Source of the DNA: Hymenobacter sp. YIM 151500-1
Lineage (GTDB): Bacteria > Bacteroidota > Bacteroidia > Cytophagales > Hymenobacteraceae
Length of the DNA stretch: 64,000 bases
Reading direction: 5' to 3'
Assembly (NCBI RefSeq): GCF_025979885.1
Contig: NZ_CP110139.1
Location: 4,608,001-4,672,000 of the forward strand
Part shown: one piece after another, positions 1 through 64,000 of the stretch
Layout of the letters: each line of letters starts with the position of its first letter
Position numbering within the stretch: position 1 is the first letter of the stretch
Position numbers and translations under genes: made by a program
Notes under the pieces: model-generated
Seen by the model: the letters and a program-made list of their open reading frames with translations, nothing else
Databases searched by the model: none
What the model was told of the DNA's origin: nothing

Positions 1-2
1 CT

Positions 3-980
3 ATGGCCACCATGCAAGCCGTTGTCCTGGACCAGCCGGGTCCGCCCGAAGTGTTGCAGTACCGCCAGGTGCCCCGCCCGGAGCCTACCCCGGAGCAGGT
101 CCTAATTCGGGTGCGCGCGTTTGGGCTGAACCGTTCCGAGCTGTTCACCCGCCAGGGCCATTCGCCCGGCGTTGCCTTCCCGCGCATTTTGGGCATTGAA
201 GCCGTGGGCACCGTGGAGACGGCGCCGGGTGGGCAGTTTCAGCCGGGCCAAACGGTAGTCACGGTCATGGGCGGCATGGGCCGTGCCTTCGATGGCAGCT
301 ACGCCGAGTACACCTGCGTGCCGGCGGCGCAGGTGGTGCCGCTCACTACCACCCTCGACTGGGCCCAGCTGGGCGCCTTGCCGGAGCTGCTGCAAACGGC
401 CTGGGGCTGCCTAACGAGTGCCTTGGAGGTGCAAGCGGGCCACACACTGCTCATCCGGGGCGGCACCACATCGGTGGGGCTGATGGCGGCCCAACTGGCC
501 AAGCACTTGGGGCTCACTGTGCTGGCTACCACACGCAACCCCGCCAAAGCCGCCCGACTCCGCCAAGCCGGGGCCGACCATGTTGTTCTGGACACAGGCA
601 CCCTAGCGCCGGAAGTGCGTCGCCTCTGCCCCCAGGGCGTCGACCGGGTACTAGAGTTAGTAGGCACCACCTTGCTCGACTCCCTGCAAACCGCCGCCCG
701 GCGGGGCATTGTGTGCATGGCTGGCATGGTGGGCAACGCCTGGACCCTGCCGGAGTTTGAGCCCATGGTGGCAATTCCCTCCACGGTCCGGCTCACCTCG
801 TACTCCGGCACGGCCGACGACTTGCTGGCTACCCCGCTGGCGTGGTTTGCCGAGGAAGTGGCGGCCGGCCGGCAGTCGGCCCTGCTCCACCGCACGTTCG
901 GCTTTGATGAACTGGTGGCAGCCCACCGCTACATGGAAGCCAACGAGGCTACGGGCAAACTAGTCGTGGTAATGCAATAG
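3..980 (+). CDS. Zinc-independent quinone oxidoreductase-like MDR protein
   Basis: A 325-residue member of the medium-chain dehydrogenase/reductase superfamily, of the NADPH:quinone oxidoreductase type, expected to reduce quinones or enones with NADPH in the cytosol. The N-terminal GroES-like half shows the conserved FGLNRSELFTRQG and LGIEAVGTV segments. The Rossmann half carries a nucleotide-binding loop, GGTTSVGLMAAQLAKHLG. I see no structural-zinc cysteine cluster, which fits the quinone-reductase branch. The ATG at 3 lies at the window edge and a second in-frame ATG lies at 12, so the start is uncertain. It is convergent with the regulator that follows, only 36 bases apart. Nothing ties it to polysaccharide use. 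The substrate cannot be told from sequence. Confidence 0.85.
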   Translation: MATMQAVVLDQPGPPEVLQYRQVPRPEPTPEQVLIRVRAFGLNRSELFTRQGHSPGVAFPRILGIEAVGTVETAPGGQFQPGQTVVTVMGGMGRAFDGSYAEYTCVPAAQVVPLTTTLDWAQLGALPELLQTAWGCLTSALEVQAGHTLLIRGGTTSVGLMAAQLAKHLGLTVLATTRNPAKAARLRQAGADHVVLDTGTLAPEVRRLCPQGVDRVLELVGTTLLDSLQTAARRGIVCMAGMVGNAWTLPEFEPMVAIPSTVRLTSYSGTADDLLATPLAWFAEEVAAGRQSALLHRTFGFDELVAAHRYMEANEATGKLVVVMQ

Positions 981-1016
981 GGGCGCCCTAGCTGGCGTCT
1001 CGTCGTCTGCCCACCG

Positions 1017-4000
1017 CTAGAGTTGCAGAATAAACTCGGTCAGGTTGGTGCTGGTGCTCAGGCCCATCTTCTTGCGCACCCGGTAGCGCAGGTCTTCGAT
1101 GCCGCGCACGGAAAGGCCCAGCAGCGAGGCTATTTCCTTGGTGTTGAGGTTCATGCGCAGGTAGGCGCAGAGCTTCAGGTCCCGGCTGGTGAGCTGGGGG
1201 TAGGTTTCCTTGAGCCGCTGCATAAAGTTTTCGTGCAGCTGGTTGAACAGCTCCTCGAAGTGCTGCCAGTGCTGGTCGGGGGTTACTTCGCGCTCAATCT
1301 GGCGCACCAGGCGCAGGATTTTGCGGCGCTGCTGCGTGGGGTCGGGGTCGTCGAGGGCTTCTTTAAGCTGATTTTTGATGGTCAGCAGGGCTTCGTTTTG
1401 CTGGACGATGCTCATCACGGAGGTAGCCAGCTCCGAGGTTTTGTGCAGCATGTCGGTTTCCAGCTGGGTCCGGCTTATTTCTACCAGGGCTTTTTCGTGG
1501 CGCAGGCGCTCCTCGCGCAGCTCGGCCTCCTTGGTGCGCAGCTCCTGCTGCTTTTCCAGGTGCAGCTTGTGGCGGAGGCGGTTGGTGCGCAGCCGGTAGA
1601 AAGCCACCGCGCCGCCCCCCACCAGCGCCACCGCCAGCACCCGAAACCACAGCGTCTGCCACCACGGGGGCGCCACCAGCACCGTCAGCGCCGTGCCTTG
1701 CTCGTTCCACACGCCATCGTTGTTGGCGGCCTTCACCCGGAAGGTGTACTGGCCGGGGTCGAGGTTGGTGTAGGTGGCTTCGCGCCGGGGGCCGGCGTAG
1801 CGCCACGCATCATCGAAGCCCTCCAGCCGGTAGGCGTACTGGTTTTTGTGGGGGTCGATAAAGTTGAGCGCCGCAAACTCCAGGGTCAGCACGGCATCTT
1901 TGTAGGACAGCCGCAGGGTATCGACCTCGCTGATGTGCTGGCGCAACGGGCCGGTAGGGCTGGGGTGCACGGGCTCATTGAAAAGGTGCAGGCCCGTCAG
2001 CACCACGGGCGGCACGGCGGGGTTGCTGGCCAGGGCCGCCGGGGCCACCACGTTGAACCCGTTGATGCCCCCGAAGTACAGGTCGCCGTTGTGGGCCGCC
2101 AGCACCGAGTTGATGGCAAACTCGTTGCTCTGCAAGCCGTCCTGCCGGTCGAAGTTCCTGAACGTGCGGCGGTCCACGTCGAACCGCGCAATGCCCCGGC
2201 TGGTGCTCACCCACAGGTAGCCGGCCTGGTCCTCCACCAGGCCGTTGATGACGTTGCTGGGCAGACCGTCCCGGATGGTAAACCGGCGAAACGTGCGGCC
2301 GTCGGGCGCCATCAGGTTCAGGCCCCCATCGGCCGTGCCCACCCAAAACCGCCCGCGGCGGTCCTTCAGCAGGGCCTGAATCCGGTTGCTGCTGAGCGAG
2401 TGGGGGTTACGCGGGTCGTGCTGCACCGCGCTGAACGTGCCGCTGCGCGGATGATACAGGTTGAGGCCCTGGTTTTCGGTGCCCAGCCACAGGCGGCCGG
2501 CGGCATCTTCGCGCATGGTCACCACGTTGTAGTCGCCCAGGGAGCCGGGGCCGCTGAAGGGCTTCAGGCGCCGAAACGTGCCGGTGGCGCGGTTCAGCAG
2601 GCACACGCCGGCGCCCAGCGTGCTCACCCACAGCTGCCCGCGCCGGTCTTCGTACACGTGCCACACCAGGTTGGTGGTCAGGCTGTTAGGCTGGTTGGGG
2701 TCAGAAACGTAGCGTACAAAGCGGCTGCGGGCCCGGTCGTAGCGGTTCAGGCCGCCCAGGTAGGTGCCAATCCACAGGGTGCCCTGCCGGTCTTCGTAGA
2801 TGGTTTTCACCGCGTCGGCCGACAGGCTGTGCGGGTCGGCGGGGTTGTGGCGGAAGTGGCGAAACGTTTTTCGGCGCGGGTCGAACAGGTTTAGCCCGCC
2901 GCCGTCGGTGCCAATCCAGATGCTGCCGCGCCTGTCCTCGTGCAGGGCCAGCACCAGGCGGTGGCTTAGGCTGTTGGGCGTTTGGGGCTGGTGGGTGTAG
3001 TGGGCAAACCGGGCCTGGTACGGGCTGTAGAAATTGACGCCGCCCCCGAATGTGCCCACCCACAGCGTGCCGGCCCGGTCTTCATAGAGGCAATACACGG
3101 CGTTGCTGCTCAGGCCGTGGGTGGTTTCCTCACCTACCTGCACGTGCTCGAAATCGTCGGTGGCGGGGCGGTACACGTTGAGGCCGCCGCCGTCGGTGCC
3201 CACCCACAGCCTGCCCCGGCGCGTTTGCAGCACGGCCCGCACCTGCTGGTGGCTGAGGGAGTGCGCCTGCGCGGGCTGGGGCTGGTACCGCCGCACCGTG
3301 GAGCCCTGCACCCGCAGCAGCCCGTAGTCGAGGGTGCCCACCCAGTAGCGCCGCTGCTGGTCCTGCACCAGGGTGCGGGCCGTGGCCAGGCCGGGCGGCG
3401 GGCCGGGCAGCGGCACCTGCTCGAAACGCCCGGTGCGGAAGTTATACCGGTTCAGGGCGTCGGCGCCGGTCAGCACCAGCACTTCCCGCCGGTCGTTTTC
3501 GATGATGGCGCGCACCTGGTTGCTGTTGATGCTGCCGGGGTCCTGGGGCTGGTGGTAGAAGGCCCGGAACGAGTTGGTGGCCCGGTCCAGCAGGTTGAGG
3601 CCGTAGTCGGTGCCCACCCACAGGTTGCCACGGCGGTCCTCGAACACGCACTCCACCCGGCTGGCGCTGAGCCGGTAGGGCGGCTTGCTGGCCGGGGTGT
3701 AGCGCACAAAGGCGTCCTGGGCCCGGTCGTAGCGGTTCAGGCCGCCCAGGTGAGTGCCCACCCACAAGGTGCCGCGCCGGTCTTCGTAGAGGCAGGTAAT
3801 GGTGTTGTCGCTGAGGGCGCGCGGGTTTTGGGGGTTGGCCACGTAGGGCGTGATGCGGTAGCCGTCGTACTTGTTCAGCCCCTGAAACGTGCCAAACCAC
3901 ATAAACCCCCGGCTATCCTGGCAGATGCTGGTCACCGAGCTGTTGGTCAGGCCCTCATCCACGCTCAGATGCCCAAACGTGTAGTTCTGGGCACAAGCAG

Positions 4001-4046
4001 GAGAGGCCAGCAAAACCAGGGCAAGAAACAGCGCAGGTAGATTCAT
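1017..4046 (-). CDS. Membrane regulator: beta-propeller sensor, Y_Y_Y domain, LuxR-type HTH, no kinase
   Basis: A 1009-residue predicted membrane-spanning regulator. A signal peptide (about residues 1-19, ending SPACAQN) is followed by some fourteen two-component-regulator-propeller repeats with the typical ED(R)xGxLWVGT signature (about 25-650). Next come a Y_Y_Y domain (about 715-780), one transmembrane segment (about 795-818), a charged coiled coil, and a LuxR-type helix-turn-helix (about 945-1005, with LNTKEIASLLGLSVRGIEDLR). The periplasmic half matches hybrid two-component sensors of glycan loci, but there is no histidine kinase, receiver or AraC domain, so DNA binding appears directly coupled to the sensor. 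I chose the ATG at 4046 because it starts a clean signal peptide; an upstream in-frame start would add 13 residues. It could control the nearby glycanase genes, but that is inference. Confidence 0.87.
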   Translation of the reverse strand: MNLPALFLALVLLASPACAQNYTFGHLSVDEGLTNSSVTSICQDSRGFMWFGTFQGLNKYDGYRITPYVANPQNPRALSDNTITCLYEDRRGTLWVGTHLGGLNRYDRAQDAFVRYTPASKPPYRLSASRVECVFEDRRGNLWVGTDYGLNLLDRATNSFRAFYHQPQDPGSINSNQVRAIIENDRREVLVLTGADALNRYNFRTGRFEQVPLPGPPPGLATARTLVQDQQRRYWVGTLDYGLLRVQGSTVRRYQPQPAQAHSLSHQQVRAVLQTRRGRLWVGTDGGGLNVYRPATDDFEHVQVGEETTHGLSSNAVYCLYEDRAGTLWVGTFGGGVNFYSPYQARFAHYTHQPQTPNSLSHRLVLALHEDRRGSIWIGTDGGGLNLFDPRRKTFRHFRHNPADPHSLSADAVKTIYEDRQGTLWIGTYLGGLNRYDRARSRFVRYVSDPNQPNSLTTNLVWHVYEDRRGQLWVSTLGAGVCLLNRATGTFRRLKPFSGPGSLGDYNVVTMREDAAGRLWLGTENQGLNLYHPRSGTFSAVQHDPRNPHSLSSNRIQALLKDRRGRFWVGTADGGLNLMAPDGRTFRRFTIRDGLPSNVINGLVEDQAGYLWVSTSRGIARFDVDRRTFRNFDRQDGLQSNEFAINSVLAAHNGDLYFGGINGFNVVAPAALASNPAVPPVVLTGLHLFNEPVHPSPTGPLRQHISEVDTLRLSYKDAVLTLEFAALNFIDPHKNQYAYRLEGFDDAWRYAGPRREATYTNLDPGQYTFRVKAANNDGVWNEQGTALTVLVAPPWWQTLWFRVLAVALVGGGAVAFYRLRTNRLRHKLHLEKQQELRTKEAELREERLRHEKALVEISRTQLETDMLHKTSELATSVMSIVQQNEALLTIKNQLKEALDDPDPTQQRRKILRLVRQIEREVTPDQHWQHFEELFNQLHENFMQRLKETYPQLTSRDLKLCAYLRMNLNTKEIASLLGLSVRGIEDLRYRVRKKMGLSTSTNLTEFILQL

Positions 4047-4110
4047 ACTCGACAACCTAGGGGAACGGCCAGCCACAAGCTGCAAGATTCCGGAAAAACT
4101 ACCTCGCCCA

Positions 4111-4360
4111 CGTTGGGGCTAGGGCTAGTTCTCTCCTCAGATGAGGAGGGGCTAGAGGTGGTTGATGGGTGTGTAGGTTCTAGCTGTAGTTGCCTCACCC
4201 CAACCCCTACGCCACTTGATGCGCGGAATGGGAGAGGGGCTCTAGCTCTAGCTTGTAGCGGTAGCCTTGTTCGGCCGCTTGGTCAACCACCCTTAGTCCA
4301 CACCGCTTGATGCGCGGAATTTTTCAAGGAGGGGAACTAGCTTTAGCCCTAGTACCCAAC
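4111..4360. repeat. Long imperfect inverted repeat (CTAGTTCCCCTCTC family)
   Basis: The left arm at 4111-4138 (GTTGGGGCTAGGGCTAGTTC) pairs imperfectly with the right arm at 4328-4360 (GGGGAACTAGCTTTAGCCCT). Inside, GTGGTTGA near 4156 meets its complement near 4278. The motif CTTGATGCGCGGAAT occurs twice (about 4217 and 4309), and its complement recurs in other repeats at about 36271 and 57739. It resembles the element at 45545-45689. No open frame; probably a non-coding mobile or structured repeat. Confidence 0.6.
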
Positions 4361-4467
4361 TTAGGCTAGCTCGGGTTAGCTCGCCATTGGGAAAGAAAGC
4401 TGTCGGGTTGCAGGCCGGATGAGCAAACTGGAGTGACGAAGCTCTTTCAGCTACCAAAACCATTCAA

Positions 4468-4502
4468 CAAAAAAGGCGACTCAACCGAGCCGCCTTTTTT
4501 TT
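4468..4502 (-). terminator. Rho-independent terminator of the GH64 gene
   Basis: A hairpin (GGCG-A-CTC, loop AACC, GAG-C-CGCC) flanked by an A run on one side and eight T on the other, so it can work in both directions. It starts 28 bases after the GH64 stop codon on the minus strand. Confidence 0.85.
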
Positions 4503-4529
4503 AACCAATTTACATAGTCACCCGCGCCG

Positions 4530-6758
4530 TTATTTGGCAAACCGGCGGGTTACCTTCCGCCCGTCCTTGGTCACGATGAGCATCGTGTACAGGCCGGGCT
4601 TCAGCGCTGCTACATTCACGGGCCCCGCGGTCAGGGTGCCGCGGGCTACGGTGAGGCCGTATTCGTTCAGGATGCTGTACGAGCTGCTGGCCAAGGCCTT
4701 GGTGGTGCGCAGGTACAGCTTTTCGCCTACGGGGTTGGGGTATAGCTCTACGGCTGGCTCACTGCTCAGGGCTGTGGTAGCCGCCTGCGTGGCCGCTGCT
4801 ACGCGGGCCCCGCTGGCCTGGCTGATGCGAATCCAGTTGATGTTCCAGCCGCCCACCTGGGCGTACACGCCGAAGTTGTAGGTGCCGGCGTTGATAGTCA
4901 CCGTGCGCGAAACCGTCGTCCAGGTCTGCCAGCCGCCGGTGCCCGGCACGGTGGTGTTGCCCAGCAGAATAGAGCCCCCGTTCAGGTCCGACGACACGGT
5001 GCCGCCGCCCGTGCCGCTGGCCACGCGGTACTCAATGGTGTACTGGCCCGTGGTGGGGAAGGTGATGTTGTTGAACACCAGGTAGTCCCCGTTATCCACG
5101 TAGCCCATGTTCTGGCCGCCGCCCGCGTCGCTGCACGCCTCTGCCACCATGCCGTTGTTGAGGCTGTGGACCTCGGCTTGCAGCAGCACGCTAAACCCAG
5201 CCTTGGCGCGCACCCGCACCGACGAGGCTTTGTCGTTCCAGTTGCCGGTGCCCAGGGCATTGCCCACCAGGCAGCTGTTGTCGGCCCCGACGGTCAGGCT
5301 GGCCCCACCGAAGTTATCATTCTCAAACAGCACCACTTCGTAGCCACTGCTCACGCGCAGCGACGACACGTCGTCGTTCAAGATGCCGCGGCTTTGCAGC
5401 TGGCCCAAGGTGTAGTCGCCCACGGGCAGGGCCGTGGCCGCTCCGTCGTAGTTGCAGTTCTTGAAAAAAGTAGCCACGCCGCTGCTGGGCTGGGTGATGC
5501 CGGCGTAGCCCCCGAACGTGGCTACCACCCGCGTGGGCTTGGGCGTGTGCAGCGAGGCCGACTGGTCGGCCACGTCGTCGTAGGCAAAGCCGTAGGAGAG
5601 CTGGTCGACGCTGATGCCGGGCAGGTGCCAGAACCGGGCGTAGTAGTTGGCCGGGCCGGCTTGGTAGAAGCGCGACACGTCGTACCAGTTTTGCAGGCCG
5701 GGGTTGGGCGTGGTGGTGTTTACCATGTGGCGGTTGATGGCGGCCGTCAGCTGGGCCTGCACCACCAGGTCGGCGTCGCCGTCGCCCAAACGCCGGTCGA
5801 GTACGCCTTTGCCTTCAAATGCTTCTTGCGTGGTGGGGCGCCGCTCTATAATGCCCGTGCGGCCAGCATAGGCACCCGACTGGCCCACCAGTGTGAGCCG
5901 CTCGCCGCTGATGCGCCCCTTGAACACGCCCGCGTCGCCGGCGTTGAAAATCAGGTCCTCGTTCTGGTACTTCGCCCAGATGGCATCAATGTACGACTTG
6001 AAGTAGTTGCCGTAGGGGCCGGGCGTGGTGCCGTTGGTGCCATCGAAAAACGCGGGCGTTTTGGCCGGGAAGGTGATTTTGCCGGCGGCCTCGTCAACGG
6101 TTCCCCGAAACTCGGCCGGTACGTTGGCTTTGTAGAGCGACACAATTTCGGCGGCCGTTTTCAGCTCGCCCACCCGCTTCTGGTAGCCCTGCCCGAACAG
6201 CTCCAGGCCCATGGGGTAGTGAAAAGCATCTACGCGGGTGGGGTTGCCGAAGAAGCCATACTGGTTGTTGGTCAGCTCAATCAGCTCGTAAAGAATGCCG
6301 CGGTTGGGGTCGGTGGGGCTCTGGGCGTTGGGCGAGGTGTAGCCCGACGGCGCCCCCGTGGCCCCGAAGAAGTAGAAGTACAGCTGCTGGCCTTTGGCAA
6401 TAAACACCCGGCAGCCGGCGATGTAGGGCAGCGTAAACGTCTTGTTCGGAATGTCGCTCAGCCGGGTAAAGCAGTCGGCGTAGCGCGAGTTCTGGCCGGG
6501 GCCGGTGTTGCCGTCGTAGGTAGGGCCGAGCACGGTATTATAGCTGCGGTCCATGGGCAGCACTGCGCTGGTGCGGGCATTAATCCACACGTGCCGGCCC
6601 GCGGGGTCGATGCCCACGATGGCTACGTACAGGTCGGAGTCAGGAAAGGGAGAGTTATTAGCAATGGTGAACGGGATGCTGCCCTGCGCCCGGCCGTAGC
6701 CCGGCAGGAGCAAGCTCAGCAGCGCAGTCAGAAGAAAAAGAAGCGTACGTTTTTTCAT
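4530..6758 (-). CDS. GH64 beta-1,3-glucanase with beta-gamma-crystallin, CBM6 and T9SS domain
   Basis: A 742-residue secreted protein. A signal peptide (1-24) precedes a GH64-type laminaripentaose-producing beta-1,3-glucanase domain (about 26-415). The start of the mature protein (IPFTIANNSPFPDSDLYVAI) and the GPYGNYFKSYIDAIW stretch are typical of this family, which cleaves beta-1,3-glucans such as curdlan, laminarin and yeast wall glucan. A beta-gamma-crystallin domain follows (about 428-517) with two calcium-type motifs, NDDVSS and NDKASS. Then come a CBM6-like domain (about 522-645; GGWQTWTTV, WNINWIRI) and a T9SS type A sorting domain (about 667-742; VELYPNPVGEKLYL). The start at 6758 gives a clean MKKRTLLFLL signal peptide; the frame stays open 84 codons upstream without likely coding content. 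A strong terminator follows. Confidence 0.9.
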   Translation of the reverse strand: MKKRTLLFLLTALLSLLLPGYGRAQGSIPFTIANNSPFPDSDLYVAIVGIDPAGRHVWINARTSAVLPMDRSYNTVLGPTYDGNTGPGQNSRYADCFTRLSDIPNKTFTLPYIAGCRVFIAKGQQLYFYFFGATGAPSGYTSPNAQSPTDPNRGILYELIELTNNQYGFFGNPTRVDAFHYPMGLELFGQGYQKRVGELKTAAEIVSLYKANVPAEFRGTVDEAAGKITFPAKTPAFFDGTNGTTPGPYGNYFKSYIDAIWAKYQNEDLIFNAGDAGVFKGRISGERLTLVGQSGAYAGRTGIIERRPTTQEAFEGKGVLDRRLGDGDADLVVQAQLTAAINRHMVNTTTPNPGLQNWYDVSRFYQAGPANYYARFWHLPGISVDQLSYGFAYDDVADQSASLHTPKPTRVVATFGGYAGITQPSSGVATFFKNCNYDGAATALPVGDYTLGQLQSRGILNDDVSSLRVSSGYEVVLFENDNFGGASLTVGADNSCLVGNALGTGNWNDKASSVRVRAKAGFSVLLQAEVHSLNNGMVAEACSDAGGGQNMGYVDNGDYLVFNNITFPTTGQYTIEYRVASGTGGGTVSSDLNGGSILLGNTTVPGTGGWQTWTTVSRTVTINAGTYNFGVYAQVGGWNINWIRISQASGARVAAATQAATTALSSEPAVELYPNPVGEKLYLRTTKALASSSYSILNEYGLTVARGTLTAGPVNVAALKPGLYTMLIVTKDGRKVTRRFAK

Positions 6759-7518
6759 ACAATGAACGGATTGGAGGTGGGAAATGGAAAGGAAAGCAAA
6801 TGCCAGTGCGCAGGTCAGAACCGGAAATAATACCAACCGGCGGGTACTCGCCTCAAGGCCCGGCACCGCGCCACGGCGCGTAGTAGGTGCGGGGCTAAAA
6901 CAGAAGCTGAAGACGACGAAAACACGTCGGCTGACCTGAGACAGATGAGGCAATGTAGCGGGCTTTTCCGGAAAAAACCGCGGCCTCAGCGTGGCGCAAT
7001 AGGGCCACAATTGGGTTCTTACCGCTTAGTGCACACGCAGCAGAAAGCCGGCAGGCCACGTAACATTGCCGCTCTGGCGTGTGCGCGCACCCTCTCGCAT
7101 GGTTGTGATACGGATAAAAAACAATCAACTTCTTTATAAAAACAACGCCCTCAGAAGTAACTTAGAAGCTACCTTGATAGTCGGCCGCCCGGAAGCAAAG
7201 TGCGGATAGTGCAAAACACTATGTGGCGCTCGGTGGTAAAACCCGGCCGGCGGTACTAGGACAGAATACCAGGGCCCGACCAGGTACAGGCTGCGGAGTG
7301 GGCTACATTTTTTCGGAGGTCCGTACTCGGCCCGTAGGTGGTTCTGTGGGCGCGCGGGCGCAAAAGACTAGGTTCCTGGTAACAACCTTCTGACCTTATG
7401 GCTGCTCTCATGCGCACGGCGACGCGCAGTTGCCCCGGCAGACTGTTGCGCGCTTCCACCACATGCGGGAATCTATCCTGCCCTGAACCCCATTGTTTCA
7501 GAGCCAAGCACCACGCAC
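6759..7518. other. Divergent intergenic region between GH64 and AraC genes
   Basis: The GH64 gene leaves this 760-base region leftward and the AraC gene rightward, so it must hold both promoters. I could not find a Bacteroidota TTG/TAnnTTTG promoter. A short perfect palindrome at 7206-7222 is the only clear structure. No gene is supported. Confidence 0.5.
7206..7222. promoter_or_regulatory. Candidate operator palindrome
   Basis: ATAGTG-CAAAA-CACTAT is a perfect 6-base inverted repeat with a 5-base spacer, in the divergent region between the AraC-type regulator and the GH64 gene. Its position would suit a regulator site, but a palindrome this short can arise by chance. Confidence 0.2.
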
Positions 7519-8406
7519 ATGGAGCAAGAAGTAATTCAGCTGCATCGGTTTGAAGACCGGTTTGCGCACGAGGAGCCGTTCAACATCCGGCAGATACGGG
7601 CCAGCGCCCAGCAAATCGACCAGGGGCACCCGCTGCCGCCGCACCGCCACGACTTCTACGAAATCTGCCTGTTCGGCAAAGCCCGCGGCGTACACCACAT
7701 CGATTGGCAGCCCTACCCGATTCAGGATAGGGCGGTATTCGTGCTGTCGCCCGAGGCCGTGCACCTCGTTGACTTGCAGGGAGAAGTGGACGGCTACATT
7801 ATCTGCCTGCACAAGGGTTTCGTCTTGGCCAGTCCCGATGCCAGCCTGCCCACCGCGCTGGCTTTCTTCGAGCAGTACAGCCCCTTTTTCACCGTAGCCG
7901 GCCCCGACTTTGCCGGCCTCCAGCTTACCGCCGAGCAGTTGCTGCGCGAGGCAGCCTCGCCGGCCATCGGCCACGAGGTCATGTTCAGAGCGTATGTGCA
8001 GGTGCTGCTTATTCAGCTGCTGCGATGCCGGAAGCTGGCCCAGGAAGAGGTAGCGCCGGCCGGCAAAAACCAGGTGCACGAAAAGATGGTCCTGTTCAAG
8101 GCCCTGCTCGAAGAGCATTACAAAGAGCACTACTCGGTGCAGCAATACGCCGCGCGCCTAGCCCTGTCGACCAAGCAGCTCAACCGGTTGTGCAAGCAAA
8201 GCAGCGGCAAAACGGCCAGCGCGCTTATTCAGGAGCGGCTGAATGCCGAGTCCAAGCGGCTGCTGTACAACACGCTGCTCAGCATCAAGGAAATTTCCTT
8301 TGCCTTAGGCTTCCGGGAGCCCTCCCACTTCAGCCACTTCTTCTACAAGCAAAACGGGCTGTTTCCGCACTTCTTCCGCGAGATGATGCTCAACGCGAAA
8401 GAATAA
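7519..8406 (+). CDS. AraC-family transcriptional regulator
   Basis: A 295-residue cytosolic regulator. The N-terminal part (about 10-170) has a cupin-type ligand-sensing pattern, PPHRHDFYEICLF. The C-terminal part (about 190-290) has the two helix-turn-helix units of AraC proteins: VQQYAARLALSTKQLNRLCK, then ISFALGFREPSHFSHFFYK. It is divergent from the GH64 gene and upstream of the secreted metalloprotease, so it may control one or both. The ligand is unknown. The ATG at 7519 follows directly after a GC-rich leader and gives a full-length family member. Confidence 0.9.
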   Translation: MEQEVIQLHRFEDRFAHEEPFNIRQIRASAQQIDQGHPLPPHRHDFYEICLFGKARGVHHIDWQPYPIQDRAVFVLSPEAVHLVDLQGEVDGYIICLHKGFVLASPDASLPTALAFFEQYSPFFTVAGPDFAGLQLTAEQLLREAASPAIGHEVMFRAYVQVLLIQLLRCRKLAQEEVAPAGKNQVHEKMVLFKALLEEHYKEHYSVQQYAARLALSTKQLNRLCKQSSGKTASALIQERLNAESKRLLYNTLLSIKEISFALGFREPSHFSHFFYKQNGLFPHFFREMMLNAKE

Positions 8407-8996
8407 GCCCGATTTTGCATCGGAACGTCCCTTTTTTACATCGTCGCGCCCGCCGAAAGGCTCTAAGTTTACCACGTCGAATGTGTTGTGCTGTCTGGGC
8501 AACCGAAAAACCATAGTAGCTGTCGTTGCCGGTGAAGTGAGCGTAGAGATGTTGCTGTTGAGTTTATGAGTGGTTGCTTGTTAAGTTTTATTTAAAAGTA
8601 TTGATTCCTATTTAACAGGATATAAGCAATAGTATGTACGTTGATTGTTAAATAATATTTAATTAATTTTATATTGATTATCAATTCAAATTATTTTACG
8701 GACAAATTAATTAATATGTCGATAAAATAATTATCATTTAGTTGTACTTGTAAAGCATGCCTGAGTAACAGACGCTCGTGTTGTTTTTATTTGCACAGTA
8801 ACGGGCGGCTGAATTTGTGCTGAATTAATTTCTTACTTATCGAACCGCACAGCCAGCCTGTGGCCGTGCCGGCTACCTCATGCCCGTGCTACTGAAAACA
8901 AACCACCCAAAATAATCTGCTTCTCCGTGCCTGCCGCCTGGCAGCTAGTTCGCTCTGACCTTTTCCGCATGAAAACAAACGCCAACCACTACAACT
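8407..8996. other. AT-rich intergenic region upstream of metalloprotease gene
   Basis: No gene is supported. From about 8575 to 8760 the sequence is dominated by A and T (runs such as TTAATTAATATG and AATAATATTTAATTAA), in sharp contrast to the GC-rich surroundings. This could be a promoter/UP-element region or a nucleoid-protein binding site for the downstream secreted protease, or a patch of foreign origin. No clear TAnnTTTG box was found. Confidence 0.5.
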
Positions 8997-11744
8997 GTGA
9001 AAACACCACAACTACTACTTGCCCGAATTGCCTTACTGCTGTTTCTGGTCTGCACAAACGCCGCCTGGGCGCAAAGCACGCAAGCTTTGTGGCGGGACCT
9101 GACTACCACCGCGGCCCAAAGAGCCGCGCAAGCGCCAGCCATTCAGCCCACCAAGTACCGGGCGCTGCAGCTCGATGAGACCGGGCTGCGAGCCGTACTG
9201 AGCCGCAGCGCCTCCCGCACCGCCGGCACGGAAGGTCCGAGCTTTGTGCTGGATCTGCCCTTGGCCGATGGCTCGTTTATGCAGTTTCGGGTGCAGGAAG
9301 TGGCCGTGATGGCGCCAGCATTGGCCGCCAAGTTTCCGAATATAAAAACGTACTCGGGCTACGCAGTTACTAACAATACTATTACTATCAAAGCTGATTT
9401 CACTGAAAAAGGATTTCACGCCATGATATTGAACCCGCAGGGGGACGATATTTTTATTGATCCTTTCGGCACGGGCTCTCCGGGGTATTACATGAGTTAT
9501 TACAAAAAGGATTTTGTAAAACAGACGCCCGTTGCACCTTGCGCCACCGATGAAGTGCCCGCCAACATCGAAAAAAAAGCGGCCCGCAAAGCACCCGTAA
9601 GCGCCAATAGAACGCTGGATAGAAATCTAAGAACGTACCGGCTGGCAGTAGCCGCCACTTACGAGTACTCCCAGTTTCACGGCGGCACCAAGTCCGGGGC
9701 GTTGTCCGCTATTGTCACCTCTATAAACCGCGTAAACGGGGTATTTGAGAAGGAAGTGGCCGTGCGGATGGTGCTGGTCGGCGACAATGACAAAGTGGTG
9801 TACACGACCAGCAACGACCCGTATACCAACGACGACGGCGGGGCCATGCTCACGCAAAATATCAACACCCTCAACGCGGTGCTTGGCTCCGGCAGCTACG
9901 ACATTGGGCACGTGTTCAGCACCGACGGCGGGGGCGTGGCCTACTTTGAAAGCGTGTGCGCCAGCTTCAAAGCCGGTGGGGTAACGGGCCAATCCAGGCC
10001 AGTAGGCGACCCGTTCGACATTGATTATGTGGCCCACGAAATCGGCCACCAGTTTGGGGCCAGCCACACCCAGAACAACGACTGCAACCGCGACGATACG
10101 GCGTCCTTTGAGCCGGGCTCGGGAACCACCATTATGTCGTACGCCGGCATTTGCGACCCGAACGTAGCCAACCAGGCTGACGCCATGTTCCATGCCTTCA
10201 GCATTCAGGAAATGACCACCTTCATCAGCACCAAGGGTGGCAACGGCTGCGCTGCTAAAACCCTGCTGGCCAACAACATTCCTACGGCCAACGCCGGCAA
10301 CGACTACACGATTCCGCGCGGCACGCCCTTCACCCTGACCGGCTCGGCCACCGACGCCGACGGCACTGCGGGCCTCACCTACAGCTGGGAGCAGATGAAC
10401 AACGAGGAAGCTCCCATGCCGCCTTCCCCCACTGCCACCGTCGGGCCGGCCTTCCGGGTGTTTCTGCCAACGGCTTCTCCGGCGCGCACTTTCCCTCGCC
10501 TGCAAGACATTCTCAGCAACACTACGCCCACCTGGGAGGTGCTTTCCACGGTCGGCAGATCGTACCGGTTCCGGCTGGTGGTGCGGGATAACAACCCGGG
10601 GGGCGGCTTCACAAACTATGATGAAACCCTCGTAACGGTGGCTGGCAGCGCCGGTCCGTTTCGGGTGACGGCGCCCAACACGGCCGTAAGCTGGGCGGCC
10701 AACTCAACCCAGACTGTAACCTGGGATGTGGCCGGCAGCAACGCCGCGCCCGTGAACTGCGCCACCGTGAACATTCTGCTGTCGACGAATGGTGGCACTA
10801 CGTTCCCGATAACCCTGGCCGCCAATGTTCCCAATACCGGCTCGGCCACCGTTACTGTTCCCGGCAATGCCACCACCCAGGCCCGGATAAAAGTGGAAGC
10901 GGTGGGCAACATCTTCTTCGACGTCTCGAACGCCAATTTTACCATCACCACGGGCGGCACAACTGACAACGTAGCAACCGTGTACCGCGACTGTCCCTTC
11001 TCGGGGGCGTCGGTGTCCCTGCCCGTGGGCGACTACACCCTGACGCAGCTACGGGCCCTGGGCGTGCGCAACAACGACCTCTCTTCGGTGCGCGTGAACA
11101 GCGGGTTTGAAGTTGCCCTCTACGACAACGACAACTTCCAGGGCCAGTTCATTACCGTCGTCAGCAACACCGAGTGCCTGACGGCGCGCAGCTTCAACGA
11201 CCGCACCACCTCCCTGCGCGTGCGCACCGCGGGCGTGGCCACCTTCTTCCAGGACTGCGGCTTCGGCGGCTACTCCAGGGCCTTGCCGGCCATCGGCAGC
11301 TACACCACCAACCAGCTGGCGGCGCGCGGCATCCTCAACAACGACCTTTCCTCGCTGCGCGTGAACAGTGGCTTTACCGTGGTGCTGTTTGACGGCGACA
11401 ACTTAACCGGGGACTCGCTCACGGTGACGACCGAGAACAGCTGCCTGGTGGACGCGGGCTGGAACGACCGGGTGTCGTCGATTAAAGTGCGGACCACGAG
11501 CACCACCCAGGCGCTCAGCAGCGTGCAGGTCTACCCTAACCCGGTGGCCGACAAGCTCTACCTGACTTCGGCGAAGGTGCTGGCGGGCGGCCACTACCGC
11601 ATTCTGAACGGCTGGGGCAAGCCCCTGGCCAGCGGCCCACTAGCCCAGGACGGGGTGAGCGTGGCGGCCCTGCCGGCAGGGATGTACACGCTGGTGGTGG
11701 TAGACAAAGACGGGCATACCATAGCGCGCCGCTTCGTGAAGTAG
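8997..11744 (+). CDS. Secreted reprolysin-type metalloprotease with two beta-gamma-crystallin domains and T9SS domain
   Basis: A 915-residue protein with a signal peptide (1-25, ending AAWAQ), a propeptide (about 26-210) and a metzincin catalytic domain (about 212-420). The zinc motif HEIGHQFGASH has ligands H347, H351 and H357 and catalytic E348, and a Met-turn TIMSYAGIC follows. Two Ig-like segments (about 430-550 and 554-655), two beta-gamma-crystallin domains (about 659-745 and 746-835) and a T9SS sorting domain (about 843-915) complete it. The start is GTG: the bases around it (ACAACTGTGAAAACAC) match the start of the next gene (ACAACTATGAAAACAC), which shares the same signal-peptide opening. 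Expected to degrade extracellular protein, perhaps wall mannoproteins (inference). A GC-rich hairpin follows. Confidence 0.9.
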   Translation: MKTPQLLLARIALLLFLVCTNAAWAQSTQALWRDLTTTAAQRAAQAPAIQPTKYRALQLDETGLRAVLSRSASRTAGTEGPSFVLDLPLADGSFMQFRVQEVAVMAPALAAKFPNIKTYSGYAVTNNTITIKADFTEKGFHAMILNPQGDDIFIDPFGTGSPGYYMSYYKKDFVKQTPVAPCATDEVPANIEKKAARKAPVSANRTLDRNLRTYRLAVAATYEYSQFHGGTKSGALSAIVTSINRVNGVFEKEVAVRMVLVGDNDKVVYTTSNDPYTNDDGGAMLTQNINTLNAVLGSGSYDIGHVFSTDGGGVAYFESVCASFKAGGVTGQSRPVGDPFDIDYVAHEIGHQFGASHTQNNDCNRDDTASFEPGSGTTIMSYAGICDPNVANQADAMFHAFSIQEMTTFISTKGGNGCAAKTLLANNIPTANAGNDYTIPRGTPFTLTGSATDADGTAGLTYSWEQMNNEEAPMPPSPTATVGPAFRVFLPTASPARTFPRLQDILSNTTPTWEVLSTVGRSYRFRLVVRDNNPGGGFTNYDETLVTVAGSAGPFRVTAPNTAVSWAANSTQTVTWDVAGSNAAPVNCATVNILLSTNGGTTFPITLAANVPNTGSATVTVPGNATTQARIKVEAVGNIFFDVSNANFTITTGGTTDNVATVYRDCPFSGASVSLPVGDYTLTQLRALGVRNNDLSSVRVNSGFEVALYDNDNFQGQFITVVSNTECLTARSFNDRTTSLRVRTAGVATFFQDCGFGGYSRALPAIGSYTTNQLAARGILNNDLSSLRVNSGFTVVLFDGDNLTGDSLTVTTENSCLVDAGWNDRVSSIKVRTTSTTQALSSVQVYPNPVADKLYLTSAKVLAGGHYRILNGWGKPLASGPLAQDGVSVAALPAGMYTLVVVDKDGHTIARRFVK

Positions 11745-11758
11745 CCCCCAAGGCAGAC

Positions 11759-11791
11759 GGGAGGCGGCCCTGTACTCCGGGGCCGCCTCCC
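11759..11791 (+). terminator. Strong GC hairpin after metalloprotease gene
   Basis: Perfect 12-base stem (GGGAGGCGGCCC) with a 9-base loop, 14 bases after the stop codon. There is no T run, so it may act as a weak terminator or a 3'-end stabiliser. Confidence 0.6.
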
Positions 11792-11932
11792 GCAGCTGTG
11801 TCCTCGCCGTGGCGTGCGGATAAGAGAAACCGGCAAGCTGATTGGCAGCCCCGCCACCACCCGTCCCTCACCTCGCAGACTCATTTGTTTCCAGCTTCTC
11901 ATCACGTAACCACCAACCCTACCCCCACAACT

Positions 11933-13078
11933 ATGAAAACACTACAACGAACCATGCTTTTTCAGCTGGCCTTTGCCCTTTTTCTCTGGGCAAACACGGC
12001 CATGGCCCAAATGAATACTATTGGGGTTACCGTCTATGCCGACTGCAACTACGCCGGCGCTTCGGCGAGCCTGCCGGCGGTGGGCAGCTACGGCACCAAC
12101 TACTTGCTGGCGCTGGGTCTGCGCAGCGACAACACCATCTCCTCGGTGCGCGTGGCCCCTGGCTACGAGGTGGTGCTGTTTGATAATGACAACTTCACGG
12201 GCGACTCCATCACCATCACCGCCACCACCGACTGCTTGGTGGCTCAGGGCTGGAACGACCGTGCCTCTTCACTCAAAGTGCGGGCCGCGGTGACCTTGTA
12301 CCGGGACTGCAACTACACTGGCGTCACGGCGCCCTTGCCCGTGGGCAGCTACACCGCCAGCGACCTGGAGCGGCTGGGCATCGGCAACAACAACCTCTCC
12401 TCGCTGCGCGTGCGCCGCGGCTACGAGGTCGTGCTGTTTGACGGCGACAATTTCACCGGGCGGTCTATTACCATCACCGCCAACACGGCCTGCCTGGCGC
12501 CCCGCTGGAACAACCGCACTTCCTCGCTCCAGGTGCGCGTGGCCACGCCGCCCACGCCGGTGCTCGTGGCTACATTCTACCGGGATTGCGCCTACGGTGG
12601 CCGGCCGGCCGTGCCCCTGGAAGCAGGCAGCTACACCACACGAGGGCTGGAGGACCGCTATATCGAAAACGACGACATTGCCTCCGTGCGCGTGCGCCGC
12701 GGCTACCAAGTGGTGCTGTTCGACGGCGACAACTTCACGGGTGACTCGCTGACTATTACGGCTGATACCGAGTGCCTCACGGCCGCCGGCTGGACTGACC
12801 GGGCTTCTTCGCTCAAGGTGCGGGCCGTTGCCGGAGCCTCGGCGACCAACGTGCAGGTGGAGCTGTACCCCAACCCAGCCGCCAGCAAGCTCTACCTGAC
12901 TTCGGCCGTTTCACTGGTTGGCAGTCAGTACCGCATCCTGAACGGCTGGGGCCGGCCGGTGGCCAGTGGCTCGCTGGCGCAGGCCCCCGTGGACGTGGCG
13001 GGCCTACCGGAAGGCGTGTACACGCTGGTTGTAGTAACTAAAGATGGGCATACCATAACGCGCCGCTTTATGAAGTAG
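11933..13078 (+). CDS. Secreted protein of three beta-gamma-crystallin domains plus T9SS domain
   Basis: A 381-residue protein with no enzyme domain. A signal peptide (1-25, ANTAMAQ) is followed by three tandem beta-gamma-crystallin domains (about 32-120, 120-205, 212-302), each opening with a YxDCxYxG-like strand and carrying an S-S-[LV]-R-V strand. The calcium-type loops vary (SDNTISS, NNNLSS, ENDDIAS, NDRASS, NNRTSS). A T9SS type A sorting domain ends the protein (about 307-381, VELYPNPAASKLYL). The domains match those attached to enzymes elsewhere in the window. It could be a calcium-binding surface protein, a glycan- or wall-binding protein, or a competitor for a shared ligand. The start at 11933 is set by the signal peptide and by similarity to the start of the preceding gene. 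A perfect hairpin terminator follows. Confidence 0.88.
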   Translation: MKTLQRTMLFQLAFALFLWANTAMAQMNTIGVTVYADCNYAGASASLPAVGSYGTNYLLALGLRSDNTISSVRVAPGYEVVLFDNDNFTGDSITITATTDCLVAQGWNDRASSLKVRAAVTLYRDCNYTGVTAPLPVGSYTASDLERLGIGNNNLSSLRVRRGYEVVLFDGDNFTGRSITITANTACLAPRWNNRTSSLQVRVATPPTPVLVATFYRDCAYGGRPAVPLEAGSYTTRGLEDRYIENDDIASVRVRRGYQVVLFDGDNFTGDSLTITADTECLTAAGWTDRASSLKVRAVAGASATNVQVELYPNPAASKLYLTSAVSLVGSQYRILNGWGRPVASGSLAQAPVDVAGLPEGVYTLVVVTKDGHTITRRFMK

Positions 13079-13100
13079 CCGGCACTGGCTGCTGTAGAGT

Positions 13101-13133
13101 ACAAAAGGCTACCCAGAGGAGGTAGCCTTTTGT
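13101..13133 (+). terminator. Terminator of the triple-crystallin gene
   Basis: Perfect 13-base stem ACAAAAGGCTACC / GGTAGCCTTTTGT with a 7-base loop, 22 bases after the stop codon. The arms carry an A run and a T run, so it can work in both directions. Confidence 0.85.
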
Positions 13134-13170
13134 ATTACCGGAGGTAAGAGGTAGCCCAGGCGGCGCGCGG

Positions 13171-13227
13171 CGCCAGCAACGGCAAGCGGGCAGGTCGGTA
13201 TGGCCTGCCCGCTTGCCGTTGCTGGCG
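13171..13227. repeat. Perfect 24-bp inverted repeat
   Basis: The arms at 13171-13194 and 13204-13227 (beginning CGCCAGCAACGGCAAGC) are perfectly complementary around a 9-base loop. It is longer than usual terminators and has no T run. It may be a transcript-stabilising hairpin or a small repeat element. Confidence 0.7.
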
Positions 13228-13836
13228 TAGGCGAAAGCCGGGTACCAGCCGTGTGTGGCGGTGAGCAAGGATGGTTATAAACTAAGTGCTCCTGCCAACC
13301 AGCCTAGCCTGAACCCCAGCAGCTACCTAAGCCAGCTTGGCCGGAGTAGGGAAGGGGGTCTGCCCCGTCAGAAGCAGTGGGTAATACGTGTAATGTGCTA
13401 TTTTTTTTTATTGTTTTTTAAGTGTGCACAATTGGCCAGCACGAGGCCAGTACGAATAGGAGAAACGCCAGAAAACAGGATTATTTGACGTGTGTGCTAA
13501 CCGTGTAGCCCACGGCCGATACTATTGTTACGCAACTATTTAGGCTTGTAATTCCCGAAAGAAGCCGGCTTATTTGAGCCGTCCAAACTAGCCGAGTGCG
13601 GACCTTGCTGCTCATTGCTTGCTGGTTTACCTCCTCTGATTTGCTGCGAAAAGTGCCATTTCGTGACCTGCGTTTGCGGGCCTCGCACCTGGGGGCAGCT
13701 GATAACTGAACAGTTTTGCACAGACTGTTAGGCTGCCTCGCGGGAGAAGGCGCCCCCGCTCCATATCTAGGCCGCACCCTCGGCCCCACCTGCTCTTCCT
13801 AAGTACTCTTCATTCCACCACAACCTTTCCACACGT

Positions 13837-16344
13837 ATGTACAAACTTTATTCGTACGGGCTGAGCGCAGCCCTACTGCTCGGCGGGCTGAGCGCCTCGG
13901 CCCAGAACCAGCCCGCCGGGCCGGCCTACTCGCTCGGAACCAGCCAAGCCCTGGTGCGCCAGCTTGAAAGCGAAGTGGCCGCCGGCGCGGCCCGCCGCCA
14001 AACGCCCACCGTTACGCTGCGCGTGTCGGCCAGCAAGGCCTTTACCGGCAAAGTCAACTACCGCGACGACCTGTCGGCCGCCGGCGAGTTTGTGGTGGGC
14101 GAAATTCAGGGCGTGCCCGGCTCTTCCTTCCTGGTGCGCGTAGACGGCGCAAGCGTGGAGGGCAACATCATCCTGCGCAACACCCGGCAGGCCTACCGCT
14201 ACTCCGCCGATGCCCAGGGCAACGCCACGGTGCAGGAAGTCGACATCAACCAGGTTATCTGCATCGGCTACGACAAGCCTACGGGCTACCAGGAGCCCCA
14301 ACTGCCCAGCGGCACCGCCAACCGGGCCGCGGCCGTGGCTTCGCTGCAAAGCCTGCCGGGAGCCCGCGGCTGCGTGATGCTGGACCTCGACGGGCAGTAC
14401 GTATCGGGTACGGGCTGGAACAACGGCAACCCCATCAATGCCGCTCCGGCGGTGATGGTGAACGACGCCGCCAAGGTGCAGGCCCTCTGGGAGCTAGTGA
14501 GCGAGGACTTCCGCCCGTTCAGCATCAACGTCACTACCGACGAAGCGGTGTTCAACTCCTACCCCAAAAACATGCGGATGCGCTGCATCATCACGCCCAC
14601 CAACACGGCGGCGCCCGGCGCGGGCGGGGTGGCTTTCGTGGGGTCGTTTAACTCCAGCGACAACCCGCCCTGCTGGGTATTTATGTCCGACGACCCCAAA
14701 GCGGCCGGCGAGGCGGCCTCGCACGAGGTGGGCCACACGCTGGGCCTGGGCCACGACGGCCGCACCAGCCCCAGCGAGGGGTACTACTCCGGCCAGGGCT
14801 CGTGGGCGCCCATCATGGGCGTGGGCTACTACAAGCCCGTTTCGCAGTGGAGCCGGGGCGAGTACGCCAATGCCAACAACACCCAGGATGACTTGGCCAT
14901 CATGTCGGGCACCCGCTTCAACGTGGGCTACCGCGCCGACGACCACGCCAACGCCATAGCCGGCGCCACGGCCCTGAGCCGCAGCGGCACCAGCGTGTCG
15001 GGCTCGGGCATTATCGAGCGGACTGCCGACCAGGACTACTTCAGCTTTACGACCAGCGGCGGCGCCGTGACGCTCAACGTCAACACGGTGAGCCGCTACG
15101 GCAACCTCGACATTGTGGCGCGCCTGTTTGATGGCGGCGGCACGCAGATTGGCACCTTCGACACCCCCGGCGTCGGCAAGCTGAATGCCACGGTCAGCGC
15201 CACCCTGGGCGCGGGCACCTACTACGTGCAGGTGGACGGCACCAGCTCCGGCAACCCCGCCACCGACGGCTACTCCGACTACGGCTCCCTGGGCAGCTTC
15301 TCCATCTCGGGCACCGTGCCCAGCACCACCAACCCGAATCCGACTGGCGTGGCAACGTTCTTCAAGAACTGCAACTACGATGGCACGGCCGTGGCCCTGC
15401 CCGTGGGCGACTACACGATAAGCCAGCTGCAAAGCCGCGGTATTCTTAACGATGATTTGTCGTCGGTTCGGGTGAGCAGCGGCTACGAAGTTCAGCTGTT
15501 TGAGAATGACGGCTTTGCCGGGGCTTCGCTTACTCTGACGGCTGATAACAGCTGCCTGGTAAACAACGCCTTGGGTTCCGGTAACTGGAACGACAAAGTT
15601 ACTTCCCTGAAAGTACGCGCCGCGGGTCCGGTGACGCTGTCGGGTACGTACACGCTGCAAAACCGCAACAGCGGCCTGTTTATGCAGGTGACTGGCTCGA
15701 GCACCGCCAATGGAGCCAGCATCTTGCAGCAAGCCAGCAGCAATTGCGCCTGCCAGCAGTGGAAGTTCACCCACTTGGGCAACAATGTGTACCAGATTAC
15801 GGCCGTACATAGCGGTAAGGCGCTGGATGTGAGCGAGGTGAGCACCGCCGATGGAGCTATTACGCACCAATGGGAGTATGTAGGCGGCGCCAACCAGCAG
15901 TTCACCGCGCAGGACTTGGGCGGCGGCTTCTACAAGCTGATAGCCAAGCACAGCGGCAAAGCAGTGGAAGTAGCCAGCTCTTCTACGGCCACCGGTGCGG
16001 TGGTGCGACAGTGGACCGACAACAATTCGGCCACCCAGCAGTGGAAGCTGACGCCGGTGGGCGGGGCAGCCAGCACGCCCGGCGTAGCCAGCGCCACGCT
16101 TACCGCTGACTTAAGCGTAAAGCTCTTCCCCAACCCCACGGCCGACCGCCTGACGCTGGCCTCGGGCGCCGACTTGCGCGGTGGGCAGCTGAGCATTGTG
16201 AGCCTGGAAGGCAAGGAAGTGTGGCGCGGCACCCACGACGGCGGGGAAACCCTGGACGTGGCGGCGCTGAAGCCAGGCCTCTACACGCTCGTTGTGCTTA
16301 CCAAAGACCGGCAAAAGCTGGTTAGCCGCTTCAGCAAGCAGTAG
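13837..16344 (+). CDS. Secreted metalloprotease with PPC-like, crystallin, ricin-lectin and T9SS domains
   Basis: An 835-residue protein. A signal peptide (1-22, LSASAQ) and propeptide precede a zinc protease domain (about 170-365) with HEVGHTLGLGHDG: ligands H296, H300 and H306, catalytic E297, and a likely Met-turn in APIMGVGYY. It continues with a beta-sandwich resembling bacterial pre-peptidase C-terminal domains (about 385-500; DQDYFSF, GTYYVQVDG), one beta-gamma-crystallin domain (about 504-598; NDDLSS), and a ricin-type beta-trefoil (about 601-740) with three QxW-type repeats (ACQQWKF, ANQQFTA, ATQQWKL). A T9SS sorting domain ends it (about 757-835). The lectin could anchor the protease to glycans. 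The ATG at 13837 gives a clean signal peptide. It differs from the 8997 protease in prodomain and catalytic-domain sequence. Confidence 0.9.
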   Translation: MYKLYSYGLSAALLLGGLSASAQNQPAGPAYSLGTSQALVRQLESEVAAGAARRQTPTVTLRVSASKAFTGKVNYRDDLSAAGEFVVGEIQGVPGSSFLVRVDGASVEGNIILRNTRQAYRYSADAQGNATVQEVDINQVICIGYDKPTGYQEPQLPSGTANRAAAVASLQSLPGARGCVMLDLDGQYVSGTGWNNGNPINAAPAVMVNDAAKVQALWELVSEDFRPFSINVTTDEAVFNSYPKNMRMRCIITPTNTAAPGAGGVAFVGSFNSSDNPPCWVFMSDDPKAAGEAASHEVGHTLGLGHDGRTSPSEGYYSGQGSWAPIMGVGYYKPVSQWSRGEYANANNTQDDLAIMSGTRFNVGYRADDHANAIAGATALSRSGTSVSGSGIIERTADQDYFSFTTSGGAVTLNVNTVSRYGNLDIVARLFDGGGTQIGTFDTPGVGKLNATVSATLGAGTYYVQVDGTSSGNPATDGYSDYGSLGSFSISGTVPSTTNPNPTGVATFFKNCNYDGTAVALPVGDYTISQLQSRGILNDDLSSVRVSSGYEVQLFENDGFAGASLTLTADNSCLVNNALGSGNWNDKVTSLKVRAAGPVTLSGTYTLQNRNSGLFMQVTGSSTANGASILQQASSNCACQQWKFTHLGNNVYQITAVHSGKALDVSEVSTADGAITHQWEYVGGANQQFTAQDLGGGFYKLIAKHSGKAVEVASSSTATGAVVRQWTDNNSATQQWKLTPVGGAASTPGVASATLTADLSVKLFPNPTADRLTLASGADLRGGQLSIVSLEGKEVWRGTHDGGETLDVAALKPGLYTLVVLTKDRQKLVSRFSKQ

Positions 16345-16351
16345 GTGATAC

Positions 16352-16380
16352 AGGGCGCGGGCTTTGGCCCGCGCCCTTTT
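16352..16380 (+). terminator. Rho-independent terminator
   Basis: An 11-base stem, AGGGCGCGGGC / GCCCGCGCCCT, with loop TTTG and a trailing TTTT, 8 bases after the protease stop and before the GH16 gene. A longer T run follows at about 16387. Confidence 0.88.
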
Positions 16381-16406
16381 CGCCAGTTTTTTTTACACAG
16401 CACGAA

Positions 16407-18125
16407 ATGAAAAAACTCTCTACTCTCCTGTTGGGTGCGGCGGCGCTGCTACTCGGCACTGCCCCCGCCCCGGCCCAAACCTACCAGCAGGTATGGGCCG
16501 ACGAATTCGATACCCGCATTGGTCCTGGCTGGCAGTTTGAAACCGGTGGCGGCGGCTGGGGCAACAACGAGAAGCAGTATTACCAGGCCGCCAATGCCAC
16601 GGTGGCGAACGGCGAGCTGCGCATTACGGCCAGAAAAGAAAACGTGGGCGGCTACCCCTACACCTCGGCCCGCCTGAAAACCCAGGGCCTGAAGGAATTC
16701 ACCTACGGCAAGGTAGAGGCCCGCATCAAGCTGCCGCTGGGCCAGGGCCTGTGGCCGGCCTTCTGGATGCTGGGGGCCAACATCGGCTCGGTGGGCTGGC
16801 CCCGGTGCGGCGAGATTGACGTAATGGAGCACGTCAACAGCGAAAACAAGGTGTACGGCACCATTCACTGGGACGCCAACGGCTACGCCCAGTACGGCGG
16901 CAACACCCCTGCCGCAGTTGCCGATTACCACGTATACGCCGTGGAGTGGACCCCAGCGGCCATTAAATGGTTTGTGGACGGGGTGCAGTACCACGAGGTC
17001 AACATTGCCAACGGCACGGGCAGCACCGAGGAGTTTCAGCGGCCGTTTTTCCTGCTGCTGAACCTAGCCGTAGCCGGCAACTGGCCCGGCCAGACGGTAG
17101 ACGAAAGCAGGCTGCCCGCCACCATGTTCGTGGACTACGTGCGGGTGTACCAGCTCACGAATGCGCCGGCGGGCGTGGCCACGGTGTACAGAAACTGCAA
17201 CTACGACGGAGCGGCCACGGCCCTGCCCGTGGGCGACTACACCCTGGGCCAGCTGCAAGCCCGCGGCATTCTCAATGATGATGTGTCGTCGCTGCGGGTA
17301 AACAGCGGCCACCAGGTGGTGCTCTACGAGCACGACAACTTCCAGGGCGCCAGCCTCACGGTGGGCGCCGACAACGGCTGCCTGGTAGGCAACCCGCTGG
17401 GCGCCGGCAACTGGAACGACAAGGCTTCCTCGCTGCGGGTGCAACCGGTTTCGGCGCCTGCCTGGTCTGCCACCCTGCAAGCCGAAGCCTTCAGCGCCAT
17501 GCAGGGCGTGCAGGTGGAAAACACTGCCGATACCGGCGGGGGCCAGAACGTAGGCTACATCGACGCTACCGACTGGCTGGCGTACAACAACGTCACCTTT
17601 CCGACTTCGGGCACTTACACGATTGAGTACCGCGTGGCCAGCCTGAGCGGCAGCCGCCTGTCCTCGGACCTGAACGCGGGAGCTATTCAGCTGGGCAACG
17701 TGGACATTCCGGCCACGGGCGGCTGGCAGACGTGGACGACGGTGTCGCAGACGGTCAACGTGCAAGCTGGCACCTACAACTTCGGCGTGTACGCCCAGGC
17801 CGGGGGCTGGAACCTGAACTGGATTCGCATCAGTAGGGCTGGCAGCAACCGGACCGCCGTGGCAGGCTCGGGCGCTGCTACCCTGGGCAGTCCGCTGGCG
17901 TTCAGCGTGCATCCCAACCCCACCACCGACTACCTCACGCTAGCGGCCCCGGCCGAGCTGCGGGGCGGGCACCTGAGCGTACTCAACCTGCGGGGCAAAG
18001 AGGTATGGCGCGGCACCTACGACGGCCGGACCGTGGACGTGTCGGCGCTGCCGCCCGGACTGTACACGCTGGTGCTTCTCACCCCGGATCAGCGCAAGCT
18101 GAGCCGCCGGTTCAGCAAGCAATAG
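16407..18125 (+). CDS. GH16 endo-beta-glucanase with beta-gamma-crystallin, CBM6 and T9SS domain
   Basis: A 572-residue secreted protein. A signal peptide (1-23) precedes a GH16 catalytic domain (about 24-250) with the family motif GEIDVME (nucleophile E136, D138, acid/base E141), together with WADEFD and GLWPAFWML. This pattern is typical of laminarinase-like endo-beta-1,3-glucanases. A beta-gamma-crystallin domain (about 255-345; NDDVSS, NDKASS), a CBM6-like domain (about 353-475) and a T9SS domain (about 499-572; FSVHPNPTTDYLTL) follow. The CBM6 DNA at 17622-17844 is almost identical to 25684-25906 of the GH18 gene. It sits just after a strong terminator, so it probably has its own promoter. 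Confidence 0.93.
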   Translation: MKKLSTLLLGAAALLLGTAPAPAQTYQQVWADEFDTRIGPGWQFETGGGGWGNNEKQYYQAANATVANGELRITARKENVGGYPYTSARLKTQGLKEFTYGKVEARIKLPLGQGLWPAFWMLGANIGSVGWPRCGEIDVMEHVNSENKVYGTIHWDANGYAQYGGNTPAAVADYHVYAVEWTPAAIKWFVDGVQYHEVNIANGTGSTEEFQRPFFLLLNLAVAGNWPGQTVDESRLPATMFVDYVRVYQLTNAPAGVATVYRNCNYDGAATALPVGDYTLGQLQARGILNDDVSSLRVNSGHQVVLYEHDNFQGASLTVGADNGCLVGNPLGAGNWNDKASSLRVQPVSAPAWSATLQAEAFSAMQGVQVENTADTGGGQNVGYIDATDWLAYNNVTFPTSGTYTIEYRVASLSGSRLSSDLNAGAIQLGNVDIPATGGWQTWTTVSQTVNVQAGTYNFGVYAQAGGWNLNWIRISRAGSNRTAVAGSGAATLGSPLAFSVHPNPTTDYLTLAAPAELRGGHLSVLNLRGKEVWRGTYDGRTVDVSALPPGLYTLVLLTPDQRKLSRRFSKQ

Positions 18126-18169
18126 ACCTGCACTAGCGCAGACCGGGTAACCCCCGGCCAGTGGCCTCA

Positions 18170-18298
18170 CCCCATTCCCTCCGGGATACAGCTGCAAGCT
18201 GTAAGCCCCAAGCCTCAAGCTCTTCAATAAGACAAGCTTGCGGCTTGCAGTCTGAAGCTTGGAGCTTGTAGCTGTATCCCGGAGGAACTGGGAGTGGG
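18170..18298. repeat. AGCTTGCAAGC-type inverted repeat, copy 1
   Basis: Left and right halves are imperfect inverted copies: TCCGGGATACAGCTGCAAGC (18179 onward) against the complement of GCTTGTAGCTGTATCCCGGA (18264-18283). The interior is rich in AAGCTTG and GCTTGCGGCTTG. Related elements lie at 36127-36300, 49655-49692 and 57600-57765. It is non-coding and fills most of the gap between the GH16 and GH71/99-like genes. Confidence 0.75.
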
Positions 18299-18344
18299 AC
18301 ATGCTAAGAACTGCTCTAAGTCAACCGTTTCCACTACCACCGCC

Positions 18345-20513
18345 ATGAAAACAACTGTACTCGCCCTGCTGGGCGTAGCGGCCGGCCTGGTGGCCCAGGC
18401 CCAGCCCACCCGCGTGCCCAAAACCAACCCGCTGCCGGTGTATGTGCACTACATGCCCTGGTTCGACACCCCCGCCACGTCCGGCAACGGGCAATGGGGC
18501 TGGCACTGGACCATGGACAACCGCAACCCCAACGTCGTCGTGGACCCGGCCACCGGCAAGCGGCAGATTGCTTCGCACTTCTACCCCCTCATCGGGCCCT
18601 ACGCCAGCTCCGACCCCGACGTGGTAGAGTACCACCTGCTGCTGATGAAGCTGTCGGGCATTGATGGGGTGCTGGTGGACTGGTACGGGGCGGCCGGCAC
18701 CAACGGCGACCTGGGCAACCTGCTGCGCAACTCCAACGCCCTCATCGACCGCACCGACGACGTGGGGCTGAAGTTCGGGCTGATTCTGGAAGACCGGTTT
18801 ACGGCCACGGTAGCCAACGGCCGCACCAACCTGGCCTACGCCCGCGACAACTACTTCAACCGCCCGGAGTACATCCGCTACGGTGCCGGCCAGGACCCGC
18901 TGGTGGGCGTGTTTGGCCCCATCACCTTCAACCAGCCCAGCCAGTGGACCGAAATCCTGTCGGCTGCCGGGGAGGACGTGGAGTTTCTGACCCTGTGGGA
19001 CAACAACAACGCCGGGGCCAACGCCGACGGGCAGTACGTGTGGCCCTACGAGGACGAAAACCTCGACAACTTCTACTCCTACATGGAGGCCTACTACCGC
19101 GACCGGGCCCCCCGCCAGAAAACCGTGCTGGGTGTGGCCTACCCTGGTTTCCGCGACTTCTACGCCCAGGGCCAGAACGGCGGGCGGAGCTACTTTGACA
19201 TTCCGCACAACAACGGCCAGACCCTGAACCAGACCCTGGGCCTGGTGGACCAGTACCGGGCCAACATCGACATGCTCCAGCTGGCCACCTGGAACGACTT
19301 CGGGGAAGGCACCATCTTCGAGCCCACTCAGGAAACCGGCTTCTCCTACCTCACCCGCGTGCAGCAGTACACCGGCGTGCCCTACTCCGAAAACGACCTG
19401 CGCCAGGTGCTGCGCCTCTACAACCTGCGGAAACGATTTGTGGGCGACGCCGCCAAGCAAAACCAGCTCAACCAGGCCTTCGGGCACTTTGTGGCGCTGC
19501 GCCTGCCCCAGGCCGTAGCCGCCCTGGACGCGGCGGAAGGCACTGCGCCCCCACCGCCGCCGCCCCCGCCCGTTGCCACGGTGTATAAAGACATCAACTA
19601 CGGCGGCTACGCCGTGGGGCTGCCGGTGGGCCGCTACAACCTGGCGGCCTTGCAGGCCCAGGGCGTGCTCAACGACGACATCACGGCCGTGCGCGTAGCC
19701 AGTGGCTACCAGGTGACGTTTTACGAGCACGACAACTTCCAGGGCGCCACGCTCACCCGCACCGCCGCCGACGCCTGGCTGGGCGCCAGCGGCTGGAACG
19801 ACCGGGCTTCCTCGGTGGTGGTGAGTGCCGCCCCGGCGCCGTCGTCGGTGCTGATTCAGGCCGAAAACTACAGCGCCATGCAGGGCGTGGTGGTGGAGCC
19901 CACCACCGACGCGGGCGGGGGCCAGAACGTGGGCTACCTGCACCCCGGCGACTGGATGAGCTACCACAACATCACCTTCCCCACCGCGGGCCAGTACACC
20001 ATCGAGTACCGGGTGGCTACGGGCGCCAGCAGCGGCCGGTTTTCTGCCGACCTCAACGGGGGCGCCGCGGTGCTGGGCACGGTGAACGTGCCGGGCACCG
20101 GCGGCTGGCAGACCTGGACCACCGTGACGCAAACCGTGACGGTAAATGCCGGCACCTACAACTTCGGCATCTACGTGCAGGTGGGCGACTGGAACCTGAA
20201 CTGGATTCGCATCACCAAAGCTGGCAGCGCCCGTACTGCCGCCACAGTGGCCCCGGCCAGCAGCAGCTCGCAGCCCGCGGCCCAGCTGCGCCTCTACCCC
20301 AACCCCGCCACCGACCGGCTTCACCTCAGCCCGGCTCCCGAGCTGGCCGGCAGCCCCTACCTCGTGCTCAATGCCACGGGCCGGGTGGTAAGCCGCGGCT
20401 GCCTGCCAGACCGCGGCACCCTGGATGTAGCCCGGCTCCCGGCTGGTTCTTACGTGCTAGTGGTTAATGCCACCGGCCGGCAGCCCCTCCGCTGGCGCTT
20501 CACGAAACAGTAA
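18345..20513 (+). CDS. GH71/99-like glycoside hydrolase with crystallin, CBM6 and T9SS domains
   Basis: A 722-residue secreted protein. A short signal peptide (1-19) precedes a (beta/alpha)8-type domain (about 25-395) of the GH71/GH99-like kind. Hallmarks are PVYVHYMPWFD, GIDGVLVDWYG, DVEFLTLWDNN and ATWNDFGEGTIFEPT. GH71 enzymes cleave alpha-1,3-glucan and GH99 enzymes cleave mannosides; sequence alone does not decide between them. A proline-rich linker leads to one beta-gamma-crystallin domain (about 410-495; NDDITA, NDRASS), a CBM6-like domain (about 503-625) and a T9SS domain (about 648-722; LRLYPNPATDRLHL). The ATG at 18345 gives the signal peptide; an in-frame start 51 bases upstream lies inside an inverted repeat and is unlikely. 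The companion genes make a fungal-wall alpha-glucan or mannan the leading guess. Confidence 0.83.
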   Translation: MKTTVLALLGVAAGLVAQAQPTRVPKTNPLPVYVHYMPWFDTPATSGNGQWGWHWTMDNRNPNVVVDPATGKRQIASHFYPLIGPYASSDPDVVEYHLLLMKLSGIDGVLVDWYGAAGTNGDLGNLLRNSNALIDRTDDVGLKFGLILEDRFTATVANGRTNLAYARDNYFNRPEYIRYGAGQDPLVGVFGPITFNQPSQWTEILSAAGEDVEFLTLWDNNNAGANADGQYVWPYEDENLDNFYSYMEAYYRDRAPRQKTVLGVAYPGFRDFYAQGQNGGRSYFDIPHNNGQTLNQTLGLVDQYRANIDMLQLATWNDFGEGTIFEPTQETGFSYLTRVQQYTGVPYSENDLRQVLRLYNLRKRFVGDAAKQNQLNQAFGHFVALRLPQAVAALDAAEGTAPPPPPPPPVATVYKDINYGGYAVGLPVGRYNLAALQAQGVLNDDITAVRVASGYQVTFYEHDNFQGATLTRTAADAWLGASGWNDRASSVVVSAAPAPSSVLIQAENYSAMQGVVVEPTTDAGGGQNVGYLHPGDWMSYHNITFPTAGQYTIEYRVATGASSGRFSADLNGGAAVLGTVNVPGTGGWQTWTTVTQTVTVNAGTYNFGIYVQVGDWNLNWIRITKAGSARTAATVAPASSSSQPAAQLRLYPNPATDRLHLSPAPELAGSPYLVLNATGRVVSRGCLPDRGTLDVARLPAGSYVLVVNATGRQPLRWRFTKQ

Positions 20514-20620
20514 TGGCGGAAAGCTCAGAAGACGTGGGGCAGCTCGAGCCCGGAATCTTTCCGGCCACACAACGGAAACTCCTTCTGACGCACTGCTAAC
20601 CAAACTGTGCTTAACTAACA

Positions 20621-22609
20621 ATGGGTAAGAAAACGTTTGTCCTGCTTGCGGCAGCTGGCTGGCTGGCCATTTTCGATGGGCGGGGTGCTCACCGGATGGC
20701 GGCGAGCCGCCGGGTGGTGGCCGACGCGCCCCTGCCCGCCTACGCCGTGTACACGCTGGCCAATGGAGCCAGTGGCAAGCTGCTGGAGGTGGCCGGTAAC
20801 GTGTTGCTCAACGAAAAGTACGACGATGCGCGCCCCGTAGTCCAGTTTGCCGCCTCCACGACCAACGGCACCACCGATGGTTGGCAGCAGTGGCACGTTA
20901 TCTACAAAACAACCCTGGGCACCACCAAGTACTACCACTTCCGCAATGTGTTCAGCGGCAAGCTGCTGACGGTACCTGGCGCTTCGGCAGCGCCGGGCGC
21001 TGCGCTGCAGCAGGCCGCCGAGCAAACCGCTGCCCCCGACCAGCAGCTTTGGCAGGTGGAGGAAACGGCTACTCCCGGCCGCTACCTCATCCGCAACCGG
21101 GGCAATGGCTTAGCCCTGACCAACGCGGGGGGCTCCACCGTCAACGGCTCCTCTATCACGCAGGAGGTAGCCCGTGCCGGGGCGCCGGAGCAGCAGTGGG
21201 CGTTTACTCAACAAACCCCCACTGCTTACCGCGACGACCAGCTCGTGCGCTTTTTCAACCGCAATGGTTCCAGCCAGGGCTCCGTAGCTTTTGATGAAGG
21301 CGTCAGTATTCCGCTCAGCTGGGGCCCTAATCAAGGCAAGGTGCTCTGGGTGACGCAGGATGCGTGCGACGGCAGCAAGCTACAGCCCAATGGCAAGTTT
21401 GGGTGCGGCATCAATATCACGTATAGCAACTCCCTGCTGCTCCAGCCCTCCACCACCAACTGGGACAACACGGCCACCCCAAACGTCACCATTCCGGGTG
21501 GGTCCAACGGCCGGGCCCGGCAAGTGTGCGACGTGCTCACCAAAGCGGAAAACAACGACCGGGCCGACTATACCTATGCCTGGCCAGGGGCGGGGGTCGA
21601 AATCGGCAACCACGTGTACCTGCACTGTGGCGAAGGCCGGTTTGATACCGTCCGCGTCCGGGGTCAGCAGTCGCTCTACGACTTCACGCAGGGCGCCGGC
21701 ACCCAGTGGACGGCCACGCGCACCACCCCGCGGGGCCTGAGCAGCCAGACGGCCATCAACTACGCAACCGGCATGGTGAAAGCGGCCGACGGATACGTGT
21801 ACGCGTTTGGAATGCGGACCACAGCCTACGGCTATGCTTCCGACCTGCACGTGGCCCGCTTTCCGGCTAGCAACCCGCAGGACTGGACGTTCTGGAATGG
21901 TTCCGGGTGGGGCAGCACCCCGGTACCAGGCACTGCGGCACGGGTGGCCGAGGGCAAGGGCAGCAACTACGTAGCCTACCTCAACGGCAGGTATATTCTG
22001 ATGACGCTGGGCCAGGGGTACAACTGCCCGGACACGGACCGTAGCATCTACCTGGCCACCGCCACCAGCCCCACCGGCCCGTTCACCCCGCTCACTAGGG
22101 TGTACGACATCAAAGAGTACATGTACGGCAGCGTGGCCCAGTACTACACCCCGGCCATTCACCCGGAGTTTGATAACGGCCGCAACGAGCTGCTCCTGAC
22201 ATATTGCCTGAACTACAACGCCCAGGGCTGCCCCGACAACCGGTGCGTTAACAACTCGATTGACCCGTATTTCTACCGTATTAAGGGCGTTCGGGTGCCG
22301 TATGCGCTGATTGGCCTACCTACTGTACTGGCAGCCCAAGCGCCAGCGCACGTGGCGGAGGTAGAGGTATTTCCGAACCCGGCCCGCACCACCACTACCG
22401 TGCGGCTGCCGGCCGCAGCGGGAGCTACGCCCACCTGTCTCACACTCACCGATGCACTGGGCCGGCTGCGGTACACGCGCACCGTGGCGCCCGCGGCCGG
22501 GCGGCGGCCAGAACAAGAACTAAACCTAACCGGCCTGCCAGCCGGCCGGTACACGCTACGCGTGCAAGTAGGCGCGGCCGGCACTGTGCACCGCGTGGTG
22601 GTGCAGTAG
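20621..22609 (+). CDS. Secreted ricin-type lectin plus beta-propeller (DUF5005/DUF4185-like) protein with T9SS domain
   Basis: A 662-residue protein, probably exported through an N-terminal hydrophobic segment (about 5-19) followed by a basic stretch. Residues about 45-200 look like a ricin-type beta-trefoil (KLLEVAG, KLLTVPG, QQWHV, QQLWQV, QQWAFTQ). Residues about 205-570 resemble the five-bladed propeller of the uncharacterised DUF5005/DUF4185 group, related in fold to GH43-type propellers (NHVYLHCGEGRFDTV, GYVYAFGMRTTAYGYASDL, GRYILMTLGQGYN, TSPTGPFTPLTRVYDI). A T9SS-type domain ends it (about 585-662; VEVFPNPARTTTTVRLP). Several cysteines in the propeller may form disulfides. No catalytic residues can be named. 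A glycosidase or glycan-binding role is inferred from neighbours only. Confidence 0.75.
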   Translation: MGKKTFVLLAAAGWLAIFDGRGAHRMAASRRVVADAPLPAYAVYTLANGASGKLLEVAGNVLLNEKYDDARPVVQFAASTTNGTTDGWQQWHVIYKTTLGTTKYYHFRNVFSGKLLTVPGASAAPGAALQQAAEQTAAPDQQLWQVEETATPGRYLIRNRGNGLALTNAGGSTVNGSSITQEVARAGAPEQQWAFTQQTPTAYRDDQLVRFFNRNGSSQGSVAFDEGVSIPLSWGPNQGKVLWVTQDACDGSKLQPNGKFGCGINITYSNSLLLQPSTTNWDNTATPNVTIPGGSNGRARQVCDVLTKAENNDRADYTYAWPGAGVEIGNHVYLHCGEGRFDTVRVRGQQSLYDFTQGAGTQWTATRTTPRGLSSQTAINYATGMVKAADGYVYAFGMRTTAYGYASDLHVARFPASNPQDWTFWNGSGWGSTPVPGTAARVAEGKGSNYVAYLNGRYILMTLGQGYNCPDTDRSIYLATATSPTGPFTPLTRVYDIKEYMYGSVAQYYTPAIHPEFDNGRNELLLTYCLNYNAQGCPDNRCVNNSIDPYFYRIKGVRVPYALIGLPTVLAAQAPAHVAEVEVFPNPARTTTTVRLPAAAGATPTCLTLTDALGRLRYTRTVAPAAGRRPEQELNLTGLPAGRYTLRVQVGAAGTVHRVVVQ

Positions 22610-22718
22610 GAGGGGGGCACTGGCCCGGGCAGGTTGGTACCTCCTGCATAGGAAGTCCTTGGCGGTGGCTGTAGCCGGCCGGCTAGTATTCTGAGAATAG
22701 TTTTTCATGTGTTAAACC

Positions 22719-24260
22719 ATGGCTTGTTTCAGTAAGAACAACATAGCGCGAACTGCCGGGCTGGTTTTCGGGCTGTTGATAGCCGGACTGCTGGGCGGCG
22801 GCAAAGCTGCCCTGGCCCAAACCAAAAGCCCCAAGCGGGGCCTGGCCTACGGCTACCACTCGGCAGCCGACATGCAGGCCCTGGCGCCCGGCCTGAGCTG
22901 GTGGTACAACTGGTACTCCCGGCCCGATGCGGGAGCTGCCAGCGTGTACGCGGGCCTGGGCATCGACTTCGTGCCCATGCAGTGGGGGCGGGGCCTGGAT
23001 GGCGGCCCGCTGACGGCCGACCGGCTGGCGGCCAACGTGCCGGCCGGGGCCCGCTACCTGCTCGGCTTCAACGAGCCCAACTTCCGCTCCCAGGCCAACC
23101 TGACGCCCACCCAGGCCGCCGCCCTGTGGCCGGTGCTGGAAGAAGTGGCCCGCCGCAAAAACCTCCGGCTGGTGTCGCCGGCCGTGAATTACTGCGGCGA
23201 CTGCGTGACGGAAAACGGCACCACCTACTACTCGCCGGTGCAGTACCTGGATGCCTTTTTTGCGGCCTGCCCCAGCTGCCGCGTCGACTACATTGCCGTG
23301 CACACCTACGTGTGCGAGGAGCGGTGGCTGCGCGACAAGATTGGGGAGCTGAAGAAGTACGGCAAGCCCATCTGGCTTACCGAGTTTGCCTGCGGCGACC
23401 GGCCAGCCGGCGAGATTACTTCGGCCGTGCAGCAGAAGTATATGCTGGACGCCGTGAACTACCTGGAAAAAGAACCGGCCGTATTTCGGTACGCCTGGTT
23501 TTCGGGCCGCAACAACGAAATCCCCAACATCAACCTGCTCGGCGGCTCCGGCCAGCTCACTGCCCTGGGCCAGCAGTACGTGCGCCTGCCCGCGGGCTGG
23601 GAGCCGGGCCGGCTCACGCCCGTGGCCGTCACGGCTTCTTCCCAGGAAAACGCCGGCAGCCGGGCACAAAACGCCGCCGACCAGGACATCAACACGCGCT
23701 GGGCCAGCGCCTGGACCACCTCCCAGTATCTCCAGCTCGACTTTGGCCAGGTCCAGACCTTTTCGCGGGTGCAGCTGAGCTGGGAAGCCGCCTACGCCCT
23801 GGACTACCAGCTGCAAACCTCCCTGGACGGCCTCACCTGGAACCCCATCCGCACCGTGCTCAACAGCGACGGGGGCCTGGACAACCACACTGGCCTCCAG
23901 GGCCGGGGCCGCTACCTGCGCGTGGCCGGCACCCGGCGCGCCACCGTCTACGGCTATTCGCTATGGGAAGTGGAGGTGTTTGGCGGCGCCACCCTCACGG
24001 CCACACGGACCCGCCCGGCCAGCGCAGCCGCCGGGGCGCTGCGCCTCTTCCCGAATCCGGCCGAGACGGAGCTGCACCTGGAGCTACCCCCAACCGTGCG
24101 CCTGCACCACCTAGCCGTGACGGACGGCTGCGGCCGAACGGTGCTCAGCTGCTCGGCTACCAATTCGCTCAACATTGCCGCTTTGCCGGCCGGCCTCTAC
24201 GTGGTGCGCGCCACTACCACCGACCAGCGCCAGCTCACCCAGCGGTTTGTGAAGCGCTGA
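22719..24260 (+). CDS. GH128 endo-beta-1,3-glucanase with F5/8C (discoidin) and T9SS domains
   Basis: A 513-residue secreted protein. After a signal peptide (about 1-34), residues 38-295 form a compact TIM barrel of the GH128 (Asl1-like) type. Hallmarks are WWYNWYSRP, FVPMQWG, LLGFNEPN with acid/base E119, YIAVHTYVC, and IWLTEFAC with nucleophile E222. GH128 enzymes hydrolyse beta-1,3-glucans and are best known from fungi and some bacteria. A coagulation-factor 5/8 C-type (CBM32-like) domain follows (about 305-425; ASSQENAGSRAQNAADQDIN, TRWASAW), then a T9SS domain (about 440-513; LRLFPNPAETELHLEL). It lies 108 bases after the propeller gene with no clear terminator between, so the two may be cotranscribed. 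Confidence 0.9.
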   Translation: MACFSKNNIARTAGLVFGLLIAGLLGGGKAALAQTKSPKRGLAYGYHSAADMQALAPGLSWWYNWYSRPDAGAASVYAGLGIDFVPMQWGRGLDGGPLTADRLAANVPAGARYLLGFNEPNFRSQANLTPTQAAALWPVLEEVARRKNLRLVSPAVNYCGDCVTENGTTYYSPVQYLDAFFAACPSCRVDYIAVHTYVCEERWLRDKIGELKKYGKPIWLTEFACGDRPAGEITSAVQQKYMLDAVNYLEKEPAVFRYAWFSGRNNEIPNINLLGGSGQLTALGQQYVRLPAGWEPGRLTPVAVTASSQENAGSRAQNAADQDINTRWASAWTTSQYLQLDFGQVQTFSRVQLSWEAAYALDYQLQTSLDGLTWNPIRTVLNSDGGLDNHTGLQGRGRYLRVAGTRRATVYGYSLWEVEVFGGATLTATRTRPASAAAGALRLFPNPAETELHLELPPTVRLHHLAVTDGCGRTVLSCSATNSLNIAALPAGLYVVRATTTDQRQLTQRFVKR

Positions 24261-24318
24261 TTTCGCGGCCCGGTGCCGGCTTACCTGTTCATTCTCATTC
24301 TCCTCACTTTTTACGCTC

Positions 24319-26178
24319 ATGAAAACCAACTCCTACCTGAAAACCCTGGTGGCGGCTTGCCTGCTGCTACTTTCGGTGCCGGCCCTGGCTCAGTTCAAGG
24401 TCGTCGGCTACATGCCCTCCTGGAACGGCGACGTCAACGCCGTGCAGTACGACAAGCTCACCCACATCAACTACGCCTTTCTGCTGCCCAATGGCGACGG
24501 CAGCCTGCGGCCCATCGAAAACCCTGGCAAGCTGCAAAGCCTGGTATCGGCGAGCCGCAGCCGGGGCGTGAAGGTGCTGATAGCCGTGGGCGGCTGGAAC
24601 GACGGCAACGACAGCGCCTTTGAGCAGCTGGCCGCCAACGCCACGGCCCGCACCAACTTCGTCAACAACCTCGTTGGCTTCGTCAATCAGTACAACCTCG
24701 ACGGGGTGGACATGGACTGGGAATACCCCGACGCGGGAGCTTCGGCCAGCAACTACGCCGCCATGATGCAGCAGCTGGGCTCGGCGCTGCGCAGCCGCGG
24801 CAAGCTGCTGACGGCCGCCGTGGTGGGCATCAACGGGGGCAGCATCCTGAACAGCGTGTTCAACGACGTGGACTTTCTGAACCTGATGGCCTACGACGCC
24901 AACAACTTCGACCACTCCACCTTCGACTTCGCCGTGCAGTCCATCAACTACTGGAAGGGCCGCGGGCTGCCGGCCAGCAAAACCGTGCTGGGCGTGCCCT
25001 TCTACGGCCGGCCCAGCTGGGAATCGTACGCTACGCTGCTTTCCCGCGGCGCCGACCCCAACGCCGACGTATTCAACGGCATCGGCTACAACGGCATTAC
25101 CACCATCAAGCGCAAAACCAACCTGGCCTTCGATCAGGGCGGCGGCATTATGATGTGGGAATTGTCGCAGGACGCCACCGGCCCCAACTCCCTGCTCACG
25201 GCCATCAACCAGGTGGTGCGGGAGCGGAGTGGCGGCGGGAGCGGCGTAGCTACGTTCTTCAAGAACTGCAACTACGACGGGGCGGCCGTGGCCCTGCCCG
25301 TGGGCGACTACACCCTGGGCCAGCTGCAAGCCCGCGGCATTCTCAATGATGATGTGTCGTCGATTCGGGTGAGCGGCGGCTACCAGGTGGTGCTGTACGA
25401 AAACGACAACTTCAGCGGGGCCTCGCTCACGGTGGGCGCCGACAACGGCTGCCTGGTAAACAACCCGCTGGGCGCCGGCAACTGGAACGACAAGGTATCG
25501 TCGGTGCGGGTGCAAACGGCCTCCTCGGGCTTCTCAACCACGATTCAGGCCGAAGCCTTCAGCAACATGAGCGGCGTGCAGGTGGAAGCCTGCACCGAGG
25601 GCGGCCAGAACGTGGGCTACATTGACCAAGGCGACTGGCTGGCCTACTACAACGTCACCTTCCCCACTTCGGGTACCTACACCATTGAGTACCGCGTGGC
25701 CAGCCTGAGCGGCAGCCGCTTGTCCTCGGACCTGAACGCGGGAGCTATTCAGCTGGGCAACGTGGACATTCCGGCCACGGGCGGCTGGCAGACGTGGACG
25801 ATGGTGTCGCAGACGGTCAACGTGCAAGCTGGCACCTACAACTTCGGCGTGTACGCCCAGGCCGGGGGCTGGAACCTGAACTGGATTCGCATCAGTCGGG
25901 CTGGCGCCAGCCGCGTAGCCGCCAGCAGTGCCGCCACCCTGGCCGCCAGTGAGGTGGAGCCCTATCCTAACCCGGTAGCCGGCCGCCTGCACTTCCGCTC
26001 GGCGCGCAACCTGGCCGGTAGCACCTACCAGGTGCTGGACGCCTACGGCCAGGTACAGGCCGCCGGCACGCTGGGCACCGACGGCGCCGACGTGGCCTCG
26101 TTGCGGGCCGGCGTGTACACGCTCTGTATCACCACGAAAGAGCGTCAGAAAATCACTCGCCGCCTGGTGAAGCAGTAG
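24319..26178 (+). CDS. GH18 chitinase with beta-gamma-crystallin, CBM6 and T9SS domains
   Basis: A 619-residue secreted protein. A signal peptide (1-25) precedes a GH18 barrel (about 27-308): VVGYMPSWNG, KVLIAVGGWN, the catalytic DxxDxDxE motif DGVDMDWEYP (D128, D131, D133, acid E135), LMAYDANN, and GGIMMWELSQD. It should cleave chitin or related N-acetylglucosamine polymers. A beta-gamma-crystallin domain (about 309-395; NDDVSS, NDKVSS), a CBM6-like domain (about 407-530) and a T9SS domain (about 545-619; VEPYPNPVAGRLHF) follow. Part of the CBM6 differs from that of the GH16 gene by only three bases in 223, so the module was copied or converted recently. It is 58 bases downstream of the GH128 gene and may share its transcript. 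Confidence 0.93.
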   Translation: MKTNSYLKTLVAACLLLLSVPALAQFKVVGYMPSWNGDVNAVQYDKLTHINYAFLLPNGDGSLRPIENPGKLQSLVSASRSRGVKVLIAVGGWNDGNDSAFEQLAANATARTNFVNNLVGFVNQYNLDGVDMDWEYPDAGASASNYAAMMQQLGSALRSRGKLLTAAVVGINGGSILNSVFNDVDFLNLMAYDANNFDHSTFDFAVQSINYWKGRGLPASKTVLGVPFYGRPSWESYATLLSRGADPNADVFNGIGYNGITTIKRKTNLAFDQGGGIMMWELSQDATGPNSLLTAINQVVRERSGGGSGVATFFKNCNYDGAAVALPVGDYTLGQLQARGILNDDVSSIRVSGGYQVVLYENDNFSGASLTVGADNGCLVNNPLGAGNWNDKVSSVRVQTASSGFSTTIQAEAFSNMSGVQVEACTEGGQNVGYIDQGDWLAYYNVTFPTSGTYTIEYRVASLSGSRLSSDLNAGAIQLGNVDIPATGGWQTWTMVSQTVNVQAGTYNFGVYAQAGGWNLNWIRISRAGASRVAASSAATLAASEVEPYPNPVAGRLHFRSARNLAGSTYQVLDAYGQVQAAGTLGTDGADVASLRAGVYTLCITTKERQKITRRLVKQ

Positions 26179-26192
26179 GGTCTCGCCCGAGA

Positions 26193-26233
26193 CAACCCGC
26201 CCGGCGGCTTAGCCACAGCAGCCGGGCGGGTTG
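26193..26233 (+). terminator. Terminator-like hairpin after GH18 gene
   Basis: Perfect 13-base stem CAACCCGCCCGGC / GCCGGGCGGGTTG with a 15-base loop, 14 bases after the stop codon. No T run follows. Confidence 0.6.
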
Positions 26234-26440
26234 CCTGCCGCCTATTGGCCGCGCGTGTCTTCCCTTGCTGTAGAATAAAGTCCGGCGGCCCGTGAAAAAA
26301 CGGGCCGTTAGGCCGGCGCGTGCCTATCCCAATCGGCGCCGGCAGCTCTTTCAGGGCGCCACATGACAAAATGTGCCTCATTGGTCCCCGCTGAGGGCAC
26401 CATCTCTTCAACACCCTCTTATCTACTTCCTTCCTACGCC

Positions 26441-29400
26441 ATGAAACAAAACAACCCGTTTTCCCCCAGGGAAAACCGTAACCGCCTGCGCGAAACGATG
26501 CGGGCTATGGTGTGGTCTTGGCTGGCACTGCTCCTGCTGCTGCCGGCCGCCATGCAGGCCCAGGTGAGCCCGACGGTGCCAAAGAAGCGCACCGACCACA
26601 ACAAGCAGATTATTGGCTACATCACGCAGTGGGGGCCGTGGAAAGACATTCCGGGCCTGATTCCCAAGGGCAGCCTCAACCACCTGAACGTTGATTATTC
26701 ACAGTACACCATCATCAACTTCTCGTTTTTCGGGGTGGCCGTGGATGGGTCCATTCACAGCGGCGACTACCGCAACCCCAACATTGCCCAGCCCGGTGCC
26801 ACCCAGCAGCCGGCCCCGCTGGTCAACACCGACATTTACAGCAGCTGGGACCTGTACCTGCTGCAAGGCGAGCTGGACATCATCCAGTACATTTCGGACG
26901 GCAGCTACGCCTACTCCCTGGGCTACCGCAACGCGCCGGGTGGCTGGTCGAATGTGAATACGGGCGAGTCGGGTGCGTTTCCGCTGGCCATTCATAAGCA
27001 GGGCGGCAAGCTGGGCTTGCTCGACCTGGCTCACCAGCAGGGCGTGAAGGTGATGGCCTCGATTGGGGGCTGGAGCATGAGCAAGCACTTCGGCGAAATG
27101 GCCGCCACGCCGGCCAAGCGTGCCGCGTTTATTCGGGACTGCAAGAAGCTGATTGCCATGGGCTTCGACGGCATCGACCTGGACTGGGAATACCCCGGCC
27201 AGGCCGGCATGAACTTCACCGGCCAGCCCCAGGACTACACCAACTTTGCGGTGCTGGTAGAGGAAATCCGGGCCGCCATTGGGCCGGGCAAGCTGATTAC
27301 GGCCGCCTTCACGGCCGTGCCCACCAAGTTCAACCAGTTTGACTGGGCGCGCCTGAGCCGGTCGATGGACTACTTCAACTTCATGACCTACGACTACAAC
27401 GGGGGCTGGTCGGGCAAAGCCGGCCACAACTCCCCGCTGTATGATTACCCAAATGCCGAGTACGCCGGCTTTTCGCTGGACGCCACTACACAAGGCATCA
27501 AGGCGGCCGGCATTCCGCTCAACAAGGTAAACCTGGGCGTGGCTTTCTACGGCCGCGGAGTGGTAACCAACGGCCCGGCCGCTCTGCACGCGCCCACGGT
27601 AAAGCGCCAGGAAACCGTCAGCCCCGACGGCTCGGTGATGACGGCCGCCGACTTTGCCAACTGGCCGAAAGACGTGTGGGACGGCACCCCGAACTACCAG
27701 GCCATTCTGGCCCAAACCGCCAACTGGACCGAGCACTGGGACGACAACGCCAAAGTGCCCTACAAAACCAACGGCAGCTACTTTCTGAGCTACGACAACG
27801 AACGGTCGGTGGGCCTGAAGGCCCAGTACGTGAAAGACCAGCAGCTGGCCGGCGTCATCGTCTGGACCCTCTCGGGCGACTGGACGGGCCTGGCGTCCAA
27901 CCCCCAGGTGCTCGGCGGCAAGCTCGTGTACAGCCCCAACACCAAGGCCCCGCTGGTCAATAAGCTGAACGAGGTGTTTGCCACGGGCGGCACGTCAACC
28001 AACACCCCGCCCACGGTAAGCATCAGCTCCCCGGCCAACAACGCCACATTTGCGGCTGGCACGGGCATTGACATCAACGTAAGCGCCGCTGACGCCAACG
28101 GCACGGTAGCCAAGGTCGAGTTCTTCCAGGGCACGACGAAGCTGGGCGAAGACATGAGCAGCCCCTTCAGCTTCCGCTGGACCGGGGCCGCGGCGGGCAC
28201 CTACTCGCTCACGGCCAAGGCCACTGACAACCAGGGCGCCACCACTACCTCGGCCGCAGTAGCCGTGACGGTGACGGCCGCGCCGGTGGCCCAGGCCATT
28301 CCGGGCACCATTCAGGCCGAGAGCTTCAGCGCCCAGCAAGGCACCGACACCGAGCCCACCACCGACGCGGGCGGGGGACGCAACGTGAACTGGGTGGAAA
28401 CCGGCGACTGGCTGGACTACAATGTGAACGTAGCCGCGGCCGGCACCTACACCGTCGGTTTCCGCGTGGCCAGCATTCCGGGCGCGGCCACCTTGCAGCT
28501 GCGCAACAGCGCCGGCACGGTGCTGGGCAGCGTGAACGTAGGTGCTACCGGCGGCTGGCAGAGCTGGACTACGGTGAGCACCACCGTGACCCTGCCCGCC
28601 GGGGTGCAGACCCTGCGCGTGCACGTACTCGCCTCGACGGGCTGCAACATCAACTGGTTGTCGTTTGCGCCGGTGACGGCGGGCAACACGCCGCCCACGG
28701 TAAGCCTGACGGGCCCGGCCAACGGCGCTTCGTTTGTGGCCCCGGCCAGCTTCACGCTCACGGCCGACGCCGCCGACGCCAACGGCAGCATCAGCAAAGT
28801 CGAGTTCTTCCAGGGCAGCACCAAGCTGGGCGAAGACACCTCGGCGCCGTTCACCTATGCGTGGTCGGGCGTGGCCGCGGGTACGTATTCGCTGACAGCT
28901 AAGGCCACCGACAACCAGGGCGCCACTACTACCTCGGCGGCCGTGAGCGTGACCGTGACAAGCGGCAACCCGTCGGGCAACCCGGCTGGTAAGGTGATTG
29001 TGGGCTACTTCCACAACTGGAACAACGCCAGCGCCCCCTACATCCGCCTGCGCGACGTGAACCCCAAGTACAACGTGGTCAACATTGCCTTTGCCGTGCC
29101 CGTGGCTCCCGGCAACATGACCATGACCTTCGAGCCCACCAACCAGCCCAAGGCCGAGTTCATTGCCGATATCCGGACCCTCCAGGCCCAGGGCCGCAAA
29201 GTGCAGATTTCCATTGGCGGCGCCGACGCCCCCGTGGAGCTGAACACCACCGCCGACAAAGACAAGTTTGTGGCCTCGATGAAGGGCATCATCACCGAGT
29301 ACGGCTTTGACGGGTTCGACATCGACCTGGAAGGCACCTCGGTGATTCTAAACGCCGGCGACTCGGACTTCAAGAACTCCACCACGCCCAAAATCAACAA

Positions 29401-30721
29401 CCTGGTGGTGGCTTCGCGGGAGCTGACGGCGTTTTTCCGCGGCCAGGGCAAAGAGTTCTGGCTGACGGCGGCCCCGGAAGTGCAGTACGTGCAGGGCGGC
29501 TACGCCAACTACGGCACGGCCTTTGGTGGCTACCTGCCCGTGCTCTACGGCCTGCGCGACCTGCTCACCTTCGTGCACGTGCAGTACTACAACACCGGCT
29601 CCCAGAACGCGCTGGACGAGAAGGTGTACTCCCAGGGCACCGCCGACTTCATCGTGGCCATGACCGACATGCTGCTGCGCGGCTTTCCGGTGGCCCGCAA
29701 CACGGCCAACGTGTTTCCGGCCCTGCGGCAAGACCAAGTAGCGTTTGGCTTGCCAGCCACCGGCACCGGCTCGGCCCCCGCGGGCGGCTACGTGCCGCCG
29801 GCCGAAGTAACCAAGGCCCTAAACTACCTGGTAAACGGGGTTTCCTTCGGCGGCCAGTACGTGCTGCCGGCCCGCTACCCCAACCTGCGCGGCATCATGA
29901 CCTGGTCTATCAACTGGGACCGGACCCAGGGCGACGCCTTCGTGAACAATGCCTACGCCTTCTTCGGCGGCACAAACCCGAACCCGGACCCAAATCCGAA
30001 CCCCAACCCGACCAACACCCCGCCCACGGTCAGCCTGACCGCCCCGGCGGCGGGTGCTACCGCAGCGGCTCCGGCCAGCTTCACGCTCACGGCCACGGCG
30101 GCTGATGCCAACGGCACGGTGGCCAAGGTGGAGTTCTTCCAAGGCACCACCAAGCTGGGCGAAGATACCGACGGCAGCAACGGCTGGAGCTACGCCTGGA
30201 CCAGCGTGGCGGCCGGCAGCTACTCGCTCACGGCCCGTGCCACCGATAACCAGGGCGCCACCACCACCTCGGCGGCCGTAACGGTAACCGTAACTGGGGG
30301 CGGCAGCGCGTGCACCGTGCCGGCTTGGTCGGCCACGGCGGTGTACGTCAAAGACAACCAGGTGTCGCGCAACGGCAACGTGTACATCGCCAAGTGGTGG
30401 ACTCAGGGCGAAGACCCGCTTACCAAAAGCTGCACCGACTGCGTGTGGCGCCTGGTGGGCCCCTGCGGCACGGCCCGGACCGCAGCCGCAGCAGCTCCCG
30501 AGCTGACGCTCTTCCCCAATCCCGTTGCCAACGAGCTGACGATTCAGGCGGGCCAGAGCCTCAACGGCGGGCAGTTTGAGATTCTGGACGCGCGCGGACG
30601 GGTTTGGGCGAAAGGTGCCGCCGTGGGTCGCCTCAACGTGTCGAAGCTGCCCGCCGGCGTGTACACCCTGAAGCTCACGCTCCGCGGCCACGCCCCGGTA
30701 ACCAAGCGCTTCGTGAAGTAG
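26441..30721 (+). CDS. Two-headed GH18 chitinase with Ig-like, CBM6, CBM5/12 and T9SS domains
   Basis: A 1426-residue secreted protein with two catalytic domains. After an N-terminal export signal (about 1-45), the first GH18 domain spans about 55-520, with motif FDGIDLDWEYP and catalytic E250. It continues with an Ig-like domain (about 521-617), a CBM6-like domain (620-748) and a second Ig-like domain (750-845). The second GH18 domain spans about 850-1180, of the compact ChiD type, with motif FDGFDIDLEG and catalytic E964. A third Ig-like domain (1192-1286), a CBM5/12 chitin-binding domain (1290-1345; VYVKDNQVSRNGNVYIAKWW) and a T9SS domain (1353-1426; LTLFPNPVANELTI) complete it. The layout recalls the T9SS-secreted two-domain ChiA of Flavobacterium johnsoniae, where two barrels act as exo- and endo-type partners. 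The ATG at 26441 begins a plausible long signal peptide. Confidence 0.93.
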   Translation: MKQNNPFSPRENRNRLRETMRAMVWSWLALLLLLPAAMQAQVSPTVPKKRTDHNKQIIGYITQWGPWKDIPGLIPKGSLNHLNVDYSQYTIINFSFFGVAVDGSIHSGDYRNPNIAQPGATQQPAPLVNTDIYSSWDLYLLQGELDIIQYISDGSYAYSLGYRNAPGGWSNVNTGESGAFPLAIHKQGGKLGLLDLAHQQGVKVMASIGGWSMSKHFGEMAATPAKRAAFIRDCKKLIAMGFDGIDLDWEYPGQAGMNFTGQPQDYTNFAVLVEEIRAAIGPGKLITAAFTAVPTKFNQFDWARLSRSMDYFNFMTYDYNGGWSGKAGHNSPLYDYPNAEYAGFSLDATTQGIKAAGIPLNKVNLGVAFYGRGVVTNGPAALHAPTVKRQETVSPDGSVMTAADFANWPKDVWDGTPNYQAILAQTANWTEHWDDNAKVPYKTNGSYFLSYDNERSVGLKAQYVKDQQLAGVIVWTLSGDWTGLASNPQVLGGKLVYSPNTKAPLVNKLNEVFATGGTSTNTPPTVSISSPANNATFAAGTGIDINVSAADANGTVAKVEFFQGTTKLGEDMSSPFSFRWTGAAAGTYSLTAKATDNQGATTTSAAVAVTVTAAPVAQAIPGTIQAESFSAQQGTDTEPTTDAGGGRNVNWVETGDWLDYNVNVAAAGTYTVGFRVASIPGAATLQLRNSAGTVLGSVNVGATGGWQSWTTVSTTVTLPAGVQTLRVHVLASTGCNINWLSFAPVTAGNTPPTVSLTGPANGASFVAPASFTLTADAADANGSISKVEFFQGSTKLGEDTSAPFTYAWSGVAAGTYSLTAKATDNQGATTTSAAVSVTVTSGNPSGNPAGKVIVGYFHNWNNASAPYIRLRDVNPKYNVVNIAFAVPVAPGNMTMTFEPTNQPKAEFIADIRTLQAQGRKVQISIGGADAPVELNTTADKDKFVASMKGIITEYGFDGFDIDLEGTSVILNAGDSDFKNSTTPKINNLVVASRELTAFFRGQGKEFWLTAAPEVQYVQGGYANYGTAFGGYLPVLYGLRDLLTFVHVQYYNTGSQNALDEKVYSQGTADFIVAMTDMLLRGFPVARNTANVFPALRQDQVAFGLPATGTGSAPAGGYVPPAEVTKALNYLVNGVSFGGQYVLPARYPNLRGIMTWSINWDRTQGDAFVNNAYAFFGGTNPNPDPNPNPNPTNTPPTVSLTAPAAGATAAAPASFTLTATAADANGTVAKVEFFQGTTKLGEDTDGSNGWSYAWTSVAAGSYSLTARATDNQGATTTSAAVTVTVTGGGSACTVPAWSATAVYVKDNQVSRNGNVYIAKWWTQGEDPLTKSCTDCVWRLVGPCGTARTAAAAAPELTLFPNPVANELTIQAGQSLNGGQFEILDARGRVWAKGAAVGRLNVSKLPAGVYTLKLTLRGHAPVTKRFVK

Positions 30722-30735
30722 CCTCCGGCGCATAC

Positions 30736-30779
30736 AGGCTGGAACCTGCGGCCCCTGGCCGACGGGTTCCAGCCTTTTG
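30736..30779 (+). terminator. Rho-independent terminator of two-headed chitinase gene
   Basis: An 11-base stem AGGCTGGAACC / GGTTCCAGCCT followed by TTTT, 15 bases after the stop codon. Confidence 0.85.
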
Positions 30780-30826
30780 CGCTGTGTGCTCCGCCCTTTG
30801 CTTCTTACTCTTAAGCCCTTACCCTC

Positions 30827-32680
30827 ATGAAAACAACTCCGCTCTCAGCCAACTTTCTCGGTAGCCCGACAACTTCAACCAGAAAGCCCGGCCGCCCGTT
30901 TTGGGCAGTAGCCAGGGCCGCTCAGAAGCTGGTGCCAGCCGCCGCCGGGCTGCTGCTGGCTACCACGGCCACGGCCCAGGTAACGGTGTTTCAAAACTGT
31001 GACTACGCCGGGCGCAAGGCCTCTTTCGGAGTGGGCAGCTACCCGCTGTCGGCCCTGACCGGGGCCGGCCTGGCCAACGATGACGTGTCCTCGGTACTGG
31101 TGACGAGCGGCTACCAGGTCACGTTTTATGCCGACGACAATTACCAGGGTGCTGCGCTGGTTAAAACCAGTGACACGGGCTGCCTGACCGGTGCGGGCTG
31201 GAACGACCGGGCTTCTTCGTTCAAAGTAGAAAAGATACCCGTGCCGGCCCCGCCCACCACCTGGCAGGAGCACTGGTTCGACCACAACCAGCTGCTCAGT
31301 CGCGTGTACTACGACGACGAGGTGGCCGTGTACTACGACAAGGATGTGAGCCGCTCCATCACCTGGCCTAACACCTACCTGGCCGACGTGTGGCGCTACA
31401 CCAAGCAGGTGTACGGCAGCTTCGGCGGCGACTCCCGCCTGTATGCCGTGTTTCATACCGGCCGGTACAGCGGTGGCCACCCCGCCACCTACTTCGACGC
31501 CCACCACGACTACCGCAACACCATTGACGGCGGCCCCGGCCCCTGGACCAGCGGCGCCAACAACGACCTGGACCTGATGACCCACGAGGTAGCCCATATT
31601 GTGGAAGGCGCCTGCAAGGGAGTGAAAGGGTCCCCGGCGTTTGGCATCTGGAAGGACAGCAAGTGGGCCGAAATCTTCAACTACGACGTGTACCGGGGTC
31701 TGGGCCGCACCAGCGACGCCACGCGCTGGTACAACCTGATGATCAAGCAGGCGGACAACTTTCCGCGCAGCAACACCTACTGGTTCCGCGACTGGTTCTA
31801 CCCCATCTATTCCAACTACGGCGAAGCGGCCGTGCTGAACCGCTACTTCGAGCTGCTGGCCCAGTACTACACCCGGACCAACAACAAGTACGGCAGCATG
31901 AACTGGGGCGAGTTTGTGCACTTCTGGAGTGGGGCGGCCGGCGTCGACCTCAAGCCGCTGGCCACCCAGGCCTTTGGCTGGCCGGCCGAATGGGAGCAGC
32001 AGTTTGCGCAGGCACAGCGGCAGTTCCCATTCACCTACGGGGCGGCCAAGCAGGTGCTTTTCTGCCAGCATATTAATTACGGCGGCTACGCCGTGCCGCT
32101 GGCGCCGGGCCGCTACACCACCGCCGCCCTGGCCACGGCTGGTATTCTCACCAACGACCTGTCGTCGGTGCGCGTGCCGGCGGGCTACGAGGTGCGCCTG
32201 TACGACAATGGCGACTTCACCGGGGCCAGCCTGCTGAAAACTGCCGACGATGCCTCGCTGGTAGATGACGGCTGGAACGACCGGACTTCCTCCATCGTGG
32301 TGCAGAAAACAAGTCCTACGAGCCTAGCTGCCACCAAAACGGCGGTGGGGTTGGCCGTGGCATCCTCGCCCGAGTACCGCTGCCTGGCTTCTGACGGAGC
32401 TGCCCCAGCTGGGGGCGGCCCGGCGCCGGCTGGCCCGGCGGCCGGAGAGCTACGCCTGTTTCCGAACCCGGCCACCACAAGCGTGGTGCTGACCGGCCTG
32501 GCCCCGGCCCCGACCGAGGTAGGCATCTATGACAAGCGCGGCGTACTGCGCCACACCGTGCGCCTGGAGCGGCCAGGGCCGGAGGTGAAACTGAACTGTG
32601 CTACGTTGGAAAAGGGCACGTATCTGATTCGGGTTAGTGGCTCGAAAACCACGCGCACCTACCAGTTCGTCAAGCAGTGA
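30827..32680 (+). CDS. Putative secreted zincin peptidase between two beta-gamma-crystallin domains, with T9SS domain
   Basis: A 617-residue protein with an extended N-terminal signal region (about 1-50, ending LLATTATAQ). A beta-gamma-crystallin domain comes first (about 51-140; NDDVSS, NDRASS). The central domain (about 145-405) holds an HExxH zinc motif, THEVAHIVEG (H253, E254, H257), and a possible third ligand, E282, in KWAEIFNYD, 25 residues later, the spacing of a gluzincin. The pattern recalls plant-and-bacterial basic secretory proteins, but I cannot assign the family firmly. A second crystallin domain (about 408-495; TNDLSS, NDRTSS), a linker rich in Pro, Gly and Ala, and a T9SS-like domain (about 541-617; LRLFPNPATTSVVL) follow. 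Crystallin domains at both ends are unusual; elsewhere in this window they follow the enzyme. Confidence 0.75.
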   Translation: MKTTPLSANFLGSPTTSTRKPGRPFWAVARAAQKLVPAAAGLLLATTATAQVTVFQNCDYAGRKASFGVGSYPLSALTGAGLANDDVSSVLVTSGYQVTFYADDNYQGAALVKTSDTGCLTGAGWNDRASSFKVEKIPVPAPPTTWQEHWFDHNQLLSRVYYDDEVAVYYDKDVSRSITWPNTYLADVWRYTKQVYGSFGGDSRLYAVFHTGRYSGGHPATYFDAHHDYRNTIDGGPGPWTSGANNDLDLMTHEVAHIVEGACKGVKGSPAFGIWKDSKWAEIFNYDVYRGLGRTSDATRWYNLMIKQADNFPRSNTYWFRDWFYPIYSNYGEAAVLNRYFELLAQYYTRTNNKYGSMNWGEFVHFWSGAAGVDLKPLATQAFGWPAEWEQQFAQAQRQFPFTYGAAKQVLFCQHINYGGYAVPLAPGRYTTAALATAGILTNDLSSVRVPAGYEVRLYDNGDFTGASLLKTADDASLVDDGWNDRTSSIVVQKTSPTSLAATKTAVGLAVASSPEYRCLASDGAAPAGGGPAPAGPAAGELRLFPNPATTSVVLTGLAPAPTEVGIYDKRGVLRHTVRLERPGPEVKLNCATLEKGTYLIRVSGSKTTRTYQFVKQ

Positions 32681-33191
32681 GGTAACGCCACAGACTAACC
32701 ACAACCTAAAGGGCAGGCTCCAGAGAGCCTGCCCTTTGTATTGGTGCCTACTTCAACTGGCTCGACTCCCACCTGAAAGCTGCGGGCAGCGCTTCGCTTA
32801 CCGCAACGGCTACATTAAAGGCAAGGCAGCTGCCGGACCCTGCTCTGGGGCAAAGTTTTTACGTGTTTTTTAACTGTGGACTGCCGGAGTCCTGAGAGCA
32901 GCTTTGGGAGAAATGCCGCTGGCAAACTCCGGGCGCGGCGTGTGCTGTAGGTGTATACGGGCGGTTTCGGGCGCTTGGTACACTATTTTGGCGGCTTGTT
33001 TTGCTTGTCAGGAGCTTTCATATTTGACTGCACGCGCTCCGGCCCCGGCCCTGGTTTTAATGTTTTGCGCTGCCGCTACGCTGCCCGGCTCTGCGGCCCC
33101 GCCTGCTGGGAGCGTCACCACTGAAGGTACCGGATTCCGGCAACCTGCCCACGCCCTCCTTTTCAATTCTTCCCTTCCCACCCGTAGCCAC
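32681..33191. other. Intergenic region with terminator upstream of MFS gene
   Basis: It holds the terminator at 32708-32737. The frame of the following transporter stays open up to about 32904, but the extra residues do not look like transporter sequence. A TATTTG-containing stretch near 33018-33026 is close to, but not, a Bacteroidota -7 box. No other gene is supported. Confidence 0.5.
32708..32737 (+). terminator. Terminator of zincin gene
   Basis: Perfect 12-base stem AAAGGGCAGGCT / AGCCTGCCCTTT with a 6-base loop, 27 bases after the stop codon. The arms end in A and T runs. Confidence 0.85.
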
Positions 33192-34475
33192 ATGGCCGCT
33201 CCCATCTCCCGCACCCTTCCGCCTCCCACCGCGGCCCCCGATGCTGCCGCCCCGCGCTACACTTCGGCGCTGGCCTCGCTCACGGTGCTGTTCTTTATGA
33301 TGGGGTTCATCACCTGCCTCAACGACATCCTGATTCCGTATCTGAAAGCTATTTTCAGCCTCAGCTACACGCAGGCCAACCTGATTAACCTGTGCTTCTT
33401 CGGGGCCTATCTGGTGATGGGTATTCCGGCGGGCAAGGTGGTGCAGCGCCTGGGCTACAAAGGCGGCATGCTGCTCGGGTTTCTGATTGGTGCGCTGGGC
33501 TGCTTCCTGTTTTACCCGGCCGCCGAAAGCCGCTCCTACGGGCTGTTTCTGGGGGCGCTGTTTGTGCTGGCCACGGGCGTGGTGCTCTTGCAGGTGGCCG
33601 GCAACCCCTACGTAGCCATTCTGGGTCCGCCCCGGTCGGCGCCGGCCCGGCTCACGCTCACCCAGGCCTTCAACTCGGTAGGCACTACTGTGGCTCCGCT
33701 GTTGGGCGCTTCCCTGATTCTGGCCAACCTGCCCGACCTCGACACGCCCGCTGCCGCCGCCACCATCGATGTGCGGGCCGTGCAGCTGCCTTACCTGGCC
33801 ATCGGTGGGGTGCTGCTCCTCATCAGCGTGCTGCTGGCGCTGCTGAAGCTGCCGCGCATCAGCCACGCCGCAGCCGAGGAGGAGCCTGGCCGCCACGCCT
33901 GGCACTACCGGCACCTGGTGTTTGGAGTGGTGGGCATCTTCGCCTACGTAGGCGGCGAGGTAGCCATCGGCTCCCACATCGTCAGCTACCTGCACCTGCC
34001 CGACGTGCTGAGCCTGACCCCCAAAGCAGCTGGCGACAAGGTGGCGTTTTACTGGGGCGGGGCCATGGTGGGGCGCTTCGTGGGGGCTTATCTGCTGAGC
34101 AAGTTTGACCCCGGCCGTCTGCTGGCCTTCAATGCGGTGGGCGCAGTGGCCCTGGTGCTGCTGTCCATCAGCACTACCGGCGAAGTGGCCATGTGGAGCC
34201 TGCTGGCCGTGGGGCTAATGAACTCCATCATGTTTGCCACCATTTTCACGCTGGCCGTGGCCGGGCTGGGCCGCCACACCGAAGAAGCATCGGGCCTGCT
34301 GAACGTGGGCATTGTGGGTGGCGCCGTGGTGCCCATGCTCTTCGGGGCCGTGGCCGATGCCAGCACCCTGCGCTGGGCGTTTGTGCTGCCCATCGTGTGC
34401 TACCTCTACATTGTGTGGTATGGCCTGCGCGGGCACCGGCCCGCAGCGGCGGCTTCAGGTTCGTCTTTCAGCTAG
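33192..34475 (+). CDS. Sugar MFS transporter, fucose/glucose/galactose:H+ symporter type
   Basis: A 427-residue inner-membrane protein with about twelve hydrophobic segments, resembling the FucP/GluP (FGHS) branch of the major facilitator superfamily. It shows the FMMGFITCLNDILIPYLK opening typical of that branch (the N-D pair that lines the sugar/proton path in FucP), GIPAGKVVQRLGYKGGM in the first cytoplasmic loop, and LLQVAGNPYVAILG in the N-terminal half. It should import a hexose such as glucose with a proton, which fits as the last step of beta-glucan breakdown. I chose the ATG at 33192 because the open frame upstream adds about 96 residues that do not resemble the family. It sits between secreted hydrolases and two GH30 genes. 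Confidence 0.88.
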   Translation: MAAPISRTLPPPTAAPDAAAPRYTSALASLTVLFFMMGFITCLNDILIPYLKAIFSLSYTQANLINLCFFGAYLVMGIPAGKVVQRLGYKGGMLLGFLIGALGCFLFYPAAESRSYGLFLGALFVLATGVVLLQVAGNPYVAILGPPRSAPARLTLTQAFNSVGTTVAPLLGASLILANLPDLDTPAAAATIDVRAVQLPYLAIGGVLLLISVLLALLKLPRISHAAAEEEPGRHAWHYRHLVFGVVGIFAYVGGEVAIGSHIVSYLHLPDVLSLTPKAAGDKVAFYWGGAMVGRFVGAYLLSKFDPGRLLAFNAVGAVALVLLSISTTGEVAMWSLLAVGLMNSIMFATIFTLAVAGLGRHTEEASGLLNVGIVGGAVVPMLFGAVADASTLRWAFVLPIVCYLYIVWYGLRGHRPAAAASGSSFS

Positions 34476-34482
34476 CCTGTAG

Positions 34483-34607
34483 CCTGGCTACGGCGTAGCG
34501 ACGCACTAGCTGGAGGCTCGTCGTTGCACGATACCGTCTGCACATCCATCATTCTGCCGGCGCGGACAACGAGACTCCAGCTAATGCGTCTCTACATCGT
34601 AGCCAGG
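34483..34607. repeat. Imperfect inverted repeat between MFS and GH30 genes
   Basis: The left arm at 34483-34526 (CCTGGCTACGGCGTAGCGAC onward) pairs with the right arm at 34567-34607 (ending TACATCGTAGCCAGG) with several mismatches and small gaps. It lies just after the transporter stop and could serve as a terminator. The stretch AGCTGGnGnCTCGTCGT also occurs near 989-1006. Confidence 0.6.
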
Positions 34608-34668
34608 TCGTTACAAACGGCTGCTTGGCGCACCAGGCTCTGCTTTTCTCACTTCTCTCTGTTTTCAG

Positions 34669-36126
34669 ATGCCCAGGCGTAGCACCCTTATTTTCAGCCT
34701 TGCGTGTTTGCTGCTGGGCGCAGCTGGCGGTTGCAGCAAGAAGAACCTACCTGCCGCGGCCCCGCCGCCGCCACCTCCGCCGGCCACGCCCGCCGGCCCC
34801 TCGCAGGTGGCGCTGTGGCTGACCACGCCCGACAAATCGAGCCTGTTTCGGCCAAGCCCGGTGGCGCTGAACTTTCGGGCGGGCAGCAGCCAGAACCCCG
34901 CCATTGCGGTAGATACGGCCCAAACCTACCAGACCATCGACGGCTTTGGGTACACGCTCACGGGCGGCAGCGCCCAGCTGCTGCACCAGATGAGCGCCCC
35001 GGCGCGGGCGGCGCTGCTGCAAGAGCTGTTTGGTACGGAGGGCACCAGCATTGGCATCAGCTACCTGCGCATCAGCATCGGGGCCTCGGACCTGGATGAG
35101 CGGGTGTTCACCTACGACGACCCGCCCGGCGGCCAGCCCGACCCCACGCTGGCCCACTTCAGCTTGGCCCCCGACCGCGCCCACCTGCTGCCGGTGCTCA
35201 AGGAAATCCTGGCCATCAACCCCACCATCAAACTCCTCGGCTCGCCCTGGACGGCACCGGTCTGGATGAAAACCAACAACCGCTCCATCGGCGGCTCGCT
35301 CCGGGCCGAGTACTACCCCGTGTACGCGCAGTACTTTGTGAAGTACCTGCAAGCCATGCAGGCCGAAGGCGTGCGGGTAGATGCCGTGACCCTGCAAAAC
35401 GAGCCCCTGCACCCCGGCAACAACCCCAGCATGCTCATGACGGCCGCCGAGCAGGCCACTTTCATTAGGGACCACGTGGGGCCGGCGCTGCGGACGGCGG
35501 GCCTCACCACCAAAATCATTCTCTACGACCACAACCTCGACCGGCCCGACTACCCGCTCAGCATCCTGCAAGACCCGCAGGCCAGCCAGTACGTGGATGG
35601 CTCGGCGTTTCACCTCTACGCCGGCAGCATTGAAACCATGAGCACGGTGCGCAACGCCTTTCCCGGCAAGCACGTGTACTTCACCGAGCAGTGGACGGGT
35701 GGCCCCGGCAACTTCGCCGAAGACTTTAAGTGGCACATGGCCAACCTCATTATTGGGGCGCCGCGCAACTGGAGCCGCAACGTGCTGGAGTGGAACCTGG
35801 CCGCCGACCCCAACTACAACCCCCACACGCCGGGCGGGTGCACCACCTGCCTGGGCGCCCTCACCATCAGCGGCGACGCCGTAACGCGCAACTCGGCCTA
35901 CTACACCGTGGCCCACGCGGCCAAGTTTGTGCGGCCCGGTTCGGTGCGGATAGGCAGCAACGGGCCGACTACCCTGCCCCACGTAGCCTACCGCACGCCC
36001 ACCGGCCAGAAGGTGCTCATCGTGCTCAACACGGGTTCGGCCCCCCAAACCTTCGACATTCTGTTTCGCGGCAAAGCAGCCACCACCCAGCTACCGGCCG
36101 GGGCGGCGGGCACTTACGTGTGGTGA
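34669..36126 (+). CDS. GH30 glycosidase lipoprotein (beta-1,6-glucanase/glucosylceramidase type)
   Basis: A 485-residue predicted lipoprotein. A type II signal peptide ends in lipobox AGGC with C22, followed by a proline-rich linker (about 30-42). Residues about 60-485 form a GH30 barrel with beta-sandwich: YQTIDGFGYTLTGGSA, LLGSPWTAPVWMK, acid/base E245 in LQNEPLH, and nucleophile E340 in YFTEQW. Bacterial GH30 enzymes of this form act on beta-1,6-glucan or glucosides, so yeast/fungal beta-1,6-glucan is a reasonable target. The residues after the cysteine (SKKN) are basic rather than acidic and so lack a clear Bacteroidota surface-export signal; a periplasmic position is inferred. A second GH30 gene lies at 38872. 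Confidence 0.9.
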   Translation: MPRRSTLIFSLACLLLGAAGGCSKKNLPAAAPPPPPPPATPAGPSQVALWLTTPDKSSLFRPSPVALNFRAGSSQNPAIAVDTAQTYQTIDGFGYTLTGGSAQLLHQMSAPARAALLQELFGTEGTSIGISYLRISIGASDLDERVFTYDDPPGGQPDPTLAHFSLAPDRAHLLPVLKEILAINPTIKLLGSPWTAPVWMKTNNRSIGGSLRAEYYPVYAQYFVKYLQAMQAEGVRVDAVTLQNEPLHPGNNPSMLMTAAEQATFIRDHVGPALRTAGLTTKIILYDHNLDRPDYPLSILQDPQASQYVDGSAFHLYAGSIETMSTVRNAFPGKHVYFTEQWTGGPGNFAEDFKWHMANLIIGAPRNWSRNVLEWNLAADPNYNPHTPGGCTTCLGALTISGDAVTRNSAYYTVAHAAKFVRPGSVRIGSNGPTTLPHVAYRTPTGQKVLIVLNTGSAPQTFDILFRGKAATTQLPAGAAGTYVW

Positions 36127-36300
36127 CCCCACTCCCCCGGCCCCTCCGGGAGAGGGGCGCCAAGCGTCAGCTGCAAGCTGCAAGCCATAAGCTGCAAGTC
36201 TGTTCTAAGCTTGGAGCCTGAAGCTTGTGGCTTGTAGCTCCAGAACGCTCCCCTCTCCCAGAGGATTCTGCGCATCAAGCGGCGTGGGCCGGGGTGGGGT
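36127..36300. repeat. AGCTTGCAAGC-type inverted repeat, copy 2
   Basis: Two inverted halves fill the gap between the GH30 and GH5 genes. The left half has CCCCTCCGGGAGAGGGG and AGCTGCAAGCTGCAAGC; the right half has AAGCTTGTGGCTTGTAGCTC, CCCCTCTCCCAGAGG and GCGCATCAAGCGGCGTGGGC. It is the same family as 18170-18298 and 57600-57765. Confidence 0.75.
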
Positions 36301-36360
36301 CCGCGGGGCCGTACGCCAGCCCGAGGACTACTCCCATATTCTACCTCAACCATCATTCTC

Positions 36361-38703
36361 ATGCGCCTTTCTACTACTTCTCGTTTTCGCCGTTGCGGCG
36401 CCTTGGCGGGGCTGCTGGCCCTGCTGCTGTGCCTGACCCACGCTGCCTGGGCGCAGAGCTTTCTGCGGGCCAGCGGGCCGCGCATCGTAAATGCCAGCAA
36501 CCAGGAGGTTATCCTGAACGGCATGAACCTGGGGGGCTGGCTGGTGCAGGAAGGCTACATGATGAAGCCCGGCTGGCAGGGCCTCAACGGCCGCCAAACC
36601 CAGGGCACGGTAAAGCAAACCCTCTACAATGCCGGCATGAGCGAGGCCGACGTGGAAGCCTTTTACCAAAGCTACCGCAACAACTTCATCACCAAGGCCG
36701 ACCTCGACTACATTGCCGCCCAGGGCTTCAACTGCGTGCGGCTGCCCCTGCACTACGACCTGTTTCTGACCCCCAGCCAGCGGGCCGTGCGCAACGGCGT
36801 GCTGCGCGGCACCACCTCCTACGAGGCCTACGTGGGGGCCCTCACCAGCTGGTACAACGCCAACCAGCTGTTCACGGACCCAGCCAATATGGAGGCCCTG
36901 CGCCTGATTGACAACGTGCTGAGCTGGGCCGCGGCCAACCAGCTGTACGTCATCCTGGACCTGCACGCCGCGCCCGGCGCCCAGGGCACCGACCTCAACA
37001 TTGCCGATGCCCTGGTGCCGCTCGATTTCTGGACCCGGCCCATTTATCAGGACATCACCAACCGGCTGTGGGCCACCATTGCGGCGCGCTACAAGAACGA
37101 CGCCCGCATTGCCATGTACGACCTACTCAACGAGCCCAACAATGTGCCCACCAACCAGCAGATCAACAGCGTGCTACAGCGCCTTATCAACACGGTGCGG
37201 GCCCAGGGCGACCAGCACCTGCTGCTGCTCGAAGGCAACGGCTGGGGAAACGACTACAACTACCTGGAGAAGCGCACTTTCACCAACACCGCCAACCTGG
37301 TCTACAACTCGCACCGCTACAGCGGCGCCACCTACCCGCTCGACAACAACGTCAGCTCCACTGACCCCGGCAACGCCAACAACCTGCGCACCATCGGCAA
37401 CCTCACCCGCTTCCGCACCGACAACGACGTGCCCATCTGGGTAGGCGAAACCGGCGAAAACACCGACGCCTGGATGAACGAAGCCGCCCGCAACCTCAAT
37501 TCGGTGGGCATCGGCTGGTGCCACTGGACCTACAAGCGCTTCGAGAACGGCAACAACGCCGCCTTTATGCACATCAACCCGCCCTATATCGTGGACGGGC
37601 CCGCCGGCCTGGGCCAGGTGCTGGAGAATATCAAGTTCGCCAACTGCGTGCCCAACACCACCGTCCGGGCCGTGGCGCCTAACCTGAACGGCATCGTGAA
37701 CTACCCCGGCGGCGGCAACTACTACGGCACCGGGAGCAGCGGCGTGGCTACATTCTATAAGAACTGCAACTACGACGGCGCCGCCGTGGCCTTGCCCGCC
37801 GGCGACTACACCCTGGGCCAGCTGCAAAGCCGCGGCATTCTTAACGACGATGTGTCGTCGCTGCGCGTGAACAGCGGCTACGAGGTACAGCTCTTCGAGC
37901 ACGACAACTTTCAGGGCGCTTCGCTGACGCTTACTGTCAGCAACAGTTGCCTGGTGGCCAATGCCTTGGGCACTGGCAACTGGAACGACAAGGCGTCTTC
38001 CATCCGGGTGCGGGCGCGCAACACGGCTCCCATCGGCAGCACCATTTGGCTGCGCGGCAGCAACGGCCAGTATGTGTCCTCGGAAAACGGCACCCAGCCC
38101 ATCACCTGCAACCGCCCCAGCGTGTCGGGGTGGGAGGCCTTCACGGTAGTGGATGGCGGGGGCGGCAAGGTGGCCTTGCGCGGTTTCAACGGCAAGTACG
38201 TGTCCTCGGAAAACGGGGAGCGGCCGATGACGTGCACCCGCGACGCCGTGTCGGGCTGGGAGGCGTTTGACTGGCTGGTGAATGCCGACGGCACCATCAG
38301 CCTGCGGGGCTTCAACGGCCGGTACGTTTCCTCGGAAAACGGCACCCAGGCCATGACCTGCAACCGCCCGGCCATTTCGGGCTGGGAAGCCTTCAGCTAC
38401 GGCGTGTTAGGCGCCGCGCGCGGGGCGGTGGCCGGCAGCGTGGCGCCGGGCAGCAGCCAGCGCACCGAGGTCAGCTTCTATCCTAATCCGGTAGTCAGCC
38501 GCCTCGTCTACCAGCTGCCGGCCGGCGTCACCGCTCACTCGCTTACCGTACTCGACCTGGCGGGCCGCGCCGTGCTGCGCCAGCGCGCCGACGGCGCCGG
38601 GCCAGAGCATACCCTGGATGTTTCGGGGCTCAGGAATGGGCTGTACGTTGTTCGGCTGGCCGGGCCAAAGTTTTCCACTACCTTCAGAATCAGCAAGCAG
38701 TAG
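36361..38703 (+). CDS. GH5 glycosidase with beta-gamma-crystallin, fascin-like trefoil and T9SS domains
   Basis: A 780-residue secreted protein. A signal peptide (1-31, HAAWAQ) precedes a GH5 barrel (about 32-440): acid/base E258 in LLNEPN, nucleophile E363 in WVGETGEN, and [13 protein letters not shown]. The subfamily cannot be fixed by eye, but the cluster suggests a beta-glucan target. A beta-gamma-crystallin domain follows (about 461-550; NDDVSS, NDKASS). Next is an unusual domain of three repeats, each with G-[QKR]-YVSSENG and SGWEAF (about 559-680), resembling a fascin-like/actin-crosslinking beta-trefoil, which often binds carbohydrate or large polymers. A T9SS domain ends it (about 705-780; [14 protein letters not shown]). 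A paralogous GH5 barrel is encoded at 55674-57551, without crystallin or T9SS domain. Confidence 0.9.
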
Positions 38704-38871
38704 CCCTCCTTTTTCCGGGCCGCAAGGGTGAAGGGAAGAACGGATGTAGAGACGCGGCCCTTCGCGTGTGCCTGCTAAACGACACGGCCTGAACGGCTAC
38801 CTGCCCGAACGGCGCGGATGACGAAGCGCGAATACGCGTCGCTGCATCGGTTTACTTCATTTTCTTTTTCA

Positions 38872-40344
38872 ATGCCTTCCAGAACTCTCTCCGTTCTTTC
38901 TCTGACCATCCTTGGCCTGAGTGCTGCGGCGCAACAGCCCGCCCCTAAGCCTGCCAGTGCGGCCCCTTATTCGGCGGCGGGCCGGCAGGTGCAGGTGTAC
39001 ACCACGGCCGCCGGCACCGAGTTGCGCCTGGCCGCCGCCGACAAGCTCACGTTTCAGGCGCAGCCCCAGCCCCTGGAAACCCAGCCCACCGTGTTTGTGG
39101 ACCCTGCGCACCAGTTTCAGACCCTGCTCGGCATTGGTGGGGCCATGACCGATGCCGCGGCCGAAACGTTTGCCCGACTACCCAAAGCCCAGCAGCAGGA
39201 GTTTCTGCAGGCCTACTACAGCCCCAGCCAAGGCATCGGCTACACGCTGGCCCGCACCACCATTCACTCCTCCGACTTCAGCAGCGGCTCCTACACCTAC
39301 GTGGCCGATAACGACAAGGAGCTGAAGAGTTTCAGCGTGAAGCACGACGAGCAGTTTCGGATTCCGTTTATCAAGCAGGCCCAGGCTGCCGCCGGGGGCC
39401 GGCTGACCATGTACGTAAGCCCGTGGAGCCCGCCGGCCTGGATGAAAGACAATAACAGCATGCTGCAAGGCGGCAAGCTGCGGCCCGAATTCCGCCAGGC
39501 CTGGGCCAACTACTTCGTGAAGTTTATCCGGGAGTACGAGCGGCAAGGCATTCCCATGTGGGGCCTCACGGTGCAAAACGAGCCCATGGCCAAGCAGCGG
39601 TGGGAGTCCTGCATTTTCACGGCTGAGGAGGAGCGCGACTTCGTGAAAGGCTACCTGGGCCCCACGCTGAAAAAGGCAGGCCTGGGCGACAAGAAGCTCA
39701 TCGGGTGGGACCATAACCGTGACCTGCTCTACCAGCGAGCCGCCACGCTCTTCGACGACCCCGAGGCCAGCAAGTATTACTGGGGCCTGGGCTACCACTG
39801 GTACGAAACCTGGACCGGCAGCGCCATGCAGTTCGACAACCTGCGCCGCGTGCACGAAACCTACCCCGACAAAAACCTGATTTTTACGGAAGGCTGCGTC
39901 GAGAACTTCAAGCTGGACAACGTGAACGACTGGAAGCTGGGCGAGCGGTACGGCCACTCGATGATTAACGACTTCAACGCCGGCACCGTGGCCTGGACCG
40001 ACTGGAACGTGCTCCTGAACGAAACCGGCGGCCCCAACCACGTCGGCAATTTCTGCTACGCCCCCATCATCGGCGACACCAAGGCCGGCAAGCTCATCTA
40101 CACTAACGCCTACCACTACATCGGCCACTTCTCGAAGTTCATCCGGCCCGGCGCCCGGCGCATTGCCACCGCCAGCAGCCGCGACGTGCTCGAAACCACC
40201 GCCTTCCGCAACCCCGACGGCACCGTGGCCGTGGTCGTGATGAACCGTACCGACAAAGAGCAGCCCTTCCAGCTCTGGATTCGCGGCCAGGCTGCTCCCG
40301 CCACCAGCCGCCCCCACTCGATTATGACGCTGGTAGTAAAGTAG
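38872..40344 (+). CDS. GH30 glucosylceramidase-type glycosidase
   Basis: A 490-residue protein with a signal peptide (about 1-20, LGLSAAAQQ) and a GH30 catalytic barrel with beta-sandwich (about 60-490). Features include FQTLLGIGGAMTDAAAETF, SPWSPPAWMK, acid/base E237 in VQNEPMAKQRWESC, and nucleophile E340 in IFTEGCVE. It resembles the glucosylceramidase-like GH30_1 group, whose bacterial members include beta-glucosidases and beta-1,6-glucanases. No lipobox or T9SS domain is present, so it is probably periplasmic. The ATG at 38872 gives the signal peptide; a longer in-frame form starting at 38818 is unlikely. It differs clearly from the lipoprotein GH30 at 34669, suggesting separate locations or substrates. 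Confidence 0.9.
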   Translation: MPSRTLSVLSLTILGLSAAAQQPAPKPASAAPYSAAGRQVQVYTTAAGTELRLAAADKLTFQAQPQPLETQPTVFVDPAHQFQTLLGIGGAMTDAAAETFARLPKAQQQEFLQAYYSPSQGIGYTLARTTIHSSDFSSGSYTYVADNDKELKSFSVKHDEQFRIPFIKQAQAAAGGRLTMYVSPWSPPAWMKDNNSMLQGGKLRPEFRQAWANYFVKFIREYERQGIPMWGLTVQNEPMAKQRWESCIFTAEEERDFVKGYLGPTLKKAGLGDKKLIGWDHNRDLLYQRAATLFDDPEASKYYWGLGYHWYETWTGSAMQFDNLRRVHETYPDKNLIFTEGCVENFKLDNVNDWKLGERYGHSMINDFNAGTVAWTDWNVLLNETGGPNHVGNFCYAPIIGDTKAGKLIYTNAYHYIGHFSKFIRPGARRIATASSRDVLETTAFRNPDGTVAVVVMNRTDKEQPFQLWIRGQAAPATSRPHSIMTLVVK

Positions 40345-40378
40345 GGGCGCGTTGCACGCGCCCGCCGGAACTGCTCCG

Positions 40379-40493
40379 CCAAAGAATGTAACGCGAAGTT
40401 CCACTTCGCGAAGCGTCAGGAAGTCACTGATTGAACTATCAGCCACACGACCCTGACGCCTCGCGAAGTACAACTTCGCGTTACATTCTTTGG
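40379..40493. repeat. Double-hairpin inverted repeat (CGCGAAGT element)
   Basis: The left arm at 40379-40420 starts CCAAAGAATGTAACGCGAAG and pairs with the right arm at 40451-40493 with about three mismatches over 42 bases. Each arm also contains its own hairpin, CGCGAAGT-nnn-ACTTCGCG. It lies between the convergent GH30 and AraC genes, where it could terminate both. The structure is like a small non-autonomous repeat. Confidence 0.8.
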
Positions 40494-40553
40494 CCTCCTC
40501 TATAACAGTAGCCGTTCAACCGAGCGGGAAAAAACGACAACTGCGCGGCACCA

Positions 40554-41468
40554 TTACTGCGCCGAAAACCGAAAGGCCGCCGGCGTCAGGCCGGTTTTGC
40601 TTTTAAACAGACGGCTGAAATACTGTGGGTACTCGAACCCCAGGCGAAAGGCCGTTTCGCTGATGGTGAGCGAGGTGGTGAGCAGGAGCCGCTTTGCCTG
40701 CTCAATCAGGGCGTTGTGAATGTGCTGCTGGGTGGTCTGGCCCGTGAGCGTGCGCAGCATGTCGCTCAGGTAAGCCGGCGACACGTGCAGGGCGTCGGCG
40801 AAGTGCTGCACTGTGGGCAGCGGCTGCTCGTGGTGCTGGGCGAAGTAGGCCGTCAGCAGCGCCTCGAAACGGGTTAGTAAATCGTGCTCCACGGTGCGCC
40901 GGGTCAGGAACTGGCGGTGGTAGAAGCGGTTGGCGTGGGTGAGCAGCACGTCCAGCTGCGCCACCAGCACGTCCTGGCTGAAGGCGTCGATGGGCCGCTC
41001 GTACTCGTTTCGGATGCTGTGCAGCAGGCCGTTGAGCGTGCTTTCCTCTTGGGCCGACAGGTGCAACGCCTCGTGCACAGCGTAGGAGAAGAAGCCATAG
41101 CCGGCTATCTTCTTGCCCAACGGATACTTTCGCAGCAGCTCGGGGCTAAAGACCAGCATCCAGCCTTCCAGTCTGGAAACATCCAGTGTCGCATCCACCG
41201 CAAAGACTTGTCCGGGCGCCAGAAAGCCTAATACGCCTTCGTTAAAGTCGTAAGCTTGGTGTCCGTAATGGATACGCCCTTTAAAGTCTTTTTTAAGCCA
41301 GATGGTATAGAGCTGCTGCACCACCGGCGTAAGTGGCCGCGGGGTGGTGCGGGTCAGGGCCAAATCAATAACTGTGAGCAGCGGATGCGTCGGCGGGGGT
41401 AGCCCGACAAACCGCGTATAATCAGTTACCGTGTTCAGCAAGTGGAAATCTTTGGCGGGCTGTTTCAT
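40554..41468 (-). CDS. AraC-family transcriptional regulator
   Basis: A 304-residue regulator with an N-terminal cupin-like sensing region (about 45-170; GVLGFLAPGQVFAVD) and a C-terminal pair of helix-turn-helix units (about 205-300; VQHFADALHVSPAYLSDMLR, then ISETAFRLGFEYPQYFSRLF, ending TGLTPAAFR). The partner is the aldo/keto reductase immediately upstream on the same strand, 128 bases away. An AraC regulator next to an aldo/keto reductase is a common bacterial pairing, so it probably controls that gene rather than glycan use. The start at 41468 gives a normal-length protein. Confidence 0.9.
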   Translation of the reverse strand: MKQPAKDFHLLNTVTDYTRFVGLPPPTHPLLTVIDLALTRTTPRPLTPVVQQLYTIWLKKDFKGRIHYGHQAYDFNEGVLGFLAPGQVFAVDATLDVSRLEGWMLVFSPELLRKYPLGKKIAGYGFFSYAVHEALHLSAQEESTLNGLLHSIRNEYERPIDAFSQDVLVAQLDVLLTHANRFYHRQFLTRRTVEHDLLTRFEALLTAYFAQHHEQPLPTVQHFADALHVSPAYLSDMLRTLTGQTTQQHIHNALIEQAKRLLLTTSLTISETAFRLGFEYPQYFSRLFKSKTGLTPAAFRFSAQ

Positions 41469-41596
41469 TGCAGTACAGCTGAGTTGGCTGCGGTAGCTTC
41501 TCGGAGAAGAGTATCCACGGAGTGAAAAAGGAAGGAGTGATGAGTGTCGGCTTCCTTCGCTTTGCTGCGGCGGCTAGCACCGACTGCTGCAACAGC

Positions 41597-42589
41597 CTAC
41601 AGACCTGCCGGATACGCCGCGCCGGCCGCGCTGCCCACCGGCATAGCGGCTTCCAGCTCGGCCCGTTCCGCTGGGCTTAGTACCAGGCTGGCGGCGGCCA
41701 CGTTTTGCTCCAGGTACTGGCGGCGCTTGGTGCCTGGTATAGCCACCACACCCTGGGCCAGCACCCAGGCCAGTGCCAGCTGGGCCGGCGTGACGCCTTT
41801 GGCCTGTGCCACTGCTTGCAGCTTTTCCACCAGTGCCAGGTTTTTATAGAAGTTTTCGCCCTGGTAGCGGGGAAAATTACGACGCGAGTCGTCGGCTGCG
41901 AAGTCGTCGGGCGTCTTGATTTCACCCGACAAAAAGCCCCGGCCCAGCGGCGAGTAGCCCACGAAGCCGATACCCAGCTCACGCGCAGCTTCGAGCACGC
42001 CGTTTTCTTCCACGCCCCGGTCAAACAGCGAATACTCGGTTTGGAGCGCCGTGATGGGGTGCACGTGGTGGGCGCGACGCAGGATGTCGGCTGGCACTTC
42101 GCTCAGGCCCAGGTAGCGCACTTTGCCTTCTTCCACCAGCCGGCTCATGGCGCCTACCGTCTCCTCGATGGGGATGTTGGGGTCGAGGCGGTGCAGGTAG
42201 TAGAGGTCGATGTACTCCGTGCCTAAGTGGCGCAGGGAGCGTTCCACCGACTTGCGCACGTACGCCGGCTGGCCGTTGCGCTGCCAGGTGAGGGCGCCCT
42301 GGTCATCAATCTCAAACCCAAACTTGGTGGCCAAAATGACCTGCCCACGCTTGCCGGCCACGGCCTGGCCTACCAGCCGCTCGTTGTCGAAGGGGCCGTA
42401 GATGTCGGCCGTGTCGAGCAGGGTCACGCCCAGCTCCAGGGCGCGGTGAATGGTGGCTATGCTTTCGGCGGCGTCGGCTTGGCCGTACACGCTGCCGCCG
42501 GGGAAGCCCGTCATGCCCATGCAGCCCAGGCCTTCGATGGATACTTCCAGGCCTTGGCTGCCCAGCGGTACTTTGTTGAGGATGCTCAT
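41597..42589 (-). CDS. Aldo/keto reductase
   Basis: A 330-residue NADPH-dependent oxidoreductase of the aldo/keto reductase superfamily, cytosolic, expected to reduce aldehydes or ketones. The catalytic tetrad can be followed: D and Y in [11 protein letters not shown] in LATKFGF, and H in YYLHRLDP. The late region [15 protein letters not shown] and the NADP-binding [16 protein letters not shown] are typical. The ATG at 42589 starts [10 protein letters not shown]; the open frame further upstream lacks family sequence. The AraC regulator lies just downstream on the same strand. The substrate is unknown and no link to the glycanase genes is evident. Confidence 0.92.
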
Positions 42590-43193
42590 ACGCGGAGGTG
42601 AGAGGGAATAAGGGTGAAGAATATGTTTCCCAAAGGTCCCGAGCTTACCCTCCCTAGTCGCTATACAAACCGCAGCTTCTGCAACACAAAACACTGGCCG
42701 CGCCGCTGTAAAGTCCAGGCAGCCACGCCCTATCCAGAGCGGTTTACTAACCGGTGAACAGGGTATGTAGATACTTCCGCGGGCGACTCTATGTGCTTCA
42801 TATAATTATAAATCTTTATGCCTTGCAAAGGTTGCTAGACCGTCCTGCTTCATCTGGCGTCCGCGCAGCCGGAGGCGGAGTCGAAGCATTTCTACTGCTT
42901 CGTTGAACGATTGAGTTAGCCAGCGGTAGAGATGCTTTGACTCCGCCTCCGGCTGCGCGGACGCCAGATGAAGCATGACAATAGGTGTGGCAACCTTAGC
43001 ACGCCAGATGCTTCGACTGCGCGGACGCCAGATGAAGCAGGACGGTCAGGCGACTTCCTAGACAGCTTCCGCCTCTGTTGGCTAACTCTCCAAAAACATG
43101 ACTTCCGGGTACCGACCTGCCCCCTAACTAGCAAGTCAGTCCCCGGAAGTCCCCGCGCGAGTCCCACAACAGGCGCGGGTACGGTCTGGGCCG
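42590..43193. other. Intergenic region dominated by inverted repeats
   Basis: No gene is supported. Most of the region is a nested inverted repeat (42838-43047) of the family that recurs near 47.96, 53.38 and 62.88 kb. No terminator is evident directly after the GH3 stop at 43194. Confidence 0.55.
42838..43047. repeat. GAAGCATCTCTAC-type inverted repeat, nested copy
   Basis: GACCGTCCTGCTTCATCTGG from 42838 is matched by its complement ending at 43047. An inner pair, TCCGCGCAGCCGGAGGCGGA and its complement, closes around a centre with TTTCTACTGCTTCGTT. The right arm appears twice in tandem (near 42955 and 43015), as if one end was duplicated. Confidence 0.8.
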
Positions 43194-45518
43194 CTACTGC
43201 GCGGCCAGTGTGAAGGTGGTCATCTGCACGTCGCGGGAGTTGCCGCCCACCATCACCTGAAACTCGCCCGGCTCGGCCACGAACTGCAAGTCCTGGTTGT
43301 AGAACTTCAGGTCGTCGGGCGTGAGGCGGAAGGTGAGTGTGCGGCTCTCGCCCTTCTTCAAAAAGACTTTCTGGAACCCCTTCAGCTCCTGCACGGGCCG
43401 CGAGATGGAGCCCACCACGTCGCGGATGTAGAGCTGAGCCACTTCTTCGCCGTCGTAGCTGCCGGTGTTTTGCACGGTAACGCGCACTTCCAGGGCGCCG
43501 GTGGGGCCAAGCGTGGTGGTGCTCAGCTGGGGCTTGCCGTACTGGAAGGTGGTGTAGCTGAGCCCGTAGCCGAACGGGTACAGCGGGTCGTTGACCTCAT
43601 CGAGGTAGCGCGACTTGTACTTTTCGAGCTGCACGCCCAGGTAGGGCCGGCCGGTGTTTTTGTGGTTGTAATACAGCGGAATCTGGCCCACCGACCGCGG
43701 AAACGTGGCCGTAAGCTTGCCCGAGGGGTTGTAGAGGCCAAACAGCACGTCGGCAATGGCGTGGCCGGCCTGGGTGCCCGCAAACCACGTTTCCAGCAGG
43801 GCGTCGGCGTTTTCGTCTTCCCAGGTCAGCGTCAGCGGGCGGCCGCTCATCAGCACTACCACCAGGGGCTTGCCGGTTTGCTTCAGGGCCTTGAGCAGGG
43901 CCAGCTGCTGGCCGGGAAGCCCCAGGTCGGCGCGGCTGGCCGCCTCCCCCGACATGCCCTGGGCCTCGCCCACCACGGCCACCACCACATCCGCCTGGCG
44001 GGCCACCTGCACGGCCTCCTCGATTTGGGCCGCGGCGGGGCGCGGGTCGATGTCGAGGGCGCCGCCGTGGGCGTTGAGGCGGGCAATGAGCTGGGCGTCG
44101 TCGGTGAGATTAACGCCGCGGGCAGTTAGCACTTTCACCGCGCTGCCGGCCGCCTGCCGGATGCCCTGCTCCACCGACACGGCCTGCTTCCAGTCGCCGG
44201 CGGCGCTCCAGGAGCCCAACACGTCGTGCTGGCGGTTGGCCAGGGGGCCCACCAGGGCCAGGGTGCCGGTTTTGCGCAGGGGCAAGGTGCTGTTGCGGTT
44301 CTTGAGCAGCACCATGCTCTTGCGGGCCACGTCGCGGGCGGCGTCCAGATACTCTTTCTTCATCAGCGTGGCCTTGGCCCGCTTCTCGGTGACGCCGCGG
44401 TAGGGGTCCTGAAACAGGCCCAGCTTGTACTTGGCTTCCAGCACGCGGCGGCAGGCCTGGTCAATCTGCTCCTGTTTTACGGTGCCTTCCTTCAGGTTTT
44501 GGGCCAGGTTTCTCAGGAATACCTCGCCCACCATGTCCTGGTCGATGCCCGCGTTCAGGGCCAGGGCCGAGGTTTGCGCGTCGTTGCCCAGGCCGTGGTT
44601 GGTCATTTCGTTGATGGAGGTGTAGTCCGTCACCACGAAGCCGCGGAAGCCCCACTGCTGGCGCAGTAAGTCCGTCATCAGCCACTTATTGCCGGTAGCC
44701 GGCACGCCATTGATGTCGTTGAACGACGACATCACGGAGCCGGCCCCGGCGTCGAGAGCGGCTTTGTAGGGCGGCAGGTACTCGTTGTACATGCGCGGCA
44801 GGCTCATGTCGGTGGTGTTGTAGTCGCGGCCGGCTTCGGCGGCGCCGTAGAGGGCAAAGTGCTTCACGCAGGCCATCACCGCGTTACTGCGGCTCAGGTC
44901 GTTGGTGGGGCCCTGGTAGCCGCGCACCATGGCCCGCGCAATCTGAGAGCCAAGAAAAGGGTCTTCGCCGGCTCCTTCCGAGATGCGGCCCCAGCGCGGG
45001 TCGCGGGCAATGTCGACCATAGGCGAGTACACCCAGTTGATGCCGTCGGCGGCGGCTTCTTCGGCGGCCACGCGGGCACTGCGCTCCACGGCGGCCAGGT
45101 CCCAGCTGGCCGCCATGCCCAAGGCAATGGGGAAGATGGTGCGGTGCCCGTGGATAACGTCGTAGCCGAACAGCAGCGGGATGTGCAGGCGCGTTTCTTT
45201 CACGGCCATTTCCTGGAGCTTGCGGGCCGCCGTGGGCGTGAACGTGTTCAGCACCGCGCCCACCGCGCCGCGCCGGATGTTGGCGTCCACGTCCTTGCTG
45301 ATTACCGGCCCGGTTACGTCAAAGCCCACGGTTATCAGGTTCAGCTGCCCGATTTTCTCCTCCAGCGTCATCTTCTGCATCAGGGCACTAATGAAGCCGG
45401 TCATCTTCGGATCGTCGGCGGCGGAGGCAATGGTGGTACGCGGAGGCGAGGCTGCCTGTTGGGCTTGTAGTGGCAGGCCCAGCGCCAGCAGCAAAGCAGT
45501 GCGGAAGAATCGTTTCAT
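43194..45518 (-). CDS. bglX: GH3 beta-glucosidase, BglX type
   Basis: A 774-residue periplasmic beta-glucosidase with a signal peptide (about 1-20) and the standard GH3 layout: an N-terminal barrel (about 40-380), an alpha/beta sandwich (about 400-630) and a fibronectin-III-like domain (about 660-770). The catalytic nucleophile is D298 in FVVTDYTS; KHFALYGAAEAGRDYNTTDM and GEAQGMSGEAASRADL are typical of BglX. It should release glucose from beta-linked oligosaccharides brought in by SusC/D. It is the last gene of the minus-strand run susC-susD-PKD lipoprotein-GH16-GH3, 184 bases after the GH16 gene, with a long inverted repeat between. No lipobox or T9SS domain is present. Confidence 0.93.
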   Translation of the reverse strand: MKRFFRTALLLALGLPLQAQQAASPPRTTIASAADDPKMTGFISALMQKMTLEEKIGQLNLITVGFDVTGPVISKDVDANIRRGAVGAVLNTFTPTAARKLQEMAVKETRLHIPLLFGYDVIHGHRTIFPIALGMAASWDLAAVERSARVAAEEAAADGINWVYSPMVDIARDPRWGRISEGAGEDPFLGSQIARAMVRGYQGPTNDLSRSNAVMACVKHFALYGAAEAGRDYNTTDMSLPRMYNEYLPPYKAALDAGAGSVMSSFNDINGVPATGNKWLMTDLLRQQWGFRGFVVTDYTSINEMTNHGLGNDAQTSALALNAGIDQDMVGEVFLRNLAQNLKEGTVKQEQIDQACRRVLEAKYKLGLFQDPYRGVTEKRAKATLMKKEYLDAARDVARKSMVLLKNRNSTLPLRKTGTLALVGPLANRQHDVLGSWSAAGDWKQAVSVEQGIRQAAGSAVKVLTARGVNLTDDAQLIARLNAHGGALDIDPRPAAAQIEEAVQVARQADVVVAVVGEAQGMSGEAASRADLGLPGQQLALLKALKQTGKPLVVVLMSGRPLTLTWEDENADALLETWFAGTQAGHAIADVLFGLYNPSGKLTATFPRSVGQIPLYYNHKNTGRPYLGVQLEKYKSRYLDEVNDPLYPFGYGLSYTTFQYGKPQLSTTTLGPTGALEVRVTVQNTGSYDGEEVAQLYIRDVVGSISRPVQELKGFQKVFLKKGESRTLTFRLTPDDLKFYNQDLQFVAEPGEFQVMVGGNSRDVQMTTFTLAAQ

Positions 45519-45544
45519 TCGGTGGTGGGTGGAGAACCTTATCC

Positions 45545-45689
45545 CCCTCTCCGTTGCCTCACCCCCTAGCCCCCTCTCCTTCAGAGAAGGGGACTAGTTT
45601 CTAGCTCACTAGAACTAGTATTATCTAGCACTAGAACTAGTTCCCCTCTCTTTTGGAGAGGGGGCTAGGGGGTGAGGCAACGGAGAGGG
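45545..45689. repeat. Perfect 35-bp-arm inverted repeat between GH16 and GH3 genes
   Basis: The arms at 45545-45579 and 45655-45689 (starting CCCTCTCCGTTGCCTCACCC) are perfectly complementary. Imperfect pairing continues inward through CTAGTTCCCCTCTC-type sequence. It resembles the element at 4111-4360. Lying inside an apparent operon, it may weaken or stabilise the transcript between GH16 and GH3. Confidence 0.85.
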
Positions 45690-45702
45690 AGTGAGGTCCG
45701 GC

Positions 45703-46578
45703 TTACTTGTACTCGTAGTGCCGCACGTAGTCTACCTGCATCTGCTGGGGGAAGACGGTGGAGGCGTCGGGGTTGCCGTCGAAGTTGCCGCCCACGGCCA
45801 CGTTCAGAATCACGAAAAACGGGTTGTTGAACGGGAAAGGGCTGGCGTCGGCGCCGGTGAAGGTGTAGTACTGCTGGCCGTCGAGGTAGAAGCGGAGCAA
45901 GTCCTTGCTGCGCACCACTGTAAACACGTGGAAGTCGTCGGACAGGTCGTCGGTCAGCACCTTGGTGGTGCCCTTGTAGCGGTGGTCGGCGGTGCTGTTG
46001 CCGAAGTGCATGGTCGAAATCAACTCCTTGGGGCGGCTGCCGCGCAGCTCCATAATGTCGATTTCGCCACACTTGGGCCAGTTATTCTGGTCGATGTCGG
46101 CGCCCAGCATCCAGATGGCCGGCCACACGCCCTTGCCCTTGGGCACCTTGGCCCGCACGTCGATGCGGCCGTAGCGGAAGCTCTGCTTGCCTTTGGTAAT
46201 CAGGCGCGCTGAGGTGTAGGCGTTGTTGCCGGATTGCTGGCGGCGGGCCTGAATGACGAGGTTACCCCCGCTCAGAAACGCGTTGTCGGGCAGGTTGGTG
46301 TAGTTCTGCAACTCGTTGTTGCCCCAGCCGCCGCCGCCCTGCTCGTAGGTCCACTTGGTTTGGTCGAGGGTGCCCCCGTCGAATTCGTCGCTCCACCGCA
46401 GCTCGGTGTACTGGTTGAAGTCGCGCGGCTCCTCATTCACGGCCGGCGGGGTAGGTGTGGGCGGCAGGGGAGTGGGCGCACTGGATTTTGATTTCTCGGT
46501 GCACGAGAGCAGGCTTAGTGCCAGCAGGCCACTTTTCCACCAGGCGGGGTGCCGTCGAAACGCGGATACAGTTTTCAT
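45703..46578 (-). CDS. GH16 endo-beta-glucanase lipoprotein of the polysaccharide locus
   Basis: A 291-residue lipoprotein. The type II signal peptide ends in LSLLSC with lipidated C26, followed by TEKSKSS and a proline/threonine linker. The GH16 domain spans about 55-291: LRWSDEFDGG, GGWGNNELQNY, GVWPAIWMLG, and catalytic GEIDIME (E172, D174, E177). It resembles laminarinase-type endo-beta-1,3-glucanases. It lies 42 bases after the PKD lipoprotein stop in the susC operon. By analogy with known laminarin loci it would cut glucan at the cell surface before uptake. An in-frame ATG 39 bases upstream is less likely because it would bury the signal peptide. Confidence 0.92.
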   Translation of the reverse strand: MKTVSAFRRHPAWWKSGLLALSLLSCTEKSKSSAPTPLPPTPTPPAVNEEPRDFNQYTELRWSDEFDGGTLDQTKWTYEQGGGGWGNNELQNYTNLPDNAFLSGGNLVIQARRQQSGNNAYTSARLITKGKQSFRYGRIDVRAKVPKGKGVWPAIWMLGADIDQNNWPKCGEIDIMELRGSRPKELISTMHFGNSTADHRYKGTTKVLTDDLSDDFHVFTVVRSKDLLRFYLDGQQYYTFTGADASPFPFNNPFFVILNVAVGGNFDGNPDASTVFPQQMQVDYVRHYEYK

Positions 46579-46620
46579 AAAGCGCAGGCAGGTCAAAAGT
46601 TGAGGACGGTTTTCCACCGG

Positions 46621-47871
46621 TTACTTCACTACCAGCTTGAACGTGAACACCGTACCGCCGTTCTGGCCGCTGCCGGAGCGCAGGGTCATCTTCTGGTTGT
46701 CGATGCTCAGAATGCGGTACACCCGCTCGGTCGGGGAGGCGTCGGTGGTGCCCAGGAAGGCGCCGGCCCGCGTGAGCGTGAACTGCGCCAGCCCGGCCCC
46801 GGCCGCCGGCCCAAACACGAAGGGCGAGGAGCCCGACTGCGGGGCCTGGCAGGAGAAGCCGTTGGCGGAGAAGGTTTCGGCCTTGGCGTCGTAGGTGTAC
46901 ACGTTGGCCATGGTGAAGGTGTACTCATCATCCGACTGGCAGGTGGGCAGGGCGCCCGCCGCCACCCCGGCAAAGTAAGACGACGGCGCGGCCTCGGTGC
47001 CCACAATGATGGGCGCATCGGCGGTGTTGTCGAGCTTCCAGGTGCGCGTTGAGCCGCCGGTGAGCAGGCGCTTGATGGGGGCCGTGGCATCGTAGGGAGC
47101 TAGCGTCACAATGGTGCGGGTGCCGTCGGGGTTGGTGCCGCGCAGGCGCAGCTTGGTGTCGGTGGCCTCCAGGATGTCGTAGGTTTTATTAGCCACCGAG
47201 TCGGGCAGGCCGATGAAGGCACCTTTGCCCTTGAGTACCAGCTGCGGACTGCCGCCGTTGGGCCGGAACACGAAGGAGCCGCTGTGGTTGCGCGACGTGC
47301 CGCAGGTGCCGTTCTGGAAGGTCTGCCCGCCACTTTCGTAGTTGACGGTGAAGCCGTTGCTTAGCGAGAACTGGTCGTCGAGCTGGCAGTTTTGCAGGGC
47401 CCCCGATGAGGAAATGAGCGTGCCGCCGGCCGTTTCGCGCACAATGGCGCCGGGTTCGTTGGAGAAAGCCCACACGCGGGTGCCGCTGCCGGCGCAGTCC
47501 ACCAGCTTGCTGAAGGTGGTGTTGGCGCAGGCGTCGGGAATGGTCACGGCTTGCTTGGCCGAGATGCCCGTGCCGCCGCGGCCGGCCGTAATCAGCTCCA
47601 CCTGGTAGGTGCCGGGCCGGTTGTAGGTGTGCTGCACCGTGCTACCCGAGCCGCGGGTGTTGTCGCCGAAGCTCCACTGGTACAGGAACCCGTTCTGGCT
47701 GGTGCTCGTGAACGTGACAACCGTGGGAAACTCGGTGGTATTAGCCTGAAACGTGAAGCTGGACTCCGGCACCGGGCCTTCCAGCTTATTATCGTCGCCT
47801 TCTATTTCGCAGCTCGTCAGCAATGGCGCTGCCAGCAGGCCCAGCAGGGCTAAGCGTACTATGTTTTTCAT
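46621..47871 (-). CDS. PKD-domain lipoprotein, likely surface glycan-binding protein
   Basis: A 416-residue lipoprotein. The signal peptide ends in LLTSC with C21, and the following EIEGDDN is acidic, as in Bacteroidota surface-export signals. A PKD domain follows (about 35-115; FLYQWSFGDNTRGSG, YNRPGTYQVEL). The remaining 300 residues contain two similar units, each with a W-x-[FL]-[SD]-N start, a DD(E/Q)(Y/F)(S/T) element and a LVLKGKGAFIG or FTLTRAGAFLG strand, suggesting an internal duplication. Position directly after susD matches the SusE/F or surface-glycan-binding slot, and PKD-bearing proteins hold that slot in laminarin-type loci. The start at 47871 is set by the lipoprotein signal. 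Binding specificity is unknown. Confidence 0.85.
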   Translation of the reverse strand: MKNIVRLALLGLLAAPLLTSCEIEGDDNKLEGPVPESSFTFQANTTEFPTVVTFTSTSQNGFLYQWSFGDNTRGSGSTVQHTYNRPGTYQVELITAGRGGTGISAKQAVTIPDACANTTFSKLVDCAGSGTRVWAFSNEPGAIVRETAGGTLISSSGALQNCQLDDQFSLSNGFTVNYESGGQTFQNGTCGTSRNHSGSFVFRPNGGSPQLVLKGKGAFIGLPDSVANKTYDILEATDTKLRLRGTNPDGTRTIVTLAPYDATAPIKRLLTGGSTRTWKLDNTADAPIIVGTEAAPSSYFAGVAAGALPTCQSDDEYTFTMANVYTYDAKAETFSANGFSCQAPQSGSSPFVFGPAAGAGLAQFTLTRAGAFLGTTDASPTERVYRILSIDNQKMTLRSGSGQNGGTVFTFKLVVK

Positions 47872-47961
47872 GGGAATTTCTGGTGGGAAATGATGTGGGA
47901 GAGGGGAGGATGGTGAGGTAGCGAGTAGTGAATGAGTGAGGTAGTAAGTCGGTGATAGGAA

Positions 47962-48059
47962 GACCATCCTGCTGAGCTTGCCGAAGCATCTCTCCCGCTT
48001 CGTCCTCACGATTGGGGTTACCCCCAGTAGAGATGCTTCGACAGGCTCAGCATGACGGC
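47962..48059. repeat. GAAGCATCTCTAC-type inverted repeat between susD and PKD gene
   Basis: The left arm, CCTGCTGAGCTTGCCGAAGC, and right arm, GCTTCGACAGGCTCAGCATG, are imperfect complements around a centre with CGATTGGGGTTACCCC. It sits inside the susC operon. Confidence 0.8.
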
Positions 48060-48103
48060 CTTTCCCTTCACTCATTTACTCACTCGCTCATTTACTCATT
48101 CAC

Positions 48104-49594
48104 TTAATACCCCGGATTCTGGGTCAGGCCGGGGTTCACGTCCAGCTCCGACTGCGGAATGGGCAGCACGATGTTGAAGGGCTTCACGCCTTTGGCAATG
48201 AGCTGGGGCGAGGTGAGCAGCTCGCCGGTGCGCTTCATGTCAAACCACCGGTCCATCTCGAAAGCCAGCTCGTACTTCCGCTCCCGAATCACGGCCGTTT
48301 TGAAGGCGGCGGCCCCAATGCCCGCGGCCAGGTCGCGGGGGCTAGCCGTGCCCAGCGGCAGCCCAAAGGCCCGGCGGCGTACTCGGTTGATGGCGTCCAG
48401 GCCTTCGGGCGTGGGGCCCACGGCTTCGGCCAGAATCAGGTACACCTCGGCCAGGCGCATCACCGGAATGTTCAGCTCCGAGTCCCAGATATTGGTGTTC
48501 GTCTTGCCCACAAACCACTTTTTGCAGCCGTAGCCGTTGGGCGAGCCGGGCAGGGAGCTGGGCTGCTTGCGGCCGTCGGGGTAGGTGTCGCCGGGCATCC
48601 AGATGGTAGCGTCGCGGCGCCGGTCGCCGGCCTCGTAGCCGGCCACGAAGTCAGGCTCTGGAATGTTGAAGCCGTAGCCGCCCTGGGGCGTGGCGCCCTG
48701 GCCGCGGGGCCCGAAGAACTCGTTGCCGCTGAAGCCGGGGCCGTTTTGGGTCCACTGGTTGCGGCCCGAAAAGAACTGCGCCTCAAACAACGACTCCTTG
48801 CCGTTCTCATTGGCTACCTTGAAGTTGTCGGCGTAGTTTTCCCACAAGGACTTGCCGCTACTGCTTATCACCTCGCGGGCCCGCGTGGCGGCTTCGGGCA
48901 GCTTGTTCTGAGTGAGGTGCACCTTGGCCAGCAGGCCCGTGGCCGACCACTTGGTGGCCCGGCCCAGGTCGTCGCCGCTGTAAGAAGGCGGCAGGTTGCC
49001 GATGGCGTCGGTCAGGTCCTTCTCAATCTGGGCGTACACCTGGGCCGCCGGAGTGCGGGGCACGTTCACGTCGGCCAGCGTAACGGGCGGCGTGGTCAGC
49101 AGGGGCACGTCGCCGTAGGCCCGCACCAGGTCAAAGTAGTACTTGGCCCGCAGAAACTGCGCCTCACCAATGCACCGCTTCTGAATAGCGGGGTCGATGC
49201 TCATGGCCGGCACCTTTTGCAGCACGATGTTGGCCCGCCCGATGCCCACGTAGCAGCTGCCCCACAGGCGGGTAGCTACCAGGTTGGTAGCCGGAATGTT
49301 GAAGAAGTCGAGCTGCTGGTACTCGATACCGTCGCCGCCGCCCCCGCCGCCGGTGGTCGAGATGTCGGAGGCAATGTCGCCCAGGCCCCAGAGGGCGGCG
49401 TTGTACTGGCCCTGCGTAATCAGCTCGCCGTAGATGGCGTTGGTGGCCTGAATGGCGTCGGTGGCGGTTTTGTAGAAGTTGGCGTCGGTTACCTGGTCGG
49501 TGGGAGACTCCTCCAGAAACTTCTCGCCGCACCCGCTCAGCAGACCCAGCGTCAGGAGCCAGGCGCCGCAGGCGTATTTATTGAAAGTCGACAT
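48104..49594 (-). CDS. susD: SusD/RagB-family outer-membrane glycan-binding lipoprotein
   Basis: A 496-residue SusD-family lipoprotein. The signal peptide ends in LLSGC with C22, followed by GEKFLEESPTDQ, the classic SusD start. The helical TPR-like scaffold of the family follows, with CIGEAQFLRAKYYFDLVRAYGDVPL and AEVYLILAEA, and the usual C-terminal part with RKYELAFEMDRWFDMKRTGEL and the ending INPGLTQNPGY-like NPGLTQNPGY. It caps the SusC channel and binds oligosaccharide. It lies 96 bases after susC on the same strand. Glycan specificity cannot be read from sequence, but the GH16 and GH3 partners point to beta-1,3-glucan. Confidence 0.95.
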   Translation of the reverse strand: MSTFNKYACGAWLLTLGLLSGCGEKFLEESPTDQVTDANFYKTATDAIQATNAIYGELITQGQYNAALWGLGDIASDISTTGGGGGGDGIEYQQLDFFNIPATNLVATRLWGSCYVGIGRANIVLQKVPAMSIDPAIQKRCIGEAQFLRAKYYFDLVRAYGDVPLLTTPPVTLADVNVPRTPAAQVYAQIEKDLTDAIGNLPPSYSGDDLGRATKWSATGLLAKVHLTQNKLPEAATRAREVISSSGKSLWENYADNFKVANENGKESLFEAQFFSGRNQWTQNGPGFSGNEFFGPRGQGATPQGGYGFNIPEPDFVAGYEAGDRRRDATIWMPGDTYPDGRKQPSSLPGSPNGYGCKKWFVGKTNTNIWDSELNIPVMRLAEVYLILAEAVGPTPEGLDAINRVRRRAFGLPLGTASPRDLAAGIGAAAFKTAVIRERKYELAFEMDRWFDMKRTGELLTSPQLIAKGVKPFNIVLPIPQSELDVNPGLTQNPGY

Positions 49595-49654
49595 ATGCTA
49601 GGGTGGTTAGGAGTAAGTGTTAAGGCAAGCGTGCTGCAGTGCAAGCGTTTAGTA

Positions 49655-49692
49655 CCCATGCTTGCAGCTTGTAGCTTACAGCTTGTAGCTCT
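49655..49692. repeat. AGCTTGCAAGC-type repeat fragment at susC end
   Basis: GCTTGCAGCTTGTAGCTTAC and AGCTTGTAGCTCTAG form half of the AGCTTGCAAGC-type repeat seen at 18.2, 36.2 and 57.6 kb. It ends on the susC stop codon, in the susC-susD gap. Confidence 0.6.
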
Positions 49693-52600
49693 AGAAACCG
49701 ATGTTAAGGCCGGCCAGGAACACGCGCGGCTGCGGGTACACGCCCAGGTCGACGCCGCGGGCACCTACTTCGGGGTCGTAGCCGGAGTACTTGGTCAGCG
49801 TCAGCAGGTTTTGGGCCGTTACGTACACGCGCAGCTGCTTGGCGGCAATACGCTCCTGCAAGGCCGAGGGCAGGGTGTAGCCCAGCGTCAGGGTTTTGAT
49901 GCGCAGATAGGAGCCGTCCTCCACAAAGTAGCTCGACACGCGCAGGTTCTGGTTGGGGTCGGCGTTGTCGCCGCCCACGGCGCGGGGCACGTCGTTGCTG
50001 GTGCCGGGGCCGGTCCAGCGGCCCAGTACGCGGGTGCTGCCGCTGCTGGTGCCGTAGAGCGGGCTTTCCAGAATGTAGCGGTTCTGGTTGTAAATGTCGT
50101 TGCCCTGGGAGCCCTGCACAAATACGTTCAGGTCGAGGCCTTTCCAGGTCAGCGTGTTATTGATGCCGTAGAAAAAGTCCGGGTTGGGGTTGCCGATGAA
50201 GGTGCGGTCGGCGGCGTTGATAAGCCCGTCATTGTTCAAGTCCCGGAAGCGGATGTCGCCGGGGGCGGCTCCGTTCTGGGTGGCGTGGTTTTTCACGTCT
50301 TCCGGCGTCTGAAACAGGCCATCGGCCACGTAGCCGTAGAAGGAGCCGAAGGGCTGGCCTTCATCGTAGCGCACAATCACGCCGCTCAGCACGCTCAGTC
50401 CGTCGTAGGGTTGCCCCACACCCAATGACTCCAGCTCGGTCTTAAACGCCGACACATTCAGCGTGGTCGTCCAGCTCAGGCCGCTGCCCGCGCCCCGCAC
50501 GTTGTGCGAGGTAAAGGAGAAGTCGATGCCGCGGTTGTAGGCCGACGCCGCGTTGCGGTTTACGGCTTCGTAGGTGCCCGATACCAACGACACCGGCACC
50601 GGCGCAATCAGGTTGGGCGACTGGCGGTTGTAGAGGTCAATGGTGGCCTCGAAGCGGTTTTCCAGGAAGCCCAGGTCAATGCCGATGTTGGTTTGGTTGT
50701 TGGTTTCCCAGCGCAGGTCGGGGTTAGCCTGGCGCGTGGGGGCAGCCCCAATCTGCAAGGTGCCGCCGTTGGCCCCAAAGGGATACTGAATGCCCGAGTT
50801 GATGGCGTAGAGGTAGGCAAAGCGGCCGGCGTTGTTGGGGTTGCCCACCTTGCCGTAGCCCACGCGCAGCTTCAGGTTGCTGATTAGCTGGTTATCCTTC
50901 ATGAAGTCTTCCTCCGAAATGCGCCAGCCGGCCGATACGCCGGGGAAGAAGCCGAACTTGTCGCCGGGCGGGAAGCTGCTGGAGCCGTCGTAGCGGGCAA
51001 TGGCCTGGAACAGGTACTTGCCGGCAAACTCGTAGTTGACGCGCCCGAAGTAGCTGGCTAGGCGGGACGGCGGGTTAATAGTGCCCGCGTTGGCCAGTTG
51101 GGTGTTGATGGGGCCGGAGTTGATTACCTGCAAGTCGTTGCGCAGAAAGCCGGTGCGGTAGGCCTCCACATTGCTGTAGTTGAACTGCTGAGCCGACTGC
51201 CCCAGCAGCACCGTAACCTGGTGCCGGTCGGCAAAGAGCCGGTCGAAGGTCAGGGTGTTTTCAATCAGGTAGCTCGGCGCGTACGAGGAGGTAGCCGTGG
51301 CGCCCGACGTAGCCTGGGTGTAGCGCGTGGAATAGGTCTGGCCGTCGAATTGCAGCTCGGGCACGCCCGGCCGGAAGGCCCGGAAATTGTCGAAGATAAA
51401 GTCGGCGCCCACGTTGGTGCGGAAGCGCAGGCCCTTCACCGGTTCCAACTCCGCAAACACCGTGGTCAGGGCGCGGTTGCGGGTGAAGCGCTGGTTGGTG
51501 ATGGTAGCCGAAGCCAGCGGGTTTTCCTCGATGAAGTTGTCCTGGGCGCCGCGGGGCTCATAGTAGTAGCCATCGGGCCGGAACACCGGAATAATGGCCG
51601 GCATGCGCAGCATCTGCTGCACCGTGCCGTACTCGCCGCTGTTGGAGGTAATCTGCCGGTCCGAGAGGTGAGTGAGGGAGATGCTGCTGCCCAGCTTCAG
51701 GATGTTATTGGCCTGCAAGTCGCCGTTAGCGCGCAGGGTAAACCGCTCAAAATCAGAGCCGATGATGGTGCCGTCCTGCTGGAAGTAGCTGCCTGACAGG
51801 GCGAAGCGGCCCTTGTCGTTGCCGCCCGTCGCCGACAGCGAGTAGTTCTGGATGGCGGCCCGGCGGAACACTTCGTCCTGCCAGTCGGTGCCCTCGCCCA
51901 GGGCTTGCGGGTTGCGCAGGCGGTCTACCACAATGGGGGCGCCCCCGGCTAAGCGGCCTTCGTTGTTGATGACGGCGTACTCCTCGGCGTTCAGCAAATC
52001 CAGCTTGCGCCACACCTGCTGCACCCCGCGGTAGGCGTCCAGGTTGAGCGTGGAAACCCCGGCCTTGCCCCGCTTGGTGGTGATGATGACCACGCCGTTG
52101 GCGGCCCGCACCCCGTAGATGGCGGTGGCCGAGGCGTCCTTCAGAATGTCGATGGTTTCAATGTCGTTGGGGCTGATGGCGTTCAGCTGGTTTTCGCCGC
52201 CCTCGGGCAGCGGAAAGCCATCCACCACGTACAGTGGGTTGTTGTTGCCGGCCGAGGTGATGCCGCGCACCCGAATGGACGTGCCAGCCGCCCCGCCCGG
52301 CGCCCCGCCGTTGGACGTTACCGTGACACCCGCCGCCCGGCCTTGCAAAGCCTGGGTAGCATCGGCTACCGGCTGCGTGGCAATGTCGCGCGCCGACACC
52401 GACGATACGGCGCCCGTTACGCTGCCGCGCTCCTGGGTGCCGTAGCCCACTACTACCACTTCGCTCAGGGCGCGGGTGTCTTCGGCCAGCGTAATGTTCA
52501 GGTTGCTCGTGGCGCCCGTGATGGGTACTTCCTGGCGGGCAAAGCCCACGTAGCTGATAATGAGCGTAGCATTTTCTGGCGCGTTCAGCGAGAAGCGGCC

Positions 52601-52840
52601 GTCGGCGTCGGTGGTGGTACCCAGCGTGGTGCCTTTCACGATGATGGTGACGCCGGGTAGCGGTTCGCCGCTGCCGCGCTGGGTAACGCGGCCGCTCACG
52701 GCTACATCGGCGGCAGGAGTGGTGGGGCGGGCTGTGGGAGCTGCGCCGAGGGCCGGTGCTGCCAGCGCCGTGGCTGGTAGCCCGCAAGCCGCCAGCCACA
52801 ACGCCCGGCGCAGTGCCTGGGAGTAGAAGTGTGATTTCAT
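49691..52840 (-). CDS. susC: SusC/RagA-family TonB-dependent outer-membrane transporter
   Basis: A 1049-residue outer-membrane channel. After the signal peptide (about 1-27) comes a carboxypeptidase-D regulatory-like domain (about 47-120; SGRVTQRGSGEPLPGVTIIV). The TonB box region and plug follow (about 130-240), with SEVVVVGYGTQERGSVTGAV, PLYVVDGFPLPEG and NDIETIDILKDASATAIYG, all hallmarks of SusC. The beta-barrel extends to the C terminus, which ends in phenylalanine as usual. With SusD it should import oligosaccharides in a TonB-driven way. It is the first gene of the minus-strand locus. A candidate Bacteroidota promoter lies about 245 bases upstream (53084-53115). Confidence 0.95.
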   Translation of the reverse strand: MKSHFYSQALRRALWLAACGLPATALAAPALGAAPTARPTTPAADVAVSGRVTQRGSGEPLPGVTIIVKGTTLGTTTDADGRFSLNAPENATLIISYVGFARQEVPITGATSNLNITLAEDTRALSEVVVVGYGTQERGSVTGAVSSVSARDIATQPVADATQALQGRAAGVTVTSNGGAPGGAAGTSIRVRGITSAGNNNPLYVVDGFPLPEGGENQLNAISPNDIETIDILKDASATAIYGVRAANGVVIITTKRGKAGVSTLNLDAYRGVQQVWRKLDLLNAEEYAVINNEGRLAGGAPIVVDRLRNPQALGEGTDWQDEVFRRAAIQNYSLSATGGNDKGRFALSGSYFQQDGTIIGSDFERFTLRANGDLQANNILKLGSSISLTHLSDRQITSNSGEYGTVQQMLRMPAIIPVFRPDGYYYEPRGAQDNFIEENPLASATITNQRFTRNRALTTVFAELEPVKGLRFRTNVGADFIFDNFRAFRPGVPELQFDGQTYSTRYTQATSGATATSSYAPSYLIENTLTFDRLFADRHQVTVLLGQSAQQFNYSNVEAYRTGFLRNDLQVINSGPINTQLANAGTINPPSRLASYFGRVNYEFAGKYLFQAIARYDGSSSFPPGDKFGFFPGVSAGWRISEEDFMKDNQLISNLKLRVGYGKVGNPNNAGRFAYLYAINSGIQYPFGANGGTLQIGAAPTRQANPDLRWETNNQTNIGIDLGFLENRFEATIDLYNRQSPNLIAPVPVSLVSGTYEAVNRNAASAYNRGIDFSFTSHNVRGAGSGLSWTTTLNVSAFKTELESLGVGQPYDGLSVLSGVIVRYDEGQPFGSFYGYVADGLFQTPEDVKNHATQNGAAPGDIRFRDLNNDGLINAADRTFIGNPNPDFFYGINNTLTWKGLDLNVFVQGSQGNDIYNQNRYILESPLYGTSSGSTRVLGRWTGPGTSNDVPRAVGGDNADPNQNLRVSSYFVEDGSYLRIKTLTLGYTLPSALQERIAAKQLRVYVTAQNLLTLTKYSGYDPEVGARGVDLGVYPQPRVFLAGLNIGF

Positions 52841-53083
52841 TGAGTGTGGGAATTTGGGAAGGAACTAAAAGCAGCTAGGGCACCGGCCAGCGGTGGTCCT
52901 AGCTCAGGTAAAAGTCCGGGCCGGGAAGCCAGCCGTAGCACGCGCGCAATACAGAAGCAGGAAGGCAGAGCAGCCGACCGGAAGGCGTGGGAACAGTCGG
53001 TGGAAGCTGCACCAGGGCGCGAGAGCTAGAAAGGCAAACCAGGTGGGAGCAACACAGCCGGGCAATGAAGCCAGGAAAACACC

Positions 53084-53115
53084 CAAATATATCCGACCCT
53101 ATTTCGGAAAAGCAA
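53084..53115 (-). promoter_or_regulatory. Candidate Bacteroidota-type promoter of the susC operon
   Basis: On the minus strand, TTG (-33 element, 53115-53113) is followed after 21 bases by TATATTTG (53091-53084), an exact match to the Bacteroidota -7 consensus TAnnTTTG at an allowed spacing. It would give a leader of roughly 240 bases before the susC start at 52840. Confidence 0.55.
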
Positions 53116-53377
53116 CTACGAAAACGCCTCAGAAAAGCCTCGAAGGCCGTTTTTGAGCTTACATCACACTGCAACTATACACTTACTGCACACGCACATC
53201 ACCAGACTTACGGCTCCTAAATGTACGGTATGGCATTCAAGTGAATAGAAGGCAACACCTAAGAAACAATCAAAAAAAGAACAGTAAAGACTAAAATTTT
53301 TACACTTTTTTCACGCTCATGCTCACTTAAATATCAAAGCTGCTTAATGGGGCTGTTTCAGAAGTTGTTCCAAACGA

Positions 53378-53497
53378 ATTGGACTGTCCTGCTGAACGGA
53401 GCCGGAGGCGAAGTCGAAGCATCTCTACTGCTTCGTCCGCACAATTGGAGTTACCCTCTGTAGAGATGCTTCGCGGGACTCAGCAGGACAATCCGAT
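53378..53497. repeat. GAAGCATCTCTAC-type inverted repeat upstream of susC
   Basis: ATTGGACTGTCCTGCTGA on the left (53378 onward) mirrors TCAGCAGGACAATCC at right (53480-53494). The inner arms GAAGCATCTCTA and TAGAGATGCTTC close around a centre with CAATTGGAGTTACCCT. It is the same family as 42838, 47962 and 62875. Confidence 0.8.
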
Positions 53498-53633
53498 ATG
53501 TCCGGAACAACCTCAGTTGCAGTTCGCTGAACCCGATACGAGCCATAGGTCGCGTTGCTACAGCAGCTTGGCTTATTCATAGCTAACTAACGCCAACTGC
53601 TTCTTACTCCACACCTTAGGGGAGAAATCTGCG

Positions 53634-55637
53634 CTAAGCCTGGGCTGACGATTCCTCGGCCATTGATTCCTCGTGCTCTACGCTGGTGGCGTCGAGCAGC
53701 ACGTGGGTCCAGCCTTCATTTTCGTCGAAATCGGGGGCGTGGCGGCGGCGGCGCATGGCTTCCAGCACCTTCTGGCTGAAGCTCCAGCAGGTACCCTGGC
53801 GCAGGTCCAGCACCCGCGAGAGTTCCTGGGACGAGTAGTTGCCTTTGTGCGTGTAAATCAGAAACACGGCGTAAAAGGCCTTGATAATGGAGAACTTACA
53901 CTTTTGCAGCAGCGTGTAAGCCGTAGCCGACTCCACGTAGCGGCACTTGGTGCAGCGGCGCGAGTACAGCTCGCGCCCGTCGCAATACTTCTCGTGGCCG
54001 CACTTGCGGCAGCGGTAGCCGTCGGTCCACTTCAGGTTGGCCAGGTATCGGAGGCAGGCGTCCTTGTCGGGGTAGATTTGGCTGAACTCGCCGAAATCAA
54101 CCTCCTTGGACAGCACGCGGGCCGTTTTCACTTCCTGCAAGTCGCGCTGCAGCTCCAGGTTCAGCTTCTCAATGGCCGCCGACTGCAAGGCTAGCAGGCC
54201 GTTGGCTTGCAGCAGTTCCCGGTTTTGGGCGGCAATGGTGTCGCTCTGCCGGCGCAACTCCTCGGTGCGCTGGGCCACCAGGCTTTCCAGCTCCGAGTTA
54301 AGCTGGTCTTTCAGCTCCTGGTTTTGCCGCAGCTGCTCCACCAGCATGTTCTGGGCCACGTGCTTTTTGCGCAGCTGCTTCACCAGCTTGTCCTGGGCCC
54401 GGATGGTGGCGTCGCGGATGCTCTTGATTTTCTCACCCAGGGCGTACGACAGCACCACCACTTCCACCACAAACGCCACGTTCATGCTGTACACCGTAAC
54501 GGTATTGGTGAAGGTATGAATCCCTAACTTCCTCAGAATCAGGAAGCAGACGCTGGTAGCTACTAGGGCGTGAGCCAGCAAAAAGAACCGGGCCGGCCGG
54601 AAGCCCCGCTGCCACACCCGAAATGCGGCGTAGTACAGCATTCCGTAGGGCAGCAAGTAAAACCAAAACCCCCAGCCTGAGTGCAGCCACCACGTATCCA
54701 GCAGCAGCACGCCCACGCTGATGAGCACCACCCGGCGCACCCAGGGGTCGTAGCGGGGCAGGCGCTGCGGGGCATCCAGAAACTGGCGGGCGTAGTAGCT
54801 GAATGTGAGCAGCAGCAAAATGGGCGAGCCGGCAATAATCAGCTGGTTCAGCTCCGGGAAGTTGGGCCACAGGTACTGAAAGCCCAGGCCATCTTCGGAC
54901 AGGAACACCAGGCTGCAGCTGAGCACGTACAGCACGTAGCGCAGGTAGGTTTGTTCGCCAATGAAGAGGTAGAGGCAGAGGTTGTACACTACCATAATCA
55001 GCAGCACCCCATAAAACGCGCCCAGCAAGCCATACTCCGTCTGGAAGTGCACGGCCAGGGGCTGCTCGGTACGCAGGCGGCTCACAAAGCTGGTTTTGGA
55101 GTTAGAGCTGAGCCGCAGGTAGTAGGTGTGGCTGCGGTTAGGCTCCAGCGGCAGCCGAAACAAAAAGTTTTTGTACGGAAACCGCCGCGAGGCCAGCCGG
55201 TGGTCGGCGCCGGTGTGGATGGCGCCCTGCTCGGTGCTAGCCGAGGGGTAGAAGATAATGTCGTTGAGGTGGGAGTCGAACAGCTCCAGGTACCAGTGCT
55301 GGTTCAGGGAGCCGTTGGCGTGCACCACCAGCCGCAGCCAGTACGCGGCGCCGGCGCGCTCCATGGTGGACGGCCGCTGGTCGCCGCGCACAAACTGCCG
55401 GGCGGTGGCCGGGCGCTGCACATCGGCCAGGGTGAGGCGGCCGGTGGGGTCTTCCAGCACGCTATAGCACCCCGAAGGTATGGGCAGCTCTTCCAGGGCC
55501 GAGCTTACCCGCAGCGTATCGGCGGGGCGGGCAGCGGCGGGAATACAGTGCAGCAAGTTCAGCAGCAAGCTGCTTAGCGTCAGGAAAGAAAACCAAGCAG
55601 CCCAACGCGGTGGGGGTGGGAGGATGACGAGCTTCAT
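53634..55637 (-). CDS. 7TMR-DISM membrane receptor fused to IS1595-type transposase zinc ribbon
   Basis: A 667-residue protein with a signal peptide, a 7TMR-DISMED2-type extracellular sensor (about 45-195; AAYWLRLVVHANGSLNQHWY), seven transmembrane helices (about 205-415) and a long coiled coil (about 425-515; RQNQELKDQLNSELESLVAQ). The C-terminal part (about 520-650) matches the start of IS1595-family transposases: YPDKDACLRYLANLKW, a zinc ribbon with C543-x2-C546 and C562-x2-C565, then SATAYTLLQKCKFSIIKAF and a helix-turn-helix-like THKGNYSSQELSRVLDLRQG. The chain stops where the transposase DDE domain would begin, so it cannot transpose. It probably works as a membrane-bound DNA-binding receptor. 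It starts 36 bases after the GH5 stop and lies directly upstream of susC on the same strand, so control of that operon is a natural inference. Confidence 0.85.
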   Translation of the reverse strand: MKLVILPPPPRWAAWFSFLTLSSLLLNLLHCIPAAARPADTLRVSSALEELPIPSGCYSVLEDPTGRLTLADVQRPATARQFVRGDQRPSTMERAGAAYWLRLVVHANGSLNQHWYLELFDSHLNDIIFYPSASTEQGAIHTGADHRLASRRFPYKNFLFRLPLEPNRSHTYYLRLSSNSKTSFVSRLRTEQPLAVHFQTEYGLLGAFYGVLLIMVVYNLCLYLFIGEQTYLRYVLYVLSCSLVFLSEDGLGFQYLWPNFPELNQLIIAGSPILLLLTFSYYARQFLDAPQRLPRYDPWVRRVVLISVGVLLLDTWWLHSGWGFWFYLLPYGMLYYAAFRVWQRGFRPARFFLLAHALVATSVCFLILRKLGIHTFTNTVTVYSMNVAFVVEVVVLSYALGEKIKSIRDATIRAQDKLVKQLRKKHVAQNMLVEQLRQNQELKDQLNSELESLVAQRTEELRRQSDTIAAQNRELLQANGLLALQSAAIEKLNLELQRDLQEVKTARVLSKEVDFGEFSQIYPDKDACLRYLANLKWTDGYRCRKCGHEKYCDGRELYSRRCTKCRYVESATAYTLLQKCKFSIIKAFYAVFLIYTHKGNYSSQELSRVLDLRQGTCWSFSQKVLEAMRRRRHAPDFDENEGWTHVLLDATSVEHEESMAEESSAQA

Positions 55638-55673
55638 GGCGACCTTAAAGTACGAAAACCTGCCGGGCTTCTC

Positions 55674-57551
55674 TTACTGCCCACCCGCGCCGCGACTGGC
55701 CGTGGTGGGCACAAAGCGCAGCTGGGATACGTGGCGCACCGGCTCATCTACCAGCAGGCGCAGCGTGTGCTGCCCGGCCGGCAGGGGTGGCGTAATCAGG
55801 GAAACAGTGGTCCAGTCGGGGCCGGGCGCCACGGAGGCCGTGCCCAGGGGTAAGTCGCCCAGCCGCAGGGTGAGCCGGCCGACACCTACCAGGCCGGGCT
55901 GCACATGCACCTCGGCCTGGTAGGCGCCGGCCGCCGCCACCGTTACCGTGTACGTAAGCCACTCGCCCGCCGCCAGCTCACCCACGGCAAAGCCGGTGGC
56001 GGTTTCCGTGGTGGCGCTGATATCCACACCGTCGTTGCGGTAGGCCCCGCCGTGGTTGGTGGGCTTCAGCTCCCGGTAGTCGGTGCGGGTCGAGTAGCTG
56101 TCGTGGTAGGTCACGCCTTCGCGGCCCAGGTCGTAGTCGGTGGCCGGGATGGTACCGGGAATAGTGAGCGGGGCAAAGGGCGTGCGGGCGTCGGCGGGCT
56201 GGATGAGGGCGGCCAGCACGTCGCGGTTAATCTGGCAGTTGGCAAACTGCACGTTGCGCAGCAGCGCCGCCCGGCCTTCGGCGGTGAGGATGCTCCCGTA
56301 AGGTGCCACCCGCAGCAGGCCCGCGCCCGAGTCCACGCGCTTGATGTTCCAGTGGCACCAGCCGATGCCCGCGGCGTTGAGGCCCTGCACGGCAGCCGTA
56401 AACCACTCGTTGGAGTTTTCGCCGGTTTCGCCCACCCACACCGGCACCTGCCACCGGGCGCGAAAGGCCGCCAGATTGCTTAGCAGGTTGATTTGGTTGG
56501 GGTTGGGGTCGGCGGCTTCGGCCGTGTTGGGGCACCAGTAGCGGTGGGCGTTGTACACGAGGTTGGTTTTGTCGCGGGCGGTTAGCTTGTCGGGTGTCAG
56601 GTTGGTGTACTCGTTGCCGTAGCCGTTGCCTTCCAGCAGCAGCAGGTGCCGGTCTTGCTGGCCGCGCACGGCATCAATCAGCCGCGCGTACAAGGCGCTC
56701 AACTCCTGGTTGTCGTTGGATAAACCATTGGCAGCGTTGAGGTTGTGGGGCTCGTTGATGAGGTCGTACATGGCAATGGTGGCCTCGCGCCGGTAGCGGG
56801 CGGCCAGCTTCTCCCACAGCCGCACCGTGAGGTCCTGGTAGAGGAGGCGGCCCTTGGCGTCGCGGCGCTTCCATAGGTCCAGGGGCCGGAAGTTGTCGTT
56901 GATGTTGCGGTCGGTGCCCTGGCCGCCGGGCGCGGCGTGCAGGTCCAGAATCAGGTAGAGCTTGTTGGCGGCGCACCACTTCACCATGTCGTCGATAAAC
57001 CGGAAGCCGTCCAGCTGCTGGGCCGGGTTGAACAGCTGGTTCTGGTCGTACCAGGTGCTGAGCTGCTGCACGTAGGCGTCCAGCTGCTGCGGGTTGTGCG
57101 GGTTGCGGGCCACGGCGGTGCGGGCCCGGCGCTGAGTTGGGGTCAGAAACAGGTCGTAGTGCAGGGGCAGGCGCACACAGTTGAAGCCCTGGCGGGCCAG
57201 GAAATCAATGTCGGCTTTGGTAATGAAATTGGCCCGGTACTGCCGGTAGAAGTCCTCCACCTCGGCCTCGGGCAGGGTGCGCAGCAGGCCCTGCTGAATG
57301 CGCCACTGGCTGTTAAGCGTGTCGGTGCCCAGGATGTAGCTTTCCTGGAGCAGCCAGCCGCCCACGTTGTAGCCGCGGAGCACCACCTCGCGGCCGGCGG
57401 CATCTACTATCCTAGGACCGTTGGCGCGGAGCAGGCCGAGCCGCTGCGCCGTAGCCGGACCAGCCACCGCCAGCAACAGCCCGAGCAGCCAGGCCAGTCC
57501 GGTAGAAAAGGGGTGGCGTGCGCCCATAGCACGCCGGTTTCGGCACATCAT
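55674..57551 (-). CDS. GH5 glycosidase with C-terminal CBM6-like domain, no T9SS domain
   Basis: A 625-residue secreted protein. After an N-terminal signal (LLGLLLAVAGPATAQ), a GH5 barrel (about 37-500) shows acid/base E267 in LINEPHN, nucleophile E375 in WVGETGEN, and [15 protein letters not shown], closely similar to the GH5 protein at 36361. The C-terminal region (about 510-620; YHDSYSTRTDYRELK, GVDISATTETATGF, GEWLTYTV) resembles a CBM6-like module of glycan-active enzymes. Unlike its paralogue it has no crystallin, fascin-like or sorting domain, so it is probably periplasmic. The start is uncertain: ATG at 57551 follows an AT-rich leader, while ATG at 57527 gives a cleaner signal peptide. 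The receptor gene begins 36 bases downstream and may be cotranscribed. Confidence 0.87.
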   Translation of the reverse strand: MMCRNRRAMGARHPFSTGLAWLLGLLLAVAGPATAQRLGLLRANGPRIVDAAGREVVLRGYNVGGWLLQESYILGTDTLNSQWRIQQGLLRTLPEAEVEDFYRQYRANFITKADIDFLARQGFNCVRLPLHYDLFLTPTQRRARTAVARNPHNPQQLDAYVQQLSTWYDQNQLFNPAQQLDGFRFIDDMVKWCAANKLYLILDLHAAPGGQGTDRNINDNFRPLDLWKRRDAKGRLLYQDLTVRLWEKLAARYRREATIAMYDLINEPHNLNAANGLSNDNQELSALYARLIDAVRGQQDRHLLLLEGNGYGNEYTNLTPDKLTARDKTNLVYNAHRYWCPNTAEAADPNPNQINLLSNLAAFRARWQVPVWVGETGENSNEWFTAAVQGLNAAGIGWCHWNIKRVDSGAGLLRVAPYGSILTAEGRAALLRNVQFANCQINRDVLAALIQPADARTPFAPLTIPGTIPATDYDLGREGVTYHDSYSTRTDYRELKPTNHGGAYRNDGVDISATTETATGFAVGELAAGEWLTYTVTVAAAGAYQAEVHVQPGLVGVGRLTLRLGDLPLGTASVAPGPDWTTVSLITPPLPAGQHTLRLLVDEPVRHVSQLRFVPTTASRGAGGQ

Positions 57552-57599
57552 AACCTGAAAATTAAAAGATAAAGCAGCGTAGAAAGTCGGTGTACCGTT

Positions 57600-57765
57600 T
57601 GGCCCCACCCCTGCGGAAGAGGGGTGCGTTCTAGAGCTGTAAGCTTCAGGCTGCAAGCTGTAAGCTCTGTTTAAGCAAGCTTGCGGCTTGGAGCTTGCGT
57701 CTTGAAGCTGATGTTTGGACCCCTCTCCCGCAGGATGTCGCGCATCAAGCGAGGTGGGCCAAACG
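57600..57765. repeat. AGCTTGCAAGC-type inverted repeat, copy 3
   Basis: The left half has GGCCCCACCCCTGCGGAAGA, then AGCTGTAAGCTTCAGGCTGC; the right half has AGCTTGCGTCTTGAAGCTGA, CCCCTCTCCCGCAGGATG and GCGCATCAAGCGAGGTGGGC. The two halves are imperfect complements. Same family as 18170 and 36127. Confidence 0.75.
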
Positions 57766-57776
57766 GCTGAGCAGCC

Positions 57777-57811
57777 AGCACAAGGAGCCGGAAATTCCCT
57801 CCGGCTGGTGC
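57777..57811 (-). terminator. Hairpin after large GH16 gene
   Basis: AGCCGGA / TCCGGCT with a 7-base loop and partial outer pairing (AGCA/TGCT), 14 bases beyond the minus-strand stop codon. No T run follows on the minus strand, so function as a terminator is uncertain. Confidence 0.45.
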
Positions 57812-57824
57812 TTAGCCGCTGGAA

Positions 57825-60800
57825 CTACTCTTTAACAAACTGCTGCACGGTGGCTGGCCCGCGGACTCCGCGCAGGGTGAGGAAGTAAAGGCCGGGCGGC
57901 AGGCTGTGCACGTCTACTTCGGTGGCTTGCTGCTGGCCTTTCACCTCCACGCGCTGCACCACGCGGCCCCGCGAGTTGGTAATGGTAAGCGTGGCCGCCT
58001 CCGCAGTGGGCACCGTCAGGCGGTTCCTGACCGGGTTGGGGTAAGCCAGGGCCGCCGGGACGGTGGTGCGGGCGGCCGTCCGGTTGGCGGCGCAGGTGGT
58101 GCCGGCCGTGTAGGCGTGCGGGGTGGCGCTGGAGTTGCGCTCGGCCGTGGTGGTGCCTACCCGGTAGGTGAAGTAGAACGACAGCGCCGCGCCGCCCGCC
58201 TGAGCCTGGGCAAAGGTGAAGTTGCCTCCCGCCGCCGTCATGGGGTAGCCAGTGTAGCCGCCCGAGCCCACTTTCACATAGATGAGGGCCAGGCTGCTGC
58301 CCGCAATGGGCGCCAGCGGCACAAACTTCCAGTTCACCGTGCCGTTGGTGGTCGAGACTTCGTAGGAGTAGTCGCCGTTGGCTACGGTACCGGTACAGGC
58401 CGTGCTGCCGGAGCTGCTGGCAGCCGTGCCGTACACTTCCAGCTCGTAGAGGGAGTAGCCGTAGGCGGTGCCCCGCGCCGTGCCGTAGATGCGCACGTAC
58501 TGCCCGGTCCCGCTCAGGCCGGTGTGGTCATTCACCAGGCTGGTGTTGCCGGTTATGGTTTTGAGCGGCGTCCAGTTCTGGCGGTCCGAGGACACTTCCA
58601 CGCGGTAGTCTCGGCCGTAGGCAGCTTCCCAGGTCAGCTTCACGCGGCTGATGCTGTAGCTGGCGCCCAGGTCCACGTACAGCCACTGCGAGTCGGCAAA
58701 GGCGCTGGCCCAGCGGGTGCCGCCGTTACCATCCACGGCCGCCGAGCCGGGCACTTGGGCGTTTTCCGTCGAAGAAACCGTCACGGGCTTGTTCAGGGCC
58801 AGGTTGGGCGTAGCGGGGTCGGTAGGCGTAGCTGTAAAGGACAGCCAGTTGACATTGCAGCCGGAGGAAGCCTGGGCATACAGGCGCAGGCGCTGCCCGC
58901 CCGCCGGCAAGCTCGCCGTGGCGCTGATAGTTGTCCAGCTCTGCCAGCCGCCTGTGTTGCCCACGCTGATGGTAGCCAGCACTGCACCAGCGCTGCTGCG
59001 CAGCTGTAGCTGGGCTCCACCCACGGCACTGGCCACGCGGAAGCCCACGGTGTAGGTGCCGGCCGTGGCTACGTTTACATCGTAATCCACCCAATCACCC
59101 GTCTCAAACCAGTTCATGTTGCGCCCGCCCCCGGTATCGGTGGTGGGCTCGGTGTCCACCCCGGACATAGCCACGTAGCTTTCGGCCTGGATGGTGCCCG
59201 GAATGGCCTGGGCCACGGGGGCAGCGGATACCGTCACGGCTACTGCGGCCGAAGTGGCTGTTGCGCCCTGGTTATCAGTGGCCTTGGCCGTGAGCGAGTA
59301 GCTGCCCGCCGCCACGCCCGACCAGGTGTAGGTGAACGGCGCACTCGTGTCTTCGCCCAGCTTGGTGCTGCCCTGGAAGAACTCCACCTTACTTACCGTG
59401 CCATCGGCGTCGGCAGCCGCGGCGGTGAGGGGGATGCTGGCCGGAGCCGTGAAGCTGGCGTTGTTGGCCGGGGCCGTCAGGCTGACGGTGGGCGGCGTGT
59501 TGGGGGCCGCGCCGCTGGCGCTGAGGGTGCGCAGGTTGTCCACGTAAAACACCGTGCCGGTGCTGGAGTTGGGCGCGAAGAGCAGCACCACATTGTCCAC
59601 GTCGGCATCGGGCGTGCTGGCGTCGGGGGAGCTGGCGTAGCTGAAGATAAGCGTGTGCCAGGCGTTGGTTTGCTTCACTACGGCATGGTACACGCTGTGC
59701 CGGCCCGCCGGGAAGTTGCCGGGCGTGGAGGCGGCGCTGCTTTCCAGCTGCCACGATACCACCGTGCCCACCGGCGCCGAGGTATACACGTCCAGGGCAA
59801 ACACCTTGCGGCCCGCCACGTAGGCGGCACCGTCCTTAATCAGGCTGGTGCCCAGCGTCAGAGCGTCGTAGGTGGAAGCCGAATTACGGGTGTACTGGGC
59901 CACTTTGGCGGAGGTGTTGGCGCCGCCGCTGGCCGGGTTGTTCACGGCCGCCTGATAGGTGCCGGTGGCCCGCACAAAGCTCAGGTTGCGCACGTCGTCG
60001 TAGTTCTCCAGCGTAGCGCCGGCACTGTACGTGGGGGTGGCCTTCTTCGCAATCCGCAGGTTGTCAATGTAGTACGTGTCCCCCGACTTCACTCCGCTGT
60101 TGAACAGCACGGCCAGCTGGTCGATGCTCACGTTGGCCGTGCCGGCGTCGGGGGCGGTGTTGAAGCTGAAAGTCAGCGTCTCCCACTGGTTTTGCTTGGT
60201 GGTGTTGGCCAGGTAGGTGCTGTTGCGGCCCGCCGGAAACGAGCCCGTAGGCGCGGCCAAGGCCTTGTTTTGCAGGGTGATATTAATGGGCGTACCCACC
60301 GGCGCCGAGGTGTACACGTCGAGCTGAAACTGGTAGGTCTGGTTCTTGAACAGCCCGGCGTCCTCAACCACCGTGCCCGGCGCCCCGGCGTTGAAAAACA
60401 GCACGTCGTACTGCTCCGAGGCGTTGCGCACGTATTTGCCCACGTTGGCCGAGGTATTCGCGCCGCCCGCAGCGGGGTTGGCCACGCCCGCCGAGTACAC
60501 GCCGTTGGTGGTAGCCGCGTCGAAGGTGAGGCGGGCCGCGCCATCGTAGTTCAGCAGGGCCTCGGTGGCTACCACGGGCGCTTCGGGCTGCTTTCTAATT
60601 ACCACGTTGTCGAAGTAGAACGTGGCGCCGGAGTTGGTGGCCGGCTGAAACAGCAAGGCCACGTTGTTGATGGAGTAAATGTTGGTGCCGGCGTCCAGGA
60701 CCTTCTCTAACTCAAATTCCAGGGTTTCCCAGGCGTTTTGGCGGGAAGTGAAGGCCCGGTAGGCACTGTGCCGGCCCGCCGGGAAGTTGATGGCCGTCGT

Positions 60801-62210
60801 CACGTTGCTGTTCTCCAGTTGCAGGGTCACCTTGCTGCCCACCGGCGCCGTCGAGTACACATCCACGAACACCCGGCGCCGGCCCGCCACGAAGTCATTA
60901 GCGTTGCCGATGCCCAGGTTTTTCACGTTCAGCACGTCGTACTGCTCCGTGGCATTGCGCACGTAGCGCCCCACCTTGGCCGAAGTGTTGATGACGGCAG
61001 ATGGGTTGTCAACCACTGGCGTAAGCGTACCGGTGGCGGCGCCGTAGGCCAGCACCCGGTTGCTCTCGAAATCCTCGTACACGCGGTCCAGCTGCAAGGC
61101 CGGCGCCACCGTCACGGATTTGGTGTAGGTGGCTGTGGTGCAGCCATTTACGGTTACCGTAGCCGTAACAGCACCGCTCACAGCGCCGCTGCCGAAATTC
61201 ACCTGCACCGCGTTGGTGCCTTGCCCGCTTACCACGGTAGCCCCGCTCGGCACTGACCACGTGTAGATGGCGCCGCTGCCCACAGCATCGAGGCGGAAGG
61301 TGCGGTTTTGGTCGCCCTGGTACACCTGGCCGGGGCCCAGGATGGCGTAGTTGTAAGTGCCTTTGTACACCCGCACGTAGTCAACCTGGGTGGTAACGGG
61401 GTAGTCGGCGGGCGTGGGGTTCAGGCCCAGGCCAGTGAAGCCGGTACCGGGCCCGCCCACAGCCGTGTTCAGAATCAGGTAGAAGTTGCCGTCGTTGAAG
61501 GGCCAGGAGTTGCCGGCGGTGGTTTTCGGCGAGGCCGTGTGGAACAGGTTGCCGTCTACAAACCACTTAATCTGGTCGGGGCTCCACTCCACGGCATACA
61601 CGTGAAAGTCCTGCGACAAGTCTACCGGGGCGTTGTAGTCGCGCCCGGTAAAGCGCCAGCCACCCGCGTCGTAGTGGATGGTGCCGCTCACGCTGCGCGG
61701 GTTTTTGTGCTTGGCCTCCATGATGTCGATTTCCCCGGTGAAGGGCCAGTTGCCGGGGTCGGCCAGCATCCAGAACGCCGGCCACACGCCCTGGGCCGAG
61801 GGCAGCTTCATGCGGGCCTCGATGCGGCCGTAGCGGAACGTCTTCAGCCCGCCGCTGGCCTGCTTCGACAGCAGCTTGGCCGAGGTATAGTTGTAGGTGC
61901 GCCCGCCCTGCACCGAATTTTCGTAGCGGGTGGCAATGCTGAGGTAGCCGCCCGCCACGGTGGCGTTGGCGGCCCGGTACACTTGCAGCTCGGCATTACC
62001 GAAGTTGCAGAGGCCGGTTTCGCAGCCGTCGCCCTCATATACTTGCCACTTGCTGAGGTTGCCGGGCGTATCGAACTCATCGTTCCAGACTAGCTCGGTG
62101 CACTGGGCCTGCGCCGCACTAGGTGCCAGCAGCCAGCCGCAGGCGGCAGCCACGGCCAGCCGGGCACCGCATCCGAGCCACTGGCTCAGAGAGGTAAAAG
62201 TGAAGGTCAT
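57825..62210 (-). CDS. Large GH16 beta-glucanase with three tandem jelly-roll repeats, Ig, CBM6, F5/8C and T9SS domains
   Basis: A 1461-residue secreted protein. After a signal peptide (about 1-35), a GH16 domain (about 36-285) carries GEIDIME (E160, D162, E165) and LVWNDEFDTPGNLSKW. A PKD/Ig-like segment follows (about 290-370). Next come three homologous units of about 165 residues each (about 375-545, 550-725, 730-890), each with VGKYVRNASEQYDVL-like, DVYTSAPVG, FPAGR and YYIDNLRI-like motifs; these look like carbohydrate-binding jelly rolls. Then come an Ig-like domain (about 898-1000), a CBM6-like domain (1002-1128), an F5/8C domain (1135-1260), an unassigned small domain (about 1270-1375; VNWKFVPLAPIAGSSLALIY) and a T9SS domain (about 1390-1461). 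It should act on insoluble beta-1,3-glucan. The Ig and CBM6 modules closely resemble those of the two-headed chitinase. Confidence 0.9.
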   Translation of the reverse strand: MTFTFTSLSQWLGCGARLAVAAACGWLLAPSAAQAQCTELVWNDEFDTPGNLSKWQVYEGDGCETGLCNFGNAELQVYRAANATVAGGYLSIATRYENSVQGGRTYNYTSAKLLSKQASGGLKTFRYGRIEARMKLPSAQGVWPAFWMLADPGNWPFTGEIDIMEAKHKNPRSVSGTIHYDAGGWRFTGRDYNAPVDLSQDFHVYAVEWSPDQIKWFVDGNLFHTASPKTTAGNSWPFNDGNFYLILNTAVGGPGTGFTGLGLNPTPADYPVTTQVDYVRVYKGTYNYAILGPGQVYQGDQNRTFRLDAVGSGAIYTWSVPSGATVVSGQGTNAVQVNFGSGAVSGAVTATVTVNGCTTATYTKSVTVAPALQLDRVYEDFESNRVLAYGAATGTLTPVVDNPSAVINTSAKVGRYVRNATEQYDVLNVKNLGIGNANDFVAGRRRVFVDVYSTAPVGSKVTLQLENSNVTTAINFPAGRHSAYRAFTSRQNAWETLEFELEKVLDAGTNIYSINNVALLFQPATNSGATFYFDNVVIRKQPEAPVVATEALLNYDGAARLTFDAATTNGVYSAGVANPAAGGANTSANVGKYVRNASEQYDVLFFNAGAPGTVVEDAGLFKNQTYQFQLDVYTSAPVGTPINITLQNKALAAPTGSFPAGRNSTYLANTTKQNQWETLTFSFNTAPDAGTANVSIDQLAVLFNSGVKSGDTYYIDNLRIAKKATPTYSAGATLENYDDVRNLSFVRATGTYQAAVNNPASGGANTSAKVAQYTRNSASTYDALTLGTSLIKDGAAYVAGRKVFALDVYTSAPVGTVVSWQLESSAASTPGNFPAGRHSVYHAVVKQTNAWHTLIFSYASSPDASTPDADVDNVVLLFAPNSSTGTVFYVDNLRTLSASGAAPNTPPTVSLTAPANNASFTAPASIPLTAAAADADGTVSKVEFFQGSTKLGEDTSAPFTYTWSGVAAGSYSLTAKATDNQGATATSAAVAVTVSAAPVAQAIPGTIQAESYVAMSGVDTEPTTDTGGGRNMNWFETGDWVDYDVNVATAGTYTVGFRVASAVGGAQLQLRSSAGAVLATISVGNTGGWQSWTTISATASLPAGGQRLRLYAQASSGCNVNWLSFTATPTDPATPNLALNKPVTVSSTENAQVPGSAAVDGNGGTRWASAFADSQWLYVDLGASYSISRVKLTWEAAYGRDYRVEVSSDRQNWTPLKTITGNTSLVNDHTGLSGTGQYVRIYGTARGTAYGYSLYELEVYGTAASSSGSTACTGTVANGDYSYEVSTTNGTVNWKFVPLAPIAGSSLALIYVKVGSGGYTGYPMTAAGGNFTFAQAQAGGAALSFYFTYRVGTTTAERNSSATPHAYTAGTTCAANRTAARTTVPAALAYPNPVRNRLTVPTAEAATLTITNSRGRVVQRVEVKGQQQATEVDVHSLPPGLYFLTLRGVRGPATVQQFVKE

Positions 62211-63044
62211 GTATGGTGGGAGTTTGGTGGAAAGGAGGGCGGAGCCACCAGCTTGGAGCTAGTGGTAGGAGCGGATAAAGTGGAGCGGAGTCCACGTGGA
62301 GGCAAGTAGAAACTACGCGTCAACGGCACAATGCCAGACCCAGACACCAAGCGGCGAGTGGCCGCCGAAAACCAGAGTTTTTCAAGGGCCTGCATAGGGA
62401 AGTTGTTACAAAAAGATAGGTCTGGTCTTCTAAAATAATGGTACAAAAACCAATTTACAGCACCTGAAAACGCATGTTTCGCTTTGGTGCCAACCCCTCC
62501 ATACGCTTACAGCACACGCTGATAAGTTGCCTTTTGGCAAGTAGCAGAATAAACTGCCAGTTTCTTTTCGGCAAAAAATCGGATAACAAACAATCAAAAA
62601 AGCCAGACATTCTATCCTGTTGGGGTGGTCTCCAACACATTTATTTCCACTCGTCTAAACTGTCAGTCTTTACTGTGATATGGCCACTTGTCTGACCCTC
62701 TCCAAGTGTAGTAGTCCAGTATTGAAATATATGTTCTATAGTATTTTGTGTCGAGGCCATAGGCAATACAGAGGTTGTTGATAGCCAGTGCCAAGTAGTA
62801 TTTCATTGCAGCAGTGAAGCACCTACACCTCCTTTTCGACCCAAGCGGTAGGGCTGATATAAACTACTGAATCCGTTTAGGAAGTCTCCAGACCGTCATG
62901 CTGAGCTTGTCGAAGCATCTCTACCGCGGGCTAACTTTTAACGCTTGCTCAACGAAGCGGGAGAGATGCTTCGACAAGCCCAGCATGACGGTCTGGAGAC
63001 TTCCTAAACAGCTTCACTGTCACATATACCCACCTTATTATCAG
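62211..63044. other. Intergenic region upstream of large GH16 gene
   Basis: No gene is supported. It is more AT-rich than its surroundings between about 62400 and 62880 and must contain the promoter of the GH16 gene. A minus-strand TATCTTTTTG near 62411-62420 is only a near match to the -7 box. The right part is a long inverted repeat (62875-63009). Confidence 0.5.
62875..63009. repeat. GAAGCATCTCTAC-type inverted repeat, 48-bp arms
   Basis: The arms at 62875-62922 and 62962-63009 (starting GTTTAGGAAGTCTCCAGACC) are complementary with one mismatch. This is the best-preserved copy of the family, lying 36 bases from the stop of the DAC-domain gene. Confidence 0.88.
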
Positions 63045-64000
63045 CTATAACTGGTCCCAGAAAACAATGCGGCCCGCGTGCTGGTGCACGAATCGTACGC
63101 CGCCATCCTGCGAGACGACAATAGCCAGGCTGTCGGGGTCGGCCAGGCACAAGCGGTAGGCGGCCCGGTGGCGGGTGCCGCCGCTGTTGGCCGCCTCACT
63201 CTGCACGGCGGTGGCCTCCATATCCAAGGCCCGGTATACCTCGCTAATGGCCACATGCGGCGCATAAACCTCAACCCCGAAGCCAATTACCCGCAAATCC
63301 TTGGTTAGTATCAGGGCTCCGTCCACGGCCATCATATCGGCCAGTAAGTCGGCAAACTGGTCCATTTCCGCTTCCAGCGCCCGGAGTTGGGGGTCGGCAG
63401 ACTGCCGATACAACACGGAGCTAAGCTGCCCCAGCTCAGACAGCCGCCAGATGATAGCGGTTGCGAGCTGGTGAAATCGTGGCCCGGCACTGGCCGCGCC
63501 CACGGTGTACTTGGGTTGCAGTATTGCCGCTGGTCCTACCCGCCCGGCTACGTTTTGGCTTGGTACAAAAACCAGCAGCCCGCCGTGGCCGCTTGCCCGC
63601 ACCCGGGCCAGAATGCGGTGTTGGAGGTGCAAGCCAAGTAGCGAAAGTAGCTCGTCCGGTACAGGCTGAGGTGTGAGGTGCATGCGCCGCATCTCTTCCT
63701 GGGCATACTCCAAATCCTGATCGAAGCGGCCGCGGCTCCAGGCTACGGGAAACTGCACAAAGCCGTGCCCGTCCACGCGGCCTCGTTGCAAGGTCAGTAC
63801 CCGCGTCGGCCCTTCGTTGAAGATTAAGTTGCCCGGCCCGTGCAGGCGCAGCAGCAGGGCGGCGGGCGGGACGCCCATCGAGGGCCGGGGCGTTTCTCCC
63901 GGCAGCTCCCACGCGTACTGAGTAGCCAGCAGGCCCCAAATTCGCAGGCTACCGTCGGCGGCTTCGTCAACGGCCAGCAGGTTGCCCGCCCGGTGCACCG
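63045..64000 (-). CDS. DAC-domain (diadenylate-cyclase-like, DACNV-type) protein, 5' end outside window
   Basis: A partial gene: the frame remains open to the right edge and the only start candidate inside is a GTG at 63998, so the N terminus probably lies beyond the window. The visible 317 residues end in a domain with both diadenylate cyclase signatures, DGALILTKDLRVIGFG and GGTRHRAAYR, and the strand LAIVVSQDGGVRFV, as in DisA-type DAC domains. The upstream part (about 1-200) is not one I recognise; it resembles putative sensor proteins called DACNV. If active it would make c-di-AMP from ATP; if not, it may bind nucleotide. The DGA and RHR motifs are intact here. Its role relative to the glycanase genes is unknown. 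Confidence 0.72.
   Translation of the reverse strand, partial: VHRAGNLLAVDEAADGSLRIWGLLATQYAWELPGETPRPSMGVPPAALLLRLHGPGNLIFNEGPTRVLTLQRGRVDGHGFVQFPVAWSRGRFDQDLEYAQEEMRRMHLTPQPVPDELLSLLGLHLQHRILARVRASGHGGLLVFVPSQNVAGRVGPAAILQPKYTVGAASAGPRFHQLATAIIWRLSELGQLSSVLYRQSADPQLRALEAEMDQFADLLADMMAVDGALILTKDLRVIGFGVEVYAPHVAISEVYRALDMEATAVQSEAANSGGTRHRAAYRLCLADPDSLAIVVSQDGGVRFVHQHAGRIVFWDQL

Follow-up and report, generated by a model that had tools for sequence, protein, structure and literature searches.

What controls the sugar-uptake genes of this Hymenobacter locus, and could a single membrane protein carry the signal from the periplasm to the DNA? The window, i.e., the whole 64,000-nucleotide stretch of DNA analysed here, holds a gene directly upstream of susC whose product joins a seven-transmembrane receptor to what resembles the DNA-binding part of a transposase. 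Here, we show by computation its architecture, conservation, synteny and co-occurrence, together with an associated operator and the content of a regulon. We consider it likely, in the absence of any binding or expression data, that the receptor is a membrane-anchored one-component regulator of beta-glucan loci that uses a domesticated transposase DNA-binding domain.

Receptor architecture

The receptor ORF spans 53634-55637 on the minus strand and encodes 667 aa according to the ORF listing, with no such ORF on the plus strand at these positions. A signal peptide or transmembrane segment (residues 11-30) is followed by a 7TMR-DISMED2 periplasmic sensor domain (residues 59-184, 55086-55463; Pfam, 1.2e-25, 90.5 bits), of the same family as the RetS sensor structures, and by a 7TMR-DISM seven-transmembrane domain (residues 202-402, 54432-55034) supported by both Pfam (8.5e-42, 143.8 bits against a cut-off of 29) and the structure model. 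Beyond the membrane lie a cytoplasmic coiled-coil linker (residues 403-510, 54108-54431), an IS1595-type zinc ribbon (residues 524-567, 53937-54068) with cysteines 543, 546, 562 and 565, the helix-turn-helix (HTH) of the IS1595 transposase N-terminal region (residues 577-632, 53742-53909), and a short C-terminal tail (W643, LLL; 53637-53741) located where the DDE domain would be expected to start. All of these features are encoded on the minus strand.

The zinc ribbon matched Zn_ribbon_IS1595 (PF12760) with 24.3 bits in the protein scan, 1.1 below the curated cut-off of 25.4, and with 29.3 bits, above that cut-off, in the genome search. Residues 580-639 aligned to only positions 2-62 of the 215 in the NCBIfam model transpos_IS1595 (NF033547), with a score far under that model's transposase cut-off, and the catalytic DDE domain (PF12762) was absent from the protein in domain scans. 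The Pfam and NCBIfam matches therefore indicate that the receptor has the zinc ribbon and HTH without the DDE domain. A Pfam scan of the chain found no kinase, cyclase, GGDEF or phosphatase domain, nor any histidine kinase, receiver, AraC output or sigma factor.

An AlphaFold2 model built from an alignment of 50 relatives (mean pLDDT 85) showed a beta-sandwich ectodomain and membrane helices that extend as a long coil; the C-terminal domain is compact and reached a pLDDT of 93.6 when modelled in isolation. The long helix at residues 379-510 is a coiled coil by appearance, with pLDDT <50 at 471-502. The model thus predicts a topology with a periplasmic sensor and a cytoplasmic C-terminal HTH. 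Fold searches found no solved structure of the whole DNA-binding domain; they returned HTH/homeodomain-like folds (Z up to 5.7), which are not specific, and weak zinc-ribbon matches. A sequence-only reading had described a 7TMR-DISM receptor followed by a coiled coil and an IS1595 N-terminal region ending where the DDE domain begins, and had named a match to transposase zinc ribbons as a test of its proposal. The description held in Pfam, NCBIfam and the model, and the match was found along with the HTH.

Conservation and transposase origin

Full-length orthologues occur in about 100 of 120 Hymenobacter genomes at 52-82% identity. Many Cytophagales families have relatives that measure 600-700 aa and share this layout, often as several paralogues, and a scan of GTDB genomes located others in Chitinophaga, Siphonobacter, Mucilaginibacter and Pedobacter. 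Given its full-length presence in most of the genus and its distribution throughout the order, the fusion is not a product of chance. Conservation of the fusion in relatives, a further test set by the sequence-only reading, was thus met in the genus and the wider order.

The four zinc cysteines are retained in 101 of 105 receptor-family sequences and are among the 14 invariant columns of a 50-sequence alignment. The coil is likewise retained across the family in both alignment and model; the catalytic Asp position is not retained among the 105 sequences. The receptor's C-terminal domain is up to 55% identical to the N-terminal zinc ribbon and HTH of IS1595 transposases. A profile search in a sample of the class recovered ORFs with this domain mainly in two sizes, receptors of 620-720 aa and complete transposases of 290-350 aa, and a tree placed the transposases on one side (94/93) and the receptors on the other. 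The tree rests on a profile alignment of 119 columns and many of its forks are unresolved; it is consistent with a single capture of the receptor domain from IS1595 and supports the proposal that a transposase DNA-binding region was domesticated as receptor output. Since the receptor is the sole PF12760 match in its genome, and the genome's sole PF12762 match lies ~4 Mb away, the domain is not a fresh insertion.

Several further loci were noted in the course of this comparison. The genome's only PF12762 domain (G000 C1:601741-602163, locus L164) belongs to an IS1595-type ORF whose 228 aa include no zinc ribbon. One other genome (G535, L195-L206) carries more than ten diverse complete IS1595 transposases, which are the closest to the receptor domain (50-55% identity). 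A stand-alone ORF of 151 aa (L062) matches the receptor-type domain including its tail and groups with the receptors in the tree. In two paralogues that adjoin an intact receptor (the ORF at 9963 in L102 and that at 5732 in L106), the four zinc cysteines are replaced by V, V, S and M/H; these could possibly be partners without DNA binding. Finally, in a natural deletion (G093, L215, 9970-11430) the receptor is cut at residue 502, the DNA-binding domain, operator and SusC-SusD are all lost, and a GH16-like gene lies directly next to it.

Genomic neighbourhood

Within the window, one strand carries in order GH16, GH5, receptor, SusC, SusD, PKD protein, GH16 and GH3. The run begins with a secreted GH16 + CBM6 enzyme (57825-62210), followed by GH5 + CBM6 (55674-57656) directly upstream of the receptor, a synteny retained in the genus. 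On the same minus strand, the receptor is directly upstream of susC (49691-52840), as had been claimed; SusC is a TonB-dependent outer-membrane transporter and the putative target. The SusD glycan-binding lipoprotein (48104-49594) comes next, and the rest of the locus (43194-48075, minus strand) comprises the PKD protein (46621-48075), GH16 (45703-46617) and GH3 (43194-45518). The sequence-only reading had also stated that no hybrid two-component system or sigma/anti-sigma pair lies nearby. This held, with no sigma/anti-sigma genes among the scanned genes neighbouring susC; the correction to be made is that an AraC-type regulator (40554-41468) is present in the wider neighbourhood.

The order GH5-receptor-SusC is retained in Hymenobacter, with receptor-GH3-SusC-SusD in one clade. 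In several other families, many receptors precede SusC-SusD with no gene in between, on the same strand and about 170-350 bp away. Other paralogues adjoin unrelated genes, and about half of the relatives fetched from other families are not beside susC. The adjacency in the window is far from chance, because the genome has 17 SusC genes above the cut-off. Across the 120 genus genomes, the receptor and the locus SusD are both present in 104 and both absent from 14, and a SusD-like gene occurs alone in 2 (Fisher p = 1.8e-16, not corrected for phylogeny). Such p-values overstate independence, because every count is drawn from a single species phylogeny. Many of the genus genomes also carry another, second type of SusD (58-64% identical; L217-L220), which in some cases (G094, G095) occurs where the receptor is missing.

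A candidate operator upstream of susC

Across 38 Hymenobacter loci, footprinting between receptor and susC revealed one outstanding block, TGTGcaGTAAGtGTA, together with a TAtaTTTG element. The consensus is a 15-bp site, TGTGnnGTAAGYGTA, and a promoter element, TAnnTTTG. In the window, footprinting and genome motif matches place the candidate operator TGTGCAGTAAGTGTA at 53178-53192, a second half-site TGTGATGTAAG at 53158-53168 as a direct repeat exactly 24 bp downstream of the first, and TATATTTG, the -7-type promoter element of susC, at 53084-53091, all on the minus strand. The operator lies upstream of TAnnTTTG by 100-101 bp in 22 of the 23 species scored, and a TGTG second half-site occurs at exactly +24 bp in 17 of 34 susC-proximal sites.

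The 4.9-Mb genome has three exact operator matches, all upstream of SusC or GH16. One of them, TGTGCTGTAAGCGTA (62502-62516, minus strand), precedes the GH16 gene 57825-62210 of the same locus. The third (L230, 9403-9417) is located upstream of a second SusC-SusD-GH20 locus, and a link to chitin or hexosamine use is possible there. A weaker operator-like site, TGTGCTGTAGGTGTA (32941-32955, plus strand; 1 mismatch to TGTGYNGTAAGYGTA), lies at the 5' end of ORF 32904-34475, an MFS transporter (Pfam match from residue 128) that begins a GH30-GH5-GH30 run. MFS genes recur as operator targets in relatives, and this site might also have arisen by chance.

Motif census and regulon content

Exact copies of the motif were detected in 74 of 104 receptor-bearing genus genomes and in one of 16 receptor-lacking genomes, corresponding to 155 sites versus a single site, which falls inside a gene. 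The reversed motif, used as a control, gave 15 sites in all genus genomes together. Thirty of the 104 receptor-bearing genomes have no exact site, many of which have a site with one mismatch. Because loss of the polysaccharide utilization locus (PUL) removes PUL-linked sites whatever the regulator, only distant sites test the link between receptor and motif independently. A search by motif alone retrieved 39 distant sites, of which 30 are intergenic; most of these lie 18-360 bp ahead of a gene read in the same direction. Of the downstream genes, 20 were scanned, and every one has a beta-glucan or sugar function: GH16 (in most cases with CBM6), GH30, GH3, GH5, MFS, and AP_endonuc_2-type, a sugar-isomerase-like TIM barrel. 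The regulon content is that of a beta-1,3/1,6-glucan system. The AP_endonuc_2 gene was seen behind an operator in five loci (L247, L253, L261, L262 and L276), the last of which has two operators 74 bp apart.

Related operators in other families

Independent footprints of related sequence were obtained beyond Hymenobacter. The receptor-susC gap of family f19 contains two copies of TGTTTTTnnnnnGnnAA 65-66 bp apart, f18 loci contain pairs of TTTTTTTTAAGTGATA 80-81 bp apart, f23 has a pair of TGTTTAtaAAgCGTATTA 76 bp apart, and Chitinophaga and Siphonobacter have pairs of GGTAnnnAAGCGTATCA about 93 bp apart; Mucilaginibacter also yielded a related footprint. The core common to these independent tandem operators is AAGYG(TA). 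A strict family-wide pattern, TGT-N9-G..A, was tried and failed outside f19, the common part being the AAGYG core. Promoters within ≤1 mismatch of the operator were found for 11 of 26 receptor-adjacent susC genes compared with 0 of 27 other susC genes, although about half of these control upstream regions are coding, i.e., inside an operon. The AAGYGTA core is present at 20 of 30 loci whose receptors have an RQxTCW recognition helix and at 6 of 32 with other helices, an association that was not corrected for phylogeny. Terminal inverted repeats are present in some related transposases, and their comparison with the operators showed no convincing likeness.

Comparison with known regulators

PUL regulation is best known from gut Bacteroides, where hybrid two-component systems, SusR and sigma/anti-sigma pairs act. 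The closest parallel in mode of action is provided by the SusR-like regulators of Bacteroides (BT3705 and paralogues), for which direct-repeat sites spaced 67 or 77 bp were predicted, and whose domain was reported to lack significant similarity to other regulators (PMC3878776). With these regulators the receptor shares the predicted build of a single membrane protein with a periplasmic sensor and a cytoplasmic C-terminal HTH, the link to susC/susD and, across its family, long-spaced direct repeats (65-66, 76, 80-81 and 92-93 bp here). It differs in having a 7TMR-DISM sensor, an IS1595 zinc ribbon and HTH as DNA-binding domain, and, in Hymenobacter, a repeat of 24 bp. We liken the receptor to SusR because a membrane-held protein acting on direct repeats several helical turns apart was inferred for SusR-like regulators (PMC3878776); the analogy rests on how the receptor may work and not on sequence.

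The ectodomain and membrane domain clearly belong with the 7TMR-DISM receptors (PF07695/PF07696; RetS, SagS). The known outputs of such receptors are kinases, cyclases or phosphatases, whereas the receptor described here has a putative DNA-binding domain and no enzymatic output; an enzymatic output is usual in known members but is not required by the Pfam definition. Compared with IS1595 transposases (PF12760, NF033547), it shares the zinc ribbon and HTH but lacks the DDE domain and is fused to a receptor. Hybrid two-component and ECF sigma/anti-sigma PUL systems have the same proposed role, conveying a membrane signal to susC/susD promoters, yet the receptor contains no such parts and no such pair lies beside it. 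We found no description of this architecture in the literature searched, which did not cover most subscription journals.

Proposed mechanism and alternative explanations

Considering that the operator travels with the receptor, and that the receptor is conserved beside sugar-uptake genes, it likely switches beta-glucan genes on. In the mechanism that we propose, the DISMED2 ectodomain would sense a periplasmic sugar freed from beta-glucan, and the seven-transmembrane domain and coiled coil would pass the signal, probably via a change in a dimer, to the cytoplasmic zinc ribbon and HTH. This domain would bind direct repeats of the TGT...AAGYGTA-type site, located ~100 bp before the -7 element, and thereby activate susC-susD, the GH16-GH5-receptor run (a positive autoregulation) and, in trans, GH16, GH30, GH3, GH5, MFS and sugar-isomerase-like genes. 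Ligand, sensing, DNA binding by the receptor, dimerisation, activation and the sign of regulation are all inferred. The earlier proposal of the receptor as candidate susC regulator and one-protein switch is accordingly supported by comparative evidence only (adjacency, co-occurrence and operator). What is added to it here is phylogenetic depth, a single transposase origin, an operator with fixed spacing, a regulon, and independent operators elsewhere.

Among the alternatives, we regard as unlikely that the motif and regulon are real but owned by another factor, such as the AraC-type protein or a global sugar regulator, with the receptor a passenger or working via a partner. In its favour, an AraC-type gene lies close to the locus, proteins of the AraC family bind direct repeats that are asymmetric, and binding data for the receptor are lacking. 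Against it, the AraC orthologue is missing from at least 15 receptor-bearing genomes, several of which have exact sites (G010, G021, G023, G038, G064, G066 and G077), and about 10 genomes that lack both receptor and sites do have it; moreover, related operators lie beside the receptor in other families where promoters are otherwise unrelated. The AraC gene 40554-41468 was rejected as owner of the motif, as it co-occurs with neither receptor nor motif.

It also seems improbable that the receptor is mainly a repressor, or that its DNA-binding domain is freed by proteolysis instead of acting while held at the membrane. Proteolysis could be suggested by the fact that this domain terminates a long coil that includes the low-confidence stretch at 471-502, but the coil is retained in the family, and a site held at a constant ~100 bp ahead of the -7 element is in keeping with activation. 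Still less tenable is that the C-terminal domain binds protein or RNA and not DNA: zinc ribbons can bind both, and fold searches gave no close solved structure of the domain, but it descends from the N-terminal, HTH-containing part of a transposase, and an operator and regulon are linked to it. That the zinc ribbon and HTH have no function and are only the decaying trace of an IS1595 element inserted into a receptor gene, as the missing catalytic domain and transposase matches under transposase cut-offs might suggest, can be practically ruled out: the zinc cysteines and HTH residues hardly vary across several families, about 100 of 120 genus genomes keep the full length, and the tree fits a single old capture.

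Implications

We return to the receptor as a probable membrane-anchored activator of beta-glucan genes. A bolder reading, which we hold to be fairly probable, is that a 7TM sugar receptor captured a transposase DNA-binding domain once, and that from this event arose a large class of single-protein, membrane-to-DNA PUL regulators, not described before, in the Cytophagales, Chitinophagales and Sphingobacteriales; their tandem operators would have diverged along with the domain. A defined 15-bp site and a fixed spacing make it testable how a membrane-held regulator finds and works on a promoter. If true, this would show clearly how the part of a transposase that binds DNA can be domesticated to serve directly as the output of a 7TM receptor. 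Environmental Bacteroidota would gain a candidate class of regulator that comes with an operator and a list of targets.
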